From the NCBI RefSeq assembly GCF_003669035.1, contig NZ_CP033070.1:2604001-2668000 (forward strand): a stretch of 64,000 nucleotides of DNA, written 5' to 3'. Origin of the DNA: Chryseobacterium sp. 3008163. GTDB lineage: Bacteria; Bacteroidota; Bacteroidia; Flavobacteriales; Weeksellaceae. The position numbers were made by a program, and so were the translations under genes. The notes below the pieces were generated by a model. It had not been told where the DNA came from, did no database searches, and worked only from the letters and a program-made list of their open reading frames with translations. Numbering within the stretch: the stretch's first letter is position 1; every line of letters starts with the position of its first letter. Below are positions 1 through 64,000 of the stretch, one piece after another.

Positions 1-94
1 AAGAGTCTGATATTGAATTTTTAGATAAATAAAATTTTTGTGAAAATAGTACGTTGCTAAAAAATAAAGCTATAATTAATAATTTGATTTTCAT
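1..94 (-). CDS. Secreted protein, N-terminal fragment (cut by window edge)
   Basis: Reading leftward from the ATG at 92-94 the frame stays open to the window edge, giving 31 codons that begin MKIKLLIIALFFSNVLFSQ. This is a typical flavobacterial signal peptide: short basic start, hydrophobic stretch, then a cleavage site near FSQ. The start lies 19 nt after the stop of the prolyl oligopeptidase gene on the same strand, so it is probably the next gene of that operon. Too little is visible to assign a function. Confidence 0.6.
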   Translation of the reverse strand, partial: MKIKLLIIALFFSNVLFSQKFYLSKNSISDS

Positions 95-113
95 TTTTAA
101 AAGATCTATGTAT

Positions 114-2312
114 TTATTTTTTTGTGTTTTCTTTTGGCTGGTAATCCGGATGACCTAGCTGCCAAAAAGCAAAGGCGAAAATCTCTCCTAAATTAGCATA
201 TGTATGCAGAAGATCAACACCACCTCCATGACCGCCTTCGTAGTCAATTTTTAAAAAGATAGGATTATCAGAAACATCGTTTACTATTAGTTTTGCTGCA
301 AATTTTGTAGGTATCCACGAAACAACACGGCTGTCATTAATTCCGGCAGTTATGAGAGTGGCGGGATATTTTTCTCCTTTTCTGATATGGTGGAAAGCAT
401 CCATTTCTAATAAAGCTTTGAACTCATCTGGTTTCGTTACTGTTCCAAATTCAGGAACGTTACCGGGACCATTTGGAGTTACTTCATCTCGGATTGTGTT
501 GGTAGATCCTACACTAATGATAGCAGCTTTAAATAAATCTGGTCTTTCTGTAATAGCTCTTCCTATTGTAATTCCTCCTGCACTTGACCCCCAAATTGCC
601 ACTTTATGTTTTGAGGTGTATTTTTCTTTTATCAAATATTCTGTACAATCAATCAAGTCTTTCCAAGTATTAGGCTTAGTTTGTTTGTAGCCCGCTTTAT
701 GCCATCTGTCTCCTTTTTCTCCACCTCCTCTTACATGGGCAATCGCTATAATTCCTCCTTTTTTCGCCCACATTAAATAACTTTTGGCAAAGAAAGGGGT
801 ATGAATGGTTCCATAGCTTCCATATGCTTCAATTAAAACAGGGGTATTTCCGTTTCTTTTAAGATTTTTATCGTAAATCAATGTTAGTGGAATGTCTTCA
901 CCGTCCCTAGATTTTATACTGATCTCTCTAATAACTGCCCCTTCAAATTCGGGATATTTGGTTGGCGGAATGAGATTTTCTTCATTGAATTGATTTGTTT
1001 TTATATTATACTTGTATCTTCTTGTTTCATTGGCCCAACCGGAACAATAGACCCAAACATGAGGATAGTCTTTCCCTTTTGTTTGAATTTCTACACTTCC
1101 TGCAACAAATGGTAGTTTGATTGGAGTATCTTTCCCATTTTTATAGAGATAAAATCTGGAATCAACACCGTTTTTAGTGGTTGTATAGTACATTCCGTCT
1201 TTTGTAAGTTCAAAGCTTTGAATGACTTCGTCTTTTTTCTCAGGAACTAAAATTTCGGGATTTTTAAAGTCCGGTTTTTCAAGGTTTGTTTTGCAAAGTT
1301 TAAAGTTAGGTGAATTGTAACCTGACATAAAATATAGTTCTTTTCCTAAAGGCTTTTTCTCATATACTTTATCTGCTTTGTAATAGAGCGGCTTCCAGCT
1401 TTTAATGCCTTGCTCAAAGTCTTTTCTGTCGATAATAAAAGTGTCGGTGTAATCATCTACATCACCTAAGTTTCCAATGAAATAGGGGTCATCCTGATTA
1501 AACTGGACAATTCCGGGAAATCTGCTCTCATCAATATTTAATTCAGGATTATTGACTTTGGAAAAAACATTTTTATGCTTTTTGGGATCTTCACCTAATC
1601 TGTAAAAGGTTACTTCCGTATTTTTGTTATACTCAGGTGAATCTGAATCGATTAATGGAAAATAGGTATAGAAAAAACTATTATTGTCTTCAAGCCATTT
1701 TACCTGTCCAATATTTGTAGGTTCAAGATTGGTAATTACGTGCGGATAAATGTGTTTTGTCTTGACATCCATGATGATGACTTCGGAGGTTTCCTTTCCG
1801 TTTTCGGATAATGAAATAGCAATCTTCCTTCCGTCCCAGCTTGGATTGATATAATTTATAGTGAAATTATGTTTTTGCCTTGAAGCAGGATCAAATCTGG
1901 AGATAAAGGTTGAGGGGTCGTATAAAATTTCTTCTTTTCCCTTGAATCCTTTTCTGCAATATAGTTTTTCAATTTTTTCGTCAGCGGTTTGCTTTAAATA
2001 AAAATATAGATCATTTCCTGTAATTTTCAAATTTGATACTTTATATCCGCTCCTTTTATCAAATTTCAGTCTTTCATTAATAAAGTATTGCTTATAGGGA
2101 AGTTTGTCGAGTATGGAATCTGCGTAATCGGCCTGTGATTTCATCCAATTGACGGTAGCAGGGTCTTTTAAATTTTCTAGATTTCTATATTCATCGACTA
2201 TCTTGGTTCCGAAATATTCATCAGTGACAGGTTTTGAAGGTGCTAAATTGGTTTTTTGAGCTGTTGCTATTACACAAATAAATACAAAAAGAATGAAATT
2301 TATTTTTTTCAT
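114..2312 (-). CDS. Prolyl oligopeptidase family serine peptidase (S9A)
   Basis: A secreted or periplasmic post-proline-cleaving serine peptidase. The start at 2312 gives 732 aa and places a signal peptide (MKKINFILFVFICVIATAQ) at the N-terminus; the frame is open 22 codons further upstream, but that extension overlaps the preceding gene and would bury the signal. The family's N-terminal seven-bladed propeller is followed by the alpha/beta hydrolase domain with the full triad: Ser577 in WGSSAGG, Asp660 in AGINDSR and His695 in EGGHGGG. Length fits the S9A family (about 700 aa). It follows the CocE-type hydrolase gene by 20 nt on the same strand, indicating one operon. The physiological substrate is unknown; peptide scavenging or processing of a secreted peptide are both possible. 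Confidence 0.93.
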   Translation of the reverse strand: MKKINFILFVFICVIATAQKTNLAPSKPVTDEYFGTKIVDEYRNLENLKDPATVNWMKSQADYADSILDKLPYKQYFINERLKFDKRSGYKVSNLKITGNDLYFYLKQTADEKIEKLYCRKGFKGKEEILYDPSTFISRFDPASRQKHNFTINYINPSWDGRKIAISLSENGKETSEVIIMDVKTKHIYPHVITNLEPTNIGQVKWLEDNNSFFYTYFPLIDSDSPEYNKNTEVTFYRLGEDPKKHKNVFSKVNNPELNIDESRFPGIVQFNQDDPYFIGNLGDVDDYTDTFIIDRKDFEQGIKSWKPLYYKADKVYEKKPLGKELYFMSGYNSPNFKLCKTNLEKPDFKNPEILVPEKKDEVIQSFELTKDGMYYTTTKNGVDSRFYLYKNGKDTPIKLPFVAGSVEIQTKGKDYPHVWVYCSGWANETRRYKYNIKTNQFNEENLIPPTKYPEFEGAVIREISIKSRDGEDIPLTLIYDKNLKRNGNTPVLIEAYGSYGTIHTPFFAKSYLMWAKKGGIIAIAHVRGGGEKGDRWHKAGYKQTKPNTWKDLIDCTEYLIKEKYTSKHKVAIWGSSAGGITIGRAITERPDLFKAAIISVGSTNTIRDEVTPNGPGNVPEFGTVTKPDEFKALLEMDAFHHIRKGEKYPATLITAGINDSRVVSWIPTKFAAKLIVNDVSDNPIFLKIDYEGGHGGGVDLLHTYANLGEIFAFAFWQLGHPDYQPKENTKK

Positions 2313-2332
2313 GAGCTTTTTATTAAGACACA

Positions 2333-4574
2333 TTATTTTTCTAAAATTGGTATTTCTATATAACTGTCGTTGTACCATTTTATTTCCAATGGTTCTTTTG
2401 CATCAGCTATTGTTTCTTCGCTTACATCTTTTCCAGTACCGTAGTTAATTTGTGCATCAGGACTTTTTCTTACACCTAATAATATAATTAACTTGCTGCC
2501 TTTTTCTATTTTTCTACTTGTGAAAAATGTATTTTTAATAGGGATTGTCTCTATTTTATTGGGTTTAAGTAAGCTTCTTTTTGTGTTGTCTTTGGAATAG
2601 CTTGCTCTTGCAAAATGCTCGTGTGTTAATTTAAAATATTGCCCATTGGCAAGTTTTTCATAAATATTTAGGGTAATATCCATGTCTTTTTTATTTATAG
2701 AAGCTTTTAAATTCCCTGTAAAGCTTCCATTTATTTCGAAAGAATCATCAAAAGTTTCGCTCTCAAAAACAACCTTTTCAATTAAATCTCTCTTATAAAT
2801 TACACTATCTAGTATTTTTTCATCATTAAAACTTTGCAGGGTATCTCTTCTGTCTGCAAAATCGATATTTTGAATAATAAAATTTTTCTTAGACTTAATT
2901 TTGTCAAGCTTCTTTTTATTTAAATATAACTTAAGGGTACTATTGCTTATTTTATCAATGCTTGGCGCACTTTTCCATTGATTGGATCCCATTACTTGGT
3001 AATTGACTTTATCCTTTAAAAACTCGGGTTTTTTTTGTCCTTTCAAAATATAATCAAACCATTTGTAAGAAAGATCTTCTAAATCAATATTTGCAACAGA
3101 ATCGATTTTATACCCTTTATATTCTCCCTCAACTCCTGAAACTACTCCGCTGTGACTATATGGGCCAATTATTAAATAATGGTTTGCTTTCTTGTTATAT
3201 TTAAGGTGATTATTGTAATAGTACATTGCTCCTCTCTGATCTGCGTCATAATATCCTGTAAGCGTCAGAACAGGAATATTAATTTTTGCAAAATCCTTTT
3301 TATAAGGAAGTTTTGATTGCCAATAAGTGTCAAAAGACGGATTTTTTAGCCATTTCTGGAATATAGGATTTGTTTTTCCGTATATACTGTCTAATTTATT
3401 AAATGCAGTTCCGTTTTTATAATATGAATTGTATATGGAAAGCCATTTTTTTTCATCATTAAAAAGTTTATGGTCAGTTTCCTTCTTTACATAACTTAAC
3501 CAACGTAACATATAGGGACTAAAGCAATTATTATACATAGGAAAATCAATTCCAAAGCCTACAGATGCGGAAGGAATTATTGTTTTTAAAGCAGGGTGCA
3601 GATTTTTTGTTGCTGCCCATTGACTGAAACCGTCATAACTTCCTCCAATCATTCCTACTTTTCCATTGCTCCAAGGCTGCTTAGAAATCCATTCTATTAC
3701 TTCATTTACATCTTCAATTTCGAATTCAAATGGTGTAATTTGATCTTTACTTAAATAAATCCCTCTGCTAAAAGCATATATAATATTATAGCCTCTATTT
3801 GCATTTGTTTTTGCATTAGAAATAAAATAATCATTATTACGGAGGTATGTTGAAAAATGTAAAATAGAAGGCTTTGGTTGCTTTATTTTTTATCAAGTAC
3901 ATAGTAAAGAGTTATTTCGTTCCCATTTTTTGTTTTAACGATAACACTATCTTTCACTAAAAATTCTTCTTTATCTAATTTTTTTAATAACGGAATCGCT
4001 GTTGCAAAAGTTTCTTTAATAATGGTGTGGTAATTAAAATGTCTGCAAAGTAAGATTGCATTTTTTAAAGTAATACTATCTTCTGATATACTATCTTTTA
4101 ATATTTTTTTTATTTCCTTTTTATTGTAACCATCTTTAAATTTGAAAGCATCAGGAACAAGGCTTTTTGAAGACAACGGAAGTTCATTATATTTTTTTTC
4201 AAGAATTTTTTGATAAATTGGTCTAATATCTTCGTTCTGTTTGAAGCTTTTTTAGCCAAAATAAAAATTTCGAATTGAATTCCTGCCATCCTTGAATAGT
4301 CTGGATATGAATTTTTATAAATATTGCGGAAGTTATTTAATGTTTTTAAAGCACCATCATAGTTTTTATTTAACATTTGAAATCTCATATAATTGTCATT
4401 GAATTTGAGAGAATCACTTTCTTTATATAATTCCATAAGCTCCTTACTTAGAGTAAGGAGCTTATTTTCAAATTCAGGATTTTCAAATTCTATTTTCTTA
4501 AAATATAGTTTTTGAGAAAAACATAATGATACTAAGAACAGAAATAAAATACACAGAAAATACTTTTTATTCAT
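2333..4574 (-). CDS. Secreted CocE/NonD-type (S15-like) hydrolase, two frame breaks as written
   Basis: Three overlapping reading frames join into one protein of about 747 aa. Residues 1-20 are a signal peptide (MNKKYFLCILFLFLVSLCFS). A helical, TPR-like region of about 200 residues follows. The alpha/beta hydrolase part starts near VKTKNGNEITLYYVL and carries the nucleophile motif GGSYDG, an acid candidate in GYYDADQRG and a histidine in GPYSHSG; the C-terminal part resembles the family's jelly-roll domain. The frame changes once in the T8 run at 4192-4199 and once in the T6 run at 3886-3891, each consistent with one lost base, and sequence homologous to the family continues across both. It starts 10 nt after the GG-leader peptide gene and is followed by the prolyl oligopeptidase. 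Either a sequencing artefact or a recent pseudogene; the first is more likely given the other breaks in this window. Confidence 0.8.
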
Positions 4575-4584
4575 TTTTCAAATA

Positions 4585-4811
4585 TTAATAATACCCAGCT
4601 CCACCGCCGCCGTTTCCTCCATCATCACCTCCAAGAATAACAATAGGGGGTAATTTTGTAGTTGTAGCTGTTTTTGGTGGGGTTTTAGTATTTGTTGTAT
4701 CTCCACCTGTCATAGTAGCATCATCTCCACCACCACCTTTAATGATATTCAACTGAGTAATTTGTAATTTTTTTAAAGATAATTTTTTTCAAATTGGTTT
4801 TTCTTTTTCAT
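4585..4811 (-). CDS. GG-leader RiPP-like precursor peptide, frame broken in a T7 run
   Basis: Too short and too broken for standard gene finding. From the ATG at 4811 the frame reads MKKKNQFEKN and then stops. Restoring one base in the T7 run at 4783-4789 gives a 75-aa peptide with leader KKLSLKKLQITQLNIIKGG and a core rich in Gly, Thr, Asp and Pro ending GGGGAGYY. 'LSLKKLQI..' leaders ending in GG are typical of Bacteroidota natural-product and bacteriocin-like precursors, including peptides named class I lanthipeptides. The core has no Cys, so lanthionine rings cannot form. No LanB or LanC gene is visible. It is the first gene of an apparent operon with the CocE-type hydrolase 10 nt downstream. 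The leader match is clear; the product and the modification are unknown. Confidence 0.6.
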
Positions 4812-4948
4812 TTATAGGATATTTAAAATATTAATTGGGTGGCAAATTAAGCTCTTTATTTTAAATACTAAAAAAACTATTAGTCGAAATTGATAAATAC
4901 CATGTACTGTTATTCCGCAAGAGACTAATAATCAGGCTGTTATTTTTA

Positions 4949-6679
4949 TCACTGCTCGTTTAACAATTTAATATAATATGAAGGCAATGTTCCTGTAATT
5001 TTCTTGAAAGCATTAGAAAATGATTCAGGATTGTTAAATCCAATATCTTCTGCAATTGCTGATATGGTATATTTCCTCAGTTTTTCATTACTCTTTAGTT
5101 CTTCTACGATATAATTAATCCGCAATTCATTCAAATACTGAGAAAAATTCTTTCCTTTTAGTTCATTAACCGATTTTGAAAGATAATCACGGTTTGTTCC
5201 CAAATCTTTTGCTAATCCATCTATCGTTATATTTTTATGTAGAAAATCTTTATTGACTTCAAACAACATAAGTTTTGATTTTAATTCTTGTAGTATATTA
5301 TTTGGGATTGTACTCCTAACCTTTTCTCCAATAGATTTACTTTCAATAATGTCATTATTATGAACTGGTGTTATTTGAAGTGAGCTTTCTTTTAGTGAGT
5401 TTGTTAATAAGAGTTCTGCTTGCTTTTGATATTCTTTTACTTTCTTTCGGTTTTTAGTGAACATAAAAAGCAATATTGAAAGAATAATCAACCCGCCCCC
5501 TAAGCACCAGTATAACACAGAGTTTTTGTTGTTTAAATCATTAATTAGTTCTTCTTTTTTCTCTAATAATAGTGGGGTGTCATATTTTTTATAAATTTCT
5601 TTTGACAGATACTGTTTACTGTTATTGATTATACTGTCTGCGTAGAATAATTTGTCAATATATTTAAGCTGTTTTTCTTTGTCTCCTGTTTTTTTGTAGT
5701 AGTCAATCAAGACTTCATAACCATCCCGTGTAATTGGGTAAAACTCTTTGGAAAAAGCCAAAACAGAATCCGCTTTGATAAAATACATTACAGCAATGTT
5801 ATCTTTATGAATATCGTGATTGATTTTACCTAAGAAATAGTAAGTTATAGCTAAATTTCCGTAATCATTATTTTTCAGAAAACTCTTTTCGGCTTCCAGA
5901 TGGTTATCAGAAGCTATTTTATAATTTTTCAAATAGTAATTAGCAATCCCTGTTCCTGATACAAAATATGGGTAGTGTGTATAATCTTTAAATCTATTAC
6001 ATTCCTTAAGTCCAATATTTATATAATTTAAAGCATTTTTGTATTGCTTGTCTTTATTATAGCAATTTGCTACAGAAAAGATTGAGCCTATATAGCTTTT
6101 AACATCTTGATCTTTTGTATTGATTTTTTGTTTTTGATAATTATAATATTCTAAGAAAAGGGGAAGAGCTTCTTTGTTTTCGTCAGTAGCTGTTTTTAGG
6201 ATTCCGATAAGCTTTTTGATATAGAAGAACTGATCTGAGTTTTTATTTTTGGATAATTTTTGCGCTTCAATATAATGATCAAGAGCTTCTGCGTATTTCC
6301 AATCATAATTGTATAAAATACCTTTTATAATATGTGCTTTCGCCGGATATTCTTTTGTATTAACGTTTTCTGTAATCATTAATAAAGAATCAGCATACGG
6401 ATGCCCATTTTCAGATTTTAGACCTTTTGTATGAGCTACTCTATAATATCCGTCATAGATAAGATCATTATTTCTTTCTTTTTTTCCTTTTCTTAAAATT
6501 GTATTTGCATATATTTCTGCCTTATTATTATCAATTCTAAAAACTTTATCGTAAGATTTTTGTAATTCTTCGAGGTTTTTATTTTTCAAAGAATCTGGTA
6601 CTGCAAAGTTTTTTATGCTTTGCGAAAAGAATAAATTTTGGGAGATCAGAATTAAAATAATAGAAAAAAATCGAAACAT
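4949..6679 (-). CDS. TPR-containing membrane regulator with AraC-type HTH
   Basis: A 576-aa one-component regulator of a kind common in Chryseobacterium. It has a signal peptide (MFRFFSIILILISQNLFFSQ) and about 350 residues of TPR-like helical repeats predicted to lie outside the cytoplasmic membrane. One transmembrane helix follows (VLYWCLGGGLIILSILLFMF, near residue 400), then a linker and a C-terminal AraC-type DNA-binding domain over roughly the last 100 residues, with the typical GFNNPESFSNAFKKITGTLP signature. It lies upstream of the GG-leader peptide gene on the same strand and next to the divergent grasp-with-spasm cluster, so it could control either. The ligand is unknown. Confidence 0.85.
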   Translation of the reverse strand: MFRFFSIILILISQNLFFSQSIKNFAVPDSLKNKNLEELQKSYDKVFRIDNNKAEIYANTILRKGKKERNNDLIYDGYYRVAHTKGLKSENGHPYADSLLMITENVNTKEYPAKAHIIKGILYNYDWKYAEALDHYIEAQKLSKNKNSDQFFYIKKLIGILKTATDENKEALPLFLEYYNYQKQKINTKDQDVKSYIGSIFSVANCYNKDKQYKNALNYINIGLKECNRFKDYTHYPYFVSGTGIANYYLKNYKIASDNHLEAEKSFLKNNDYGNLAITYYFLGKINHDIHKDNIAVMYFIKADSVLAFSKEFYPITRDGYEVLIDYYKKTGDKEKQLKYIDKLFYADSIINNSKQYLSKEIYKKYDTPLLLEKKEELINDLNNKNSVLYWCLGGGLIILSILLFMFTKNRKKVKEYQKQAELLLTNSLKESSLQITPVHNNDIIESKSIGEKVRSTIPNNILQELKSKLMLFEVNKDFLHKNITIDGLAKDLGTNRDYLSKSVNELKGKNFSQYLNELRINYIVEELKSNEKLRKYTISAIAEDIGFNNPESFSNAFKKITGTLPSYYIKLLNEQ

Positions 6680-6843
6680 TTGTATTTTTATGATGCAAAA
6701 TTACATTTTTTTTAGAATTTAATCCTTTTTTAAATATTATTATTAATATTTTGAATATTAAGTATTTATAATTATTCCTGGTGATGGTTTTTATCAATTT
6801 AGAATACTCAACTTCCGAAATTTACCAATTTCGATATATCATG

Positions 6844-6875
6844 TTTTGTTTTTTCATAAAGCTCCTGCATCTTTG
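6844..6875 (+). promoter_or_regulatory. Candidate promoter of the precursor peptide genes
   Basis: TTTTG at 6844-6848 and CATCTTTG at 6868-6875 are separated by 19 bp. This resembles the Bacteroidota pattern TTTG-N19-TAnnTTTG with one mismatch in the -7 element (C for the first T). It lies about 135 nt before the first precursor gene, in a 210-bp region between the divergent regulator and the cluster. No other equally good match was seen there. Confidence 0.4.
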
Positions 6876-7009
6876 CTTCAACAAAAACACAAATGTTTAT
6901 TTTTTGTATGTGTACAGTACAAAATTATAAATATGAAGCGCTGATCAGCAAAAAACCCATGTCAGGGATTGTATGGCAAAATTAATTACTAAATTTAAAA
7001 TTTAACAAG

Positions 7010-7237
7010 ATGAAAAATTTAACAAATCTTAAAAACAAAGAAATTAAAATCCAAGCAATGTCGAATATTTATGGATGTGGACAATGGGTGACAACAAGTC
7101 CACCAGATACAAAAGATGCTAACGGTTGTACTGTACATACTACAGATTCTTGGTATGATGCTAACGGAAATGGAAAAAGAGGATCAGATGAATCAATGAC
7201 AATGTGTGTATCTGTAGATTGTGGAAATAATGGTTAA
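7010..7237 (+). CDS. Grasp-with-spasm precursor peptide 1
   Basis: A 75-aa peptide. The first 24 residues form a Lys/Asn-rich leader ending SNIYGCG. The remaining core is polar, with Thr, Ser, Asp and three Cys, and contains D-A-N-G-N-G followed by SDES, a spacing like an EF-hand calcium loop (D1, N3, N5, G6, E12). The neighbouring peptide has the same leader end (NIFGRG) and the same VH..D...D.NGNG...DE core pattern. Hydroxyl and acidic side chains are those joined by ATP-grasp ligases into omega-ester links, and such a ligase is encoded at 8542. The precursor role is inferred from position, size, the shared leader/core design and the exporter downstream. Confidence 0.7.
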   Translation: MKNLTNLKNKEIKIQAMSNIYGCGQWVTTSPPDTKDANGCTVHTTDSWYDANGNGKRGSDESMTMCVSVDCGNNG

Positions 7238-7247
7238 ATTGACGTAC

Positions 7248-7451
7248 ATGAATTCTAGACTTAATTCTAAAAAAATAGATTCTAAAAATGCAAAAAATAT
7301 TTTTGGAAGAGGTCCGAGTTTACAACACAGTAGCATGACCTTATTGAAAGTACATTGGGAGGATGTTTATGTTGATAACAATGGAAATGGGCAAACAGAT
7401 GAAGGCGATAAAATTGTTTCGATTGTTGCTGTTAATTCGAGTACAAACTAA
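7248..7451 (+). CDS. Grasp-with-spasm precursor peptide 2
   Basis: A 67-aa peptide if the ATG at 7248 is used; this gives a leader of about the same length as peptide 1, while the ATG at 7230 would overlap the end of gene 1. The leader ends AKNIFGRG. The core has KVHWEDVYVDNNGNG then TDEGD, aligning with VHTTDSWYDANGNG of peptide 1. D-N-N-G-N-G-Q-T-D-E-G-D again has the 12-residue spacing of an EF-hand loop (D1, N3, N5, G6, D12). No Cys is present. Together the two peptides look like duplicated, diverged substrates of the downstream ligase. Confidence 0.68.
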   Translation: MNSRLNSKKIDSKNAKNIFGRGPSLQHSSMTLLKVHWEDVYVDNNGNGQTDEGDKIVSIVAVNSSTN

Positions 7452-7522
7452 TACAAGTAATCTCAAACTTATTTATTTTAGTTGAAAATTCTTCGATATC
7501 AAGAAGAAGAATAATTAAAATT

Positions 7523-7550
7523 GGCTGTTTTCACAATTGTGAAAACAGCC
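7523..7550 (+). terminator. Perfect 14-bp inverted repeat between precursors and enzyme genes
   Basis: GGCTGTTTTCACAA is followed directly by its exact reverse complement, 72 nt after the second precursor and 18 nt before the next gene. An RNA hairpin here could partly stop or stabilise the upstream transcript, so precursor mRNA would exceed enzyme mRNA. The sequence after it on the plus strand is A-rich, not a T run, so it is not a textbook intrinsic terminator. Confidence 0.55.
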
Positions 7551-7568
7551 TAATTAAAAAAAGAAATT

Positions 7569-8549
7569 ATGAAGTTTTTTACATTAATATTTTTATTAAA
7601 AATCATCTTAGTGTTTTCTCAAACTTCTGAGGAAAAATATATTTTAAGCAAAAACTTTATTTATCTCGCTAAAATGGATGCTTATAAAAAAGATTATCAA
7701 TCATCTAATAATAGATATGGCAAGGCTTTTAAATTACATAAAGTCGAAGACTCAAATGACTTATTAGATGCTGCATCAGTGGCTTTTGAGATTAATAATA
7801 GAAAACTTGCGAAAGAATATATTGTTGAAGCTATTGTTGGATATAACGCTCCTAAAGAATTTGTATTAGAATACAAAGGACTGCAAAAATTTAAAAAAGA
7901 TCAAATTTTTACAGATATAGAAGTAAACTATGAAAATTATGTTGAAGAATATTATAAATCTAAGAAAAGTATTGCGGCTTATATAGAAGTAGAAAAACTC
8001 ATTGAAAAAGATCAAAATATACGCAACCTACACATTAATATTACAAAAAAACTCCCTAGAAATATTAAGGATAAAAAAAGATTGGATAGCATTTTTAATC
8101 AACAAATGATAGAAGTTGATTCTATTACTACTAATTCTTTAATTGAAATTACAAAAAAATATGGTTACCAAGATAAAGGTTGGATTATTTTATGGCATCA
8201 GAGAGGACAAGAATACAAGAATGAAAACAGTAAGTTCTGGAAATTTTTCAAACCTCTTATAAAAAAAGAAATAGAAAATGGAAACCTTCATAAAAGTTTC
8301 TTTGCAATGTTTGATGATGAATACGAAATAATTAATAGCGGAAAACAAGTATATGGTACTTATTCAGATTATTTTGAAGTATATCCAATAAAAGATATTA
8401 GTGGTATCGATGCAAGATTAAAGCAAATCGGATTTCCCCCCCTATTATATGATAAATTAATTTATGGCAAAAAGTTGCCTGAAGGTTATACTCTTACGGA
8501 AGACCAACTATATCAAGAATTATTAAGCAGAGTAAAAGGATATGATTGA
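7569..8549 (+). CDS. Secreted DUF6624-like protein in the RiPP operon
   Basis: A 326-aa protein with an N-terminal signal (MKFFTLIFLLKIILVFSQ). The middle is helical and Lys/Glu-rich. The C-terminal 120 residues resemble DUF6624: a YGYQDKGWIILWHQRG stretch, a helix corresponding to a 'gel-to-DR' segment (FFAMFDDEYEIINSGKQ), then VYGTYSDYFEVYPIKDISG and IDARLKQIGFPPLL. The family assignment comes from remembered motif patterns and needs a profile search. Its stop overlaps the ATP-grasp start by 8 nt (ATGATTGA), so it belongs to the operon. Its role is unknown; a periplasmic partner or processing factor for the exported peptide is possible. Confidence 0.6.
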   Translation: MKFFTLIFLLKIILVFSQTSEEKYILSKNFIYLAKMDAYKKDYQSSNNRYGKAFKLHKVEDSNDLLDAASVAFEINNRKLAKEYIVEAIVGYNAPKEFVLEYKGLQKFKKDQIFTDIEVNYENYVEEYYKSKKSIAAYIEVEKLIEKDQNIRNLHINITKKLPRNIKDKKRLDSIFNQQMIEVDSITTNSLIEITKKYGYQDKGWIILWHQRGQEYKNENSKFWKFFKPLIKKEIENGNLHKSFFAMFDDEYEIINSGKQVYGTYSDYFEVYPIKDISGIDARLKQIGFPPLLYDKLIYGKKLPEGYTLTEDQLYQELLSRVKGYD

Positions 8550-9480
8550 GATTATTACTCAAAAAACAGATAAGAGCACCGATGAAATCTGTAAATGGTT
8601 ATTGTATTACAATTTCGATTTCAAAAGGCATAATGTAGAAGACTTTACTGATTTTTCTTTTTATCTGGGAGCCTCTCAACAAAAAAACACGAAGAATATA
8701 TATCACCGACGAGGAAAACTCAGTACAATAAGGTTCATCAATGATTACTCTATTGATACATATGTACGAGAGGAAACCAACATGTTGCTTAAAGGCTGGG
8801 AAAAAATTTATAAAAATGATCATCAAAGTAATTATATAGGTGAATTTAATGAAGAAGACCAGCATAATAAATTATATGATCTACATATTGCTGAATCTTT
8901 GGGAATAAAAATTCCGGCAACTCTTATAACCAATTCAAAAACAGAACTTATAGCCTTTGCTAGTCAAAGAAAATTGATCACAAAATCTATAAGAAGACCA
9001 ATAAGCTTGAACTCCAAAGGTTTTACTTTCAGTGATATTGGAACATATCGGGTTAAAAAAAATGATATAAGAAAATTAAAAAGCCATTTTTCACTAAGCT
9101 TATTTCAAGAATATATAGAGAAAAAATATGAAATAAGAGCTTTCTTTTTTAAAGATAAGATCTTTCCAATGGCAATTTTTTCGCAAAAAGATACACAGAC
9201 AAAATACGATTATCGCAATTATAATCTGGAAACTCCCAACCGATGTGAACCTGTAAAACTGCCTGAAAAAATTGAGAAAAAGATATTTGCTTTTTTCAAA
9301 GCGAAAAATATAAATACCGGCTCAGTTGATTTAATTGTGAGTGCTGAAAATGAGTTTTATTTTTTAGAAAATAATCCACAGGGACAATTCAATTGGTTGT
9401 CTGAGAACTGTAATTATAATATCGAAAAATATATAGCCGAAGACCTTATCAAAAATGAAAAAAAAGAAAATCAAGACTAA
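8542..9480 (+). CDS. gwsG: Grasp-with-spasm ATP-grasp peptide ligase (GwsG-like)
   Basis: A 312-aa ATP-grasp protein of the size of graspetide ligases (MvdC/MvdD type, about 300-330 aa). ATP-grasp features appear in order: an N-terminal domain, SLGIKIPATLITNSK, the nucleotide-binding lysine in ITKSI, FQEYIEKKYEIRAFFF, the acidic residue in GSVDLIV, and the metal-binding ENNPQGQF near the C-terminus. These enzymes use ATP to join Asp/Glu side chains to Ser/Thr or Lys side chains of a precursor. The nearby SPASM gene identifies the 'grasp-with-spasm' subtype. The start overlaps the previous gene; the end overlaps the next small ORF by 26 nt. Confidence 0.85.
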   Translation: MIEIITQKTDKSTDEICKWLLYYNFDFKRHNVEDFTDFSFYLGASQQKNTKNIYHRRGKLSTIRFINDYSIDTYVREETNMLLKGWEKIYKNDHQSNYIGEFNEEDQHNKLYDLHIAESLGIKIPATLITNSKTELIAFASQRKLITKSIRRPISLNSKGFTFSDIGTYRVKKNDIRKLKSHFSLSLFQEYIEKKYEIRAFFFKDKIFPMAIFSQKDTQTKYDYRNYNLETPNRCEPVKLPEKIEKKIFAFFKAKNINTGSVDLIVSAENEFYFLENNPQGQFNWLSENCNYNIEKYIAEDLIKNEKKENQD

Positions 9481-9646
9481 TTCTTATAATTCTACCCATA
9501 TTTTTAACTCGAAAACAAAAAAGAGTTATACTCCGGAGATAGCTGTCCGTAATAGATTTATAAAGATATCTTCACTTCAGAATAATTATAAGGAAATGGA
9601 AACTTTCTATAAACCTGTTTCCCGAATCATCGAAATAAAATTATGA
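9455..9646 (+). CDS. Small basic protein between ATP-grasp and SPASM genes
   Basis: A 63-aa ORF (MKKKKIKTNSYNSTHIF...) that begins inside the 3' end of the ATP-grasp gene and ends in an ATGA overlap with the SPASM gene, so translation of all three is probably coupled. It is basic, has no Cys, no signal peptide and no obvious leader/core layout. It could be an accessory or recognition protein, or a third substrate. I do not recognise the family. Confidence 0.55.
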   Translation: MKKKKIKTNSYNSTHIFNSKTKKSYTPEIAVRNRFIKISSLQNNYKEMETFYKPVSRIIEIKL

Positions 9647-10719
9647 GTTTTTTAAAAATTTTCCAAAGCTGTAAGCTGGTAAAAGGTTATACAAATTATT
9701 TGATCTGTGATATACAAAGAAATAACATTATAAATATTCCGGCTGATTTATATGAATGGATTGTAGAAAATGAAAGCAAAGAAATTAATATAGAAGAAAT
9801 TCAAATAATAGATGTCAATTTATTTGATAATATCAATTTTTTAATCGAAAATGAGTTTGTTTTTATAACAGACATTCCTGATTTGTTCCCAAAAATAGAT
9901 GATAATTTTTATGCTCCAAGCAAAATAAGTAATGCTATTATTGATATATCTCCTCAGATTTTTTCTGAACTAGAACATGTTATTTTTCAGTTGTCAGAAT
10001 TGCTCTGTCAAACCATAGAGTTTCGGTTCTTTCATTTAGCCACAGAATCTGAAATTCATAGCATCATAAATATTATTGAGAAAAATTCACTATTTATAAG
10101 CTCTGTTGGTTTTATACTACCATTTAGTGATGATATTAATTATAAAGAATTGATTGATATAAACAGAGTTTTTTATCTTCAGGTCTATAATAGCAATTCG
10201 AGTGAAATAATTTATTCGTCAGATAGCAAAAGTTTTATATATTATTCCACAGATAATCTGAATTCAGAAAAATCATGCGGAATAGTTTATGAAGCTGCAT
10301 TTACACTTAATAAATATTCTTTTTTGGAATCATTGCATCACAATTCATGCCTTCATAAAAAAATGGGAATTGATGTAAATGGAAATATTAAGAACTGCCC
10401 TTCCATGCCCCAAAGCTTTGGAAATATAAAAGATACAACCTTAGAAGAAGCCTTACATCACAAAGACTTCAAAAAATATTGGAATCTTACCAAGGATAAA
10501 ATAGAAGTTTGCAAAGATTGTGAGTTTCGTTATATTTGTACAGATTGCAGAGCTTATACTGAAAGGACACATGAAGATAAAGAAGGATTAGATATTTCAA
10601 AACCTTTAAAATGTGGTTATGATCCTTATACTGGTGAGTGGGAAGAGTGGAGTATCAACCCACTCAAAGAGAAAGCGATAAAGTACTATGGCGTGCAAGA
10701 ATTGGTTAAGAAATATTAA
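9643..10719 (+). CDS. gwsS: Grasp-with-spasm SPASM-domain peptide maturase (GwsS-like)
   Basis: A 358-aa protein. The C-terminal 130 residues have SPASM-type cysteines: one in SCLHKKMG, one in IKNCPSMPQSFGN, then C-x2-C-x5-C-x2-C (CKDCEFRYICTDCRAY) and a last one in LKCGYDPYTG, enough to bind auxiliary iron-sulfur clusters. The N-terminal two thirds lack the CxxxCxxC motif of radical SAM enzymes, as I recall for the grasp-with-spasm maturase family. Its reaction is not established; it may act in peptide binding or as a second modification step. The start overlaps the previous ORF (ATGA). Confidence 0.8.
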   Translation: MSFLKIFQSCKLVKGYTNYLICDIQRNNIINIPADLYEWIVENESKEINIEEIQIIDVNLFDNINFLIENEFVFITDIPDLFPKIDDNFYAPSKISNAIIDISPQIFSELEHVIFQLSELLCQTIEFRFFHLATESEIHSIINIIEKNSLFISSVGFILPFSDDINYKELIDINRVFYLQVYNSNSSEIIYSSDSKSFIYYSTDNLNSEKSCGIVYEAAFTLNKYSFLESLHHNSCLHKKMGIDVNGNIKNCPSMPQSFGNIKDTTLEEALHHKDFKKYWNLTKDKIEVCKDCEFRYICTDCRAYTERTHEDKEGLDISKPLKCGYDPYTGEWEEWSINPLKEKAIKYYGVQELVKKY

Positions 10720-10730
10720 ATCACAATTAA

Positions 10731-12926
10731 TTGGCAAAAAAATTCCCCTTTTACCTTCAGCCGGATTCCAAAGACTGCGGTCCCACATGTCTGAGAATAG
10801 TCAGCAAATATTACGGCAAAAGCATTTCTTTACAACAAATTCGTAACCTCTCAGAAACGACAAGAGAAGGAAGCAGTCTGCTTGGTTTGAGCGATGCTGC
10901 TGAAGATTTAGGCTTCCGTTCTTTGGGAGTGCAGATCGATTTTAATACATTGGCTGAAGAAGTTCCTTTCCCTTGTATTGTACACTGGAACAAAAATCAT
11001 TTTGTAGTTGTCTATAAAATCGATAAAAATAGCATTGTTTACATTTCAGATCCGAGTTATGGTTTAATTACCTACACAAGGGAAGAATTTATCAAACGAT
11101 GGATCGGCGAAAATGCCAATGAAAATACAGAAGAAGGAATCGTATTGATCCTTGAAACCACACCTGCGTTTTTCCAAACTGAATTTGACGATCAGGAAAG
11201 TAAAGCTAGTTTTTCTTTTCTTTCAAAGCATCTGCTTAAGTATAAATCATTGATCGTTCAGTTGGCGGTGGGTTTACTGGCGGGAAGTTTACTTTCTTTG
11301 ATTCTTCCTTTCCTTACCCAAAGTATTGTGGATGTGGGGATTCAGAATCAGGATCTTAATTTTATCTATCTGGTTTTATTGGCTCAGGTTATGCTTTTTC
11401 TTGGCAGAATGGGAATTGAGGTCATCCGAAGCTGGATTTTGCTTCACCTTTCCACCCGAATCAATATCTCGATTATCTCAGATTTCTTTATTAAATTAAT
11501 GAAGCTTCCCATCAGTTTCTTTGATACGAGAATGACGGGGGATATCATGCAAAGAATCAACGATCATCATAGAATTGAGCAGCTTTTGACCAATTCTTCT
11601 TTGAATACATTATTCTCATTAGTCAATTTGATCATTTTCAGTATCGTTTTACTATTCTATGATTACAGATTATTTGTTGTTTATCTGGTTGGTGCGATTT
11701 TATATATCGGATGGATCACTTTTTTCCTCGGAAAACGAAAAGAACTCGATTACAAAAGATTTTCACAGGTTTCCCAAGAACAAAGCAAAGTTATTGAGCT
11801 CATCAACGGTATGCAGGAAATCAAAATGCACAACGCCGAAAAACAAAAACGTTGGGATTGGGAGTTTCTGCAGGTTAAATTATTTAAAATCAGAATAAAA
11901 TCTCTTTCACTTGAGCAATGGCAGTCTGTCGGTGGAAACTTTATCAATCAAATGAAAGACATTCTGGTGAGTTTTCTTTCTGCCAAATTGGTTTTGGAAG
12001 GAAACCTTACTTTGGGGATGATGCTTTCTGTTCAGTACATTATCGGTCAATTGAATAGCCCTTTATTACAACTCATTGATTTTATCAAACAGACTCAGGA
12101 TGCTAAAATTTCTTTGGAAAGATTGGGCGAAATTCACGATAAGGAAGACGAAGAAAGTAAAGATGAGCAATATGCTACCGAAATTCCGGAAAAAGATATC
12201 GAAATCAGCAATATGTCTTTCAGATATATTGGTTCGGATGTTCCTGTTTTTGAAAATTTAAGTTTAAATATTCCTTATCAGAAGACAACGGCAATCGTCG
12301 GAGCCAGCGGAAGTGGAAAAACGACGCTTTTAAAATTATTAATGAAATTTTATGAACCCAACGAGGGCGAAATAAAAATTGGGAATACCCAGATGAAAAA
12401 TATTTCGCCAAGATTCTGGAGAGATCAGTGTGGCGTCGTAATGCAGGAAGGATATGTCTTTAATGATACGATTGCAAACAACATTGCAGTGGGTGAAGAC
12501 TATGTAGATAAATCAAAACTGAGAAAAGCAGTCGAAATTGCCAATATCAAAGAGTTCATTGAAGGATTGCCTTTAAGCTACAACACAAAAATCGGAAACG
12601 AAGGACTTGGTGTGAGTGGCGGACAAAAACAAAGATTGTTCATCGCAAGAGCAGTTTATAAATCTCCGGAATATATTTTCTTCGATGAAGCCACAAGTGC
12701 TTTGGATGCGAATAATGAGAAAGTAATCATGGAAAATCTGGAACAGTTTTTTGAAGGTAAAACAGCCATTGTGATTGCCCACAGATTGTCAACCGTAAAA
12801 CATGCGGATAAAATTATCGTTTTAGATAAAGGTAAAGTGGTGGAAGAGGGAAATCATGCGGAATTGGTATCTTTAAAAGGTGAATATTACAGACTCGTTA
12901 AAAATCAGTTAGAACTTGGAAACTAA
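10731..12926 (+). CDS. C39-peptidase ABC exporter (leader-cleaving)
   Basis: A 731-aa peptidase-containing ABC transporter that cleaves leaders and exports peptides. Domain order is C39 peptidase (Gln10, Cys16 in DSKDCGPTC, His90 in KNHFVVV, Asp107 in SDPSYG), six transmembrane helices (about 165-450), then an ATPase with Walker A GASGSGKT (524-531), signature VSGGQKQR and Walker B YIFFDEATSALD. The start is TTG at 10731, because an in-frame stop lies directly upstream and the C39 domain needs these residues. It is 11 nt after the SPASM gene. The double-glycine-like GCG/GRG ends of the two precursors are plausible substrates for its peptidase. Confidence 0.92.
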   Translation: MAKKFPFYLQPDSKDCGPTCLRIVSKYYGKSISLQQIRNLSETTREGSSLLGLSDAAEDLGFRSLGVQIDFNTLAEEVPFPCIVHWNKNHFVVVYKIDKNSIVYISDPSYGLITYTREEFIKRWIGENANENTEEGIVLILETTPAFFQTEFDDQESKASFSFLSKHLLKYKSLIVQLAVGLLAGSLLSLILPFLTQSIVDVGIQNQDLNFIYLVLLAQVMLFLGRMGIEVIRSWILLHLSTRINISIISDFFIKLMKLPISFFDTRMTGDIMQRINDHHRIEQLLTNSSLNTLFSLVNLIIFSIVLLFYDYRLFVVYLVGAILYIGWITFFLGKRKELDYKRFSQVSQEQSKVIELINGMQEIKMHNAEKQKRWDWEFLQVKLFKIRIKSLSLEQWQSVGGNFINQMKDILVSFLSAKLVLEGNLTLGMMLSVQYIIGQLNSPLLQLIDFIKQTQDAKISLERLGEIHDKEDEESKDEQYATEIPEKDIEISNMSFRYIGSDVPVFENLSLNIPYQKTTAIVGASGSGKTTLLKLLMKFYEPNEGEIKIGNTQMKNISPRFWRDQCGVVMQEGYVFNDTIANNIAVGEDYVDKSKLRKAVEIANIKEFIEGLPLSYNTKIGNEGLGVSGGQKQRLFIARAVYKSPEYIFFDEATSALDANNEKVIMENLEQFFEGKTAIVIAHRLSTVKHADKIIVLDKGKVVEEGNHAELVSLKGEYYRLVKNQLELGN

Positions 12927-14220
12927 AAAAGACATTTTAGACAATATAGAACTCCGCTCAGAAAGTGTTCAGGATATTCTCACAGAACCGCCACACTGGA
13001 TGTTCCGATGGGGAAATACGATTATATTAATCATATTATTGATGATTCTTGCGATGAGTTACATCATCAAATATCCGGAATTTGTTCCGGCACCTATTAT
13101 TGTGACTTCACAAAATCCACCGGAAAAAATCGAGGCAAGAAGCAGTTCGAAAATCGAAAAAATATTCATCAAAGATCATCAGAAGGTAAAAAAGGGCGAT
13201 GTTTTGTTAGTTTTGCAGTCTACTGCACACTATCAGGATGTTTTAAAGTTGAAAAAAATAGTAGATTCTATCGCTTCTGATCAATTGCTTTCTTTTCCCG
13301 TGAATGAAGCTTCCCATTATAAACTGGGCGAACTTCAAGCCGATTACAATAGCTTTGCAAAAGCTTTCCAAGATGAGAATTTATTTACAAGATTGCAGCC
13401 TTATGCACCAGAAAACCTTGCTGCCAATCAAAGTATCTCAGAATCACGAGGCAGAATTATTAATTTGAGACAGCAGAGAAACCTTGAAGCTGCAAAAACT
13501 GAACTCACCCGCAAGAATTATCAGAGATCACAAGAGTTGTTCAATCAGGGCGTAATTGCGGCGGTAGAGTTGGAAGGCGAAAAACTAAAATACCTTCAGG
13601 CTCAGCAGAATTTAGAAAACATAAGTATTTCTTTATCTCAAATGCAAGAAAGTATTTCGAATCTCAATAAAACAAAAAGTGGAGCGGCCATCAATACCGA
13701 AAAAGATAAAATTACGTATTCATCCCAGACTCTGCAGCTATTTGAGCAATTAAGAAAATCTCTTAAACAATGGGAGCAAACCTATCTCATTGTTTCTTCT
13801 ACCGACGGAATGGCGAGTTTTCAGCAGTTTTATGGTGAAAATCAATTCGTAAAAGCGGGAGATCCGATTGTTTCAATTTTACCAGATCATACAGAGCAAC
13901 TGGTGGGAAGAATGTCTGTGCCGACAGCAAATTCTGGGAAGATTATTCCCGGAGAAAAAGTTTTAATTAAATTAGACAATTACCGTTTTCAGGAATACGG
14001 AATCATTGAAGGGAGAGTGCAAAACATCTCTCTGATTCCCGATGATAAAGGAAATTATTACGTAGATGTTGTTCTGCCAAAAGGCTTAAAAACATCATAT
14101 AACAAAACTTTAAAGTTTGATAAAGAACTGAGAGGAAATGCAGAAATCGTTACTCAGGATCTTAGATTGATTGAAAGGTTTTTCTATCAGATCAGAAAAT
14201 TGCTGGGGTATCAATCATAA
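12916..14220 (+). CDS. HlyD-family periplasmic adaptor of the exporter
   Basis: A 434-aa membrane-fusion protein with a short cytoplasmic N-terminus, one transmembrane helix (TIILIILLMILAMSYII, about residues 35-52), a split biotinyl-lipoyl domain (IEKIFIKDHQKVKKGDVLLVL), a long coiled coil (about 130-260) and a C-terminal beta-barrel (VKAGDPIVSILP). It links the C39 ABC protein to an outer-membrane channel; no TolC-type gene is adjacent. The start is TTG and overlaps the ABC gene by 11 nt, so the two are translationally coupled. Confidence 0.9.
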   Translation: METKKDILDNIELRSESVQDILTEPPHWMFRWGNTIILIILLMILAMSYIIKYPEFVPAPIIVTSQNPPEKIEARSSSKIEKIFIKDHQKVKKGDVLLVLQSTAHYQDVLKLKKIVDSIASDQLLSFPVNEASHYKLGELQADYNSFAKAFQDENLFTRLQPYAPENLAANQSISESRGRIINLRQQRNLEAAKTELTRKNYQRSQELFNQGVIAAVELEGEKLKYLQAQQNLENISISLSQMQESISNLNKTKSGAAINTEKDKITYSSQTLQLFEQLRKSLKQWEQTYLIVSSTDGMASFQQFYGENQFVKAGDPIVSILPDHTEQLVGRMSVPTANSGKIIPGEKVLIKLDNYRFQEYGIIEGRVQNISLIPDDKGNYYVDVVLPKGLKTSYNKTLKFDKELRGNAEIVTQDLRLIERFFYQIRKLLGYQS

Positions 14221-14240
14221 ATCTGATTCAACTTAAAAAA

Positions 14241-14306
14241 ATCTGTGTCAATCTGTGAAATCTGTGGGAAGAATTACTCTCCATGGATTTCACAGATTTT
14301 CACAGA
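14241..14306. repeat. Inverted repeat of AATCTGTG units
   Basis: Two 22-bp arms (14241-14262 and 14285-14306) match at 20 of 22 positions as inverted copies and enclose a 22-nt loop. The arms are built from short direct repeats of ATCTGTG. A related block lies at 63726-63756, also next to a gene end. It may act as a transcript end structure or be a dispersed intergenic element. Confidence 0.6.
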
Positions 14307-14324
14307 TGATACTGTTTGAAAATA

Positions 14325-14352
14325 AAAAAACCGAACTCAACGTCCGGTTTTA
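14325..14352 (-). terminator. Hairpin terminator between convergent genes
   Basis: AAAACCG and CGGTTTT arms flank a short loop and are followed on the minus strand by a T run. It sits 4 nt beyond the stop of the 2OG oxygenase gene. The structure is nearly symmetric, so it may also end the exporter operon from the other side. Confidence 0.75.
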
Positions 14353-14355
14353 AAA

Positions 14356-15306
14356 TTATTTTTTGATCAATCCCAATTCAATTAATCTTTCGTGTAAAAA
14401 TTCTCCTGCAGTTGTATCTTCATACAGTTTAGGGTGGTTTTCATCTACACAGTTTTCAAGCGCATTCAGCGACATTTCGCTCACCGGGTGCATAAAGAAA
14501 GGGATAGAATATCTTGAAGTTCCCCACAATTCTCTTGGCGGATTAACCACTCTGTGAATCGTAGACTTTAATTTATTATTGGTATGTCTCGAAAGCATAT
14601 CTCCAACGTTAATCATCAATTCGTCTGGTTCTGCAATCGCATCAATCCATTCTCCTTTATGATTTTGTACCTGAAGACCTTTTCCCTGAGAGCCCATCAA
14701 AAGAGTAATCAAGTTGATGTCTCCATGAGCAGCTGCTCTTACTGCATCATCCGGTTCCTGAGTGATTGGCGGATAATGAATTGGTCTTAAGATAGAATTA
14801 CCTTCTGCAATTTTATCATCAAAATAAAACTCATCAAGACCAAGGTACAATGCCAACGCTCTCAAAACATATTTTCCTGTTTTTTCTAGCATTTGATAAG
14901 TTTCCTTTCCTACTTCATTAAATTTTGGAAGTTCGTCTACGATGACATTGTCGGGATACTGGCTTTTGTATTTTGAGTCATCCGAAACATACTGCCCGAA
15001 ATGCCAAAACTCTTTCAAATCGCCTTTTTTAAATCCTTTTGCAGTTTCTTTTCCGAAACCTACATAACCACGTTGTCCGCCGATTCCGGGGATCTCGTAC
15101 TTTTGTTTGGTTTCTGTGGGAAGTTCAAAGAAGTTTTTTACTTCTCCATAAAGATCATCTACGAGTTGGTCATCCAGGAAATGTCCCTTTAAGGCAACAA
15201 AACCAATTTCTTCGTAAGCTTTTCCGATTTCATTTACAAATTTCTGTTTGCGTTCCGGGTTGTCCGAAAGGAAATCACGCAGGTCTACACTAGGTATTTT
15301 ATCCAT
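14356..15306 (-). CDS. 2-Oxoglutarate/Fe(II)-dependent oxygenase, isopenicillin N synthase-like
   Basis: A 316-aa cytosolic dioxygenase. The N-terminal DIOX_N-like region (IPSVDLRDFL... EIGFVALKGH) is followed by the Fe2OG domain with His194-x-Asp196 (AAAHGDINLIT), distal His251 (STIHRVVNPP) and the 2-oxoglutarate-binding Arg265 in RYSIPFF. The length is normal for the family. It is transcribed alone, divergently from menD. The substrate cannot be deduced; many flavobacteria carry a close homologue as an isolated gene. Confidence 0.88.
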   Translation of the reverse strand: MDKIPSVDLRDFLSDNPERKQKFVNEIGKAYEEIGFVALKGHFLDDQLVDDLYGEVKNFFELPTETKQKYEIPGIGGQRGYVGFGKETAKGFKKGDLKEFWHFGQYVSDDSKYKSQYPDNVIVDELPKFNEVGKETYQMLEKTGKYVLRALALYLGLDEFYFDDKIAEGNSILRPIHYPPITQEPDDAVRAAAHGDINLITLLMGSQGKGLQVQNHKGEWIDAIAEPDELMINVGDMLSRHTNNKLKSTIHRVVNPPRELWGTSRYSIPFFMHPVSEMSLNALENCVDENHPKLYEDTTAGEFLHERLIELGLIKK

Positions 15307-15381
15307 TTTATAGAAATTTTACGTGATGCTAAAATACAGTTTTTTTGAATTAAATCATTTTACAATTAATTATTTATAAAC

Positions 15382-15389
15382 TAAATTTG
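15382..15389 (+). promoter_or_regulatory. -7 promoter element of menD (leaderless)
   Basis: TAAATTTG matches the Bacteroidota -7 consensus TAnnTTTG and ends 4 nt before the menD ATG at 15394. If initiation occurs at the usual distance, the transcript would begin at or next to the start codon. No good TTTG was found 19-21 bp upstream. Confidence 0.6.
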
Positions 15390-15393
15390 CTCT

Positions 15394-17069
15394 ATGAAAA
15401 AATATTCCTCCAAGAGAAGTATTCAGGTACTTGCCAATCTTTTTCAGCAATACGGAATTTTAGACGTTGTCATATCTCCGGGATCTCGAAATGCTCCTTT
15501 GGCGATTCATTTTTCGGAAGTGGATGATTTCAACTGTTATAGTATTGTTGACGAAAGAAGTGCAGCCTTTGTGGCTCTTGGGATGGCAATGAGCGAGAAA
15601 AAACCCGTTGCAATTACTTGTACAAGCGGTTCTGCAGCTGCAAATTATTATCCTGCCGTGACCGAAGCTTTTTATTCAAACATTCCGATGTTAATTTTGA
15701 CGGCAGACCGACCGACTGATTATGTTGATTTGTTTGACGGACAAACCATTAGACAAAACAATCTTTTCCATCAGCATTCTTACGGAGATTTTCAATTGGT
15801 GGAAGACAGCAAAGATGATGCAGAAAGCATCAATTCAGATATTATAAAAAAGCAATCGAGCTTTGTTTTGAAAAGCAAGGTCCGGTTCATATCAATATTC
15901 CTTTGGAAGAACCTTTGTATGACTTAGTTTCTGAACTTCCGACTTTTCCTAAGGTTGAGAAAACAATCAAGAAAAAAGAATACGAAATCCCATCAAATTT
16001 AGTAGCAGAATGGAATACTTCACAGAGAATTATGATTCTGGTTGGGACAAAAGATTACAGTCCGGAACTGGAAAATCAATTGGCGCAATTGGTGAAAAAT
16101 CATTCAGTGGTTGTTTTGAGCGAAGCTAATTCAAATTTATATCACGAAAAGTTTTTCAAACATATTGATCGCTATATTTTTGCTTTTACAGAAGAGGATT
16201 TTAAAACGTATGCTCCGGATTTATTGATTACGGTCGGACAAAACGTGGTTTCAAAAAAAGTAAAACAGTTTCTAAGAAATGCACATCCGAAACAGCATTG
16301 GCACTTGGATGAGGTTTGGCAACCTGACACCTATTTTGCTTTAACGCAGAAATTGGAGATTAAACCAGAGCTTTTCTTTTCTAAATTATTAAATTTCATC
16401 AACTTAGAGCCAAGGCCTTACTACAATCTTTGGGATGTTTTAAGGGATAAAAAAGATAAAAAACATAAAGACTTTTTAAATTTAACAGAGTTTTCAGATT
16501 TTTATTTCTTTAATAAAGCTTCGCAAAGCATTCCTGAAAATTACAATATTCATTTCAGCAACTCGTCGGCAATTCGTTATGCACAGTTGTTTGATTTTGG
16601 TAAAAGAAAAATGTATTGCAACAGAGGAACCAGCGGAATTGACGGTTCAACTTCCACAGCAATGGGTTTTGCCATAAAAAATGCAAATCCGACTTTGTTG
16701 ATTACGGGAGATTTAAGTTTCTTCTACGACATCAATGGACTTTGGAATCAATATATTCCACCGTTTACAAGAATTATTATTTTCAATAACGGGGAAGGAA
16801 ATATCTTCAAAATTATTCCCGGGCCAGGAAATGCCAACTCCAATACGGTTGACGAATTTATCTCAACAAAACATCATAAAAATGCCGAGTTTTTAGCGAA
16901 GCATTTCGGTTTTTCTTACGTAAAAGTTGATGATGACGGAACTTTAGACCGTGTTTTTGATAATTTCTTTAAACCTGATGTGCAACCTAAGATCATGGAA
17001 GTCAATACACAGGGGAAGAATAATGCGGATACGCAGAAGGCCTATTTTAATTTTTTAAAGGAAAACTAA
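15394..17069 (+). CDS. menD: MenD (SEPHCHC synthase), one frame break as written
   Basis: Catalyses the ThDP-dependent addition of 2-oxoglutarate to isochorismate in menaquinone synthesis. Restoring one A in the A6 run at 15846-15851 gives a 558-aa protein, the usual MenD length, reading through IIKKAIELCFEKQGPVHINIP. MenD signatures are clear: SPGSRNAPLAIHF near the N-terminus, TSGSAAANYYPAVTEA, LTADRP, and the C-terminal ThDP site (NRGTSGIDGSTSTAMGFA, then ITGDLSFFYDINGLWN and NNGEGNIF). Without the repair the gene stops after 177 codons. Menaquinone is the only quinone in most flavobacteria, so a real knock-out is unlikely. Confidence 0.88.
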
Positions 17070-17207
17070 GAAATGTTGAACCATTAAGGAAAGTTAAGCA
17101 GTTAAGATAGGTTAAGAAAAATCTGTAGATTTTTTAAGCATAAATTCTTACGGCGAAGCTAAATTTTAATATTCTAAACTCCTTAAAAAATCGTAATGAT
17201 AAAAAAA

Positions 17208-17234
17208 GCAGATTTATAATTTAATAAATCTGCT
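17208..17234. terminator. Bidirectional terminator between menD and the pabC-like gene
   Basis: AGCAGATTTAT and ATAAATCTGCT form an 11-bp perfect stem with a 5-nt loop, A-rich on the left and T-rich on the right. It lies between two convergent genes. Confidence 0.75.
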
Positions 17235-17268
17235 TAATTAGTTTAATCTGCGAGAGTATATTTTAAAT

Positions 17269-17895
17269 TTACATATCCAAATAATCATCATTCCCCGGAA
17301 GATTAGTAATCTTCGAAATAGGATAAATGAACATGTCGTCAAAGTCATTTAGCGCATTAATTAATTGAAAATGTGAGAATTCCTTGATGTTTTGTAAAGT
17401 GATTTCTGCTTCTTTGATTTTCTTTTTCTTTAAAAGATGCTGTCTTTGAACTCCATTTAAAAGATAAGTTGACGGGGTAAACCATTCTTTCCCTTTTTGG
17501 AATAAAAGATTAGAAAATGAAGTGTCGGTAATGTGGTTGTTTTTTACAATGATGATTTCTTCAGCTTTAGATTTCATCTTCATTTTCTCTAGTTCTTTAC
17601 GGTCTTCGAACTTAAAAGAATAATCATAAATGTTATTCTCCACCAATTGAAAATCCTGTATCTCCGGTATTGCGTAAGGAATCATCATGGTTCTGAATTT
17701 CTTATCCAGATCATAAGTTAATCTTAGTTTGTACAAGCCATCCTCATCATGATTCAGGTTTTTAAAGATTTTTTCCAAATCAATAGAACCTTCTTTCCCG
17801 AAATGGGCAAAAGTATCGTTGACACGTTTTTGGTGATATTCTAGCAGGAACAATTCCTGATCTTCTACTTTAATGCTTTCAATGAATTGGGACAT
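17269..17895 (-). CDS. pabC: Aminotransferase class IV (aminodeoxychorismate lyase-like)
   Basis: A 208-aa PLP protein of the short class IV type found beside pabB. The PLP lysine candidate is in YDYSFKFEDR; ADEIIIVKNN of the family appears here as AEEIIIVKNNHITDTSFSN, followed by LLNGVQRQHLL. It overlaps pabB by 17 nt on the same strand. The likely role is conversion of aminodeoxychorismate to 4-aminobenzoate and pyruvate for folate synthesis; a branched-chain aminotransferase-like role is less likely given the partner. Confidence 0.75.
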   Translation of the reverse strand: MSQFIESIKVEDQELFLLEYHQKRVNDTFAHFGKEGSIDLEKIFKNLNHDEDGLYKLRLTYDLDKKFRTMMIPYAIPEIQDFQLVENNIYDYSFKFEDRKELEKMKMKSKAEEIIIVKNNHITDTSFSNLLFQKGKEWFTPSTYLLNGVQRQHLLKKKKIKEAEITLQNIKEFSHFQLINALNDFDDMFIYPISKITNLPGNDDYLDM

Positions 17896-18856
17896 AGATT
17901 TTATTTTTCATTTCTTCGTACTCGTCTTCTAACTTGCTCATGTGCGTGATTCCGCCGCCGCTTTTGAAATACAGTTGATCGGCTTCTTTTTCGATAAAAC
18001 GAATCATCACACAACTGTCTAGATTTTCACCATCAAACCAACCGCAAACTCCGGTGTAAAAACCTCTGTCAAAGCCTTCTGCTTCCAAAATAATTTCTAA
18101 AGTTTTGGGTTTTGGTGCACCTAAAATAGAACCTGCAGGCAAAAGTTTTTGCATAATGCTTCCCACTTTTCCTTTAAATTCGGACTTCAGATTTCCTGAA
18201 ATTTCTGAGCTCATTGCAAAAAGATCTTTTTGATGTGTTTTCAGAAAATCAATGTACTGAAATTTATCCACCTTCACATCATCTGCGACAATGCTCAAAT
18301 CATTTCTAAGCAAATCGACAACAGTGTAATGTTCGGCTTTTTCTTTTTTATCGTTCTTCAAAACTTCTGCTGCATTCTCCAAAGATGCATCAATCGTTCC
18401 TTTCATCGGATAAGTGAAGATTTTATCACTGATTATTTTGACGAAAGTTTCAGGAGAAAAAAATACGAAAAAATCTTTATATAAAACCTTGTATTTTGCC
18501 TGAGAATGATAAAAAATTTCTTCTAAACTCAGATTGGTTTCAATTTTTGTTTTTCGGGTATAATTCGTTAAGTATGAATTTCCTAAGCGAATATTACGTT
18601 GAACATGATCAAAACCTTTTTGAAAGCTTTCAAGCGATTCAGGAAAAGATTTCAATTCTGTTTTTTTATTTAATGCTTCCTGTTTTTCTGTGTTTGAAAA
18701 TGACTGAAAATCAATTAACAAACCGTTTTCATTAATTTCATTCTCCTTAAAAATTTCTACCTTGTCAACGAGAAAGTCTATGATAAAGAAAAAGGGAACT
18801 TTCTGAAGTGAAAGTTCGTCCATTTCAATAAATTTTTGATGATTTGCCGAAAACAT
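17879..18856 (-). CDS. pabB: Aminodeoxychorismate synthase component I
   Basis: A 325-aa chorismate-binding enzyme when started at the ATG 18854-18856; an in-frame extension to 18922 would run through the promoter region. It carries family motifs: YPMKGTIDASL, DLLRNDLSIVADDVKV, LPAGSILGAPKPKTLEII and RGFYTGVCGWFDG, plus FKSGGGITHMS at the end. It aminates chorismate to 4-amino-4-deoxychorismate. It lacks the N-terminal extension of full-length TrpE, which supports PabB. It pairs with the downstream class IV aminotransferase. Confidence 0.87.
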   Translation of the reverse strand: MFSANHQKFIEMDELSLQKVPFFFIIDFLVDKVEIFKENEINENGLLIDFQSFSNTEKQEALNKKTELKSFPESLESFQKGFDHVQRNIRLGNSYLTNYTRKTKIETNLSLEEIFYHSQAKYKVLYKDFFVFFSPETFVKIISDKIFTYPMKGTIDASLENAAEVLKNDKKEKAEHYTVVDLLRNDLSIVADDVKVDKFQYIDFLKTHQKDLFAMSSEISGNLKSEFKGKVGSIMQKLLPAGSILGAPKPKTLEIILEAEGFDRGFYTGVCGWFDGENLDSCVMIRFIEKEADQLYFKSGGGITHMSKLEDEYEEMKNKIYVPIH

Positions 18857-18860
18857 TCCG

Positions 18861-18888
18861 CAAAAGTAGTTATTGATGTTTACTTTTG
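18861..18888. promoter_or_regulatory. Back-to-back -7 elements for pabB and the membrane protein gene
   Basis: GCAAAAGTA (18860-18868) and TACTTTTGC (18881-18889) are exact inverted copies. On the minus strand TACTTTTG ends 4 nt before the pabB start codon; on the plus strand TACTTTTG ends 15 nt before the ATG at 18904. Both fit TAnnTTTG, so the two promoters point away from each other with only 12 bp between the boxes. Confidence 0.55.
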
Positions 18889-18903
18889 CACAAAATATTT
18901 TCA

Positions 18904-19625
18904 ATGCAGGAGAAATATCCACAAAAACCGGGACTCGATTTTATCTTAAAACAAGCGTTTTATTATTGGAACAGAACATTGCTTTTTCAGGTGATGTTTT
19001 CAATCATCTATTTTGCGGTATTTTTTACAGCATTTTTTTTCTTTGTAGATTATTATGGAATTTCTTCTTACAATGCCGAACTTATAGATGCATTTAGAAA
19101 AGGTCAGGAAGCTTATCTTGAGCAGGTTCAAAAAATGGGTACTACAGAAAATGTTATTTATTTTGATTATGCATTTTCAGGAATTTTAATATTTCTTTAT
19201 CCTTTAAATTTAGGATTTTTTCAAATTTATAAAAAGATAGATTTGAAAGAACCAATAAGCTTAGGTGATTTGTTTGCAGGATATAAAGGATTAAATTTTT
19301 TCCGTTACGTCAGTTATTTTCTTTTTGGTTTATGTTTTTTAGATTGACTACGGTTACACTTATTATTCCTGTTTTTTGGGTTATGGTAACGCTTTTTGTT
19401 GCTCCATTGATGTTTTTTCAGAATAAAACAATATTCGAAGCAATTTCTATAAACTGGAAAGTGTTAAAAATGTATTTCATAGAAATATTTGTCTGTGTTA
19501 TTGTAGCCTTTATTTTTAGATATGTTGGTTTCGCACTGTTTTTTATAGGAATATTATTTACTTTTCCTTTTTGGAATGCGATGATTTATTCACTTTATAA
19601 AACCATTTTTACAGAAGAAAGTTAA
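18904..19625 (+). CDS. Integral membrane protein, one frame break as written
   Basis: With one T restored in the T6 run at 19335-19340 this encodes a protein of about 240 aa beginning MQEKYPQKPGLDFILKQ, with four to six hydrophobic helices. The repaired junction reads FLFGLCFFRLTTVTL. It has the same plan as the next gene: an N-terminal cytoplasmic helix, a membrane pair, 'SLGDLFAGYKGLNFFRY', then 'FEAISINWKVLKMYF' before the last helices. The function is unknown. Homologues are sometimes labelled beta-carotene monooxygenases, which the sequence does not support. Confidence 0.65.
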
Positions 19626-19694
19626 ATTTTAGAATGGTAACAGATTTGTTCTCGAAAAAATTTAAATTTGAGAAACATTAAAAAAATCTAAACC

Positions 19695-20429
19695 ATGTCT
19701 GACTTTAACGAATTTGACCAGCAAGGTTCTGCTCCCAATCGAGATACAGGATCCATTATTTCGCATGCTTTCGAGATGTATAAAGGGGTTTTTCTTTATG
19801 CTCTGGTTGTAATGATTATCTACATCATAGGAGATTCCATCATAAAATCTATTTCTGGGTTTAATTCCTACACGAATTACAGCGATTTTAAAGATTTTGA
19901 TGAGGATGCTTACAAAGAAATTCTTTTTAATCGTCCAGGAATGACTTTGTATTATTCATTTACAGGTTTGTTCACGATTCTTTTATCTCCACTTTTTGTT
20001 GGATTAATTTATATTTCCAATAAATTTAATACTAAAATACCTGTTGAATTTTCAGATTTGTTTATTGGTTATCGTCAAAATTTGGGTAACATTTTACTGT
20101 ATAGTCTGATCACCAATATCATCCTTACTATTGCAGCGATGATGTGTGTGATTCCTGTATTTTTTGTTTTTCCGTTATTTCTTTTGGGTTATCCCGTTCT
20201 TTTATTTGAGAATGCAAATGCAATGGATGCAATTTCAAAAACCTACAACATTGCAAAAGAAAACTACGGTATTTTTCTAGGAACCGGAATTTTATCGGCT
20301 CTTATTTCGATTTCTGGAGTATTACTTTGTTGTTTTGGTCTGATTTTTACTTATCCATTTATTTATATCGCCATGTACTCTGTGTACTGTGCCTATCTCG
20401 GTAAACCAAGACAAATAACTTACAAATAA
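19695..20429 (+). CDS. Integral membrane protein, paralogue of the preceding gene
   Basis: A 244-aa protein with about six transmembrane helices. The N-terminus (GSIISHAFEMYKGVFLYAL) and the 'DLFIGYRQNLGNILLYSL' and 'MDAISKTYNIAKENYGIFL' segments correspond to similar segments in the proteins at 18904 and 59525, indicating one paralogous family with repeated half-units. No catalytic motif is visible. It overlaps the AI-2E-type transporter start by one base (TAATG), so it is in the same operon. Confidence 0.75.
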   Translation: MSDFNEFDQQGSAPNRDTGSIISHAFEMYKGVFLYALVVMIIYIIGDSIIKSISGFNSYTNYSDFKDFDEDAYKEILFNRPGMTLYYSFTGLFTILLSPLFVGLIYISNKFNTKIPVEFSDLFIGYRQNLGNILLYSLITNIILTIAAMMCVIPVFFVFPLFLLGYPVLLFENANAMDAISKTYNIAKENYGIFLGTGILSALISISGVLLCCFGLIFTYPFIYIAMYSVYCAYLGKPRQITYK

Positions 20430-21523
20430 TGTCAAACTACGAAAAACAAATCAGCAGTGTTGTTATCAAGCAAATTGCTCTGCTCGCTATTATATTGATT
20501 TTGGCGGCTTTAATTTGCTTTAACTTAGCACTTTTTATACCTTCTGTATTAGGGGCAATTACGATTTATGTCGTTTGCAGAAAGTATAATTTCTATCTTC
20601 AGGAGGAGAGGAAATGGAAACCTTGGGCTTCGGCTTTAGTTTTGATGGTGGCGAGTTTGATTATTATCATTCTCCCGATTTACTTCATTGCCGATCTTTT
20701 GATAGAAAAACTTGGAAATGCACAGGCTTACATGAACAAATTCAATGTTTTTATCGATAAAATTCATGATTTTGTTTATTCTAAAACTAACATTGATCTC
20801 TTAAGTAAAGAAAATATGGTGAAGGTGAAAGAAACGGCTGGTCGTTTTTCCACAACAGCATTAAGTGGTACTTTCAACACCCTTACTGTGGTCATGTCGA
20901 TGTATTTTATTCTTTATTTTATGTTTGAAAGACCGAGGTTGTTTGAAAGGATTTTGGCTTCTGCAGCACCTTTGAAAAGGGCAAATGTGTCTATGATTGG
21001 TGAGAAGATGCGTAAATTAATTATGGCCAATGCGATAGGAATTCCTGTTGTAGCTATTGGGCAGGGGATTATTGCCTTGATTGGATATTTCATTTTTGAA
21101 GCGCCAAGTCCCATTCTTCTTTTTGCTTTGACAGCAGCGGCATCGATGATTCCCATTGTGGGAGCAGCCATTATTTATGTCCCGATTTGTATTTTTATGA
21201 TTGCTGAAGGACAAACCGGTCCGGGGATTGGTTTGGGAATTTACTGTTTGGTTGTTGTAGGTCTTACAGATAATATTCTGCGCTTTACTTTATTAAAAAA
21301 ACTTGAAGATATACATCCTTTAAATACTGTTTTCGGAATCATTATGGGAATGAATTTGTTTGGGTTCATGGGATTAGTATTCGGGCCGATTTTGGTTTCT
21401 TTTACCCTTCTTTTGATTCAGGTTTACAGAAACGAATTTTCGGATGATGATACCCCAGAACTTGAACTTTCCAGTAAAGGGAATAATGACGATTTGGAAA
21501 ATAAAATTGATTTAATAGTTTAA
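20429..21523 (+). CDS. AI-2E family transporter (PerM-like)
   Basis: A 364-aa protein with about eight transmembrane helices in the AI-2E/PerM arrangement: two helices, a third (LMVASLIIIILPIYFIADLL), a long amphipathic loop (120-160), then the C-terminal membrane block with GEKMRKLIMANAIGIPVVAIGQGIIA split across two helices, SMIPIVGAAIIYVP and NLFGFMGLVFGPILVS. The family exports signals or ions in different bacteria; the substrate here is unknown. The family call is secure from the conserved C-terminal motifs. Confidence 0.88.
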   Translation: MSNYEKQISSVVIKQIALLAIILILAALICFNLALFIPSVLGAITIYVVCRKYNFYLQEERKWKPWASALVLMVASLIIIILPIYFIADLLIEKLGNAQAYMNKFNVFIDKIHDFVYSKTNIDLLSKENMVKVKETAGRFSTTALSGTFNTLTVVMSMYFILYFMFERPRLFERILASAAPLKRANVSMIGEKMRKLIMANAIGIPVVAIGQGIIALIGYFIFEAPSPILLFALTAAASMIPIVGAAIIYVPICIFMIAEGQTGPGIGLGIYCLVVVGLTDNILRFTLLKKLEDIHPLNTVFGIIMGMNLFGFMGLVFGPILVSFTLLLIQVYRNEFSDDDTPELELSSKGNNDDLENKIDLIV

Positions 21524-21527
21524 AAAA

Positions 21528-21794
21528 ATGGAGCAGGGAATAAATCCTGAAATTTTACAGGAAATTTGTGTGGTGAAAATGCCTTTCGGAAAGTATCAAA
21601 ACACTGTTTTGGCTGACTTACCAATAAGCTATTTAGAATGGTTTAACAGACAAGGGATGCCAAAAGGAAAACTGGGAATGCAATTGGCGACAATTTATGA
21701 GATAAAATTAAATGGTTTGATGGATTTGTTGACGCCGCTTCGTGGAGGGAAAGTGGAGTATGAGAAGCCTAAGACGAAGGTTTATAAGTTCTAA
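21528..21794 (+). CDS. DUF3820 family protein
   Basis: An 88-aa cytosolic protein. The DUF3820 pattern is clear: MPFGKYQNTVLADLPISYLEW followed by MPKGKLGMQLATIYEIKLNGL and a basic tail. It starts 4 nt after the transporter stop. Homologues are found next to nucleases and helicases as well as transporters; the function is not established. Confidence 0.85.
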   Translation: MEQGINPEILQEICVVKMPFGKYQNTVLADLPISYLEWFNRQGMPKGKLGMQLATIYEIKLNGLMDLLTPLRGGKVEYEKPKTKVYKF

Positions 21795-21810
21795 ATAATA
21801 GATTTATTAG

Positions 21811-21849
21811 AAAATTTCGGTGGCTCCCAAAGGGAGCCACCGAAATTTT
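21811..21849. terminator. Strong bidirectional terminator, DUF3820/uvrB
   Basis: An 18-bp perfect stem (AAAATTTCGGTGGCTCCC and its complement) with a 3-nt loop AAA lies between two convergent genes, with A/T-rich flanks on both sides. Confidence 0.85.
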
Positions 21850-21863
21850 AAATAGATATAAAA

Positions 21864-23855
21864 TTAACCCTTCAAAGCTGCAATCTCATCTCTCAACTGT
21901 GCCGCTTTTATAAAGTCTAAATTTTTAGCAGCGCCTTCCATTTCTTTCTGCTTTTGAGCAACTAATTTTTCTACATCTTCTGTTGCGTAGGTTGCTTTTA
22001 CGTCGGCAACTTTTTGTAAAATTTGTTTCTGAGTATATTTTTCGTCTGGGAAATCTTTACTTCTTCCAACGAGATTTTCAGAGATCTTTTTATTTAAAGC
22101 CATCGGAACCTTGCCGTGTTCAAGATTGTAAGCTATTTGTTTTTCACGACGGTATTCGGTTTCATCGAGAGTTGCCTGCATTGATTTGGTAATCTTGTCT
22201 GCGTATAAAATGGCTCTTCCGTTAAGATTTCTTGCCGCACGACCAACCGTCTGAATCATTGATCTTCTGCTTCTTAGCATTCCTTCTTTGTCGGCATCAA
22301 GAATTGCAACGAGCGAAACTTCCGGTAAATCTAATCCTTCTCTCAATAAGTTGACCCCAATTAAAACATCAAAAATCCCAAGACGTAAATCCTGCATAAT
22401 CTGAATACGCTCCAAAGTTTCAACATCAGAGTGAATGTATCTTGTTCTGATGCCAAATCTTACAAAATATTTTGTCAGTTCTTCAGCCATTTTCTTGGTT
22501 AAAGTAGTTACCAAAACTCTTTCATCTATTTCAGCGCGTTTTCTGATTTCTTCCATTAAATCATCAATCTGATTCAAAGAAGGACGAATTTCAATAATCG
22601 GATCTAGAAGTCCGGTCGGACGGATAATCTGTTCAATATATTCCCCGCCTGTTTTTTCCAGTTCATAATCTGCCGGCGTAGCGGAAACATAAATTACCTG
22701 ATTTTGAATTCCTTCAAACTCTTCAAACTTCAGAGGACGGTTATCCATTGCAGCAGGAAGACGGAATCCGTATTCTACCAAAGCTTCTTTACGGCTTCTG
22801 TCACCTCCATACATGGCATGAACCTGTGGAACGGTAACGTGGCTTTCGTCAATAACCATCAAATAATCTTTCGGGAAATAATCTAAAAGGCAGAAAGGTC
22901 TTGAGCCCGGTAATCTTCCATCAAGATAGCGTGAATAATTCTCAATTCCTGAGCAGTAACCTAATTCTTTGATCATTTCAAGATCGAGTTCTGTTCTTTC
23001 CTGAAGTCTTTTTGATTCTAAAGGTTTTCCGATTTCAGAAAAGAAGTCGACTTGTTTGACCATATCATCCTGAATATTTCTGATGGCTCCATTCAAAGTT
23101 TCCTTTGAGGTCACAAAAAGGTTGGCAGGGTAAATTTGAATCTGGTCAAAATTAGCAGTTGTATTTCCTGAAATAGGATCAAAACTCTGGATTTTTTCAA
23201 TTTCATCTCCAAAAAACTGAATTCTTACGCCGTTATCTGCATAAGCTGGGAAAATATCTACTACATCTCCTTTTACACGAAACGTACCTCTCGAAAAGTC
23301 TGCCAATGTTCTGGAATATAAAGCATTAACTAAAGAATGGAGTAATGCTGTTCTTGTTGTTTTCTCACCAATTTCAAGTGAAATCAAAGACTTATGAAAT
23401 TCCGCAGGGTTTCCAACACCGTAAATGCATGATACTGAAGCAACAATCAAAACATCTCTTCGTCCTGAAAGTAAGCTTGCAATCGCCGAAAGTCGAAGTT
23501 TTTCGACTTCTTCGTTGATGCTGAGATCTTTTTCAATATAAGTTCCTGAACTTGCGATGTAAGCTTCAGGCTGATAATAATCGTAGTAACTCACAAAATA
23601 TTCAACAGCATTTTCGGGGAAGAATTCTTTAAACTCCATGAAAAGCTGAGCTGCCAAAGTTTTATTGTGAGCCAAAACTAAAGTTGGCTTCTGTGTATTG
23701 TGAACGACATTGGCAACGGTAAACGTTTTCCCGGAACCTGTCACCCCGAGTAGAGTCTGATATTTTTCACCGATTTCTAAACCTTCAGTTAGTTTTTCAA
23801 TGGCTGTAGGTTGATCTCCGGTTGGTTTATATTCTGATTGAAGATTAAATTTCAT
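21864..23855 (-). CDS. uvrB: Excinuclease ABC subunit UvrB
   Basis: A 663-aa nucleotide-excision-repair helicase that loads UvrC at lesions found by UvrA. Walker A is GVTGSGKTFTVANV, the beta-hairpin region carries YYDYYQPEAYI, the DEAD-type box is VIDESHVT, motif VI is QTVGRAARN, and the C-terminal UVR motif for UvrC binding is present (LVAQKQKEMEGAAKNLDFIKAA in two pieces). Length is normal. The start at 23855 lies 4 nt after a TAAATTTG box. Confidence 0.97.
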   Translation of the reverse strand: MKFNLQSEYKPTGDQPTAIEKLTEGLEIGEKYQTLLGVTGSGKTFTVANVVHNTQKPTLVLAHNKTLAAQLFMEFKEFFPENAVEYFVSYYDYYQPEAYIASSGTYIEKDLSINEEVEKLRLSAIASLLSGRRDVLIVASVSCIYGVGNPAEFHKSLISLEIGEKTTRTALLHSLVNALYSRTLADFSRGTFRVKGDVVDIFPAYADNGVRIQFFGDEIEKIQSFDPISGNTTANFDQIQIYPANLFVTSKETLNGAIRNIQDDMVKQVDFFSEIGKPLESKRLQERTELDLEMIKELGYCSGIENYSRYLDGRLPGSRPFCLLDYFPKDYLMVIDESHVTVPQVHAMYGGDRSRKEALVEYGFRLPAAMDNRPLKFEEFEGIQNQVIYVSATPADYELEKTGGEYIEQIIRPTGLLDPIIEIRPSLNQIDDLMEEIRKRAEIDERVLVTTLTKKMAEELTKYFVRFGIRTRYIHSDVETLERIQIMQDLRLGIFDVLIGVNLLREGLDLPEVSLVAILDADKEGMLRSRRSMIQTVGRAARNLNGRAILYADKITKSMQATLDETEYRREKQIAYNLEHGKVPMALNKKISENLVGRSKDFPDEKYTQKQILQKVADVKATYATEDVEKLVAQKQKEMEGAAKNLDFIKAAQLRDEIAALKG

Positions 23856-23859
23856 ACAT

Positions 23860-23867
23860 CAAATTTA
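23860..23867 (-). promoter_or_regulatory. -7 promoter element of uvrB (leaderless)
   Basis: On the minus strand TAAATTTG matches TAnnTTTG and ends 4 nt before the uvrB ATG. It lies just beyond the T-run of the preceding terminator. Confidence 0.6.
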
Positions 23868-23879
23868 TGAAATAAAAAA

Positions 23880-23897
23880 GAGTCCTAAAGAGGACTC
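23880..23897 (-). terminator. Terminator of the blaI-blaR1 operon
   Basis: GAGTCCT and AGGACTC form a 7-bp perfect stem with a 4-nt loop, followed on the minus strand by six T's. It is 11 nt after the blaR1-like stop codon. Confidence 0.85.
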
Positions 23898-23908
23898 CCG
23901 AATATAAT

Positions 23909-25727
23909 TTATTGTGTTTTTTTCGTAGATTCAAATGTCATTGTCAATGGTAGGCTGAATGTTGTTCTTACCTGTTTTCCGTTATCTGTTGCGGGTTTCC
24001 ACTTTGTATTTGCAACTACTGATTTTACGGCTCGTTCGGCTTCATTATTAAATAATTTATTATCTCCAATTGCTATTACTTTATCAATATTACCGTTCTC
24101 ATCAATTGCAATGTAAACTGCAGATTTAACTGTACCTTCATCACCCTTAAAAACTGACCCATCAAAAATTCCTGCAATCTTATTCCTAAAGTTATTTGTG
24201 CCACCCGGAAATTCTGCCTGTACAAAATTAGTTGATGGAGGAGGTGGTGGTGGAATAGAAAGATCCTGAACTTTTTTTGCATCTGAATCAGAATTTTGAG
24301 AATTTACCTCTTTCAATTTTGTATCTACATTTTTTCCCGGAGTGATAGTATCTTTTCCTTTGATGAACGCTTTTGCTTTAAAACCCATGAAGGTTTTTTC
24401 CTTTTCATTTTGGTAATTTTGAAAATATTGATGTGTCATTAAATTTACCTGATAAGGTTCAGGATTTTTTGCGCTTATAGCATTAGGGTACCTCTTGCTT
24501 ACAGATTGATGTGAAAAATCTTCGGGCTTGTAGTTTTGTAGATCCTGATTTTTGGTTTTCTTACCGTCAATCCATAAACCGTATTTTTTCGAATTCTTAA
24601 AATCATTAAGTTGATTTTGGGTTACATTAATTTTTTCAGATTTTTTTATATTAAAAAAGTAAAATGGAGTTGCGTCTCTCTGTTCTTTCGTAAGTTGAAA
24701 ATAGAGATCTTTAAGTTTTTCTCGGTCAGATAAACTTACAGTTTTCTCAAACTCTGCATATTTTTTTAGTTCTATAAGATTACCATATTTTTTAATTATC
24801 TTATTAAACTCAGTGTAAGGATCTTCCGCAAAAATACTTTCAGTTTTGCCTGAAATTTGAGGTAAAGAATCTTTTGCATAGACTTTCTCCACAAAAAAAC
24901 CTGCAAGCAGAATAAATAGAGGTATAGCTAAATACTTTTTTGCCTCCGCAAATTTTGAATTTGTTTTTGTCATCATAATGAATCTTTTTTTGTGTTATTG
25001 AAATTGAATTGGTGTGTTAATTGTAAGTTTTGCTGTTTCAGAACTTCATTCAGAATCAGTTCCTGATAGTTTTTAATGTTTTCATTTTGATAATAACTTC
25101 TTCATCTGCCAAAAATTCATGATTGGTAATCATCACATTTTTATAAAAGTAAATGAAAGGATTGAACCACGAAAAAGCCTTTACAACTTCGATCAGTAAT
25201 ACATCGAATGAATGCTTTTGTTTTACATGAATTTCCTCGTGAAGAAATATTCTTTCGTCAATTTTTTGATCCTTAAAATACTTTTCGGAAAGATAAATTG
25301 TATTCAAAAAACTAAACGGCGTAATCTCTTTTTTAAGCAAAATGACATTTCGGTTCTGATAAATGATTTTCCGGCCTTTAAGTGTTTTAATTTTTAGTAT
25401 TGAATACAGCATTTTTGCAATCAATATTCCTGAGATTACGAAATAAATGATCTGCAATAATTGAGTGTAATCGAACGTTTCCGCCTGCATTGTAGTAGAA
25501 TTCTGCAAAATCTGTTGTGGAATTTCCTGCTCAATCAACAGAACTGGTTTGTTCTTTACAATTTCCTTGGTTTCAATCGTCACAAAAGGAATTGAGTAGG
25601 AGAAAATAAGCCCCAACAATAAATAAAAGCGGTTGAAGGTCAATGTTTTCTCTTTTGCCAGAAATAAATAGTAGAGTCCAAGCACAATTCCTGAACACAG
25701 AATTATTTTTAGAATGATCGTTTCCAT
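23909..25727 (-). CDS. BlaR1-like M56 metallopeptidase with C-terminal TonB domain, two frame breaks
   Basis: Restoring one base in the T4 run at 25085-25088 and one in the T7 run at 24985-24991 gives a single protein of about 606 aa. Order: an M56 membrane peptidase with about four helices and the zinc motif HEEIH (near residue 167), then NHEFLADE, a linker QFNFNNTKKRFIMMT, a further membrane helix (YLAIPLFILLAGFFVEKVYA), a periplasmic linker, a PPPPPP stretch and a C-terminal TonB-like domain (VYIAIDENGNIDKV, NTKWKPATDNGK). The BlaI gene lies 2 nt upstream. In the family the peptidase senses a signal and triggers loss of the BlaI repressor. As written, the two halves look like separate genes. 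Confidence 0.82.
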
Positions 25728-25729
25728 GG

Positions 25730-26101
25730 CTATTCTTTTATTTCTTTGTCGATAATTTCACGAAGTTCTTTCAACTGCTTCTGACTCAATTTAGTGTTTG
25801 AGGTAAAAAACGATGCAAACTGTGTCACCGAGCTGTTAAAAAAACGGTCAATCATAGAAGTCATTTCTTCTTTGAAATATTCACTTTTCGCAACTTTTGG
25901 AAAGTATTCGCGTGAATTTCCATATAAGGTGTAGCCTACTAAATCTTTATTCTGCATTCTTTTGAGTAAAGTTGCTACCGTTGTTGATGCAGGTTTTGGT
26001 GCAGGGTAAGATTCCAGAATTTCTTTCATGAAAAGCTTTTGTTTTTCCCAAAGCATTTCCATAATCACTTCTTCAGAATCTGTCAGTTTTATTTCTTTCA
26101 T
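25730..26101 (-). CDS. BlaI/MecI/CopY family transcriptional repressor
   Basis: A 123-aa winged-helix repressor: LTDSEEVIMEMLWEKQKLFMKEI, then the recognition-helix region PASTTVATLLKRMQNKDLVGY and a C-terminal dimerisation helix ending in LKELREIIDKEI. It is inactivated by cleavage in the BlaI/BlaR1 scheme. It is paired with the downstream M56 gene and probably controls its own operon through the dyad at 26124-26137. Confidence 0.9.
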   Translation of the reverse strand: MKEIKLTDSEEVIMEMLWEKQKLFMKEILESYPAPKPASTTVATLLKRMQNKDLVGYTLYGNSREYFPKVAKSEYFKEEMTSMIDRFFNSSVTQFASFFTSNTKLSQKQLKELREIIDKEIKE

Positions 26102-26123
26102 GTTCTACGTATTTCTATTTTGC

Positions 26124-26137
26124 TCTACAAATGTAGA
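26124..26137 (-). promoter_or_regulatory. Putative BlaI operator overlapping the -7 box
   Basis: TCTACAAATGTAGA is a 14-bp dyad with the TACA-NN-TGTA core typical of BlaI/MecI operators. On the minus strand the same bases contain TACATTTG, a match to the -7 consensus TAnnTTTG, 26 nt before the blaI start codon. A bound repressor would cover the promoter, giving autorepression. Confidence 0.7.
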
Positions 26138-26209
26138 ATAAAAATTTAATTCTGCAATTTTTTATGGCATTATTTTTACACTCATCTCATGACCACTTAA
26201 ATATTATTT

Positions 26210-27409
26210 ATGAAAAAGTTATTATTACCCATTTTATTAGCTTCGGCAACAATGATTGTTTCGTGTCAGGGAAAAGGCAAACCAAGCGAACCATCAGCGA
26301 AAGAAGAAAAAGCAAATACAAGCTACAAGCCTTCTTTTGAAGGACAAACAAGAATAAGTCCCGTAAAAACATCAACTCCTTACAATGTAGAAATTCTAAC
26401 TAAAGATTTAGGTAGACCATGGGGGATTGTAAATTTACCAGACGGAAAGTTTTTAATTACCGAAAAATCAGGCTTTATCAATGTCGTTTCAACTGATGGA
26501 AAACAAATTTCCAAGATTGAAGGATTTCCTAAAGTGGATGATAAAGGACAGGGCGGAATGCTCGATGTGGCTTTGGATCCAGACTTTAAAACGAACAGCA
26601 TAATTTATTTCTGTTATTCTGAACCTTTCGGAGATGGAAACTTGACTTCAGTTGCAAAAGGAAAACTTTCGACAGATTTGAAAAATATCTCTGAGGTTAA
26701 AGTCATTTTTCGGGCAACGCCTTCTTATGATGGTGATAAACATTACGGAAGTCGTCTTCAATTTGACAAAGATGGAAGTTTGTTTGTAAGTACGGGTGAA
26801 AGATCAGATAAGCAGACAAGAGTTTATGCTCAGAAAACAGATAATTATTTAGGTAAAATTTTAAAAATCACCAAAGACGGAAAACCAGCTCCGGGAAATC
26901 CGTTTATTGGAAAAGATGGTTATAAACCTGAAATTTATGCTTTCGGAATCAGAAGTCCTCAAGGTTTGGCTTTAGACGAAAAAGGTCAGCTTTGGGATAT
27001 TGAAATGGGACCACGAGGTGGAGATGAAATTAATTTAATCCAGCCAGGAAAAAATTACGGTTGGGGAGATGTAACCTACGGAATTGAATATTCGGGAGAA
27101 AAAATCAACAATGGAACGACACAGAAAGAAGGAACTGAACAGCCAGTTTACTATTGGGATCCCGTAGTTTCACCAAGTGGAGTGACTTTCTACACAGGAA
27201 ATATTGAAGAATGGAAAAACAATCTATTCATAGCCTGTTTGAGCGGACAACACATTAACAGAATTGTGATGAAAGACAATAAAGTTGTAGGAGAAGAACG
27301 ATTGCTTTTAGACCAAAAAGAAAGATTCAGAGATGTTTTGAATGGTTCTGACGGAAATCTTTATGGTATTACCGACAGCGGAAAACTGTACAAGATTTCA
27401 AAAAAATAA
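26210..27409 (+). CDS. PQQ-type sugar dehydrogenase lipoprotein (Gdh-B/Asd-like)
   Basis: A 399-aa six-bladed-propeller protein. The N-terminus is a lipoprotein signal with lipobox MIVSC. Family motifs are LGRPWGIVNLPDGKFLITEK, GGMLDVALDPDF, HYGSRLQFDKDGSLFVSTG, YAFGIRSPQGLALD and LIQPGKNYGWGDVTYG; the histidine of HYGSR is the usual catalytic base. It should oxidise aldoses at the outer face of the membrane with PQQ. No PQQ synthesis genes are in the window. It is transcribed alone, with a terminator downstream. Confidence 0.88.
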   Translation: MKKLLLPILLASATMIVSCQGKGKPSEPSAKEEKANTSYKPSFEGQTRISPVKTSTPYNVEILTKDLGRPWGIVNLPDGKFLITEKSGFINVVSTDGKQISKIEGFPKVDDKGQGGMLDVALDPDFKTNSIIYFCYSEPFGDGNLTSVAKGKLSTDLKNISEVKVIFRATPSYDGDKHYGSRLQFDKDGSLFVSTGERSDKQTRVYAQKTDNYLGKILKITKDGKPAPGNPFIGKDGYKPEIYAFGIRSPQGLALDEKGQLWDIEMGPRGGDEINLIQPGKNYGWGDVTYGIEYSGEKINNGTTQKEGTEQPVYYWDPVVSPSGVTFYTGNIEEWKNNLFIACLSGQHINRIVMKDNKVVGEERLLLDQKERFRDVLNGSDGNLYGITDSGKLYKISKK

Positions 27410-27485
27410 ATTCGAAGTGAGAAAGTCCAAAAGGGATGATCTAACAGAGGATAGGATGCAATCCTATCAATAACATTATGATAGA

Positions 27486-27514
27486 AAATAGGCGACAAAT
27501 TTTGTCGCCTATTT
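27486..27514. terminator. Bidirectional terminator
   Basis: AAATAGGCGACAAA and TTTGTCGCCTATTT form a 14-bp perfect stem with a 1-nt centre. It lies between the sugar dehydrogenase and the convergent aminotransferase gene. Confidence 0.8.
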
Positions 27515-27522
27515 ATTGTATT

Positions 27523-28680
27523 CTAAAAACTTTTAATAATCCTGTTCAATCCTTCTTCCAAAATTTCTCTAGAAGTAGAGAAGCATATTCTGATGTGACC
27601 TTCTGCTCCTTTTCCAAACCAGCGTTCAGAACCGGGAACAACGGCCACTTTTCCTTGCTTTAAAACGTGTTGAGCAAACTGGTCGCTCGACATTCCGTTT
27701 TCAATTTTTGGAAAAATAACAAACGTGGCTTCAGGAAGATTTGGAGTTAAAATTCCTGAATTACTTAGAATGCTGTGAGCTAAATCTCTGTTGTGCTGCA
27801 AATGCGTTAGGAAATCATTAAACCAAGGTTTTGCTCGGTCAATTGCCACACTTGCTGCGATTTGAGATAAAGTAGAAACACCTTCAATCGTAGAATTAAA
27901 GTGAGATTTTTCTGTGAAATCGTCCAATAATTCCTGGTCATTGCATAAAACGGCACCAATTCTTAACCCTGCAATTCCAAATGATTTTGAAAATCCGAAT
28001 ACGGTGAAACTTTTCTTTTTCGCTTCTTCAGAAACGGATGAGTATGTATTGAATTCTCTTTTATCGTAAACAATATCGCTCCATATTTCATCACTCATCA
28101 CCCAAAGATCATGAGCTGCTGCAATTTCAGAGATTTTCTTTAAAATTTCTTTTGAATAAACTCGTCCAACCGGATTGTGAGGGTTGCAAATACTGATCAT
28201 TTTTGTTTTAGGACCAATTAATGAAACCAACATCTCAAAATCAATATCTCCTGTCTGAGAATCGACCGGACATAGTTTTAAAACTCCGCCAACTGCATCG
28301 ACCGTTTTTTTAAATAAAAAATCAACCGGATCAAAGATAATCGCTTCGTCGCCGGGATTTAGAACGTATTTGGCAACCATAAACATTCCCATCGCAGCAC
28401 TGTTGACAGCCAATACATTTTCGGGAGTGAAATTTCCGTTTTTTCCTGTATTGAAATGTTCTGAAACGCTTTTTTTAAACTCAGGTAATCCAGAAAATGG
28501 GCCGTAGCTCAAATATCCGTCTTTAATATATTCAATAATGCCTTGCTCGATCTCGGTAGACATTCTGAAATCCGGATCAGCAGCGGTAAGAGGAATAATT
28601 CCGTCTTCTAAAGTTGCCCATCTTCCGTTGTAGGCCTTTTTTTTGAGAGCCTCAAAATTTATATCAGTATTGTTAAACAT
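27523..28680 (-). CDS. PatB/MalY-type PLP aminotransferase (C-S lyase-like)
   Basis: A 385-aa fold-type I PLP enzyme. The start at 28680 (MFNNTDINFEALKKKAYNGRW) is preferred because it follows the monooxygenase stop by 1 nt, while a longer frame overlaps it. Features are IPLTAADPDFRM at the N-terminus, NPHNPVGRVYSKE, SDEIWSDIVYD, the PLP lysine in GFSKSFGIAGLRIG, and VVPGSERWFGKGAEGHIRI with the carboxylate-binding Arg. It resembles cystathionine beta-lyases of the PatB group. It is the last gene of a three-gene operon. Confidence 0.85.
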   Translation of the reverse strand: MFNNTDINFEALKKKAYNGRWATLEDGIIPLTAADPDFRMSTEIEQGIIEYIKDGYLSYGPFSGLPEFKKSVSEHFNTGKNGNFTPENVLAVNSAAMGMFMVAKYVLNPGDEAIIFDPVDFLFKKTVDAVGGVLKLCPVDSQTGDIDFEMLVSLIGPKTKMISICNPHNPVGRVYSKEILKKISEIAAAHDLWVMSDEIWSDIVYDKREFNTYSSVSEEAKKKSFTVFGFSKSFGIAGLRIGAVLCNDQELLDDFTEKSHFNSTIEGVSTLSQIAASVAIDRAKPWFNDFLTHLQHNRDLAHSILSNSGILTPNLPEATFVIFPKIENGMSSDQFAQHVLKQGKVAVVPGSERWFGKGAEGHIRICFSTSREILEEGLNRIIKSF

Positions 28681-28681
28681 A

Positions 28682-29767
28682 TTATTTGTAAGAGATTGGT
28701 AAGGAGTCTTTTGGTTGTTCACTGACAGGTAATAAAAACTGCTCAAGCAATATTCTACCGTTTTTGATGTGTATTTCTATCTCAGGTTTTCTTTCCTCTT
28801 CATATTTTTGGAAAGTTTCCTTCAAGTCTTTGTTTTCGAGTAAAAGCTGCGTCAGAATATAAGAATCTTTCAAAGCTGAGGTTACACCTTGGCTTGTAAA
28901 AGGAATTAATGGATGCGCTGCGTCACCTAAAAATGCAATATTTTTATAATGAAAAGGATTGAGTTTTTCCAATTCATATACTCTCCAGATGTGAGCGTTA
29001 TCGTAGCTTGATTCTTTCACAATCGATGAAACCAAAGGATTCCAGTCTCCGAAATTGTCAAGCATAAATTGCTTGATGCAATCTGCCGTATAATCTTCAT
29101 TAATGAAATAACGGGTGATGTCAAACTGACAATACCATAAAATCTTGGTAGGAGACAGTTTTAAAACTCCGAAAGTCAATCCGCCGTCTTCATGGTGAAA
29201 TTTATGAAAGTTACCTTCGATCTGGCTGGCAATTTCTTCATTTTCGATGATGTTCACGACTTCATTTTCTCTCACCGCCTTCATCACTTCATCCTGAAAG
29301 ATTGCTCTTCTGATTCTGCTTCTTGAACCGTCGGATGCAATCACAACATCGGCCTGTAGCTTTGTGTGATCTTCAAATTCAAGTTCGGCTTTTCCATCTG
29401 AAAAGCCTGTCAGATTAAGTGTATTTCTGTAAAAAATTTTGTCTGCAGGAATATTTTGGCTTAAAACTTCAATCAAAGTACTTCTTGAAATCACAAAAAC
29501 GTTATCCAGATCTTTTTCTGAAAGAACATTTCCGTTGTGGCAGTAGTGAATGTATTTTTTCAGAAAACTTCCTTTGGTGTAAAGGTCGTTGATGTCAATG
29601 ATTTCCGAAAGATATTCGATTCCTTCTTTTGGCAGGATAAATCCGTGACCTTTCAAGTCATCTTTTGTTCGTCTTTCGTAAAGATGGTAATCGAGATTAT
29701 TTTTTTCTAAATAATTGGCCATGCTCAATCCTGAAACACCGGCTCCGATAATTGCAACTTTGCTCAT
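28682..29767 (-). CDS. FAD-dependent monooxygenase (UbiH/PHBH-like)
   Basis: A 361-aa flavoprotein. The Rossmann motif VAIIGAGVSGLSMANYL is at the N-terminus, the DG-type motif VVIASDGSRSRIRRAI is in the middle, and GDAAHPLIPFTSQGVTSALKDS binds the FAD ribityl group. It hydroxylates an unknown aromatic or heteroaromatic substrate. It lies 1 nt from each neighbour, in the order DsbA-like protein, monooxygenase, aminotransferase. Confidence 0.88.
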   Translation of the reverse strand: MSKVAIIGAGVSGLSMANYLEKNNLDYHLYERRTKDDLKGHGFILPKEGIEYLSEIIDINDLYTKGSFLKKYIHYCHNGNVLSEKDLDNVFVISRSTLIEVLSQNIPADKIFYRNTLNLTGFSDGKAELEFEDHTKLQADVVIASDGSRSRIRRAIFQDEVMKAVRENEVVNIIENEEIASQIEGNFHKFHHEDGGLTFGVLKLSPTKILWYCQFDITRYFINEDYTADCIKQFMLDNFGDWNPLVSSIVKESSYDNAHIWRVYELEKLNPFHYKNIAFLGDAAHPLIPFTSQGVTSALKDSYILTQLLLENKDLKETFQKYEEERKPEIEIHIKNGRILLEQFLLPVSEQPKDSLPISYK

Positions 29768-29768
29768 T

Positions 29769-30692
29769 TTAATTAGAATTTAAAATCCAAAGATCACCAT
29801 TTTTGATTTTCTTACGCTCCAATTTATTTTCAGTGCTTAGATTTAATAAAAACTCCTGAGATTTTTCAAACGAATTATTAGATAGTACCGCAAATTCCTG
29901 AGTGGTAAGTGTAGGGTAAACCGCAAACAAATTTTGCCATTCTGAAGAATATTCTTTTTTCTTAGCTTTGGGATCGATCTTTTTGACTCTTTTCTCAAAT
30001 TCTTCGTAGGGTTTAAAACCATACAAAACATCAAGCATTTCATCATCTTTCACGAAGATCAAAGTAGGAAATCCTCTTACGCCCAATTGTTTTCCAAGAT
30101 CAAGATCTTTTTTAAACTCGATTTGAGCTTTAGATTCATAATCTTCTTTCCATTGTGCAACATCTAATTTTGCTAACGCTGCTGCTTTTTCTAAATGTTC
30201 ATCTTTTGTGATATTTAATTTATCCAAGAAAACCATTTCACGGAGAATTCTTAAAAACACAATGGCTTTCTTTTCATCCTGCATTTGTGCTGCTTTGAAA
30301 GCGATTGAAGGAGGATAAGATGAGTTTAAAGGATCTTCAATCCAAACTCCGCCGTCGATTGGCATTTTGTAGTGAGGGCTTACTTCTTCCCAATGTCCTG
30401 CAACATCGCTCGGCTTGCTTATTCCACCGGAATTGTAGATGTCCCAAGAAGGCAAAAGTCCGCCCATTCTGTAATCGATCTCTACGGCATCGCCATATTC
30501 TAATTTAAATTTTCTAAGCTGAGCTTCAATTCCCCAACATGATGAGCAAATAGGGTCTGTATAGTAAATGATTTTGATTTTATCTGTTTTTTCTGTTGTA
30601 AATTCAGCAGAAGAAGATTCGTCAGCGGGTGTTTCAAGAATTTCGCACACACCTTTTTCGTAGTCACAATTAAGAAGAGGATTATTATTCAT
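29769..30692 (-). CDS. DsbA-family protein, SpxH/YjbH-like
   Basis: A 307-aa thioredoxin-fold protein when started at the ATG 30690-30692; a longer frame adds a hydrophobic N-terminal extension of 23 residues, which seems less likely. It has the YYTDPICSSCWGIEAQLRKF active site (CxxC), a helical insert, and LGVRGFPTLIFVKDDEMLDVLYG with the cis-Pro. The plan is that of the YjbH/SpxH adaptor group rather than a secreted DsbA. The C-terminal 90 residues are specific to the group. It is the first gene of the operon. Confidence 0.75.
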   Translation of the reverse strand: MNNNPLLNCDYEKGVCEILETPADESSSAEFTTEKTDKIKIIYYTDPICSSCWGIEAQLRKFKLEYGDAVEIDYRMGGLLPSWDIYNSGGISKPSDVAGHWEEVSPHYKMPIDGGVWIEDPLNSSYPPSIAFKAAQMQDEKKAIVFLRILREMVFLDKLNITKDEHLEKAAALAKLDVAQWKEDYESKAQIEFKKDLDLGKQLGVRGFPTLIFVKDDEMLDVLYGFKPYEEFEKRVKKIDPKAKKKEYSSEWQNLFAVYPTLTTQEFAVLSNNSFEKSQEFLLNLSTENKLERKKIKNGDLWILNSN

Positions 30693-30836
30693 AGTATTAA
30701 AATGATTAGCATTAATAAAATTAAGAAGTATAGACAGAACTGTCATGAGAGCTGTATCCATTGTAAAGTATTTTGATTTAACATAATATAAAGAAAGAAA
30801 TGATAGGACATCAAATCTACTGATATTAAGTTAATT

Positions 30837-31454
30837 CTACTCTGGAGCTTTAAATACGTTGTCGTCTGAATGGAAACCTGCCACACCGCCGCTTACCGCA
30901 AATTTCATTGCTGTGGCTGCAGTCATTCCCACTACGGGTTTGATGTTTTTTTCTGCGGTTATGATTACCCAACCGGAAATTGCATAAGAATGCGGAAGAT
31001 ATACCGCAACGAAATCATGCTTGTGAACATCTGACATGTCTTTCTGCGTCAAAAAACCAATTCTCCAAATCTCTGGGTTTTCATTGGTTTTAACCCAGAC
31101 TGGATCACTGAATTTTTTCTTATCGCCTACGAATGAAGACATTACATCTTTTGTAGGCGAATAAATATGTTTAATACCGGGAGTTCTTTCTAAAATGCGG
31201 TCAATGGCATCCACAAAAAAGCGCCCGACCACAAATTTGTTTCCCAAATATCCTAATAATGCGGTCACGAGAATTGTAGACACAAAAACCAATCCCGGAA
31301 TTTGTTTTGCAACAGATGGAATAATGTTGTCAACAGATGAAATCACATACCAGATCACAAAAATCGTCAACCCGATAGGGCCAATGATTAATAATCCCTG
31401 AAAGAAATTTTTCAGAAAAAAATTAGTGATATTTTCAAAGGTAAGTTTTTTCAA
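30837..31454 (-). CDS. DUF502 membrane protein
   Basis: A 205-aa protein with two N-terminal transmembrane helices (FFQGLLIIGPIGLTIFVIWYV and LVFVSTILVTALLGYLG) and a soluble C-terminal domain with TPGIKHIYSPTKDVMSSF and GGVAGF, all characteristic of DUF502. The start is TTG, 9 nt after the miaE stop, giving the typical N-terminus KKLTFENITNFFLKNFFQG. The function is unknown. Confidence 0.88.
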   Translation of the reverse strand: MKKLTFENITNFFLKNFFQGLLIIGPIGLTIFVIWYVISSVDNIIPSVAKQIPGLVFVSTILVTALLGYLGNKFVVGRFFVDAIDRILERTPGIKHIYSPTKDVMSSFVGDKKKFSDPVWVKTNENPEIWRIGFLTQKDMSDVHKHDFVAVYLPHSYAISGWVIITAEKNIKPVVGMTAATAMKFAVSGGVAGFHSDDNVFKAPE

Positions 31455-31463
31455 TGGGATTTT

Positions 31464-32045
31464 TTAGCCGTGTATAGTTTCTTTGTTACCGTAAGATTTG
31501 ATGATTTTGGCTTCATATTCCAGCCATTCTTCCCATCGTTTATTTACCTGATCAGGATCGCCTAGTTCTCTTGCAAAACCGATAAATGTTGTATAATGAT
31601 TGGCTTCAGAAATCATCAGTTCTTTATAGAATACTTTGAGTTCTTCGTCCTTTATATTTTCTGTTAAAACTTTAAATCTCTCACAGCTTCTCGCTTCAAT
31701 CATCGCAGCAAAAAGCATTTTATCAACAATCATCGTGTCTCTGTGACCTCCTTTTTGGATAAAATTCACCAGTTCGTTGACGTAATCGTCTTTTCTTGTA
31801 CGGCCAAAAGTGTAACCACGTTTCTTGATAATCTCTAAAACCTGACCGAAATGTTCTAGTTCTTCCTGAGCAATTGCCAAAAGTTCCGTCACGATGTCCG
31901 GACGCTCCGGAAGCATAGTGATCAATCCGATCGCATTGGTAGCAGCTTTTTGCTCACACCAAGCATGATCGGTTAAAATTTCCTGAATGTTATCCTCTGC
32001 AATGTTTGCCCACCTTGGATCGGTAGGAAGTTTCAACTTAAACAT
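31464..32045 (-). CDS. miaE: tRNA-(ms2io6A)-hydroxylase
   Basis: A 193-aa nonhaem diiron enzyme that hydroxylates the isopentenyl group of ms2i6A37 in tRNA. Ferritin-like iron ligands are visible: AWCEQKAA, EELEHFGQVLE, EARSCERF and EANHYTTF. The length equals the MiaE family. Its substrate is made by MiaA and MiaB; miaB is at 56109. It is followed by the DUF502 gene on the same strand. Confidence 0.92.
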   Translation of the reverse strand: MFKLKLPTDPRWANIAEDNIQEILTDHAWCEQKAATNAIGLITMLPERPDIVTELLAIAQEELEHFGQVLEIIKKRGYTFGRTRKDDYVNELVNFIQKGGHRDTMIVDKMLFAAMIEARSCERFKVLTENIKDEELKVFYKELMISEANHYTTFIGFARELGDPDQVNKRWEEWLEYEAKIIKSYGNKETIHG

Positions 32046-32182
32046 GATTTAAAAATTTTGGTAAATTTAATTAATAAAATTAACATTTAATCATGCTAAA
32101 TTTCTATTTGTGAATTTTTATAGCTGTAATCATCCGTGGCATAGAGTTGGATTTAAAAGGTTTAACATTAAAACCTTAAATC

Positions 32183-32425
32183 ATGAATACTTTATCAATT
32201 AGAAAAAATTTACAAAAGTTTGCATTTACTATGATGGCATTATTTTTCAGTGTCATCTCATTTGCTCAGGATTCGGGTCCTGATAACAAAGTCAATACAT
32301 CTACAACGACCACTACAACTGAAGAATGGTACATGGATCCTACTTATCTTATCATCGGAGGAGTTGTTCTTATCGTCATTATCGCATTGCTTGTGAGAGG
32401 AGGAGGACGAACAAGAAGAGATTAA
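32183..32425 (+). CDS. Small secreted or membrane protein
   Basis: An 80-aa protein with a signal peptide ending VISFAQ, a Thr-rich segment (NTSTTTTTTEEW), one transmembrane helix (YLIIGGVVLIVIIALLV) and a basic GGGRTRRD tail. After processing it would be a small bitopic membrane protein. I do not recognise a function. It is a single gene with its own terminator. Confidence 0.75.
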   Translation: MNTLSIRKNLQKFAFTMMALFFSVISFAQDSGPDNKVNTSTTTTTTEEWYMDPTYLIIGGVVLIVIIALLVRGGGRTRRD

Positions 32426-32451
32426 GTTTTAGAAAACAAATTAAAATATTG

Positions 32452-32482
32452 CCGCTCAGTAATTTACTGAGCGGTTTTTTTT
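32452..32482 (+). terminator. Intrinsic terminator overlapping the convergent gene end
   Basis: CCGCTCAGTAA and TTACTGAGCGG form an 11-bp stem followed by eight T's. The hairpin includes the stop codon of the acyltransferase gene on the other strand. Confidence 0.88.
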
Positions 32483-33552
32483 CGCAAAAATTCTAAAATA
32501 TTCCATCCCAAAGTATCAAATTTTTTCAAACCTGTTGCAATGATGAAAGCTAAAATCACATTAATGATGTAAATAATAACCATCAACACCCACCAAGGCA
32601 TCGATTCTTTCATTGGAACAACCAGAAAATAAACCAACGACGAACTGATTCCCTGACCGAAATAAAAGAAAATAGCATTTTTACCGATATGAGTGACGAA
32701 ATTTTCTTTGGTGATTTTTAATCGATTATATAGTACAAATAAAGTAGTCAGTGAGAAGAAAGTCCAAATGATATATGCAGTTTGCGGCGGGAATTTCTTT
32801 TTGTTGATTTTAAAAAACACTTCGTCTCCGAAATACCAAAACATCCAGACCAAAGCTGCTGCCACCAATCCGTAAAGTACAGGAATCATTTTGGTAGGGA
32901 TGGTTTTGCCTCGCATTCTGTTTCCGATAAGGAAAACCGTCATATAAAAAGCGACATAACCGACTTGTCCGGTTGGATATATTTCAGGGAAAATATTAAA
33001 CAGTAAAGTTGAAGCAATGCAAATACCGATAAACCAATTGACGTGTTTCGGGAAAAATCTTAAAATTAAAACTCCGAAAACAGTCAATATAAAGTAAACT
33101 TTTAAATACCAAAAACTTCCCATCACCACCGGAAAAGTGTCTGCATTTGAATATTCATGGAGATACCAGTTTCCTAAATTCTGCCACTGTGGCGCCGTTG
33201 AAATACTCGTCGCCGAATACTTTGAACCAAAAGTAGAGTAGAAGCTCTGAAGCCATTCGAGCGAGAAAAATGTGAGCCCGAAAATTTTGAAGAAATAATC
33301 TAGAAAGAACAGAAGTGTTACAAAAATCATGTAGGTAATCTGAAGCTTCAGTAATCTGTAAAGCGTTTTTTCAATATTCGAACCTGAAGTGATTCCACTT
33401 AAAGCATAAAACAGAGCAACATCAAAAACCAAAGAAAAAACTCTGATCTCAGGAATAATGTAAAACTGTCCCGACCAAAATGCGGTATGAATAAATATAA
33501 TGGAAAGCGTGGCCAAACCTTTCGCAAAATCGATATAGAGATCTCTGTTCAT
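32464..33552 (-). CDS. Acyltransferase 3-type membrane protein
   Basis: A 362-aa protein with about ten transmembrane helices. The N-terminus MNRDLYIDFAKGLATLSIIFIHTAF contains the D..KG..... H pattern of membrane acyltransferases, in which the His is catalytic. It would transfer acetyl or another acyl group to a cell-envelope sugar. It is transcribed alone, so the acceptor is unknown. Confidence 0.82.
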   Translation of the reverse strand: MNRDLYIDFAKGLATLSIIFIHTAFWSGQFYIIPEIRVFSLVFDVALFYALSGITSGSNIEKTLYRLLKLQITYMIFVTLLFFLDYFFKIFGLTFFSLEWLQSFYSTFGSKYSATSISTAPQWQNLGNWYLHEYSNADTFPVVMGSFWYLKVYFILTVFGVLILRFFPKHVNWFIGICIASTLLFNIFPEIYPTGQVGYVAFYMTVFLIGNRMRGKTIPTKMIPVLYGLVAAALVWMFWYFGDEVFFKINKKKFPPQTAYIIWTFFSLTTLFVLYNRLKITKENFVTHIGKNAIFFYFGQGISSSLVYFLVVPMKESMPWWVLMVIIYIINVILAFIIATGLKKFDTLGWNILEFLRKKTAQ

Positions 33553-33664
33553 GTTAGTGTATACGATATTTCAAAAGTAATTAAACTTTGTGAATATTTT
33601 ATACAAAGAAAAAGAGGCAAGAATGATGTTTTACCTCTTTGGTGAATATATTTTAAAAGTGAGT

Positions 33665-34543
33665 TTATTGAAGGTTTTTAAATTCTTCTGCAGAAATTTC
33701 TCCGCTTTGAATTTTTCTCAACTCATCAATATATTTACTCATGTAAGCATCGATTTCAGGATTTTGAGAGTTTTTCCCCATTTTGTAAGTTCCGTTCAGA
33801 ACTCCCTGATAATAATAGAAGAAGTTGTAATCAAACGAAGAAGCTGTAAGGTCGTACTGTCCTAATAAAAATCCTAAACGAACTGCAGATCTTCTCTGCG
33901 GAGGTGTACCATGATGTCCTGCGCTTGTTGTCTGATAATCACCGATGCTTTGTGCAAATTCATAAGCTGTAGCAATCTGGGCAAAGGTTGTTTGGTTATA
34001 TCCGTTCGGCCTTCTTAAATAATATCCGGCGAAACCGTCTGCTTCCAATTCATTGGGTCTTGCAGTTGACTCACTTACAGAAGGCAAGCCGAAGATATAT
34101 TGCAGCTGATGACCATATTCGTGAGCTAGAATCATTGCATTGACAATATTTCCGCCTTTATTTTTTGCATCTGCATAAATGGCGTATCCATAATAAATTT
34201 TTCCTGTGGAATAAGAAATTGCATTATAAGTGGAATTTGGGTTCGACGGATCATTTACAAATCTCAACGTTGGGTTGCTCCTTCCCCACAGACTTGCAAT
34301 TTTAGTCATTTGCGAATTCATAAAGTTGGTGTCTGTAGAAGTAGGTAAAGATGTCGTCAATACGGCATTAGAACTCCAATACTGATCTACATAATAACAA
34401 ACTTTTTCTAAAGCATTGGGTTGCTCGATTTTTAGGTTTTCCTGTTGCGGATCTACGTTTTCTAATGAGTCATCATTACATGCTGCTAGAGATAGTACAG
34501 CAATAGCTCCCGTAATAATCGGGAAATAGAGTTTTATTTTCAT
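33665..34543 (-). CDS. Secreted neutral zinc metallopeptidase-like lipoprotein
   Basis: A 292-aa protein with a lipobox (VLSLAAC). The zincin motif is AHEYGHQLQ (HExxH), followed about 25 residues later by ELEADGFAGYYL, which supplies the third ligand as in the YpfJ-type putative neutral zinc metallopeptidases. The C-terminus has GHHGTPPQRRSAVRLGF, also seen in that group. Probably anchored at the outer membrane; the substrate is unknown. Confidence 0.75.
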   Translation of the reverse strand: MKIKLYFPIITGAIAVLSLAACNDDSLENVDPQQENLKIEQPNALEKVCYYVDQYWSSNAVLTTSLPTSTDTNFMNSQMTKIASLWGRSNPTLRFVNDPSNPNSTYNAISYSTGKIYYGYAIYADAKNKGGNIVNAMILAHEYGHQLQYIFGLPSVSESTARPNELEADGFAGYYLRRPNGYNQTTFAQIATAYEFAQSIGDYQTTSAGHHGTPPQRRSAVRLGFLLGQYDLTASSFDYNFFYYYQGVLNGTYKMGKNSQNPEIDAYMSKYIDELRKIQSGEISAEEFKNLQ

Positions 34544-34686
34544 ATCAATAAAATTTGGTGATAACGAAATTATTGATTTTAACTTATTTTAAGACATTTT
34601 TTTAATTGAAAATTATTTACAGCATAGTTAATTTTATAAATGTCAAAAAGATTGTTTTGATAGTAAGATAATTAGAAAAATATTCT

Positions 34687-34694
34687 TATATTTG
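34687..34694 (+). promoter_or_regulatory. -7 promoter element of rplU
   Basis: TATATTTG fully matches TAnnTTTG and lies 30 nt before the rplU ATG. The -33 element is less clear; TTTG at 34656 is about 27 bp away. Confidence 0.6.
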
Positions 34695-34724
34695 CACCTC
34701 GAATTAACTAAAAATTTATAGACA

Positions 34725-35101
34725 ATGTTTGCAATTGTAGAAATAGCAGGGCTTCAATATAAAGTTGAGCAAGACCAGAAGTTGTTTGTGAACCGTTTGA
34801 AAGGAGATAAAGGAGGAAAAGTATCTTTCGATAAAATTCTTCTTACTGTAAACGGAGCAATCACTGTAGGCGCCCCAGCTGTAAGCGGTATCACTGTAGA
34901 GGCAGAGATCCTTGACCACGTAAAAGCTGATAAAGTAATCATCTTCAAAAGAAAAGAAGAAAAGGTTATGAAGTTAAAAATGGTCACAGACAATCTTTAA
35001 CTCAGATCAAAATCACTGGTATTACAGGATTTGACAGTAAAAAAGCAGAGAAGCCTGCTAAAAAAACAACTAAAAAAGCTGACGCTGAAAGCGCAGAATA
35101 A
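34725..35101 (+). CDS. rplU: Ribosomal protein bL21, one frame break as written
   Basis: MFAIVEIAGLQYKVEQDQKLFVNRL is a typical bL21 start. As written the frame shifts after IIFKRK, giving a stop at 91 codons. Restoring one A in one of the A4 runs at 34947-34950 or 34952-34955 yields FKRKRRKGYEVKNGHRQ, then TQIKITGITG, the conserved bL21 C-terminus, and a Lys/Ala-rich tail to 35101 (125 aa). The protein is a core 50S component next to rpmA, so a true frameshift is hard to accept. Confidence 0.92.
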
Positions 35102-35129
35102 TTGTTAAACCAAAAAACCTTAAAATAAA

Positions 35130-35387
35130 ATGGCACACAAGAAAGGAGTTGGTAGTTCCAAAAACGGTAGAGAATCTCATTCTAAAAGATTAGGTGTGAA
35201 GATTTTCGGAGGACAAGACGCTATTGCTGGTAACATTATTATCAGACAAAGAGGTACTCAGCACCACCCAGGTAACAATGTGGGTATGGGTAAAGATCAC
35301 ACTTTGCACGCACTTGTTGACGGTAAAGTAGTTTTCAGAAAGAAAGCAAACAACAGATCTTACGTATCTATTGAGCCAAACGCATAA
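35130..35387 (+). CDS. rpmA: Ribosomal protein bL27
   Basis: An 85-aa 50S protein near the peptidyl-transferase centre. [40 protein letters not shown] and the [18 protein letters not shown] segment are diagnostic. No Firmicutes-type N-terminal extension is present. It is cotranscribed with rplU, 28 nt downstream. Confidence 0.98.
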
Positions 35388-35410
35388 TTAATAAGCGTTT
35401 TATAAAAATA

Positions 35411-35440
35411 AAATCCTCAGCATTTTTGTTGAGGATTTTT
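35411..35440 (+). terminator. Terminator of rplU-rpmA
   Basis: AAATCCTCA and TGAGGATTT arms with a 10-nt loop, followed by more T's. It is 23 nt after rpmA and may also serve the convergent gene. Confidence 0.82.
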
Positions 35441-35449
35441 TGTTATTAT

Positions 35450-36250
35450 TTATTTTTTAATAAATTTTTGAGAATTGAGTATTCCTTCTGTATTCTTTAT
35501 TTGAATAATATAAGTTCCTGTAGGTAATTGATGAACAGGAATTTTCACTTCATTATTGTCTTCTTTAATTTGATTCATTCGTTTTCCTGCTAAATCAAAT
35601 ATTAACACTTCTGAAATTCTTTTTTCTGATTTGATATTAATAAAATCAGATGTTGGATTCGGATATACTTTGAATGTGTTCTTCTTCTTGTCAAACTCTG
35701 AAGTTGATAGTATTCCACTTTTTACTAAAACATCATCAACATTAATTGAGCATCCATACCAAGCAACGCCTTCCAATGCAATTTGATAAGTTGCTGAGGG
35801 CGAAGGTAATGTTAATGTGCCGGAATTAGTCCAATCGCTGATGCTACTGTTGAAAGTTGTAATTAATGTCCAAGTTCCGGTAGTTGAGGTTCTGTAATAA
35901 ACTTTAAGTTCATTTTGATCGCCACCCCAATCTTTGTTTCGGTAATAGAATTCTAATGTAGGACTGTTTACAGAAGATAAATTTAAAATAGGGCTTACAT
36001 ACTTCGTTGCATCTCCGTCAAATGAGTCTATGTCAAACTCTGCCATTAGATCTCCTTGATGCGCACCCGTTGTATAACCATAATATGCAGTGGCAACATT
36101 ACTCCATTCCTGTGTTCCTGATTCATAAATTTTTGTCCATGCCGCTGCTGTTGTAGAGCTGGTTTCAAAGGTTTCTGTCCAAGGAAATGTTGTGATTTGA
36201 GCATTAAGAGATACTCCTAATAAAACAAAGGGAATAAATAGTTTTTTCAT
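35450..36250 (-). CDS. Secreted protein with type IX secretion sorting domain
   Basis: A 266-aa protein. The signal peptide ends SLNAQ. The middle is a beta-sandwich, MAM/choice-of-anchor-like region (FPWTETFETSSTTAAAW, YVSPILNLSSVNSPTLEFYY, INVDDVLVKSG). The last about 75 residues are a type A sorting domain (FKVYPNPTSDFINIKSE, VLIFDLAGKRM, LPTGTYIIQI, SQKFIKK). It should be exported across the outer membrane by PorSS/T9SS. No catalytic motif is visible; it could be an adhesin. Confidence 0.85.
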   Translation of the reverse strand: MKKLFIPFVLLGVSLNAQITTFPWTETFETSSTTAAAWTKIYESGTQEWSNVATAYYGYTTGAHQGDLMAEFDIDSFDGDATKYVSPILNLSSVNSPTLEFYYRNKDWGGDQNELKVYYRTSTTGTWTLITTFNSSISDWTNSGTLTLPSPSATYQIALEGVAWYGCSINVDDVLVKSGILSTSEFDKKKNTFKVYPNPTSDFINIKSEKRISEVLIFDLAGKRMNQIKEDNNEVKIPVHQLPTGTYIIQIKNTEGILNSQKFIKK

Positions 36251-36350
36251 GATAATTAATTTAAAGTTTTATCGAATATACATAATTAAAACGAAAAACA
36301 TCAATTATTAACAGAGTTAAGGTTCTGGAAATCAAACGAAAACCTGTAAA

Positions 36351-36380
36351 AAACTCTGAGCAAAAGTTTTGCCCAGAGTT
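36351..36380 (-). terminator. Hairpin between two minus-strand genes
   Basis: AACTCTG.GCAAAA and GTTTTGC.CAGAGTT arms form a stem with one internal mismatch, followed by T's on the plus strand and a T run on the minus strand. It lies 50 nt upstream of the DUF5686 gene end, so its direction is not certain. Confidence 0.6.
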
Positions 36381-36430
36381 TTTATTATCTATATCCTTTT
36401 AGACTAGACTTTCAGAACCAGTCATATTTT

Positions 36431-38959
36431 TTAAAAACCAAACTGGAAACCAGCCTTAATTCCAAACTTAGAAGCATCCGGACGGTCAAGGTAATTTCCT
36501 CTCCAGTTGAAATCTACACGGAAGATTCTGATGTTTCCAAAACCGATGTTTTCAATACCAAAACCGTATTCGTAATAAACTTGCTGATCCGGTGCGGAAT
36601 ATTTTAAATTTTCAACATTGATGTTTTTTGACGCGTCGCTCAAAGATCCGTAAGCGCCTCTGATGAATGCAACTTCTCTCAGCTTCAGTTTCTTGATTAA
36701 AGGGATAAATGAAAGAATTTTACCGTTAAAATGATGTTCGATGTGAAGGGTAGAATAAGTATCGGCAACAAATTCATAATAATTTAACTGAGCAAAAGTA
36801 TTTGGAACAATTCCGTACGACTGGTTTCCCGGAATAATGTTTTGCAATGCCAAAGGAACGGTATCAAAGTTTTTTCCTGCTTCAAAATTCAGCAATGTTT
36901 TTCCCCAACTTCCCAGAAGTACAGGTTTGTAAAACATAAACTGCAATTTATTATAATTGAAATCGGCATTAAATAATCCATCAATACCTCTCGTATATTT
37001 TAAAACAATCGTCGGTGCCAAAGTTCCATGTTCGTAACGGTCGACTCCGGTTTGAGAAAACGTAGCGCCTGGTCTTGCAATTAAACTAACAGTAACGTGC
37101 GAATCAATCGTTGTTTTCCTCAATACACCATTTCTGTAATACATCAAACTAAAACCTGATGGATTGGCAGATTTAATGCTTTGCATCGTTCCGTCAACTC
37201 GTATCTGAAAGTTTTTCCAAGGCTCAATAGACGTGAAAAAACTCGTTTGGTTAACCGAACTTAAAGAAGCGTTTTCTCCTCTCGCGAAAACGGTTGAAGA
37301 AGCGAAAGAACGCGATAAAATTCCGTCTTCTGTCGTTAGCTGTACTCCAAGTTGGGTAATGTCTCTTTTGGTCCCGCCTCCTATCATAAAACGGTTGACT
37401 CTGTTGAACATATATCGTCCTTCCACACCGTATTTGAATTGCTGATCTTTAAAGCCATAGGCGTTGTAAAATTCAATTCTCCAAGGATCGTTCTGTCCAA
37501 AGTAGGTTCTTGCTCCTAATCTTATTCTGTCACCTTCCACATCATTTTTCCCGTAAACAGAGGTGATGGGACCTAAATCGATGCCTTTTGTAACGTTATA
37601 ATATCTTGAAGCTAATGTTTCTGTAAGCTTTAAAATTCTGTTGAATTTAGGCGTTTGTTGCAGCTTGTCCAGCATTTCATAAACTCCTTTTTCTTGTTTT
37701 GAAAGTGAATCGGGTCTTGCTTTTACCCAAAAAGCATCATCTTTATCCACAAAATGGTCATCATACTCTTCTTTTCTTCTTGTGAAAATAGTGTCTGCTA
37801 AAGGTTTATTAAAATCATATTCAGAATAGTCTACAGAACGCTTGGCAATAATGCTTTTGGCACTTTTCTTTTTTGAGAAAGGTGTCATTTCAATTTCGGT
37901 GACGTATTTTTTAGGTAAAAATGTTTCATCATCAGGATTGTCGTATTCCAGTTCTGTTGAAATGGAATTGATGAAATTGACATTGATTTTATTGGTCGAC
38001 TTTAAGCTAGCTTCTAAAACCGCATAAGAATCGGTGTCAATATAAAGGTATCCCTGAAAAGCCAAAACCTCAGTTCTTCTCGGCTGATAACGTATTTTGT
38101 AGGCTTGTTCTCCACGAATGGAAACTGTGTCAGTCAAGTTGTAATCATACGTGCTAAAACCATCCGTCCCCACCGGACTTGGAAATCCAATGTCAAAATA
38201 ATTTAAAGTATTATCGTAAATATTGATGTCACGATAAAGATTTTTAGCGGTAATCGCAATCACCTGATTATCCTGAAATCCGGATGTTTTTTGAGCAACT
38301 AAAAGTTTTTTTGTTTTCTTGTTCGGTTTGTTTTCTCCGAAATGGTTGTAGATAGATTCATTTAAGAAAATAGGCAACGCCATTTTTCCTCTTGCTGTAG
38401 AATCGGCGTAATCAAAGATAAAATCTAATTTGTTGAAGATTTTTCTATGCATGAAAGCACTGTCAAGATTGTTGGCGTCAAACTGAATCTTCTCATATTC
38501 TTTGTAAGTGTAAGTGTCAAATTTATCAAGACCGTTGTTTCTCTTGCGTTTCCAGACTTCCTGCATGATTCGGTATGCGGGATTTTCTTTCTTATTCTTA
38601 AATTTTGTTTTCTCGTTGTGGATAACAACTTCTTCGATGCTGCTTACTTTTTCAGAAGATAATTTAATGATCAGATTGCTGTTTTTGTCTGCAGTAATAT
38701 CTACACTTTCTAAAGCATAGTTTTTTTTCTGAAATTTAAGTTTGTAAATAATGCTGTCAGATTTCACGCTGAAGCTTCCTGAAGTAGTAGTAAGAATGGG
38801 AGTATTGCTGTCGTTGATAAAGATTTCAACTGCGCTAATCTCTTTGTTGTTTTTGTTATCTACAATCTTTCCGTTTGCTGTGTTTTGAGCATGAAAAAGA
38901 CTGGTTATAAAAAGGGAAATATAAAGGAAACCGTATTTAAATTGATTGGTTGACATCAT
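36431..38959 (-). CDS. DUF5686 outer-membrane protein with carboxypeptidase-regulatory-like domain
   Basis: An 842-aa protein. The ATG at 38959 is preferred to the upstream TTG at 38971. A signal peptide ends SLFHAQ. An N-terminal CarboxypepD_reg-like beta-sandwich follows (GKIVDNKNNKEISAVEIFI). The DUF5686 region starts near KKENPAYRIMQEVWKRK, and the C-terminal half is a predicted beta-barrel ending in aromatic GIKAGFQFGF. The family resembles TonB-dependent receptors without a plug. The function is unknown. Confidence 0.88.
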   Translation of the reverse strand: MMSTNQFKYGFLYISLFITSLFHAQNTANGKIVDNKNNKEISAVEIFINDSNTPILTTTSGSFSVKSDSIIYKLKFQKKNYALESVDITADKNSNLIIKLSSEKVSSIEEVVIHNEKTKFKNKKENPAYRIMQEVWKRKRNNGLDKFDTYTYKEYEKIQFDANNLDSAFMHRKIFNKLDFIFDYADSTARGKMALPIFLNESIYNHFGENKPNKKTKKLLVAQKTSGFQDNQVIAITAKNLYRDINIYDNTLNYFDIGFPSPVGTDGFSTYDYNLTDTVSIRGEQAYKIRYQPRRTEVLAFQGYLYIDTDSYAVLEASLKSTNKINVNFINSISTELEYDNPDDETFLPKKYVTEIEMTPFSKKKSAKSIIAKRSVDYSEYDFNKPLADTIFTRRKEEYDDHFVDKDDAFWVKARPDSLSKQEKGVYEMLDKLQQTPKFNRILKLTETLASRYYNVTKGIDLGPITSVYGKNDVEGDRIRLGARTYFGQNDPWRIEFYNAYGFKDQQFKYGVEGRYMFNRVNRFMIGGGTKRDITQLGVQLTTEDGILSRSFASSTVFARGENASLSSVNQTSFFTSIEPWKNFQIRVDGTMQSIKSANPSGFSLMYYRNGVLRKTTIDSHVTVSLIARPGATFSQTGVDRYEHGTLAPTIVLKYTRGIDGLFNADFNYNKLQFMFYKPVLLGSWGKTLLNFEAGKNFDTVPLALQNIIPGNQSYGIVPNTFAQLNYYEFVADTYSTLHIEHHFNGKILSFIPLIKKLKLREVAFIRGAYGSLSDASKNINVENLKYSAPDQQVYYEYGFGIENIGFGNIRIFRVDFNWRGNYLDRPDASKFGIKAGFQFGF

Positions 38960-39157
38960 TCGTATCTTCAAGCATTTAGCTAAACAAAAATTGTGCTGTT
39001 TATGATTAAAATTTAAAAGTTTTTTTAAAGACTTTTGGGTTTATTTACCAAAATGCAAATGTAATGAAAATAAACCTATGAATATTGCGTCTACACAACC
39101 CTGGAGGTTGATATTTGATAAATAATGTAAAGTACGATTATGGAAAAGTATAAAATC

Positions 39158-39189
39158 AAAAAAGACCTACAATAATGTAAGTCTTTTTT
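39158..39189 (-). terminator. Hairpin 3' of the tRNA remnant
   Basis: AAGAC.TAC and GTA.GTCTT arms with a 6-nt loop and T run. It is a copy of the terminators that follow the two intact tRNA-Asn genes, with one mismatch in the stem. Confidence 0.7.
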
Positions 39190-39190
39190 G

Positions 39191-39269
39191 CTCCTCCTCT
39201 TGGGCTCGAACCAAGAACCCTCTGATTAATCCCGAAGCTTCGGGACTCTCACCAACTGAGCTAAAATAC
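39191..39269 (-). pseudogene. Chimeric tRNA-Asn remnant
   Basis: Read on the minus strand, the 3' half (anticodon-stem 3' strand AATCAGA, variable and T arms, AGGAGGA acceptor strand) matches the two tRNA-Asn genes downstream with one change. The 5' half has a tRNA-like D arm (TTTTAGCTCAGTTGG). The 5' strand of the anticodon arm and the anticodon are replaced by the 16-bp palindrome TCCCGAAGCTTCGGGA (39230-39245). The acceptor 5' strand does not pair. It cannot fold as a normal tRNA. Confidence 0.75.
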
Positions 39270-39534
39270 CCGAGAATTGTGAGTTTTCGTCACAAAGCAT
39301 TTCTATAAATTTTCTGGATTTTTGCTTTTTAATAAACCTTTCAATCTGTATTGCAAGATTTTTATCTATTGAAACCTCAAAAAGTGCCGCCATTTTCCAA
39401 GGACGAAATTTTCTGGTAAATGTGTTGAAATCTTCCTGCTGGTTATGTTTCAAAAGTCTTTCCTTCGGAGATTGCGTATATCCGGCATAGAATTTATCAG
39501 CAGTTTCTGAGAACAAAATATAAATATAATACAT
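39226..39534 (-). CDS. GIY-YIG domain nuclease-like protein ending in tRNA-derived sequence
   Basis: A 102-aa protein of the single-domain GIY-YIG (UPF0213/YhbQ-like) type. YYIYILFSETADKFYAGYT holds the GIY and YIG equivalents, followed by ERLLKHN, the FRPWKM segment and a Glu in IQIERFIKKQKSRKFIE. The last residues, ILAQLVRVPKLRD, are translated from the D arm and palindrome of the tRNA remnant, and the stop lies inside that remnant. Similar flavobacterial proteins end in tRNA-derived tails, as I recall. Possibly a mobile or recombining gene; catalysis has not been shown for most members. Confidence 0.75.
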   Translation of the reverse strand: MYYIYILFSETADKFYAGYTQSPKERLLKHNQQEDFNTFTRKFRPWKMAALFEVSIDKNLAIQIERFIKKQKSRKFIEMLCDENSQFSGILAQLVRVPKLRD

Positions 39535-39537
39535 AAC

Positions 39538-39567
39538 AAAAAAGACTTACAGTAATGTAAGTCTTTT
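39538..39567 (-). terminator. Terminator of tRNA-Asn copy 1
   Basis: AAAAAGACTTAC and GTAAGTCTTTTT form a 12-bp perfect stem with a 6-nt loop directly after the tRNA 3' end on the minus strand. Confidence 0.8.
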
Positions 39568-39569
39568 TG

Positions 39570-39643
39570 CTCCTCCTCTTGGGCTCGAACCAAGGACCCT
39601 CTGATTAACAGTCAGATGCTCTAACCAACTGAGCTAAGGAGGA
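39570..39643 (-). tRNA. tRNA-Asn (GTT)
   Basis: 74 nt without encoded CCA. Acceptor TCCTCCT/AGGAGGA, D arm GCTC..GAGC, anticodon arm TCTGA-CTGTTAA-TCAGA with anticodon GTT, T arm CTTGG-TTCGAGC-CCAAG, discriminator G. All stems pair fully. Identical to the copy at 39825. Confidence 0.96.
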
Positions 39644-39791
39644 ATGTTCCTCTTTTAGAGTGGTGCAAATATAATATGAAAAATAATATCAAGCAAATAT
39701 TTTTTGGTTAAAATTACCCGAAAAGTGCTATCAGATTATTTTTCAGGAATTTAAATTTTAAAATAAATGGAAACACGAAAGTATTAAAATC

Positions 39792-39823
39792 AAAAAAGAC
39801 CTACATTGCTGTAAGTCTTTTTT
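39792..39823 (-). terminator. Terminator of tRNA-Asn copy 2
   Basis: AAAAAAGAC.TAC and GTA.GTCTTTTTT arms around a short loop, directly after the tRNA on the minus strand; one internal mismatch. Confidence 0.75.
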
Positions 39824-39824
39824 G

Positions 39825-39898
39825 CTCCTCCTCTTGGGCTCGAACCAAGGACCCTCTGATTAACAGTCAGATGCTCTAACCAACTGAGCTAAGGAGGA
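39825..39898 (-). tRNA. tRNA-Asn (GTT), second copy
   Basis: 74 nt, identical to the gene at 39570-39643, with the same anticodon GTT and similar flanks on both sides (GTGGTGCAAATATA upstream, hairpin downstream). The two are a tandem duplication of a whole transcription unit. Confidence 0.96.
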
Positions 39899-39978
39899 AT
39901 GTCCCTATTTTTAGGTGGTGCAAATATAGGACTGATATTTAAACCACGCAAGTTTTTTAATTAATTTTTTAAATAAAA

Positions 39979-41325
39979 TTAAAATTTATTGGTAATGATT
40001 TTAAAGATGTCTGCTCCGAAAATCAGTAACATTAATCCTAACAAGAAGATAACACCAACCATCTGCGCATTTTCTAGTATCTTTTGCGGTACTGGTTTTC
40101 CAACAATCATCTCATATAATGTGAAAATAACATGTCCGCCATCCAATCCAGGGATAGGAATTAAGTTTAAGAACGCCAACCAAACAGAAAACATTGCTGT
40201 AAAACTCCAGAAAGCCGTCCAGTCGATAGAAACACTTCCGTCTTGAGCTTTGTCAACGGGCATGTTTTTGATGATTGCTAAGGGTCCGCCAACTTTTTTG
40301 TAACCCTGAACTTTTTTGTTAAAGATTAATTTAAATTGTTTTACCTGATATGTTAAGCTTTCAATACTTCTTGTAAAGCCTCTTCCGATTGATTGCCCGA
40401 AAGTGAAATGTTTCGTTTCATAGAATTTTTGTAGCTGCTTATAAGAAGCCAATCCTAGCGTTCCTTCTTTTGATACTGATAAAACAAGCGGCTGAACTGC
40501 TCCGTTTCTCATTACATCTACTTTAAGGTTTTTTCCTGCGCTGTTTCTTACTGTAGTTTGGAATTCGTCATAATAAGAAATTTTCTTTCCGTCTACAGAA
40601 ACAACTTGATCACCAAGTTTCAAACCAGCTTGCGCTGTTTTAGGGTTGTAGATAGAATCGATAATTGCAGGGAATCTTGGAGTAAGAAATGCTTTAGGAT
40701 TTTCGTCTCTGAAAGCCATTGCTTTACCGTCGTCGTTGGTTGGGAAAGTAACTTCTTTTCCGTTTCTTAAAACCGTGATTTCGTCGCTCAATAGAACGTC
40801 TAAAGCCAATTTATCAAGATTATTCTGAGTTTTTCCGTCTACTTTTAAGATTTTATCTCCATCCTGAAAACCCATTCCTTTTGCAACGCTCGTGTAATTC
40901 ATCGGAGCATCAACTTTCGCAGTGTCAAAAGATGTTTCACCGTTGAAAAAAGAAAGACATCCGTAGATAATCCAAGCTAAAAAGAAGTTTACTGTAACTC
41001 CTCCAAGCATGATGATTAATCTCTGCCAAGCCGGTTTTGCTCTGAATTCCCAAGGCTGTGCAGGTTGCTTCAGTTGCTCTGTGTCCATACTTTCGTCAAC
41101 CATTCCGGCGATTTTCACATAACCTCCGAAAGGAAGCCATCCGATACCGTATTCGGTTTCACCAATTTTCTTTTTTGCTAAAGAAAACCACGGATCGAAG
41201 AATAGATAAAATTTTTCTACTTTGGTTTTGAAATATTTGGCGGGTAAGAAATGCCCAAGTTCGTGAAGAATTACTAAGATAGATATGCTTAATATAAATT
41301 GAAAGATCTTAATTGCTAATTCCAT
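39979..41325 (-). CDS. rseP: Site-2 protease RseP (M50)
   Basis: A 448-aa intramembrane zinc protease. His21-Glu22-x-x-His25 (HELGHF) lies in the first membrane helix. Two PDZ-like regions sit between helices (AKGMGFQDGDKILKVDGK and QAGLKLGDQVVSVDGKKI), and the third zinc ligand is in IPIPGLDGGHVIFTLYE. It cleaves anti-sigma factors or signal-peptide remnants within the membrane. It is preceded by a consensus promoter. Confidence 0.95.
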   Translation of the reverse strand: MELAIKIFQFILSISILVILHELGHFLPAKYFKTKVEKFYLFFDPWFSLAKKKIGETEYGIGWLPFGGYVKIAGMVDESMDTEQLKQPAQPWEFRAKPAWQRLIIMLGGVTVNFFLAWIIYGCLSFFNGETSFDTAKVDAPMNYTSVAKGMGFQDGDKILKVDGKTQNNLDKLALDVLLSDEITVLRNGKEVTFPTNDDGKAMAFRDENPKAFLTPRFPAIIDSIYNPKTAQAGLKLGDQVVSVDGKKISYYDEFQTTVRNSAGKNLKVDVMRNGAVQPLVLSVSKEGTLGLASYKQLQKFYETKHFTFGQSIGRGFTRSIESLTYQVKQFKLIFNKKVQGYKKVGGPLAIIKNMPVDKAQDGSVSIDWTAFWSFTAMFSVWLAFLNLIPIPGLDGGHVIFTLYEMIVGKPVPQKILENAQMVGVIFLLGLMLLIFGADIFKIITNKF

Positions 41326-41349
41326 TAATTGTTTTTAGATTTTAATTTG

Positions 41350-41380
41350 CAAAGGTAACAATTATCAAAAGGATGTCAAA
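41350..41380 (-). promoter_or_regulatory. Consensus promoter of rseP
   Basis: On the minus strand TTTG (41377-41380), 19 bp, then TACCTTTG (41350-41357). This is an exact match to the Bacteroidota pattern TTTG-N19-TAnnTTTG, with the ATG 24 nt downstream. Confidence 0.8.
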
Positions 41381-41383
41381 CAA

Positions 41384-41409
41384 AAAAGCTCCTCGAAATG
41401 AGAAGCTTT
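41384..41409 (-). terminator. Terminator of the small beta-barrel gene
   Basis: AAAGCTTCTC and GAGGAGCTTT arms (one mismatch) with a 5-nt loop, followed by T's on the minus strand, just ahead of the rseP promoter. Confidence 0.75.
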
Positions 41410-41430
41410 GTCATATATTCTGCCACTGTT

Positions 41431-41871
41431 TTAGAAATTGAAAGAAACACCAAGGCTTCCGTTGTTTCCCACTTCTGCGAAAACTCCGAATTTATCTGTG
41501 AAGAAATATCTTGCTCCAATGTGCGCTCCGATTCCGAAGTCTCTGCCAAGAACTCCCAAGTCAACGCCGGGATAAATATCCAATTGCTCCGGTAAATCCA
41601 AAGCTTCTTTCAAGTGGAAATTTACTCTCCCGAAAATAAAAACTCTGTTGTCTTCATTATTGTCTTTATAACCGTCAAAATAAGCATTGGCTCCAGCTCC
41701 AACGGATATAAGTTGATTCAAACCATAATCATAAGTGGCGGCAATCCCTGTTCCGTACCCCCAAGCATTTAAGCCTAAATTTACTTTCTGATCTCCTTTC
41801 CCCGTGTAGGCTTGTGCGCTCACTGTTGCTCCCGTAAGAACCAGCATCAGCATAAAAACCAATTTCTTCAT
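41431..41871 (-). CDS. Small outer-membrane beta-barrel-like protein (DUF6646-like)
   Basis: A 146-aa protein with a signal peptide ending TVSAQ. The rest alternates short amphipathic strands with glycine-rich turns (VNLGLNAWGYGTGIAATYDYG, VDLGVLGRDFGIGAHIGARYFF) and ends in Phe (GVSFNF), as expected for an 8-strand barrel. I believe this is the DUF6646 group, but the name needs checking. It is a single gene with its own terminator. Confidence 0.75.
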   Translation of the reverse strand: MKKLVFMLMLVLTGATVSAQAYTGKGDQKVNLGLNAWGYGTGIAATYDYGLNQLISVGAGANAYFDGYKDNNEDNRVFIFGRVNFHLKEALDLPEQLDIYPGVDLGVLGRDFGIGAHIGARYFFTDKFGVFAEVGNNGSLGVSFNF

Positions 41872-41969
41872 AGATTTATTTTTAAATTATTACTAATGAC
41901 AATTTGTAGCAAATATAAAACCGAAACGAATTAAAAGCTGTAATTTTATACAAATTTTGAAATAGAAAC

Positions 41970-42722
41970 ATGGAAATTGTAGGATTAAATCAGGATATTG
42001 TCTGGAAAAATAAAGATGAAAACTTTAAATTAATTGAAAATCAGCTTCAAAATCAGGATGCAGATTTGTTTCTTCTACCCGAAATGTTTTCTACGGGTTT
42101 TTGTATGGATGCTGCTGAAGTTTCAGATAAAAATGAAGAAGCTCTGGAGTTTTTAAAGAAGGTTTCAAAAGAGAAAAATACAGCTTTTGCCGGAAGTGCT
42201 TCAGTGGAAGTAGAAGGTAAGTTTTATAATAGGATGTATTTTGTAAAGCCAGAAGGCGAAGTCACTTTTTACGATAAAAGACATTTGTTTTCATTCTCGG
42301 GAGAAGATGAAATTTATACACCAGGAAAAGAAAGAGTCATTGTAGAATATCTTGGAATACGTTTTCTGTTGCAGGTCTGCTATGATTTGAGGTTTCCTGT
42401 TTTTGCAAGAAACAATGATGATTACGATGCGATTTTATACGTTGCCAACTGGCCTGAAAAAAGAGTTGGAGCTTGGGAGCATTTATTAAAAGCGAGAGCA
42501 ATTGAGAATTTATCGTATGTTTTTGGTTTAAACAGAATTGGGACAGATGGAAATGATTTGTTTTATCAGGAAAGTTCGCACTGCTTTTTTGCCGATGGAA
42601 AGGAAATTGCTGAGAAAAAAGGAAATTTGGTTTCAGCAGAATTAAATTTGGAAGAATTAAAGAATTTTAGAAATCATTTTCAGTTTTTGAATGACCGGGA
42701 TGATTTTGAGATTACTGATTAG
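41970..42722 (+). CDS. Omega-amidase-like carbon-nitrogen hydrolase (YafV/Nit2 type)
   Basis: A 250-aa nitrilase-superfamily enzyme with the full Glu-Lys-Cys triad: Glu38 in LLPEMFSTG, Lys103 in YDKRHLFSF and Cys137 in LQVCYDLRFPVF. The YDKRHLF and MFSTGF motifs are those of omega-amidases, which hydrolyse 2-oxoglutaramate or 2-oxosuccinamate, often in methionine salvage. Length is normal. It is a single gene. Confidence 0.88.
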   Translation: MEIVGLNQDIVWKNKDENFKLIENQLQNQDADLFLLPEMFSTGFCMDAAEVSDKNEEALEFLKKVSKEKNTAFAGSASVEVEGKFYNRMYFVKPEGEVTFYDKRHLFSFSGEDEIYTPGKERVIVEYLGIRFLLQVCYDLRFPVFARNNDDYDAILYVANWPEKRVGAWEHLLKARAIENLSYVFGLNRIGTDGNDLFYQESSHCFFADGKEIAEKKGNLVSAELNLEELKNFRNHFQFLNDRDDFEITD

Positions 42723-42933
42723 CATTATCTATATGTAGAAAATTTAAACATAGAACTCTCATCTAGCTATTCTAAGGTTGATTGGGTTTTAAGAATATCA
42801 TATGTTTAATTATATTAGGGATAGTTAATTCGTTGCATTTTATAAGTATTGTTGATTATTTTAAATAATATATTTCTTTTTAGTTGAAATGTTATAATTT
42901 TTTATATTTTTAAATTCTAATAACATAAACTCT

Positions 42934-43755
42934 ATGACTAAAAAATTATTCTTGCTTATCTTTTGTCTATTCAGCTTTGTTTTAAATGCACAAAAAGATA
43001 GTCGTTATGATGAAAATGATATTGCTGAATTCCAATTGGAAGATGGGTCATCGTTTAAAGCTTATATTATTGGCACTGTTACGAACACACTTAATGTCGG
43101 TCAGATCATTATTCATAACAGAATTTCTGGATTTAAATACGCGACTTTAGATGATCAAAAGAAAAAGGAAATAAGCGCGAAAGATGTGAAAAAAGTGATT
43201 TACTATAATGGTGGTGAAGTTTCACAGATTCAGGAAAAAATCAAAGTAAAAACGGTTGATAAAGACGCAAGTCTTTCAAATGAAACAGCTGAAACGTTTG
43301 AATATCTGTTGTATGATGGTAAAATTAAACTCTACAGTTCTAATGTTTTCGAGTGTCTTGATCTGACCAATTGTTATTACACCCATTCAAATTTTTATAT
43401 TAAAAAACCGGATGGTGCTTTTACGGTGTTGGCAGTAAAGACTAAAAGCCAGTTTAATACTAAAATGGGGTCATCTATTGAAAAAATTGTTCCTGCATTC
43501 AGAGCGGTGGGAGGAAATTGCAGTTCTTTTAGTAAGTATCTTGATGATTTCGATAAAAATATGATGAAGGACAAACAGCTGGACAAAACTTTACAAAAAG
43601 AATATCAGGAAATTTATAAAACAACCCTGAAGGAAGTGAAAAATGACAGGGAGCAACTTAGAAAGTTATTCCATATTGTGGCAGATAAGGTGCAAAGCCG
43701 ACAAGCTGAAATTTATTTGGGACTCATCAAAGAATATGAGAAAAACTGTCCTTAA
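42934..43755 (+). CDS. Secreted protein of unknown function
   Basis: A 273-aa protein with a signal peptide ending VLNAQ. It starts with a short beta-rich part (DDIAEFQLEDGSSFKAYIIG), and the C-terminal 80 residues are helical and charged (MMKDKQLDKTLQKEYQEIYK). Three to four Cys lie in FECLDLTNCYYT and GGNCSSF. No family is recognised. The 210 bp upstream hold no other gene and only A/T-rich sequence. Confidence 0.7.
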   Translation: MTKKLFLLIFCLFSFVLNAQKDSRYDENDIAEFQLEDGSSFKAYIIGTVTNTLNVGQIIIHNRISGFKYATLDDQKKKEISAKDVKKVIYYNGGEVSQIQEKIKVKTVDKDASLSNETAETFEYLLYDGKIKLYSSNVFECLDLTNCYYTHSNFYIKKPDGAFTVLAVKTKSQFNTKMGSSIEKIVPAFRAVGGNCSSFSKYLDDFDKNMMKDKQLDKTLQKEYQEIYKTTLKEVKNDREQLRKLFHIVADKVQSRQAEIYLGLIKEYEKNCP

Positions 43756-43831
43756 AAAAGTTGGATTTACTAACTGATACAAGAAATTCCCGTAAATTTT
43801 ATATATTTTTATATTTAACCTTAGCCTGAAC

Positions 43832-44131
43832 CTAAATATATTGCTCTAAAAGCTGCGTCAAACGATTCACATCGTGCACGCCACTTTCTTTATACAGCAA
43901 TTCTCCTTTTTTGAAGACTGCCAAAGTTGGAACGCCACGCACGCCATACTGAGAAGCAATTGCAGGATATTGATCAATATCTATCTTTACAATTCTTGCA
44001 CCTTCACCTACTTTTTCTTTAACAGTCGTTAAAACCGATGACTGCACTTTGCAAGGCTGACACCATGTTGCGAAAAAATCGATCAATACGGGTCTTTCTG
44101 ATTCTATAAGTTCCTGAAATTTTTGTGACAT
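43832..44131 (-). CDS. Thioredoxin-family protein
   Basis: A 99-aa cytosolic thioredoxin with active site WCQPCKVQ (Cys24, Cys27) and cis-Pro in GVRGVPTLAVF. The active site has Gln-Pro instead of Gly-Pro. It is the last gene of a three-gene sulfur-transfer operon with two rhodanese-type proteins and probably reduces their persulfides. Confidence 0.9.
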   Translation of the reverse strand: MSQKFQELIESERPVLIDFFATWCQPCKVQSSVLTTVKEKVGEGARIVKIDIDQYPAIASQYGVRGVPTLAVFKKGELLYKESGVHDVNRLTQLLEQYI

Positions 44132-44150
44132 AATGATTTAATTTAATCTT

Positions 44151-44516
44151 TTACTTTAAATTTTGAATGGCTTTAATATTATCTAAAGTCTTGCCATCAT
44201 ACACTTCGACGCCGTTCTTTTTTAACATTTCTACGGCTTCGTCTGCCTGAATTCCTTTATTGCAAAAGACCACAACCTTTTTACCTTTGAGAGATTCTGC
44301 TTTGTTCTGAATTTCCGCTAAAGGAATATTTATGGCGTCTTTTGCAGTTCCTTCTGCATACTGCTCCGGAATTCTTACGTCAACCAAAATGGTCTCAGAA
44401 TTTTTCACCAATTCTTTAATATCAGTTTTGTGTACATTTTGTTGTACAGATGCGGTTTTGCAGGCATTCAGTGAAAAAAATGCAACAAGAATAATTCCAA
44501 ATAAAAATGTTTTCAT
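44151..44516 (-). CDS. Rhodanese-like lipoprotein
   Basis: A 121-aa single rhodanese domain with a lipobox (FFSLNAC), DVRIPEQYAEGTAKDAINIPL, and the active-site loop VVFCNKGIQADEA carrying the persulfide Cys. It begins on the base next to the stop of the preceding MBL-rhodanese gene. It is probably periplasmic, transferring sulfur from or to small thiols. Confidence 0.88.
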   Translation of the reverse strand: MKTFLFGIILVAFFSLNACKTASVQQNVHKTDIKELVKNSETILVDVRIPEQYAEGTAKDAINIPLAEIQNKAESLKGKKVVVFCNKGIQADEAVEMLKKNGVEVYDGKTLDNIKAIQNLK

Positions 44517-45926
44517 TTAAAGCGTTTTAGACTGACAAACAAAATCCGAAGTCGGCAATTTTTCTGTTTTTTTAATTCCGTTGAAACCACCTTCGATTTC
44601 GGTGAAATTTCTGATTCCGTGAGAGTTAAGGATGCTTGCTGCAATCATGCTTCTATAACCTCCAGCGCAATGCAAGAAGAAATGTTCAGAATCATCGATT
44701 GTAGAAACCCAATCGCTGATGTTGTCTAATGGCTTGCTGTAAGCATTGTCAATATGTTCAGCAGAATATTCTCCGATCTTTCTTACGTCGATGACTTTTG
44801 AATTTTCATTAAATTTTTCTGCAAATTCAATAGGAGAAATTCTTTTTACTTCATCAATTTCTTTAGTAGAATTTTTCCACGAGGTGAAACCACCTTTTAA
44901 ATATCCTAAAACATTATCAAAACCAACTCTGCTTAATCTCGTAATCACTTCCTCTTCGGTTCCTTCGTCTGCAACTAAAAGCAAAGGATGTTTTACATCA
45001 ACAATTAAACTTCCAACCCATGGTGCGAAATCTCCTTTCAAACCAATGTTAATAGAGTTTGGGATAAATCCTTTGTGGAATTCCCCGGCACCTCTTGTAT
45101 CTAAAATTAAAGCTCCGGTTTCTTCGGCAAAACTTTCAAAATCTTCTACAGAAATTGGGTTTAAGCCTTTTGTCATTACATCGTCAAGGCTGTCGTAACC
45201 ACCTTTGTTCATCGCAACATTCATCCCAAAATATTTCGGTGGAGCCGTCAGACCGTCAAGAACTTCTTTGATAAATGACTCTTTATCTGGTTGATTCAGA
45301 GCGTAATTGGTTTTTCTTTGATTTCCTAAAATATCCACAGTTTCTTTCTGCATATTTTTTCCGCAAGCTGATCCTGCACCATGAGCCGGATAAACCGTGA
45401 TGCTATCGTCCAAAGGCAAAATTTTACTGTGAAGACTTTCGTACAAAATTCCGGCGAGATCTTCCTGCGTCATGCTTCCTGCTTTTTGAGCAAGATCTGG
45501 ACGTCCTACATCACCTAAAAATAAAGTGTCACCTGTGAAAATTGCAGTTTCAACACCGTTTTCGTCAATCAGAAGGTAAGTTGTACTTTCCATGGTGTGA
45601 CCGGGAGTGTGAAGTGCTTTTATTTTGATATTTCCGATTTCGAAAATCTGATTGTCTTCAGCAATGATTGCGTCAAAATCTGGTTCTGCAGTCGGTCCGT
45701 AAACAATCGGTGCATCTGTTTTTTTACTTAAATCTAAATGTCCGGAAACAAAATCTGCATGAAAATGGGTTTCAAATATATATTTTAAGGTAACGTTGTC
45801 TTTTTCAAGGCGGTCAAGATAAGGTTTTACTTCTCTCAGCGGGTCTATAATTGCGGATTCATTTTCTGATACGATATAGTATGCGCCTTGTGCTAAACAG
45901 CCTGTATATATTTGTTCAATTTTCAT
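44517..45926 (-). CDS. MBL-fold / double rhodanese protein (persulfide dioxygenase-like)
   Basis: A 469-aa protein. The N-terminal metallo-beta-lactamase domain has THFHADFVSGH (His54, His56, Asp58, His63) and HTPGHTMEST as in ETHE1/Blh persulfide dioxygenases. Two rhodanese domains follow: the first (about 255-350, GALILDTRGAGEFHKGF) lacks an obvious catalytic Cys, while the second has HCAGGYRSMIA. It should oxidise glutathione or other low-molecular-weight persulfide to sulfite and pass sulfur on. It heads the operon with the rhodanese and thioredoxin genes. Confidence 0.9.
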   Translation of the reverse strand: MKIEQIYTGCLAQGAYYIVSENESAIIDPLREVKPYLDRLEKDNVTLKYIFETHFHADFVSGHLDLSKKTDAPIVYGPTAEPDFDAIIAEDNQIFEIGNIKIKALHTPGHTMESTTYLLIDENGVETAIFTGDTLFLGDVGRPDLAQKAGSMTQEDLAGILYESLHSKILPLDDSITVYPAHGAGSACGKNMQKETVDILGNQRKTNYALNQPDKESFIKEVLDGLTAPPKYFGMNVAMNKGGYDSLDDVMTKGLNPISVEDFESFAEETGALILDTRGAGEFHKGFIPNSINIGLKGDFAPWVGSLIVDVKHPLLLVADEGTEEEVITRLSRVGFDNVLGYLKGGFTSWKNSTKEIDEVKRISPIEFAEKFNENSKVIDVRKIGEYSAEHIDNAYSKPLDNISDWVSTIDDSEHFFLHCAGGYRSMIAASILNSHGIRNFTEIEGGFNGIKKTEKLPTSDFVCQSKTL

Positions 45927-46110
45927 TGAGTCTTATTTAAATATTATGATTATACAAAGTAATGAATTAATTATAAAGAAATGATAATTCTGATTGATAG
46001 TTTCTTTCAATATTACAATTTTCATATTTTCAATCTATGTGAAAGGGATTAAATATCAGACAGAAACAATATTTGAGAAGTGGATAAAATAGGTAGACTG
46101 TTTTATATCA

Positions 46111-46138
46111 TATTCAACAATATTCAACAATATTCAAT
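46111..46138. repeat. 10-bp tandem repeat
   Basis: ATATTCAACA is repeated about 2.8 times in the 297-bp space before the HerA-like gene. The rest of that space is A/T-rich with no gene or clear promoter. Confidence 0.7.
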
Positions 46139-46223
46139 TTTAATTTAGTTTACTAAGAAATTCACAAAATTGAAACTCGAGATTTTATAAAAATAATTAC
46201 CTTTAAGAGTTAAAAAATATCAA

Positions 46224-47750
46224 ATGGCAGACAAAACAAAATTTATTGACGAACTTTCGACAAGATATACTCCTAAAGGAGAACATATAATTCTGGGAAA
46301 AGGAATGCTGGAAGGAGATGTTGTCACAGAGGTCAACGTTACTATTCCTTTAAAAACCATTAACCGTCATGGTCTGATTGCCGGAGCCACCGGAACAGGA
46401 AAAACAAAAACACTTCAGGTTTTCGCTGAGCAGCTTTCTCATGCGGGAATTCCGTCTTTGGTTTTAGATATTAAAGGTGATTTTTCAGGAATTGCTGAGT
46501 CCGGACAAATGAATTCTATTATTGAGGAGCGATATGCAAAAACTCAACTTCCTTACAATCCACAGGCTTTTCCGGTTGAATTGATGAGTATTTCGGGTGG
46601 AAAAGGTGTGAAATTGCGTGCAACCGTTACAGAATTTGGTCCTGTTTTATTAAGTAAAATTTTAGAACTCAATGATACGCAGCAAAGTATCATGTCTATT
46701 GTTTTCAAATACTGCGACGACAAAGGTTTGCCTTTAATTAATTTAAATGATTTAAAGAAAGTCCTGCAATATGTGACGGATAACCCTCAAGGTAAAGCTG
46801 AATTATCAGCCAATTACGGATCGATCGCATCCGCTTCTTTGGGAACTATTTTAAGATCAATCGTTGCATTAGAACAACAAGGTGCTACAGATTTCTTTGG
46901 AGAGTTAAGTTTTGATGTTCACGATTTGCTTGAAACGAGAGATGGGAAAGGTGTTGTCAATATTTTAAGAGTTGCTGATATTCAGAATAAACCGCAGCTG
47001 TTTTCAACATTTATGCTTTCGCTTTTTGCTGAAATTTACATGACGTTTCCGGAAGAAGGCGACAGCGGAAAACCAAAATTGGTTCTTTTCATCGATGAAG
47101 CACACTTAATCTTTGACGAAGCTTCAAAAGCTTTGGCTTCTCAGATCGAAACAATGGTAAAATTGATTCGTTCGAAAGGAGTTGGGATTTATTTCATTAC
47201 TCAAATTCCTGGTGACGTTCCAGAAAATGTGCTTTCTCAATTAGGTTTAAAAATCCAGCATGCGCTGAGAGGTTTTACCGCAAAAGATAAAAAAGAAATT
47301 TCTAAAGCCGTAGAAAATTATCCTACAACCGAGTTTTACAACGCTTCTGAGTTAATTCAGAATTTAGGAATTGGAGAAGCCTTTATCACTGCTTTGGACG
47401 AAAAAGGAATTCCAACGCCCTTGGTTCATACTTATTTAATTTCTCCAGAATCCAGAATGGATGTTTTGAATGATTCAGAAGTTTCAGAATTAATTTCAAA
47501 GTCTGCATTGGTTTCAAAATACGAAAAACCAGTTGACAGTGAGTCTGCGTACGAGATTTTAGTTAATAGGATGGAACAAGCGGTAGAAAATTCAGCTCCT
47601 ACACAAAAAACTAAACCAGTAAAAGAAGAACCGGGAATGTTTGAGCAGGTTCTAAAAAGCAGAGCCGGTAGAACTTTTGCCAATACTTTGATGCGAGAAG
47701 GTGCAAAAGCGATTTTGGGAATGTTCGGTTTAGGCGGAAGAAAAAGATAG
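46224..47750 (+). CDS. HerA-like ATPase (DUF853 / YjgR type)
   Basis: A 508-aa cytosolic P-loop ATPase. Walker A is AGATGTGKTKTLQ, Walker B is LVLFIDEAHLIFDEA, and a sensor-like FITQIPGDVPENVLSQLG follows, as in YjgR-type HerA/VirB4-like proteins. The N-terminal HAS-barrel is short (IILGKGMLEGDVVTEVNV). The C-terminal tail after residue 440 is low complexity. The function is unknown. No NurA nuclease is adjacent, which argues against the archaeal HerA-NurA system. Confidence 0.86.
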   Translation: MADKTKFIDELSTRYTPKGEHIILGKGMLEGDVVTEVNVTIPLKTINRHGLIAGATGTGKTKTLQVFAEQLSHAGIPSLVLDIKGDFSGIAESGQMNSIIEERYAKTQLPYNPQAFPVELMSISGGKGVKLRATVTEFGPVLLSKILELNDTQQSIMSIVFKYCDDKGLPLINLNDLKKVLQYVTDNPQGKAELSANYGSIASASLGTILRSIVALEQQGATDFFGELSFDVHDLLETRDGKGVVNILRVADIQNKPQLFSTFMLSLFAEIYMTFPEEGDSGKPKLVLFIDEAHLIFDEASKALASQIETMVKLIRSKGVGIYFITQIPGDVPENVLSQLGLKIQHALRGFTAKDKKEISKAVENYPTTEFYNASELIQNLGIGEAFITALDEKGIPTPLVHTYLISPESRMDVLNDSEVSELISKSALVSKYEKPVDSESAYEILVNRMEQAVENSAPTQKTKPVKEEPGMFEQVLKSRAGRTFANTLMREGAKAILGMFGLGGRKR

Positions 47751-47763
47751 ACGTCTATCTTTT
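47742..47763 (+). terminator. Terminator overlapping the HerA-like stop codon
   Basis: AAAAGATAGAC and GTCTATCTTTT form an 11-bp perfect palindrome, containing the TAG stop and ending in T's. Confidence 0.65.
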
Positions 47764-47864
47764 GCAGTTTTTAACGTATTTTGATTATTTTAGCAGAATT
47801 CCATAGGTGCTGAGATTTTTAGGGTTCAGTTTTTGATAGAAATTCTAAGTTAGATAAGAAATAA

Positions 47865-49086
47865 ATGTATTCGATTATAGATATAGAAAGCAATGGTGCA
47901 GGGTTCAGGAAAGAATGCATTATCGATATCGCCATTTTTAGATATGATGGTCATAAAATTGTCGACCAATTTATTTCGCTTGTCAATCCTGAAAGTGATA
48001 TTACTCCCTTTGTTCAGAAATTGACCAATATCAGTCCGAAAATGGTAAAAACCGCTCCGAAATTTCATGAATTGGCAAAAAGAGTCGTTGAAATTACAGA
48101 AGGCACAACTTTAGTAGGACACAACATCGATTTCGATTATAGAATGCTTCGCCAATCGTTTCAACGCCTTGGTTATGATTTTAAAATCAATACTTTAGAT
48201 ACAATTCCTTTAGCAAAAAAACTAATTCCTGATGAGGTAAGTTATTCATTGGGGAAATTGGTAAGATCGCTAGGAATTCCTTTAGTCAATGCACATCGTG
48301 CAGAAGGTGACGCAAGAGCAACTTTAGAATTGTTTAAATTGTTGGTTTCAAAAGATACCGAAAACGAGATTATTCAGGAGCAGCACGAAGAGACGAATGC
48401 TAAGACTTATATCAACAAAATCAAATTGTTAACTCAAGATTTGCCGAGCGAAAAAGGTTTTGTTTATTTCCAGAATGAATCTGGGAAGATTATTCTTTCC
48501 GAGTATGTTCAGGATATCAATAAGTTTTCAAAAAAGCTTTTCAATTCTAAATCGAAAAAATTTGAAGAAATTCAGCGTGATGTTGAGCAAATCAATTTTG
48601 AATTGACAGGAACTGATATCATTGCCAAGCTGATTTTAAATTCAAAAAATATCAAAAGAGAGAGTCTTTGCCTTTTGGTTTGTATTTTAGAAACAATAAA
48701 TATGTTGCTGAAAAAAATACATTGAATAAAACTGAAAAGCCGATTCTGAAGTTTAAAGCTTTTACTCAAGGATCTAAAGCGGTTCAGTTTATCAGTAAAA
48801 TCGATGAATATAAAGATGTTGAAGCTTTTAAAAGAAAATTGATTTCAGAAAAAGAAACGAACTTTGGTTGGGGAGTGGTAGAAAATTAGGTGAAAAATTA
48901 TTTTTAATCATAGAAAACGGAAAAGCAGTTTCTTATGGTTTCTATGAATTATTTACCCAAATTCAGACTTTAAGTAAAATCTCAAAATTAAAAATCGATT
49001 TGCCTTTGCCAGCATCTGATCTTACCAATGATTTACAATTGGCTTTGCTGAAAGGTGATTTTGAGACTTTGCCATTACCGAAATAA
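47865..49086 (+). CDS. DnaQ-like 3'-5' exonuclease, two frame breaks as written
   Basis: Three overlapping frames join into a protein of about 407 aa. The N-terminal 170 residues are a DEDDh exonuclease: IIDIESNGAG (Asp, Glu), LVGHNIDFDYRML (Asp) and AHRAEGDARAT (His, Asp). The C-terminal part (from about 185) resembles the UvrC-like extension seen in flavobacterial epsilon-type exonucleases, with LPFGLYFRNNKYVAEKNT. Frame changes lie at the A6 run 48644-48649 and near TTGGGG at 48868-48873; each is repaired by one added base, giving SKKYQKRESLPFG and NFGLGSGRKLGEKLF. It may act as proofreading or repair nuclease. Confidence 0.8.
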
Positions 49087-49161
49087 GAGAACATTTTACA
49101 ATCAGATGTATTTTTATTAAGAAGAAAATCCATTTCAAATTCAATTTCTCAAAATAAATAG

Positions 49162-49169
49162 TATTTTTG
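49162..49169 (+). promoter_or_regulatory. -7 promoter element of the lysA leader
   Basis: TATTTTTG fits TAnnTTTG and lies 20 nt before the ATG of a 23-codon ORF. Transcription from here would cross the short ORF and the hairpin before lysA. Confidence 0.6.
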
Positions 49170-49189
49170 CAAAAGAATAAAAATAAGCA

Positions 49190-49261
49190 ATGCAAAATTT
49201 TAAACAAAAACAAACCGGAAAAAAGGGAGCTGTAAAGTTTTCAAAGGTTTGGAATACCTAA
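49190..49261 (+). CDS. Putative Lys-rich leader peptide upstream of lysA
   Basis: A 23-codon ORF, MQNFKQKQTGKKGAVKF followed by SKVWNT, with 6 Lys in 23 residues. Its stop codon (49259-49261) abuts AAAAGAGT, which can pair with ACTCTTTT inside the following terminator. That is the layout of a translation-controlled attenuator for a lysine biosynthesis gene. The Lys codons are scattered rather than in a run, so control by lysyl-tRNA is an inference. Confidence 0.45.
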   Translation: MQNFKQKQTGKKGAVKFSKVWNT

Positions 49262-49326
49262 AAGAGTTGTGTTGCATAAAAAATAATTATTGTGGCAGAC
49301 TCTTTTCGAAGAATCTGCCTTTTTTT
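49260..49326 (+). terminator. lysA: Attenuator-like terminator/antiterminator before lysA
   Basis: Terminator: GGCAGA (49294-49299) and TCTGCC (49314-49319), with an inner TCTT/AAGA stem and a TTCG tetraloop, then seven T's. Alternative helix: AAAAGAGT (49260-49267) with ACTCTTTT (49299-49306), which overlaps and would open the terminator. lysA starts 17 nt after the T run. Confidence 0.6.
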
Positions 49327-49342
49327 ATGTAAAATTTAGAAT

Positions 49343-50541
49343 ATGAATCCAAAAGAATTATTAAAGATTGCCCAAGAATTTGGCACACCAGTGTATGTTT
49401 ACGATGCTGAATCGATCAAAACTCAATACGAGAAACTTACATCTTCTTTTTAAAACACACCAAGTTCTTTTATGCTGCAAAGGCTTTAACGAACATCAAT
49501 ATTTTAAAATACATAAAGAACCTCGGCGCTTCTTTGGATTGCGTTTCGATTAGTGAAGTGAAATTAGGTTTAAAAGCCGGTTTTACTAAAGAAAAAATAC
49601 TATTTACTCCCAATTGTGTTGACTTAGCTGAAATAGAAGAAGCAATGATGCACGGTGTTCATATTAACATCGATAATATCTCAATTCTTGAGCAATTCGG
49701 GAACAAATACGGAAATACATATCCTATTTTTGTAAGAATCAATCCACATATTTATGCTGGCGGAAACCATAAAATTTCCACAGGACATATCGATTCAAAA
49801 TTTGGAATTTCTATTCACCAAATGCGTCACATTGAAAGAGTGATGAAAAGTACCAATCTTAATGTTGAAGGGCTTCACATGCATACAGGAAGCGAAATTA
49901 AAGATCCTGAAGTATTTTTGCAGGCTCTTGAAATTATGCTTGAATTATCTGAACATTTCCCGAATTTGAAATATCTGGATATGGGAAGCGGTTTCAAAAT
50001 TCCTTATCAGGAAAGCGATATGGAAACTGATGTGAAAGCTTTAGGTAAAAAAGTTGAAAAAGCTATCTCAGATTTTTCTAAGGAGACCGGTAAGAAATTT
50101 GAACTTTGGTTTGAACCAGGGAAATTTCTTGTTGGAAAATGTGGATATTTATTGGTAAAAGCGAATGTCATCAAGCAAACAACAGCTACGGTTTTTGTAG
50201 GAGTTAATTCAGGATTCAATCATTTGATCCGTCCGATGTTCTACGATTCTTACCATACCATTGAAAATTTGTCAAACCCAAAAGGTGCAGAAAGAATTTA
50301 TACTGTTGTAGGAAATATTTGTGAAACAGATACTTTCGCTTGGGACAGAAAACTGAATGAAGTAAGAGAAGGCGATGTTTTGGCTTTCCACACGGCGGGT
50401 GCTTACGGTTTTGAGATGAGTACAAATTTCAATTCAAGATTAAAACCTGCTGAAGTTCTTTTCTTAGACGGAAAGGCACATTTGATCAGAAAAAGAGACG
50501 AATTTGAAGATCTTTTGAGGAATCAGATTGAAGTTTTGTAA
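49343..50541 (+). CDS. lysA: Diaminopimelate decarboxylase, one frame break as written
   Basis: The last step of lysine synthesis, meso-diaminopimelate to lysine. Restoring one base in the T5 run at 49447-49451 gives 399 aa from the ATG at 49343: FGTPVYVYDAESIK, then KHTKFFYAAKALTN with PLP Lys47, GASLDCVSISEV, SKFGISI, GLHMHTGSEI, a Gly-rich phosphate loop (DMGSGFKIPY), FEPGKFLV, the CETDTFAWDR active-site Cys of the partner subunit, and GAYGFEMSTNFNSR. As written, only 36 codons precede a stop. Confidence 0.92.
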
Positions 50542-50585
50542 ATTTCACTAAAAGGTGTATCTTTAAAATACCGAAAAATTACATC

Positions 50586-51032
50586 ATGAAAAAATTACTT
50601 TCAGTTTTGGCTATTGCTGTTTTTACATTTTCTTTTTCTCAAACCAACGTCAGCGTAAAGTCTGATAAACAACAATTGGAAAAAGTGTATAACGGAGGTC
50701 AGGCAAAATTCAATAAAGATTTGCAAAATAATTTAGGACATACTGCAAATGTTTTTCAGGCGCTTGGAGATTTTAAATTAAATTTCAGTATTGATAAAGA
50801 CGGAAAAATTTCTGATATCAAACTTTTCCCGCAACTCTTTGATCAGGCATTTGAAAGAGAAGTGAAAAGAGATGTATTGCGAATGAAAAAACATTTTGCC
50901 AATAATACCAATCAGAAAATTTCTGTTGCTCTGAATTTTTCCAGAGACTACATAGATTCCGGAAATAATGGTGCTCTATTGACGAATGACAATTACGCAA
51001 CGTCTCAACAAAGCTTTTGCTCTACAAAATAA
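50586..51032 (+). CDS. Secreted TonB-CTD-like small protein
   Basis: A 148-aa protein with a signal peptide ending SFSQ. The remainder has the fold pattern of TonB C-terminal-like domains: FKLNFSIDKDGKISDIKLFPQ, then a helix and KISVALNFSRD. There is no proline-rich spanner or membrane helix, so it is not a TonB itself. Related proteins lie at 54327, 54825 and 55219. The function is unknown. A terminator follows. Confidence 0.65.
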   Translation: MKKLLSVLAIAVFTFSFSQTNVSVKSDKQQLEKVYNGGQAKFNKDLQNNLGHTANVFQALGDFKLNFSIDKDGKISDIKLFPQLFDQAFEREVKRDVLRMKKHFANNTNQKISVALNFSRDYIDSGNNGALLTNDNYATSQQSFCSTK

Positions 51033-51051
51033 CTTAAATTAAATAAAAATC

Positions 51052-51082
51052 ATACTCCGCAAGACATTGCGGAGTATTTTTT
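51052..51082 (+). terminator. Intrinsic terminator
   Basis: ATACTCCGCAA and TTGCGGAGTAT form an 11-bp perfect stem with a 4-nt loop, followed by T's, 19 nt after the preceding gene. Confidence 0.88.
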
Positions 51083-51247
51083 GCTCTATACGGAAAATAA
51101 GATGTTGAATAAATTTTGATCAATGCTTCTTTAAGAATCTTTTATTAACTAAATTTGATTGTTCGTTTATCATTCGAAATCATGAATAATCAATTGATTT
51201 CAGATTCTATTTTCTAAATAGAAATTAATCTAAAAAAATAGTAAATT

Positions 51248-52981
51248 ATGGCTAAAAATATTGCAGAGCAAATTGTAGAAATGCTCGAAAATGCCAATGT
51301 CAAAAGAATATACGCAGTAACTGGCGACAGTCTCAATCATTTAAATATCGCTGTGAAAAAAAGCAGCATCGAGTGGATTCATGTAAGGCACGAAGAAGTT
51401 GGAGCTTACGCTGCCGCCGCAGAAGCGGAACTGGATGGTTTTGCTGTATGCGCAGGAAGTTGCGGTCCCGGTCACGTCCATTTGATCAATGGAGTTTACG
51501 AAGCCCACAGATCGCATGTTCCGATGTTGGTAATTGCGTCAACGATTCCAAGCAATGAGATGGGAATGGATTATTTTCAAGAAACCAATACCATAAAATT
51601 ATTTGATGATTGCAGTTATTATAATCAAATGATTACAAGACCGGAACAGGTTCAAAGAACTTTGCAGACAGCAATTCAGCATGCTATTTCTAAAAAAGGT
51701 GTTGCGGTAATCGGACTTCCCGGTGATGTTTCTGAGCTAGATGCTGAAGAAGCGACAACTTCTAATCAGATTTTCAGAACAAATCCTGTGATTCGTCCTT
51801 CAGATGAAGAATTAAATCACTTGGCAAATTTGATTAATGAAAGTAAAAAAGTTACTATCTATTGTGGAATAGGTGCCGAAAAATCGAATGTTGAGGTTGT
51901 AGAATTAGCTAAATTTTTAAAAGCTCCTGTTGGATATTCTTTCAGAGGTAAAATGGCCATTCAGCCGAATAATCCGAATGAAGTAGGATTGACCGGACTT
52001 TTAGGATTGCCTTCAGCTTATCATGCGATGCACGAAGCTGATCTTGTTTTACTGTTGGGTACAGATTTTCCTTATGAGAGATTTATGCCTGTAAAGAATA
52101 AAATCGTTCAGATTGACGAAAGTCCGGAAAGACTAGGAAGGAGAGCAAAATTAGAATTAGGTCTTACTGGCGATGTGAAAGAAACCATTAAAGCCTTACT
52201 ACCTTTATTAAAAGAAAAGACAGATGTTAACTTCTTGAATCAACAATTGGAATTTTACGAAAAAGTAAAAGAACACCAGTTGACTTATGTAAAAGAGTTC
52301 GGAAAAGAAGACGCTATTCAGCCAGAATATGTTGCACATACTTTAGATCAGATTGCGAAAAATGATGCAATTTTCACCGTTGATACAGGAATGTGCTGTG
52401 TTTGGGGAGCAAGATTTATTACAGGAACAGGCGAGCGTAAAATGTTGGGTTCTTTCAATCACGGATCGATGGCGAATGCAATGCCGATGGCAATCGGAGC
52501 TTCTTTGGCATATCCCGGAAGACAAGTGATTGCGATGTGTGGCGACGGCGGTTTGTCAATGCTTTTAGGCGATATGGCAACTATTTTTCAATATAAGCTT
52601 CCAATCAAACTGATTGTTTTCAACAACCGAAGTCTCGGTATGGTAAAACTGGAAATGGAAGTCGGCGGAATGCCGGATAACGAAACCGATATGATTAATC
52701 CGGATTTTGCGATGATTGCACAGGCGATGGGTTATCCCGGGAAAAATGTTCACAAACCGGAAGAAGTTGCAGGTGCGATTACCGAGTGTTTAAATCATGA
52801 CGGACCTTATCTTCTCAATATTTTCACGAATCCAAACGCTCTGGCGTTGCCTCCGAAAATTGAGTTTGAGCAGGTAATTGGAATGACAAAATCTATGGCG
52901 CAGCTGATGTTGGGAGGTAAAATGGAGGAAGCTCTAGACACTGTAAAGAGTAATTATAAACATATCAAGGAGTTATTGTAA
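51248..52981 (+). CDS. poxB: Pyruvate oxidase / pyruvate:quinone dehydrogenase
   Basis: A 577-aa ThDP- and FAD-dependent enzyme. Order: PYR domain (IYAVTGDSLNHLNIAV, the cofactor Glu in WIHVRHEEVGAYAAAA), a middle FAD-binding domain (GLTGLLGLPSAYHAM, LLLGTDFPYERFMP) and the PP domain (CGDGGLSMLLGDMATIFQY, VFNNRSLGMVKLE). These are closest to PoxB-type pyruvate oxidases. It decarboxylates pyruvate to acetate, passing electrons to quinone or oxygen. It overlaps the MFS gene start by one base. Confidence 0.88.
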   Translation: MAKNIAEQIVEMLENANVKRIYAVTGDSLNHLNIAVKKSSIEWIHVRHEEVGAYAAAAEAELDGFAVCAGSCGPGHVHLINGVYEAHRSHVPMLVIASTIPSNEMGMDYFQETNTIKLFDDCSYYNQMITRPEQVQRTLQTAIQHAISKKGVAVIGLPGDVSELDAEEATTSNQIFRTNPVIRPSDEELNHLANLINESKKVTIYCGIGAEKSNVEVVELAKFLKAPVGYSFRGKMAIQPNNPNEVGLTGLLGLPSAYHAMHEADLVLLLGTDFPYERFMPVKNKIVQIDESPERLGRRAKLELGLTGDVKETIKALLPLLKEKTDVNFLNQQLEFYEKVKEHQLTYVKEFGKEDAIQPEYVAHTLDQIAKNDAIFTVDTGMCCVWGARFITGTGERKMLGSFNHGSMANAMPMAIGASLAYPGRQVIAMCGDGGLSMLLGDMATIFQYKLPIKLIVFNNRSLGMVKLEMEVGGMPDNETDMINPDFAMIAQAMGYPGKNVHKPEEVAGAITECLNHDGPYLLNIFTNPNALALPPKIEFEQVIGMTKSMAQLMLGGKMEEALDTVKSNYKHIKELL

Positions 52982-54225
52982 TGAGTAGTACTTTGAAAAA
53001 ATTCTATGTCATTGCATGGGTATTTGGTCTTATATTTTATTTTTTAGATTACGTGATCAGAGCGGCTCCGGCAGTAATGATTCCTGAATTGGTCAATAAT
53101 TTTAAAACGACCGAACTGAAACTGATCAGCATGGTGGGTACTTATTATTACACCTATTCTACCTGTAGTTTGATTGCCGGAATTGCTTTAGATAAATTTG
53201 GCGGAAAAAGATCTCTTTTTGCAGGTTGTCTGATATTGGGAATAGGCTGTTTGTTATTTTTAATTTCAAGCCAGACCGCCGGAATTACCGGAAGATTATT
53301 ACAAGGTGCTGGTTGTGCTTTTGCTTTTCCGGGCTGCGTTTATCTTGCCAGTAAAGGCTTTTCGTCAAAATCTTTGGCAACAGCCATCGGAGCAACACAA
53401 TGCATCGGAATGTTGGGTGGAACTGCGGGGCAATTTTTAGTAGGACCATGGGTGGAAGAAGGAATTAATATCAATAGTTTTTGGCTTTGGTCTGGAATTA
53501 TCACCATTATTACAGCTGTTTTGCTCTACTTTTTTACTCCTAAAGATGATCAGTCTGATGAGCCGGAAGAAAAACCACATCAATCTGTTGGCTACTTAGA
53601 AACTTATAAAGTCGTTTTTAAAAATCCTCAATCTTGGTTATGCGGAATTATTTCAGGATTACTTTTTGCACCAACTACAATTTTTGCAATGACCTGGGCG
53701 GTCGCATTTTTCGAAAAAGATAAGCAGTTTCTTTTCCGTGAAGCAACGATTACTAGTGCAATGGTCGCTTTCGGTTGGGCTTTTGGTTGTCCGTTATTAG
53801 GATTTATTACGGATAAAATAGGTCGGAGAAAACCTGTTTTAATTGGTGGTGCATTATTGATGATTCTAAGTTTTCTTCAAATGATTTACCTTCCGGATTT
53901 GTATGCTGCAAAAATCAGTATGTTTATTTTTGGAGTAGGTTCGGGTGCGGCGATGATTCCGTATTCTGTGATTAAAGAAACCAATCCTGATTATGTAAAA
54001 GGTAGTGCAACGGGAGCAATCAACTTTATTACTTTCGGCGTTACCACTTTGCTAAGCCCGGTTTTCAGCCGATGGTTTGGGAAAAGTTTAGATACTTCAG
54101 CAGGAAATTTACATTTTGAGCATTCCGTTTTATTTTGGATTTCCGGAATTGTTTTGGCGATTTTAATTTCATTTTTACTGAAAGAAACCGGAAGCAAAGT
54201 CAAAAATCAAACGATAGCTGTTTAA
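52981..54225 (+). CDS. MFS transporter
   Basis: A 414-aa 12-helix transporter. The loop 2-3 motif is present (GIALDKFGGKRSLFAG) and repeated in the second half (LGFITDKIGRRKPVLIGG). Its coupling to poxB by a TAATG overlap suggests transport of an organic acid such as pyruvate or acetate, but the substrate cannot be read from sequence. Confidence 0.88.
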   Translation: MSSTLKKFYVIAWVFGLIFYFLDYVIRAAPAVMIPELVNNFKTTELKLISMVGTYYYTYSTCSLIAGIALDKFGGKRSLFAGCLILGIGCLLFLISSQTAGITGRLLQGAGCAFAFPGCVYLASKGFSSKSLATAIGATQCIGMLGGTAGQFLVGPWVEEGININSFWLWSGIITIITAVLLYFFTPKDDQSDEPEEKPHQSVGYLETYKVVFKNPQSWLCGIISGLLFAPTTIFAMTWAVAFFEKDKQFLFREATITSAMVAFGWAFGCPLLGFITDKIGRRKPVLIGGALLMILSFLQMIYLPDLYAAKISMFIFGVGSGAAMIPYSVIKETNPDYVKGSATGAINFITFGVTTLLSPVFSRWFGKSLDTSAGNLHFEHSVLFWISGIVLAILISFLLKETGSKVKNQTIAV

Positions 54226-54251
54226 GTAATTTAAATACGACAATATTAATT

Positions 54252-54280
54252 AAACTTCGCACTCATGTGTGAAGTTTTTC
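54252..54280 (+). terminator. Terminator of poxB-MFS operon
   Basis: AAACTTCGCAC and GTGTGAAGTTT arms (one mismatch) with a TCAT loop, followed by T's. Confidence 0.75.
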
Positions 54281-54302
54281 TTTTTATAAATTATCTAAGT
54301 TT

Positions 54303-54310
54303 TATCTTTG
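54303..54310 (+). promoter_or_regulatory. -7 promoter element of the TonB-CTD-like gene trio
   Basis: TATCTTTG is a full match to TAnnTTTG, 16 nt before the first ATG of the three-gene set. No clear TTTG was found at the -33 position. Confidence 0.55.
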
Positions 54311-54326
54311 TTTTAAGAATTTAAAA

Positions 54327-54821
54327 ATGAAAGCCATGAAAAATTTAATTTTATTATTAACCATTTTTGCTTTTAATATTTCTTTTGCACAAGATGATCT
54401 GGAGCAGAGAGATGATTCTTTCATTATAGAAAATAATAAAAACCTTTTAAAAATTGATATCAAGGAACCATTTCTACAGGTGTCATTAAAAGACTGTAAA
54501 GATTTTAAAACTGCAGGTTTTGAAGGGGGTATTACTTCTTATAAAGAACTTTTGAAAAAATATATGTTTACTTATTTGAATTCAGATTATTATACTTTGA
54601 CAGGAGAGTTCACATTTACACTGACCATTGATGCTACCGGGAAAGTCACTGATGTGGAAGGCTCGCCAAAAGTTGTAAATAGCGAAGTTTTCTTTGATGA
54701 TATGCAGTATGTTGTAAGAAGAATCAAGAAAAACTGGATCCCCGCAACCTGCAACAATCAACCTGTAAAATCTGAAATGAAACTTAAAATGAACTTTTCT
54801 TCGGTATCAGCGGATTTTTAA
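54327..54821 (+). CDS. Secreted TonB-CTD-like protein 1 of 3
   Basis: A 164-aa protein with a signal peptide ending ISFAQ (the ATG at 54336 is an alternative start). The C-terminal half reads LTGEFTFTLTIDATGKVTDVEG, then FFDDMQYVVRRIKKNWIPATCNNQPV and KLKMNF, the pattern of a TonB C-terminal-like domain. It lacks the inner-membrane anchor and Pro-rich region of TonB. It is the first of three similar genes in tandem. Confidence 0.7.
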   Translation: MKAMKNLILLLTIFAFNISFAQDDLEQRDDSFIIENNKNLLKIDIKEPFLQVSLKDCKDFKTAGFEGGITSYKELLKKYMFTYLNSDYYTLTGEFTFTLTIDATGKVTDVEGSPKVVNSEVFFDDMQYVVRRIKKNWIPATCNNQPVKSEMKLKMNFSSVSADF

Positions 54822-54824
54822 TTT

Positions 54825-55226
54825 ATGAAAAAATATATTTTACTTTTTTTCCTGTTTGTTGGTTTTATGACGTTCGCTCAGGAAACGCAAAACGAAAACA
54901 GAATATCGGCTAATGCAGAATTTCCAGGTGGAGATTCTGCTTTTTCCCAAGAATACCTGAAAATGATTCATGCCTACATCGACTTGGGAAAATATGCTGT
55001 AAATGGGCAGTTTGTTTTTATTTTTGATATAAATTCCAACGGGAAAATAGGTAATCTAGATGTTTTGCCAAAAGTGAAAAACAGCGAAATGTTCATTGAA
55101 GATATGCAGTTTGCAATCAAAAGAGTAAAGCAAAAATGGAAACCCGCAATGAAGGAAGGAGTTCCTGTTGTTTCAAAAAAAGTTATTAAAATCAATTTTA
55201 CCTCAGACCATTTTGATCATGATTAA
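54825..55226 (+). CDS. Secreted TonB-CTD-like protein 2 of 3
   Basis: A 133-aa protein, signal peptide ending MTFAQ, then AEFPGGDSAF and VNGQFVFIFDINSNGKIGNL, IEDMQFAIKRVKQKWKPAMK and VIKINFTSD. It aligns with the previous protein over its whole length, so the two are a tandem duplication. It starts 3 nt after the first gene. Confidence 0.7.
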   Translation: MKKYILLFFLFVGFMTFAQETQNENRISANAEFPGGDSAFSQEYLKMIHAYIDLGKYAVNGQFVFIFDINSNGKIGNLDVLPKVKNSEMFIEDMQFAIKRVKQKWKPAMKEGVPVVSKKVIKINFTSDHFDHD

Positions 55227-55944
55227 AAAAATATTATTTTTATTAAGTACTGTAACTTCTGTTCTTCAGATAAATGCACAGGTTTTATACAATTATCCGA
55301 AGGGTCAGGATTTTTATGAAGGTGGGCGAAAAGGTCTTTTCGAAGATATTCAGCAGGTTGTTGTAAAAAATAACATAAAGCCCTGCGAAAAAACAGAAGC
55401 ATTATTTATGAGATTTATTGTGTATCCGGACAATAAAGTGAAATATATCGCTGATGATGATACAAATGCTGTTGAAAATAATAAGTGCTTGAAAAGTAAA
55501 GTGCTGGAAGTAATAAGACAGACTAATAATTGGAAGCCTGCCGAAATAAATGGAAAAAAAACACCGGCAATGTTTTGTGTACTTTTTTCGGATGATTTGT
55601 TATTGAATAATAAGCCGGATGAAGAAGATTTCTCAAAACCGATTTACATCTACAAAGATAAAGAAAGCGATATTATGAAATTCAGAGAAAATTTTGCGAA
55701 ATGTTTTGACGCAAACGGTTATCGTTCAAATGCAGATTATTCTTTCGTATTAAATTTTGATGTTGATACTAGTGGAGATGCAGGATTCTTTTACATAGAG
55801 AATCAATCAAATTTAGAAAAATTCAACGAGATGGTTGTAAAATGCGCTTCTAATACAAAAAAGTCATATTGGAAACCAGGCTACTACAAGGGAGTGGCAA
55901 TAAAACAGGTTTTTAGAATGCCAATTAGATTTAATGCGAATTAA
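55219..55944 (+). CDS. Secreted TonB-CTD-like protein 3 of 3
   Basis: A 241-aa protein started at the ATG 55219 (signal peptide MIKKILFLLSTVTSVLQINA); an in-frame extension upstream lies within the previous gene. ATGATTAA overlaps that gene's stop by 8 nt. It appears to hold two related units, each with a strand-helix-strand ending in a W-K-P motif (NNWKPAEINGK and KSYWKPGYYKG). There are several Cys. The function is unknown. Confidence 0.65.
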   Translation: MIKKILFLLSTVTSVLQINAQVLYNYPKGQDFYEGGRKGLFEDIQQVVVKNNIKPCEKTEALFMRFIVYPDNKVKYIADDDTNAVENNKCLKSKVLEVIRQTNNWKPAEINGKKTPAMFCVLFSDDLLLNNKPDEEDFSKPIYIYKDKESDIMKFRENFAKCFDANGYRSNADYSFVLNFDVDTSGDAGFFYIENQSNLEKFNEMVVKCASNTKKSYWKPGYYKGVAIKQVFRMPIRFNAN

Positions 55945-56010
55945 TTGAATTTTTCTAAATCGTCTATTTAAACTATAATTGCTTTTCTGACATTCTGTCA
56001 CAATATTTTG

Positions 56011-56018
56011 TATCTTTG
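56011..56018 (+). promoter_or_regulatory. -7 promoter element of miaB
   Basis: TATCTTTG matches TAnnTTTG, about 90 nt before the GTG start of miaB, giving an untranslated leader of about 85 nt. Confidence 0.55.
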
Positions 56019-56108
56019 CAAATTCAACAAGTTTAAAATTTAATGTTTTTTTGGTTCAAATTTTTATTGAGCAGTTAGCTTTAAATTTTAAGCCTTAAAC
56101 AGACTATA

Positions 56109-57548
56109 GTGCAAGAAAAATATATAGACGAAACAAAGCAGGGAGAGGCATTTGCAATTGCAGAGAAAACAGGTAATTCTAAAAAACTTTTTTTAGAAAG
56201 TTATGGCTGTCAGATGAACTTCTCTGATTCTGAAATCGTAGCTTCTATTTTGAATGATCAGGGTTACAACACCACACTAAAAGTTGAGGAAGCAGATTTG
56301 ATTTTATTAAATACATGTTCCATTCGTGAAAAAGCTGAGCAGACTGTAAGAATGCGTCTTGCACAGTTCAAAAATCTTAAAAAAGAAAGACCCAATATGA
56401 CAGTTGGTGTTTTGGGTTGTATGGCTGAGAGGCTTAAAACTAAATTTTTAGAGGAAGAACAATTGGTTGATTTGGTAGTTGGTCCAGATGCTTATAGAGA
56501 TTTACCCAATCTTTTAAAAGAAACAGAAGACGGAAGAGATGCCATTAACGTAATTTTATCCAAAGAAGAAACCTACGCAGGCATTAATCCTGTGCGTTTG
56601 GGAGGGAATGGCGTGACAGCTTTTGTGACGATTACCCGTGGGTGCGACAACATGTGTACATTTTGTGTAGTTCCTTTTACGAGAGGTAGAGAAAGAAGCC
56701 GTGATCCGCATTCTATTTTAGAAGAATGTAAAAGTCTTTGGGAAAGCGGCTATAAAGAAATTACGCTTCTTGGACAAAATGTAGATTCATACCTATGGTA
56801 CGGAGGCGGCCCAAAAAAAGATTTTGCCAAAGCATCAGAAATGCAGAAAGCTACTGCAGTTGATTTCTCAAAACTTCTCGATTCGGTTGCTAAAGCTGTC
56901 CCTCAGATGAGAATCAGATTCTCGACATCCAATCCTCAGGATATGAGTCTTGATGTGTTCAGAACGATGGCAAAACATGATAATATCTGTAACTATTGTC
57001 ATTTGCCGGTTCAGAGTGGAAGCAACAAAATATTGGAAGCCATGAACAGACAACATACCCGTGAAGAATATTTAGAATTAATAAGAAAAGCGAAAGAAAT
57101 CGTTCCGGATATTTCGTTTTCTCAGGATATGATCATAGGTTTCTGTGGCGAAACTGAAGAAGATCACCAAGATACCTTAAGTCTGATGAGAGAGGTAGAA
57201 TTTGACTACGGTTATATGTTCTCTTACTCTGAAAGACCGGGAACGCCAGCTCACAAAAAAATGGAGGACAATATTCCGGCTGATGTTAAACAAAGACGTT
57301 TGGCAGAAGTAATTGCTTTGCAAGGTGAATTGTCTAGAAAAAGAATGGAAGGTTATGTTGGTAGAGTTCACAGCGTTTTGATTGAAGGAATCTCAAAGAA
57401 AAACAAAAACCAATGGAAAGGCAGAAACTCTCAAAATGCAGTTTGCGTTTTTGATATGTTGGAAGGTCAGAAACTGGGTGACATTGTGGATGTTTTTGTA
57501 TTTAATAATACGCAGGGCACACTTTTAGGGGAAACGGTTACAAAGTAA
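56109..57548 (+). CDS. miaB: tRNA-2-methylthio-N6-dimethylallyladenosine synthase
   Basis: A 479-aa radical SAM methylthiotransferase for A37 of tRNAs. The N-terminal UPF0004 domain has Cys34 (SYGCQMNFSDSE), Cys70 (LNTCSIREKA) and Cys104 (VLGCMAER). The radical SAM motif is Cys179-x3-Cys183-x2-Cys186 (RGCDNMCTFC). The C-terminal TRAM domain is present (YVGRVHSVLIEG). The start is GTG. With miaE at 31464 it supports ms2io6A37 formation. Confidence 0.95.
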   Translation: MQEKYIDETKQGEAFAIAEKTGNSKKLFLESYGCQMNFSDSEIVASILNDQGYNTTLKVEEADLILLNTCSIREKAEQTVRMRLAQFKNLKKERPNMTVGVLGCMAERLKTKFLEEEQLVDLVVGPDAYRDLPNLLKETEDGRDAINVILSKEETYAGINPVRLGGNGVTAFVTITRGCDNMCTFCVVPFTRGRERSRDPHSILEECKSLWESGYKEITLLGQNVDSYLWYGGGPKKDFAKASEMQKATAVDFSKLLDSVAKAVPQMRIRFSTSNPQDMSLDVFRTMAKHDNICNYCHLPVQSGSNKILEAMNRQHTREEYLELIRKAKEIVPDISFSQDMIIGFCGETEEDHQDTLSLMREVEFDYGYMFSYSERPGTPAHKKMEDNIPADVKQRRLAEVIALQGELSRKRMEGYVGRVHSVLIEGISKKNKNQWKGRNSQNAVCVFDMLEGQKLGDIVDVFVFNNTQGTLLGETVTK

Positions 57549-57551
57549 AAT

Positions 57552-57686
57552 ATGTCTAAAGATTTAACGAAAAAACAACTTTTAAAAAATATTTCTGCAT
57601 TATTGGAAAATGTGAGAAATAAAGTTGTTGTTAATCAAAAAAGACAGACATTGTCTGACCTTTTTACAATTTTATTAATATTTTAA
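57552..57686 (+). CDS. Possible 44-aa small protein
   Basis: An open frame of 44 codons begins 3 nt after miaB: MSKDLTKKQLLKNISALLEN and a basic middle, ending in a hydrophobic tail (LSDLFTILLIF). A small palindrome CAGACATTGTCTG lies in its 3' part and could instead be a transcript-end hairpin. It may be a real small protein or chance. Confidence 0.35.
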   Translation: MSKDLTKKQLLKNISALLENVRNKVVVNQKRQTLSDLFTILLIF

Positions 57687-57695
57687 ACTCAGACA

Positions 57696-58133
57696 ATGGA
57701 AAAACTACATAAATATTGCCTGAGTGTATTATTGGTAATAGTCTGCAGTAATATTTCGGCACATACCAACAATGGATCTATAAAAAATATTGACTGTAAG
57801 CAGTTCTACGAAATCTACAGTCAGTTTTTAAATTGTGGATTTGAGACCTCAAAAGAGTTTTGTTTAAAAGAGAAATCGACTCGTAATTTTACAATAAACC
57901 ATAAGCGGAACGCAGTCGATCTTTTCGGAAATTATATTTTAGAAAAGCAACAGAACAATTCTTATCATAAAAAGTCAGGAGCTGATTTTTCTGTAAAAGA
58001 AAAGCATTACAAAATCCTGAAAAACTTCGAAAAACAAAGTAAGCAAAATGATTTTGCTGAAAACATTTATTTTAAAAGTAAAGTTGCAAAAATTAGAAAT
58101 AAAGATGATTTAGATTTAAAAAATAAGAATTAA
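57696..58133 (+). CDS. Hypothetical secreted small protein
   Basis: A 145-aa protein with an N-terminal signal (YCLSVLLVIVCSNISAHT). The mature part is Lys/Asn-rich, with four Cys near the start (IDCKQF, LNCGFE, EFCLKE). No family is recognised. It precedes the sigma-54 activator gene by 81 nt. Confidence 0.6.
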   Translation: MEKLHKYCLSVLLVIVCSNISAHTNNGSIKNIDCKQFYEIYSQFLNCGFETSKEFCLKEKSTRNFTINHKRNAVDLFGNYILEKQQNNSYHKKSGADFSVKEKHYKILKNFEKQSKQNDFAENIYFKSKVAKIRNKDDLDLKNKN

Positions 58134-58214
58134 AATATCAATCATGAGGTATCTTAAAAACGGTTCTCATTATTTCAAAAATCTTTAATTTTTTTTAATA
58201 TTTAAATCAAGAAA

Positions 58215-59498
58215 ATGGCAGACTTACAATCTATAAAAGCACGTTTTGGTATCATCGGAAATTTTCCGGCTCTCAACCGTGCTCTCGAAAAATCTATACA
58301 AGTTGCACCTACCGATATTTCCGTTTTGGTTATTGGGGAAAGTGGTGTGGGTAAAGAATTTATCCCGAAAATTATTCATTCAGAATCAAAAAGAAAACAT
58401 CAGCCGTACATCGTTGTCAACTGTGGCGCAATTCCTGAAGGAACGATTGATTCCGAGCTTTTCGGACACGAGAAAGGTGCATTCACAGGAGCAACGGCTA
58501 CCAGAAAAGGGTATTTTGAAGTCGCAGATGGCGGAACAATCTTCTTGGATGAGGTTGGTGAATTGCCTTTGCAAACTCAGGTTCGTTTGTTGAGAGTTTT
58601 AGAAAGTGGTGAATTTATGAAAGTAGGTTCTTCGCAGGTTCAGAAAACCAATGTGAGAATCGTTGCGGCAACCAATGTCAATATGATGAAGGCGATTCAG
58701 GATAACAGATTCCGTGAAGATTTGTTTTATCGTTTGAATACGGTGCAGATTGATATGCCTGCTTTGAGAGAAAGAAAAGGTGATATTCACTTGCTTTTCA
58801 GAAAATTTGCGATCGATTTTGCGGAAAAATACAGAATGCCGGAATTGCAGCTCGAAGCTAGCGCTGTTCATTATATCGAAAATTATACTTTTCCGGGAAA
58901 TGTGCGACAACTGAGAAATTTGGTAGAGCAAATGACGGTTGTAGAAACCGATAGGAGTGTAACTGTAGCAAAATTGACAGAATATATTCCTATGGATTCT
59001 CATTTGCCAATGGTGGTAAATCATCCCAATACGCAAAAACAGTCCGATTTTGGAAACGAAAGAGAAATCATGTATAAGATTCTCTTTGATATGAGAAATG
59101 ATATTAATGATTTAAAATCCTTAACTTCGGAATTGATAAAAAACAGAGGTACATCAGACTTAAGCAATCAGGAAAAGAATTTGATCAATAGAATTTATAC
59201 GCCTGAGCCACAGCAAAATGCAAGTCCGAATTCTTTGTTATTCTTTGAAAATAATAATAACCAAAATGTTCAAACTCCGACGATTATATCAAATTCTGAA
59301 GATCATTACGAAGATTTTGAAGACATTGAAGTGGAGGAAAACAGACCCGAATCTTTATCACTTCAGAACAATGAAAAAGATTTGATTATCAAAGCGTTAG
59401 AAAAACATAACGGAAGGAGAAACAGAGCAGCAGATGAGCTTGGTATTTCGCAGAGGACTTTATACAGAAAAATAAAACAATACAACTTAGAAGACTAA
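58215..59498 (+). CDS. Sigma-54-dependent transcriptional activator (no receiver domain)
   Basis: A 427-aa protein. The AAA+ domain begins at the N-terminus: Walker A GESGVGKE, the sigma-54 contact loop GAFTGAT, Walker B GTIFLDEVGEL, and the arginine-finger region FREDLFYRLNTVQIDMPALRER read in two pieces. The C-terminus has a Fis-type HTH (RNRAADELGISQRTLYRKI). No sensor or receiver domain is attached, so activity may be set by its amount or by a partner. It heads an operon with a membrane protein, LptE and a TPR-type protein; in flavobacteria this order is common. Confidence 0.92.
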   Translation: MADLQSIKARFGIIGNFPALNRALEKSIQVAPTDISVLVIGESGVGKEFIPKIIHSESKRKHQPYIVVNCGAIPEGTIDSELFGHEKGAFTGATATRKGYFEVADGGTIFLDEVGELPLQTQVRLLRVLESGEFMKVGSSQVQKTNVRIVAATNVNMMKAIQDNRFREDLFYRLNTVQIDMPALRERKGDIHLLFRKFAIDFAEKYRMPELQLEASAVHYIENYTFPGNVRQLRNLVEQMTVVETDRSVTVAKLTEYIPMDSHLPMVVNHPNTQKQSDFGNEREIMYKILFDMRNDINDLKSLTSELIKNRGTSDLSNQEKNLINRIYTPEPQQNASPNSLLFFENNNNQNVQTPTIISNSEDHYEDFEDIEVEENRPESLSLQNNEKDLIIKALEKHNGRRNRAADELGISQRTLYRKIKQYNLED

Positions 59499-59524
59499 AT
59501 CAATAAACATTAAATCAAAAAATT

Positions 59525-60226
59525 ATGAACGTAAACTTTACCGCAAAACCAATCAATTTTAAATTAGGAGAATACCTGAGCAAAGGTTTTGAACTTTTGA
59601 AAAAAGATTTCGGAAATATTTTTGTAGCATTTTTATGCTGCCTTGTAATGGGGATTATTCCTTTCTGCGGAATGTTGGGAGCCGGAAATTTCTATCAGTA
59701 TCTGAGAAAAGTAAACAGAGGTCAGCAGGCAAGTCCGAGTGATATTTTTAATTTCGATAAATTTATGCCTTACTTTATTGTACAGCTAATATTGATCGGA
59801 GGAATTTTATTATTATATATTCCGTTCATTTTTCTAATGCCGGCTATAGCTTACACTCAGGGCGATGATCCGTCTCCGGTGCTTTCACTTATTATGATTC
59901 CTTATATGCTGATTATTTATGCGGCAATTTTATATTTTGTATTGAAAGGATTTTACATTCCGGCATTGATTTCTTTCAAAGATGTGACAGATATCAAATC
60001 TGCTTGGAATACTTCAAAAATCATGACCAAAGATAATTTACTGTCAATATTCTTGTTCTCACTAGTGGTAGGAATACTTTCTCAGATAGGCATTATCGCT
60101 TGTGGTATTGGTTTGTTAGCTACTATGCCTTTCATGTATGTTGCCAACTATTTTGCTTATGAAGATGCAATGAGTCAGATTGAGCGTGATGAGATTTCAG
60201 AAATTGGAATCCAGGAAAAATATTAA
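59525..60226 (+). CDS. Integral membrane protein, paralogue of 18904 and 19695
   Basis: A 233-aa protein with about six transmembrane helices. It begins with KLGEYLSKGFELLKKDFGN, a cytoplasmic helix like SIISHAFEMYKG in the protein at 19695, and has the corresponding DIKSAWNTSKIMTKDNLLSIF segment before the last helices. The function is unknown. It lies 26 nt after the sigma-54 activator. Confidence 0.75.
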   Translation: MNVNFTAKPINFKLGEYLSKGFELLKKDFGNIFVAFLCCLVMGIIPFCGMLGAGNFYQYLRKVNRGQQASPSDIFNFDKFMPYFIVQLILIGGILLLYIPFIFLMPAIAYTQGDDPSPVLSLIMIPYMLIIYAAILYFVLKGFYIPALISFKDVTDIKSAWNTSKIMTKDNLLSIFLFSLVVGILSQIGIIACGIGLLATMPFMYVANYFAYEDAMSQIERDEISEIGIQEKY

Positions 60227-60243
60227 GATTTAAAAAAGTTACA

Positions 60244-60765
60244 ATGAGTCAGTTTAGAAACCTTTTTCTTTTAATAATTTGTGTCGGATTTTTAAATTCA
60301 TGCTACACATTCAGCGGTTCGTCATTGAAAGATGAAAAAACAGTGCAGATCAATGAATTTCCAAACAATTCACCTTTGGTAAATCCTACTTTGTCTCAGC
60401 AGTTTTCAACAGATATTCAGAACAGGTTTTTACAGAGAACGACTCTTAAAGGAACAAAGCAAAATCCGGATATTTTAATTGAAGGTGAAATCACAGATTA
60501 CACGATTACACCCACCACAATCAGTTCTACCACGCAAAATACGGCAGCAGGAGTTATTCAGGATTCACAAAATAAGTTGACCATTACTGTAAAAGTGCAT
60601 TATGAAAATAAAGTGCGTCCCGAGGCAAGTTTTGACAGAACCTATTCTGATGAAGCCGTTTTCAACAGCAGCTTGTCTCTAAATGCTATAGAAACCTCTC
60701 AGGTGAAAATTGCGACAGACAGAATTATCAATAAAATATTTAACGACATCGTAGCGAATTGGTAA
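60244..60765 (+). CDS. lptE: LptE-family lipoprotein
   Basis: A 173-aa lipoprotein (lipobox FLNSC) with the Bacteroidota LptE pattern: CYTFSGSSLKDEKTVQINEF, QFSTDIQNRFLQRTTLKGT, LIEGEITDYTITPT and NKLTITVKVHYEN. It assists LptD in placing lipopolysaccharide in the outer membrane. It is flanked in the operon by the membrane protein and the acidic TPR-type protein. Confidence 0.88.
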   Translation: MSQFRNLFLLIICVGFLNSCYTFSGSSLKDEKTVQINEFPNNSPLVNPTLSQQFSTDIQNRFLQRTTLKGTKQNPDILIEGEITDYTITPTTISSTTQNTAAGVIQDSQNKLTITVKVHYENKVRPEASFDRTYSDEAVFNSSLSLNAIETSQVKIATDRIINKIFNDIVANW

Positions 60766-60766
60766 G

Positions 60767-62911
60767 ATGATAAATACTAGAGTTTTAGAATTATTAAAAA
60801 ATCCGAAAAATATTCAGTCAGAAGATCTCCATCTTTTGAAAGAGGAAATTAATTCTTTCCCCTATATTCAAAACATCAGAGCGCTGCATTTGTACGGTGT
60901 TCATTTGTATGACAAAGAAAATTATCAGAAAGCACTCTCTGCAACGGCTGCATACACTACAGATAAAAAAATACTGTATCAGCTGATTAATGGTAAAATC
61001 CAAAAGATTAAGCCGGAAATCATTATAGAAAAGCAGGAAATAACTCCGGAAAAAACAATTGAAACTCCAGTTGTAGAAACCGAAATTGCAGTAGAAAATA
61101 CAATTCCGGAAGAAGACGTTTCGGTGAGAAAAGCTCCTAAAAGTTTTGCGGATCATGATTACGAAGCTGCTTCTGAAGGATTACTTGCAGATCAACCAGA
61201 AATAAAACATTTAGTTGTAAACGGTGAACGCAACAGAATTTTGTTTGATGGTGAAGAAAACTTTCTGGATGAAGATAATAATGAAACAATTGACCTTGAA
61301 TCAACTTTAGAATCGGGAGTAATTGTAACTCATAAAACAGTTTCTAGCCAAAATAATTTAGATGAATCTGCCAAAAAAGATGCAATTGTTGCTGAAGAAT
61401 TAGCAGGAATTTCTTCTGAAGCTGTTATTGATGAAACTCCAATTCCGGACACTCAGGTCGAAGAAATCACCGACAATGCTCAATTAAATTTAGAAGAAAT
61501 TGTATCTGAATCTGATTTAAATAAAAACGAAGAAGTTGTAGAAGCTCCAAAGTCAGAAGTTATTATTAACCAAGATAAAATCGATTCCGAAAAAGTTACT
61601 GAAAAGGTCAATGATGAAAGCGAAGTAAGTTTCCAGAAAGTTGAATCTTTCCCAACGGAAAAGGAACTTTTAACTCAAGAAAATGTTGAATCTGATTTAA
61701 ATAAATCTGAAGAAATTACAGAAGTTTTAAATCCTGAATTAATTATTGAAGAAGAAAAAATAGAATCTGAACAAGTTGCAGAAAAAATAAATGATGCGGC
61801 TGAATTAAGCTTCCACGCAACAGATTCTTTCCTTCCGGAAGTTAAAATCGAATCTAATAAAACTTCTGAGAATTTACAGTCTGTAACTCCAAAATCAAAT
61901 ATCAACAAGCATGAAGACGAAATGCGCCGTTTGATAGAAGAAGTGGAGAAAAGGATGAAAACAAATAAAGAAAATGCTCCGGAAAAAGCGCAAATTGAAG
62001 AAGAGGAAATCAGCCACGATATCAGTTTTGCAGAAACTCAGGCATTTCATGTAGGCGAAGAGCAAAAAGTTGCTGAAGAAGTGGTGGTGAAAGCTGCTGA
62101 GTCAATCGTTGAAGAGAAATTAGAAGAAGAAACATCTCAGGATCATATTGAAACTACAGAAGAGGTTTTAGAAACAGAAGCCATTTCTACATGGAAACCT
62201 ATGACTTTTGAAACCGGCCGCCCAGATTCTGTATCGAATAAGTCTATTGAGGTCTCTCAACCAAAAGAAGAAGTTCAAAAAGCTGAAGAAGCTCCAAAAC
62301 TCGAACCTATAGTAGAAATTCAAAAAGAAATTCCGGTTGAAGTTCAATCTGTAGTTGTTGAATCTACTGAAGCCTCAAATGTTTCGAAAGAAATTGAAAA
62401 CGAAGAAACTCAGGAAGAGCAAAATAATGACGCTCCGGTAATGAACGTTTCGTTCTTTGGATCTGGAATTGCAAGTTTAGGGCAGTCTTATAAATCTGAT
62501 CAAAAAGAAAAGGCAAACGCTAAAGAATTGGAAGATAAAATTGCTCAGCAGAAAATTGACGACAGCAATGTTCCCGGATTTATCAATACATGGCAAAGCT
62601 GGTTGAAAATCGACCGTGCTGAAGAAACGCCAGTAGACAAAACCGAGATCAAAAATAAAGTCATTGAGTCATTCATCGAAAATAATCCGAAAATCAGTCA
62701 GTTAAAAGATGAGGTTAATTTCGTTGTAAAAGAAAAAACAGACGATATTTCCCACCTGATGACCGAGACTTTAGCGAATTTGTATATCGAACAAAAACTG
62801 TACTCAAAAGCGGTCAATGCCTTCTTGATTTTGTCGAATAAGTTTCCGGACAGAAAAGAATATTTTGAAGAAAAAATTCAGGAAATAAAAGATAGCAGAA
62901 GTAAAAATTAA
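60767..62911 (+). CDS. Large acidic TPR-like protein with internal repeats
   Basis: A 714-aa cytosolic protein. The N-terminal 75 residues form a helical unit (LHLLKEEINSFPYIQNIRAL), residues about 110-590 are acidic and low-complexity (Glu, Val, Ser), and the C-terminal 110 residues are a TPR-like helical domain (TETLANLYIEQKLYSKAVNA). A 60-residue unit starting ESDLNK is repeated in tandem (DNA period 180 bp, 61511 to 61691). It starts one base after lptE. Flavobacterial homologues sit in the same place; the role is unknown. Confidence 0.8.
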   Translation: MINTRVLELLKNPKNIQSEDLHLLKEEINSFPYIQNIRALHLYGVHLYDKENYQKALSATAAYTTDKKILYQLINGKIQKIKPEIIIEKQEITPEKTIETPVVETEIAVENTIPEEDVSVRKAPKSFADHDYEAASEGLLADQPEIKHLVVNGERNRILFDGEENFLDEDNNETIDLESTLESGVIVTHKTVSSQNNLDESAKKDAIVAEELAGISSEAVIDETPIPDTQVEEITDNAQLNLEEIVSESDLNKNEEVVEAPKSEVIINQDKIDSEKVTEKVNDESEVSFQKVESFPTEKELLTQENVESDLNKSEEITEVLNPELIIEEEKIESEQVAEKINDAAELSFHATDSFLPEVKIESNKTSENLQSVTPKSNINKHEDEMRRLIEEVEKRMKTNKENAPEKAQIEEEEISHDISFAETQAFHVGEEQKVAEEVVVKAAESIVEEKLEEETSQDHIETTEEVLETEAISTWKPMTFETGRPDSVSNKSIEVSQPKEEVQKAEEAPKLEPIVEIQKEIPVEVQSVVVESTEASNVSKEIENEETQEEQNNDAPVMNVSFFGSGIASLGQSYKSDQKEKANAKELEDKIAQQKIDDSNVPGFINTWQSWLKIDRAEETPVDKTEIKNKVIESFIENNPKISQLKDEVNFVVKEKTDDISHLMTETLANLYIEQKLYSKAVNAFLILSNKFPDRKEYFEEKIQEIKDSRSKN

Positions 62912-62920
62912 ATTGAATAA

Positions 62921-62950
62921 AAAACGGCAGAAGTGAATTTCTGCCGTTTT
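62921..62950. terminator. Terminator between convergent genes
   Basis: AAAACGGCAGAA and TTCTGCCGTTTT form a 12-bp perfect stem with a 6-nt loop, with A- and T-rich flanks. Confidence 0.88.
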
Positions 62951-62955
62951 GCTTT

Positions 62956-63567
62956 TTATGTATTTGTAGAACTCAAGTCTTTTTTACTTTTCAATTTTCG
63001 CCAGGCTTTTCGCCCAAAAAATATAACGAGAATCAAAGTAATGACAGTGAAAATCGCTGCTATAAAAGGTGCTGCCATTGCTAAAATAGCCATAATTCCT
63101 GCACCGGCAGTTTCGGTAGTTCCCACAACTGAATTTCCTAGTCCGCCCGTCGCTGCGGTAGATGCTGCCCGAATTCCTGCAAAACCTGTGCTGATTGTTG
63201 CAGCCGTTCCGCCACCAGCAATCAATGCCAAAGCCCACTGCGGAAACGTCCCCAGCTCGGTAAACTGGCTTGCAAATAATATGGAACCCGCCACCGTTGC
63301 CATCGGTATTGAAATCGTATCGAGTAAATGATCCACAAAAGGAATATAATACGCTAAAATTTCAGCAATCATTGCAATTCCTGTGGTGATTAATGCAGGT
63401 AAAGAGGAGAGCCATTCAAAGCTTTCGCTCATAGGAATCCAATGGAAATAGGAAGCTAAACTTACCGCAAACATCGGTAAGAAAACTCTGAAACCTGAAG
63501 CTGCCGCCAAACCGATACCGATAAAAGCACTCAGGACATAAGGTAAATAGGGAACTTGATCTAACAT
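62956..63567 (-). CDS. DUF4126 membrane protein
   Basis: A 203-aa protein with about five transmembrane helices. The N-terminus YVLSAFIGIGLAAASGFRVF and the Gly/Ala/Thr-rich part AGGGTAATISTGFAGIRAAS are typical of DUF4126. A central helix carries ALITTGIAMIAEILAYYIPFVDH. The function is unknown. Confidence 0.88.
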   Translation of the reverse strand: MLDQVPYLPYVLSAFIGIGLAAASGFRVFLPMFAVSLASYFHWIPMSESFEWLSSLPALITTGIAMIAEILAYYIPFVDHLLDTISIPMATVAGSILFASQFTELGTFPQWALALIAGGGTAATISTGFAGIRAASTAATGGLGNSVVGTTETAGAGIMAILAMAAPFIAAIFTVITLILVIFFGRKAWRKLKSKKDLSSTNT

Positions 63568-63725
63568 TTTTATTCTTCAATTGTTTGCTTAAAGCTACAA
63601 AAAAATATAAAATGTCAATCGGAATTTATTTTTGTAAATATTTCAGTGTAATAGAAATGAAAATCTGCTTAATCAGCTCAACCTGCGAGATAAAAATAAA
63701 ATAGTTTCAGCTTTTAGCACAAAAA

Positions 63726-63756
63726 AATCTGTGAAAATCTGTGCGATCCGTGGGAA
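63726..63756. repeat. AATCTGTG-type intergenic repeat, second copy
   Basis: AATCTGTGAAAATCTGTG followed by CGATCCGTGGGAA resembles one arm and loop of the element at 14241-14270. It lies 8 nt beyond the rnpA stop. No inverted partner is visible here. Confidence 0.5.
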
Positions 63757-63763
63757 ATCATGC

Positions 63764-64000
63764 TTAAGCTTTCTTCTGTGACTGGCACAATTTAATAAAC
63801 TGCGCCTCAACATCCTGAAACTTTTCAGGCATTTCAGCAGAAACCCAAAACAGCATCGCCGTAGTTTTTTCGCCGAAATATTCTTTAAATAAATCTTTAT
63901 TGAGGCGATAGCATTCTCGTAAAAGTCTTTTAATACGGTTTCTGTGAACAGCTTTTTTAAAATATCTCTTAGAAACGGAAACACCCAGTTTAACATTTTC
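63764..64000 (-). CDS. rnpA: Ribonuclease P protein component, 3' part (cut by window edge)
   Basis: The minus-strand frame from the window edge reads ENVKLGVSVSKRYFKKAVHR, then NRIKRLLRECYRLNK, with FGEKTTAMLFWVSAEMP and a C-terminal helix ending CQSQKKA. RNRIKR-type sequence and the preceding KLGVSVSKR are diagnostic of RnpA. 79 codons (78 residues and the stop) are visible; the start is beyond 64000. The other frames here are spurious. Confidence 0.93.
   Translation of the reverse strand, partial: ENVKLGVSVSKRYFKKAVHRNRIKRLLRECYRLNKDLFKEYFGEKTTAMLFWVSAEMPEKFQDVEAQFIKLCQSQKKA

Follow-up and report, generated by a model that had tools for sequence, protein, structure and literature searches.

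A grasp-with-spasm graspetide cluster of Chryseobacterium sp. 3008163 in a probable expression-and-export socket

The locus analysed here raises the question of how a small modified peptide is controlled, matured and exported in Chryseobacterium, and whether the genes that mature it form one unit with the neighbouring exporter or were joined to it. In the window, i.e., the whole stretch of 64,000 nucleotides of Chryseobacterium sp. 3008163 that was analysed, positions 7010-14220 hold a one-way grasp-with-spasm graspetide cluster with a complete gene set for a predicted ring-tied small peptide and its export, a class assignment confirmed at the level of sequence. It comprises the following genes:

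7010-7237, plus strand: precursor A, 75 aa, with an EF-hand-type loop at 7157-7192 (open reading frame list, homologue search)
7248-7451, plus strand: precursor B, 67 aa from the chosen ATG start, with an EF-hand-type loop at 7374-7409
7569-8549, plus strand: DUF6624-like secreted helical protein (PF20329, E 0.014; AlphaFold)
8542-9480, plus strand: ATP-grasp graspetide synthetase, a predicted macrocyclase (best match TIGR04192; AMdnB, 7m4s)
9455-9646, plus strand: 63-aa linker protein with C-terminal FYKPVSRI, occupying the LPL-family position
9643-10719, plus strand: SPASM protein with an RRE-like N domain, a degenerate radical SAM barrel and a SPASM domain (TIGR04193, predicted structure, alignments)
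10731-12926, plus strand: C39 peptidase-ABC exporter with a TTG start, the fixed right arm of the putative socket (Peptidase_C39, E 4.5e-35)
12916-14220, plus strand: HlyD-type membrane fusion adaptor (profile matches)

Class and gene content of the cluster

All open reading frames named in a preliminary description of this DNA are real and lie on the plus strand, and their coordinates bear out the overlapping or abutting arrangement that it had reported from 7569 onward. For precursor B, the listed frame begins at GTG 7221, and ATG 7248 was taken as the start. The profile search proposed there identified the SPASM protein as a member of TIGR04193 (312.8 bits, cut-off 175), whereas the adjoining ATP-grasp protein had TIGR04192 as the best of 12 families (209.3 bits, E 8.6e-62) but stayed under the curated cut-off of 230; the latter also aligned with AMdnB (7m4s, E 9.3e-25), including the C-terminal ENNPQGQ segment. 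TIGR04193 is present in 138 of the 173 genus genomes, making this a known and frequent class. A search with precursor A found 16 other open reading frames at E ≤ 0.01 among those of 79 named loci and one neighbouring stretch. The mapped homologues lie upstream of the enzymes and in the same orientation, as expected of precursors, although this nearness is partly by construction, SPASM genes having served as anchors for retrieving the loci. Core-sharing precursors precede homologous enzymes in Chryseobacterium, Flavobacterium and Kordia, among others, which is the conservation that the preliminary description had named as a check. Curated precursor models, a common but not a defining trait of the class, gave no match to precursor A or B at E ≤ 1. 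The leader-peptide cleavage sites are atypical (GCG/GRG).

The AlphaFold model of the DUF6624-like protein (pLDDT 91.5) is helical throughout; TPR proteins head its list of structure matches, with no PDB match at E ≤ 0.001, and the protein may belong to cluster 23 of Makarova et al. 2022. The 63-aa protein lacks an LPL motif, although its place is that of the LPL family (PMC8939145); an open reading frame of 35-110 aa stands in this position in 75 of 80 loci, with a related C-terminal motif in 53 of the 80.

The closest published counterparts are the Branch 5 ATP-grasp loci (Makarova et al. 2022, PMC8939145), which, like this cluster, combine an ATP-grasp protein, a TIGR04193 SPASM protein, a cluster 23 protein, a small protein just 5' of the SPASM gene, diverse GG precursors and an exporter. 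The accessible part of that paper treats the SPASM protein as a radical SAM enzyme, in contrast to the motif-less protein found here, and describes no EF-type loop, no leader RNA and no exchange of cassettes beside a fixed exporter; the term "EF-hand" has 0 occurrences in that part. According to the available sections of Carter et al. 2026 (PMC13097080), all members of graspetide group 14 co-occur with a SPASM protein, a trait that the present cluster shares. The name "grasp-with-spasm" was not found in a literature search that took in only a minority of subscription papers.

The SPASM protein and the precursor loop

The CX3CX2C motif was found in none of 80 relatives of the SPASM protein when the first 200 residues were scanned, and neither Pfam Radical_SAM nor a PDB sequence search gave a match at E ≤ 1. 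In the predicted structure, strand 97-102 passes directly into helix 104-107 at the expected site of the cluster loop. The domain order and fold are nevertheless those of the RRE-radical SAM-SPASM maturases TigE, SuiB and CteB; compared with these, the protein here lacks the cluster motif and is shorter (358 residues, versus 421-448 in maturases of that type). Judging from sequence and model, it is probably no radical SAM enzyme, and because the motif is missing from the whole sample while the model retains an RRE-like domain, a degenerate barrel and a SPASM domain, a role as partner protein appears likelier. A partial parallel is MirC, the rosaritide synthetase partner, for which the accessible text of PMC13097080 reports an essential role and a weakly RRE-like N domain, but chaperone-like domains instead of SPASM; a partner role for the present protein would be analogous.

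Both precursors contain a loop of the form DxNxDG.....E, which was detected in precursors of 19 of the 80 loci. EF-hand and dockerin-type loops bind calcium through a DxDxDG pattern. The 32 precursors with the loop, 28 of which were chosen by the loop motif itself, follow the EF-hand ligand pattern at positions 1 (D, 32/32), 3 (N/D, 32/32), 5 (D/N, 32/32), 6 (G, 28/32) and 12 (E/D, 29/32). The loop here differs from EF-hand and dockerin loops in that it is single and sits in the core of a short secreted RiPP, without evident EF-hand helices. EF-hand profiles matched three of the 32 precursors (best E 0.011), precursor A not among them, and TIGR04194 matched one (E 0.054).

Two alternatives bear on the chemistry of the product. 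The SPASM protein could be a functional radical SAM maturase whose cluster is unusual, introducing thioether or carbon-carbon links. The shared fold, the eight SPASM-domain cysteines that are invariant in alignments of 18 and 40 rows, the four cysteines of precursor A and the naming of the protein as a radical SAM enzyme in the accessible part of PMC8939145 are consistent with this; against them stand the absence of the motif from all 80 relatives, the model without a gap for a cluster loop, the unmatched Radical_SAM profile and a precursor B devoid of cysteine, and we regard such a maturase as very unlikely. The second alternative, that the D, N and E residues of the loop are mere ester acceptors or a turn without metal binding, is a serious competitor, if somewhat the weaker one. 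Graspetides use Asp and Glu as acceptors (PMC13097080, in the part available), and D46 and D50 are invariant among the 32 loop precursors; however, position 3 is N in 22/32 and position 5 in 11/32, and N cannot accept an ester, whereas Gly at position 6 and E/D at position 12 suit a Ca2+ loop. A metal-binding loop would offer a first guess at the action of the product, and the absence of the radical SAM motif from all sampled relatives suggests that other chemistry should be sought in a large uncharacterised group of graspetides.

Leader, regulator and probable exporter socket

The DNA to the left of precursor A, which the preliminary description had not listed, belongs to the system and contains the following elements:

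4949-6679, minus strand: divergent regulator with a signal peptide, a TPR region, one transmembrane segment and a C-terminal AraC-type HTH
6844-6875, plus strand: promoter of Bacteroidota type (TTTTG 6844-6848, 19 nt, CATCTTTG 6868-6875)
6877-7012, plus strand: structured 5' leader element of ~130 nt, covariance model R1 (covariation, model search)
6902-6908/6918-6924, plus strand: leader P1
6940-6949, plus strand: leader P2, GCTGATCAGC
6956-6978, plus strand: probable H-type pseudoknot, 31 nt upstream of the start codon
6956-6958 (CCC)/6965-6967 (GGG), plus strand: pseudoknot S1
6960-6964/6974-6978, plus strand: pseudoknot S2

Covariance model R1 matches 138 of the 173 genus genomes. Counted on 111 distinct copies (the independent set has 54 rows), the leader stands directly upstream of a short open reading frame in 108, nearly all with exported-peptide-type N-termini, and [TC]ANNTTTG occurs upstream of it in 103, against 14.8 expected from shuffles. 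The regulator matches HTH_18 (E 2.4e-15) and TPR_12 (E 0.001) of Pfam, its signal peptide and transmembrane segment being called by eye; a homologue lies within 450 nt of 60 of the 111 elements and was not found within that distance of the other 51, for many of which little upstream sequence was covered. The element has a conserved secondary structure with covarying hairpins, as cis-regulatory leader RNAs do. Among all pairs, a tree-based null gave nothing significant (best E 3.2, for a pair outside the proposed structure); per-pair null counts were low for three proposed pairs only, and the 54 rows were aligned with the covariance model, a procedure biased towards P1, P2 and S2. S1, which is outside the model, is paired in 95 % of cells of this set, with one compensated change. 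Like the structured leaders of Rfam, the element is a covarying 5' leader, but it reaches no Rfam 15 family threshold: window positions 6600-7600 gave six matches at E ≤ 5 (the best at 0.77), each far under its gathering score, and six other leader loci gave nothing at the gathering threshold. A literature search on Chryseobacterium RNA motifs and peptide-gene leaders, covering few subscription papers, gave nothing relevant among the matches listed. A mobile repeat or attC-like site was set aside, since the GU/AC asymmetry and the near-fixed distance to the ATG favour RNA; a transcription terminator was also set aside, there being no U run 3' of S2 (by eye).

On the right, the exporter DNA has matches in 170 of 173 genus genomes, most of them covering the ABC gene. 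Regulator and leader on one side and exporter on the other are common to several relatives, with quite different cargo between these arms. In four relatives (G199, G216, G292 and G302), DNA identity ends sharply at the start codon, similarity in G292 ending at 7017, and returns inside the SPASM gene, where the joint lies at ~10316-10400, or at the exporter start. G216 retains a SPASM remnant without ATP-grasp, and two further peptide cassettes elsewhere in the genome end in exporter stubs. The leader is absent upstream of the exporter in 11 of 26 exporter loci, including that of the nearest relative (G197).

Two conventional accounts of this arrangement have to be weighed. One holds that the conserved block ahead of the precursor acts as DNA, i.e., as a promoter with palindromic operators of the AraC regulator, and not as a folded RNA. 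P2 is indeed a perfect palindrome, two copies carry a symmetrical change of its centre to GGCC, and the regulator gene often adjoins; yet G-U cells greatly exceed A-C cells (54:8 and 37:5), and a double-stranded dyad would not yield such a bias. The structure is also retained in copies with long upstream sequence and no regulator homologue, and the block lies downstream of the -7-type box in 103/111, so that we hold this account to be doubtful. The other explains the locus as an ordinary grasp-with-spasm cluster acquired horizontally once, with plain synteny in the flanks and chance duplications as the repeats. The wide occurrence of the class fits such an account, but the sharp joints, the SPASM remnant and the cassettes with exporter stubs argue against it, and it seems improbable.

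We therefore think it likely that the graspetide cassette occupies an expression-and-export socket, which would work as follows: (i) cargo would be exchanged by recombination; (ii) the regulator would control the promoter; (iii) the folded leader may set how well the peptide mRNA is translated or how stable it is; (iv) the ATP-grasp enzyme would link core Thr/Ser of precursors A and B to Asp/Glu side chains as esters (-18 Da each); (v) the SPASM protein may bind the leader peptide as a partner or serve, with the 63-aa protein, as a redox or structural scaffold; (vi) the N/D-alternating core loop may bind a divalent metal such as Ca2+; and (vii) the C39 domain would cleave at a Gly-type site and the exporter would secrete the peptide. 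A broader reading, to which we give an even chance, joins a new regulatory RNA family, TPR-AraC sensors, a swap socket and a metal-binding graspetide whose SPASM protein has lost radical chemistry. Under it, the RNA would consist of two hairpins and the pseudoknot, with nearly constant spacing to the start codon, would be largely limited to the genus and near relatives, and would mark unrelated exported-peptide genes; the sensors would be transmembrane, and whole peptide-maturation cassettes would be swapped before the fixed exporter. Any gene behind the leader becomes a candidate exported peptide of any class, so that a direct list of unannotated bacteriocins and RiPPs can be drawn up for Chryseobacterium. 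The leader also makes it testable how a single genus handles numerous peptide weapons or signals with a shared control scheme and a shared exporter.

The suggestion in the preliminary description that the modification genes had been attached as a module to a general exporter gains support beyond composition, as relatives share the exporter DNA with other cargo, but the module boundary it had placed at 10719 shifts to the joint inside the SPASM gene or to the exporter start. Its step in A+T content is real (GC 0.278 in 7010-10315, versus 0.367 in the ABC and HlyD genes), but the A+T-rich zone extends further left, including the regulator (GC 0.28) and the left intergenic DNA (GC 0.233).

Cluster genes and the precursor loop

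The window occupies C1:2604001-2668000 of a 4.56-Mb single contig, and every ORF that the preliminary description had named in the one-directional run is present. In the NCBIfam/Pfam search, the SPASM protein matched TIGR04193 (312.8 bits; cut-off, 175), the exporter carried C39 peptidase, ABC membrane and ATPase domains, and HlyD was matched as well. The proposed ATP-grasp ligase had TIGR04192 as its best family, at 209.3 bits, under the cut-off of 230, and the solved enzymes AMdnB and CdnC align with it through the C-terminal segment; the suggested DUF6624 relationship came down to a weak Pfam match (E 0.014). The cluster belongs to a known, uncharacterised graspetide group. Genes of prolyl oligopeptidase-like and CocE/S15-type peptidases, recognised by eye, lie to the left of the regulator (114-3652); a partial copy of the latter, 66% identical at the DNA level, is found shortly beyond the window.

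Of the 197 genomes sampled from the family, 54 contain a TIGR04193 match, which exceeds the cut-off in 50; for the genus, the figures are 138 of 173 genomes, with 127 above the cut-off. The best 80 of 443 relatives from one genome scan, representing 79 distinct loci, formed with the window a set of 80 loci, in each of which the longest SPASM ORF alone was used. ATP-grasp adjoins SPASM in all 80, and the SPASM partner is apparently non-radical. An ORF of 35-110 aa separates the two in 75 loci, with a related C-terminal motif in 53. In Makarova et al. (PMC8939145), the LPL family occupies this position; the 63-aa protein of the window has such an ending (FYKPVSRI) but lacks LPL.

Upstream of SPASM, 33 of 439 small ORFs (45-120 aa) carry the EF-hand-type pattern D.[DN].[DN]G.{4,6}[DE], which was picked post hoc after inspection of sequences; they are spread over 19 of the 80 loci. 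Of the remaining 3703 small ORFs in these loci, 6 carry it. We aligned 32 precursors, i.e., 28 of the 33 motif-bearing ORFs (five were omitted) and four neighbours without the full motif. Loop position 1 is D in all 32, as is an Asp four residues ahead of the loop; position 3 is N (22) or D (10), position 5 is D (21) or N (11), position 6 is G in 28, and position 12 is E (20) or D (9). The alternation of N and D at positions 3 and 5 is more readily explained by metal coordination than by ester acceptors. Weak matches to EF-hand models were obtained for 3 of the 32 (best E 0.011), and a profile search of ~5.8 billion proteins returned 10 matches, one of them 95% identical to precursor A.

The leader ahead of precursor A

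No long match to the DNA at 6700-10330 was found within the genus; ~150 bp ahead of precursor A recur widely across it. Iterated nhmmer searches gave 63 matches in the compared loci, or 57 aligned rows after removal of six loci repeating others. The proposed fold (6877-7012) comprises helices P1 (7 bp), P2 (3 bp) and S2 (5 bp), with S1 (CCC/GGG) crossing S2 as an H-type pseudoknot. P2 coincides with a perfect 10-bp palindrome at 6940-6949, GCTGATCAGC, which might serve in RNA dimerisation or as a kissing site. At the palindrome centre, two copies have GGCC instead, and one further copy has AGCT.

In the 57 rows, 96.1% of cells are paired, compared to 36-45% when slid; both sides changed in 11 of 18 pairs, and covariation was 0.186 versus 0.130 +- 0.006 after shuffling. 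Another 54 distinct elements, none of them among the 57, were aligned by the covariance model, which favours P1, P2 and S2, and not S1, a helix that the model did not contain. The corresponding values were 96.4% versus 38-44%, 13 of 18 pairs, and 0.260 versus 0.138 +- 0.007; for S1, 95.0% of cells are paired, with one compensated change. G-U cells outnumber A-C cells 54:8 and 37:5 in the two sets, matching the expectation for RNA and not for a DNA dyad. Counting against the fold, all-pairs covariation E-values under a tree-based null were not significant (best, 3.2), and low per-pair null counts were obtained solely for 114-133, 50-64 and 116-131 (68, 212 and 244 of 155000). RNAalifold, unaided, recovered P2 and four S2 pairs only.

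The element is probably transcribed, as suggested by a [TC]ANNTTTG box upstream of 103 of 111 distinct elements (14.8 expected), which in 91 of the 103 lies 130-150 nt upstream of the point where the modelled region ends. An ORF directly follows 108 elements (42-196 aa; median, 65.5; one runs off the stretch end), and none was found directly behind the other three in the stretch searched. By pattern, 86 ORFs are Gly-type (a loose pattern), 21 are Sec-type and one is the window's own GCG; GG falls within residues 9-48 in 74. Among 2658 opposite-strand small ORFs, 796 were Gly-type, 283 Sec and 141 GG. By eye, the peptides are varied, including graspetide precursors, class II bacteriocin-like GG peptides and small Sec proteins. 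The pseudoknot ends 29-35 nt before the ATG in 24 of 30 loci, those caught by the search pattern.

The model has one match in the genome of the window, and matched 138 of 173 genus genomes, 51 of 197 family-sample genomes (genus members, 44 of 50) and 26 of 296 order-sample genomes (24 genus members and two marginal). The element lies no more than 9 kb upstream of 37 of 70 family SPASM genes, a count that omits fragments, below-cut-off rows and several rows from other genera; conversely, 39 of 96 family-sample elements precede one of these 70. A TPR-AraC homologue is within 450 nt of 60 of the 111 elements (24 divergent, 36 tandem). As judged from sequence, this is a new family of putatively folded leaders, tied to exported peptides and without an Rfam match in the stretches searched.

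Joints of the cargo and further cassettes

Five relatives were aligned with the window. In G197, identity extends from 10316 to 18618 (94.5%), and left of 10316 the compared stretch has no window match. The others match on both sides of a break:

G199: 5041-7017 (81%); 10327-10680 and 10737-16834 (88%)
G216: 4756-7017 (75%); 10399-14220 (87%)
G302: left side until 7033 (72%); 10736-14214 (90%)
G292: 4412-7017 (73%); again from 10340 (88.5%)

These breaks indicate that the cargo switches right after the start codon, and again within SPASM or at the exporter start. In G216, a SPASM remnant, residues 249-357 alone, stands ahead of the exporter. The leader is upstream of the exporter in 15 of 26 loci, which comprise six of the compared loci (three of these included for carrying the leader) and 20 from among the top exporter matches. 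In the 14 loci whose cargo was inspected, the contents range from different graspetide sets to Sec peptides and a bacteriocin-like pair that comes with a transporter of its own. Such a putative swap site with visible joints is a new aspect of the cluster's setting, and the apparently non-radical SPASM partner and the EF-type precursor core are also new.

Two further cassettes lie in the same genome:

Window -9368 to -5521 (compared stretch L005, ~632-4480): second grasp-with-spasm set, 16.5 kb upstream of the window copy, just outside the window
Near C1:2517400: third peptide cassette, ending in a 1182-bp exporter stub (98% identity)

The second set carries an LPL-type small protein and a frame break in SPASM, terminates in a ~270 bp exporter stub, and has 682 bp (SPASM 3' end and exporter start) in common with the window copy (92%). 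Its SPASM DNA is 39-56% identical to the window copy over 9701-10362, and then 94-99% over 10463-10961. Direct repeats of 221 bp (84%) are on both flanks; in G216, the flanks join at one repeat copy, which points to an empty site.

About nine C-terminal-only SPASM fragments in other genomes of the family scan resemble the G216 scar, and are possible footprints of further exchanges. A VKOR-thioredoxin fusion gene, perhaps a disulfide maker for peptides, adjoins GG-peptide genes in another compared stretch (L221, 4586-6091), and several relatives have similar genes ahead of the exporter. Between the two grasp-with-spasm sets, the reverse strand encodes a lantibiotic dehydratase split into a Lant_dehydr_N and a Lant_dehydr_C protein (L005, 4764-7666). 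At the third cassette, a LanC-like gene, recognised by eye, is followed within 30 bp by the 1182-bp exporter fragment (L298, 8492-10594; C1 ~2516500-2518600).
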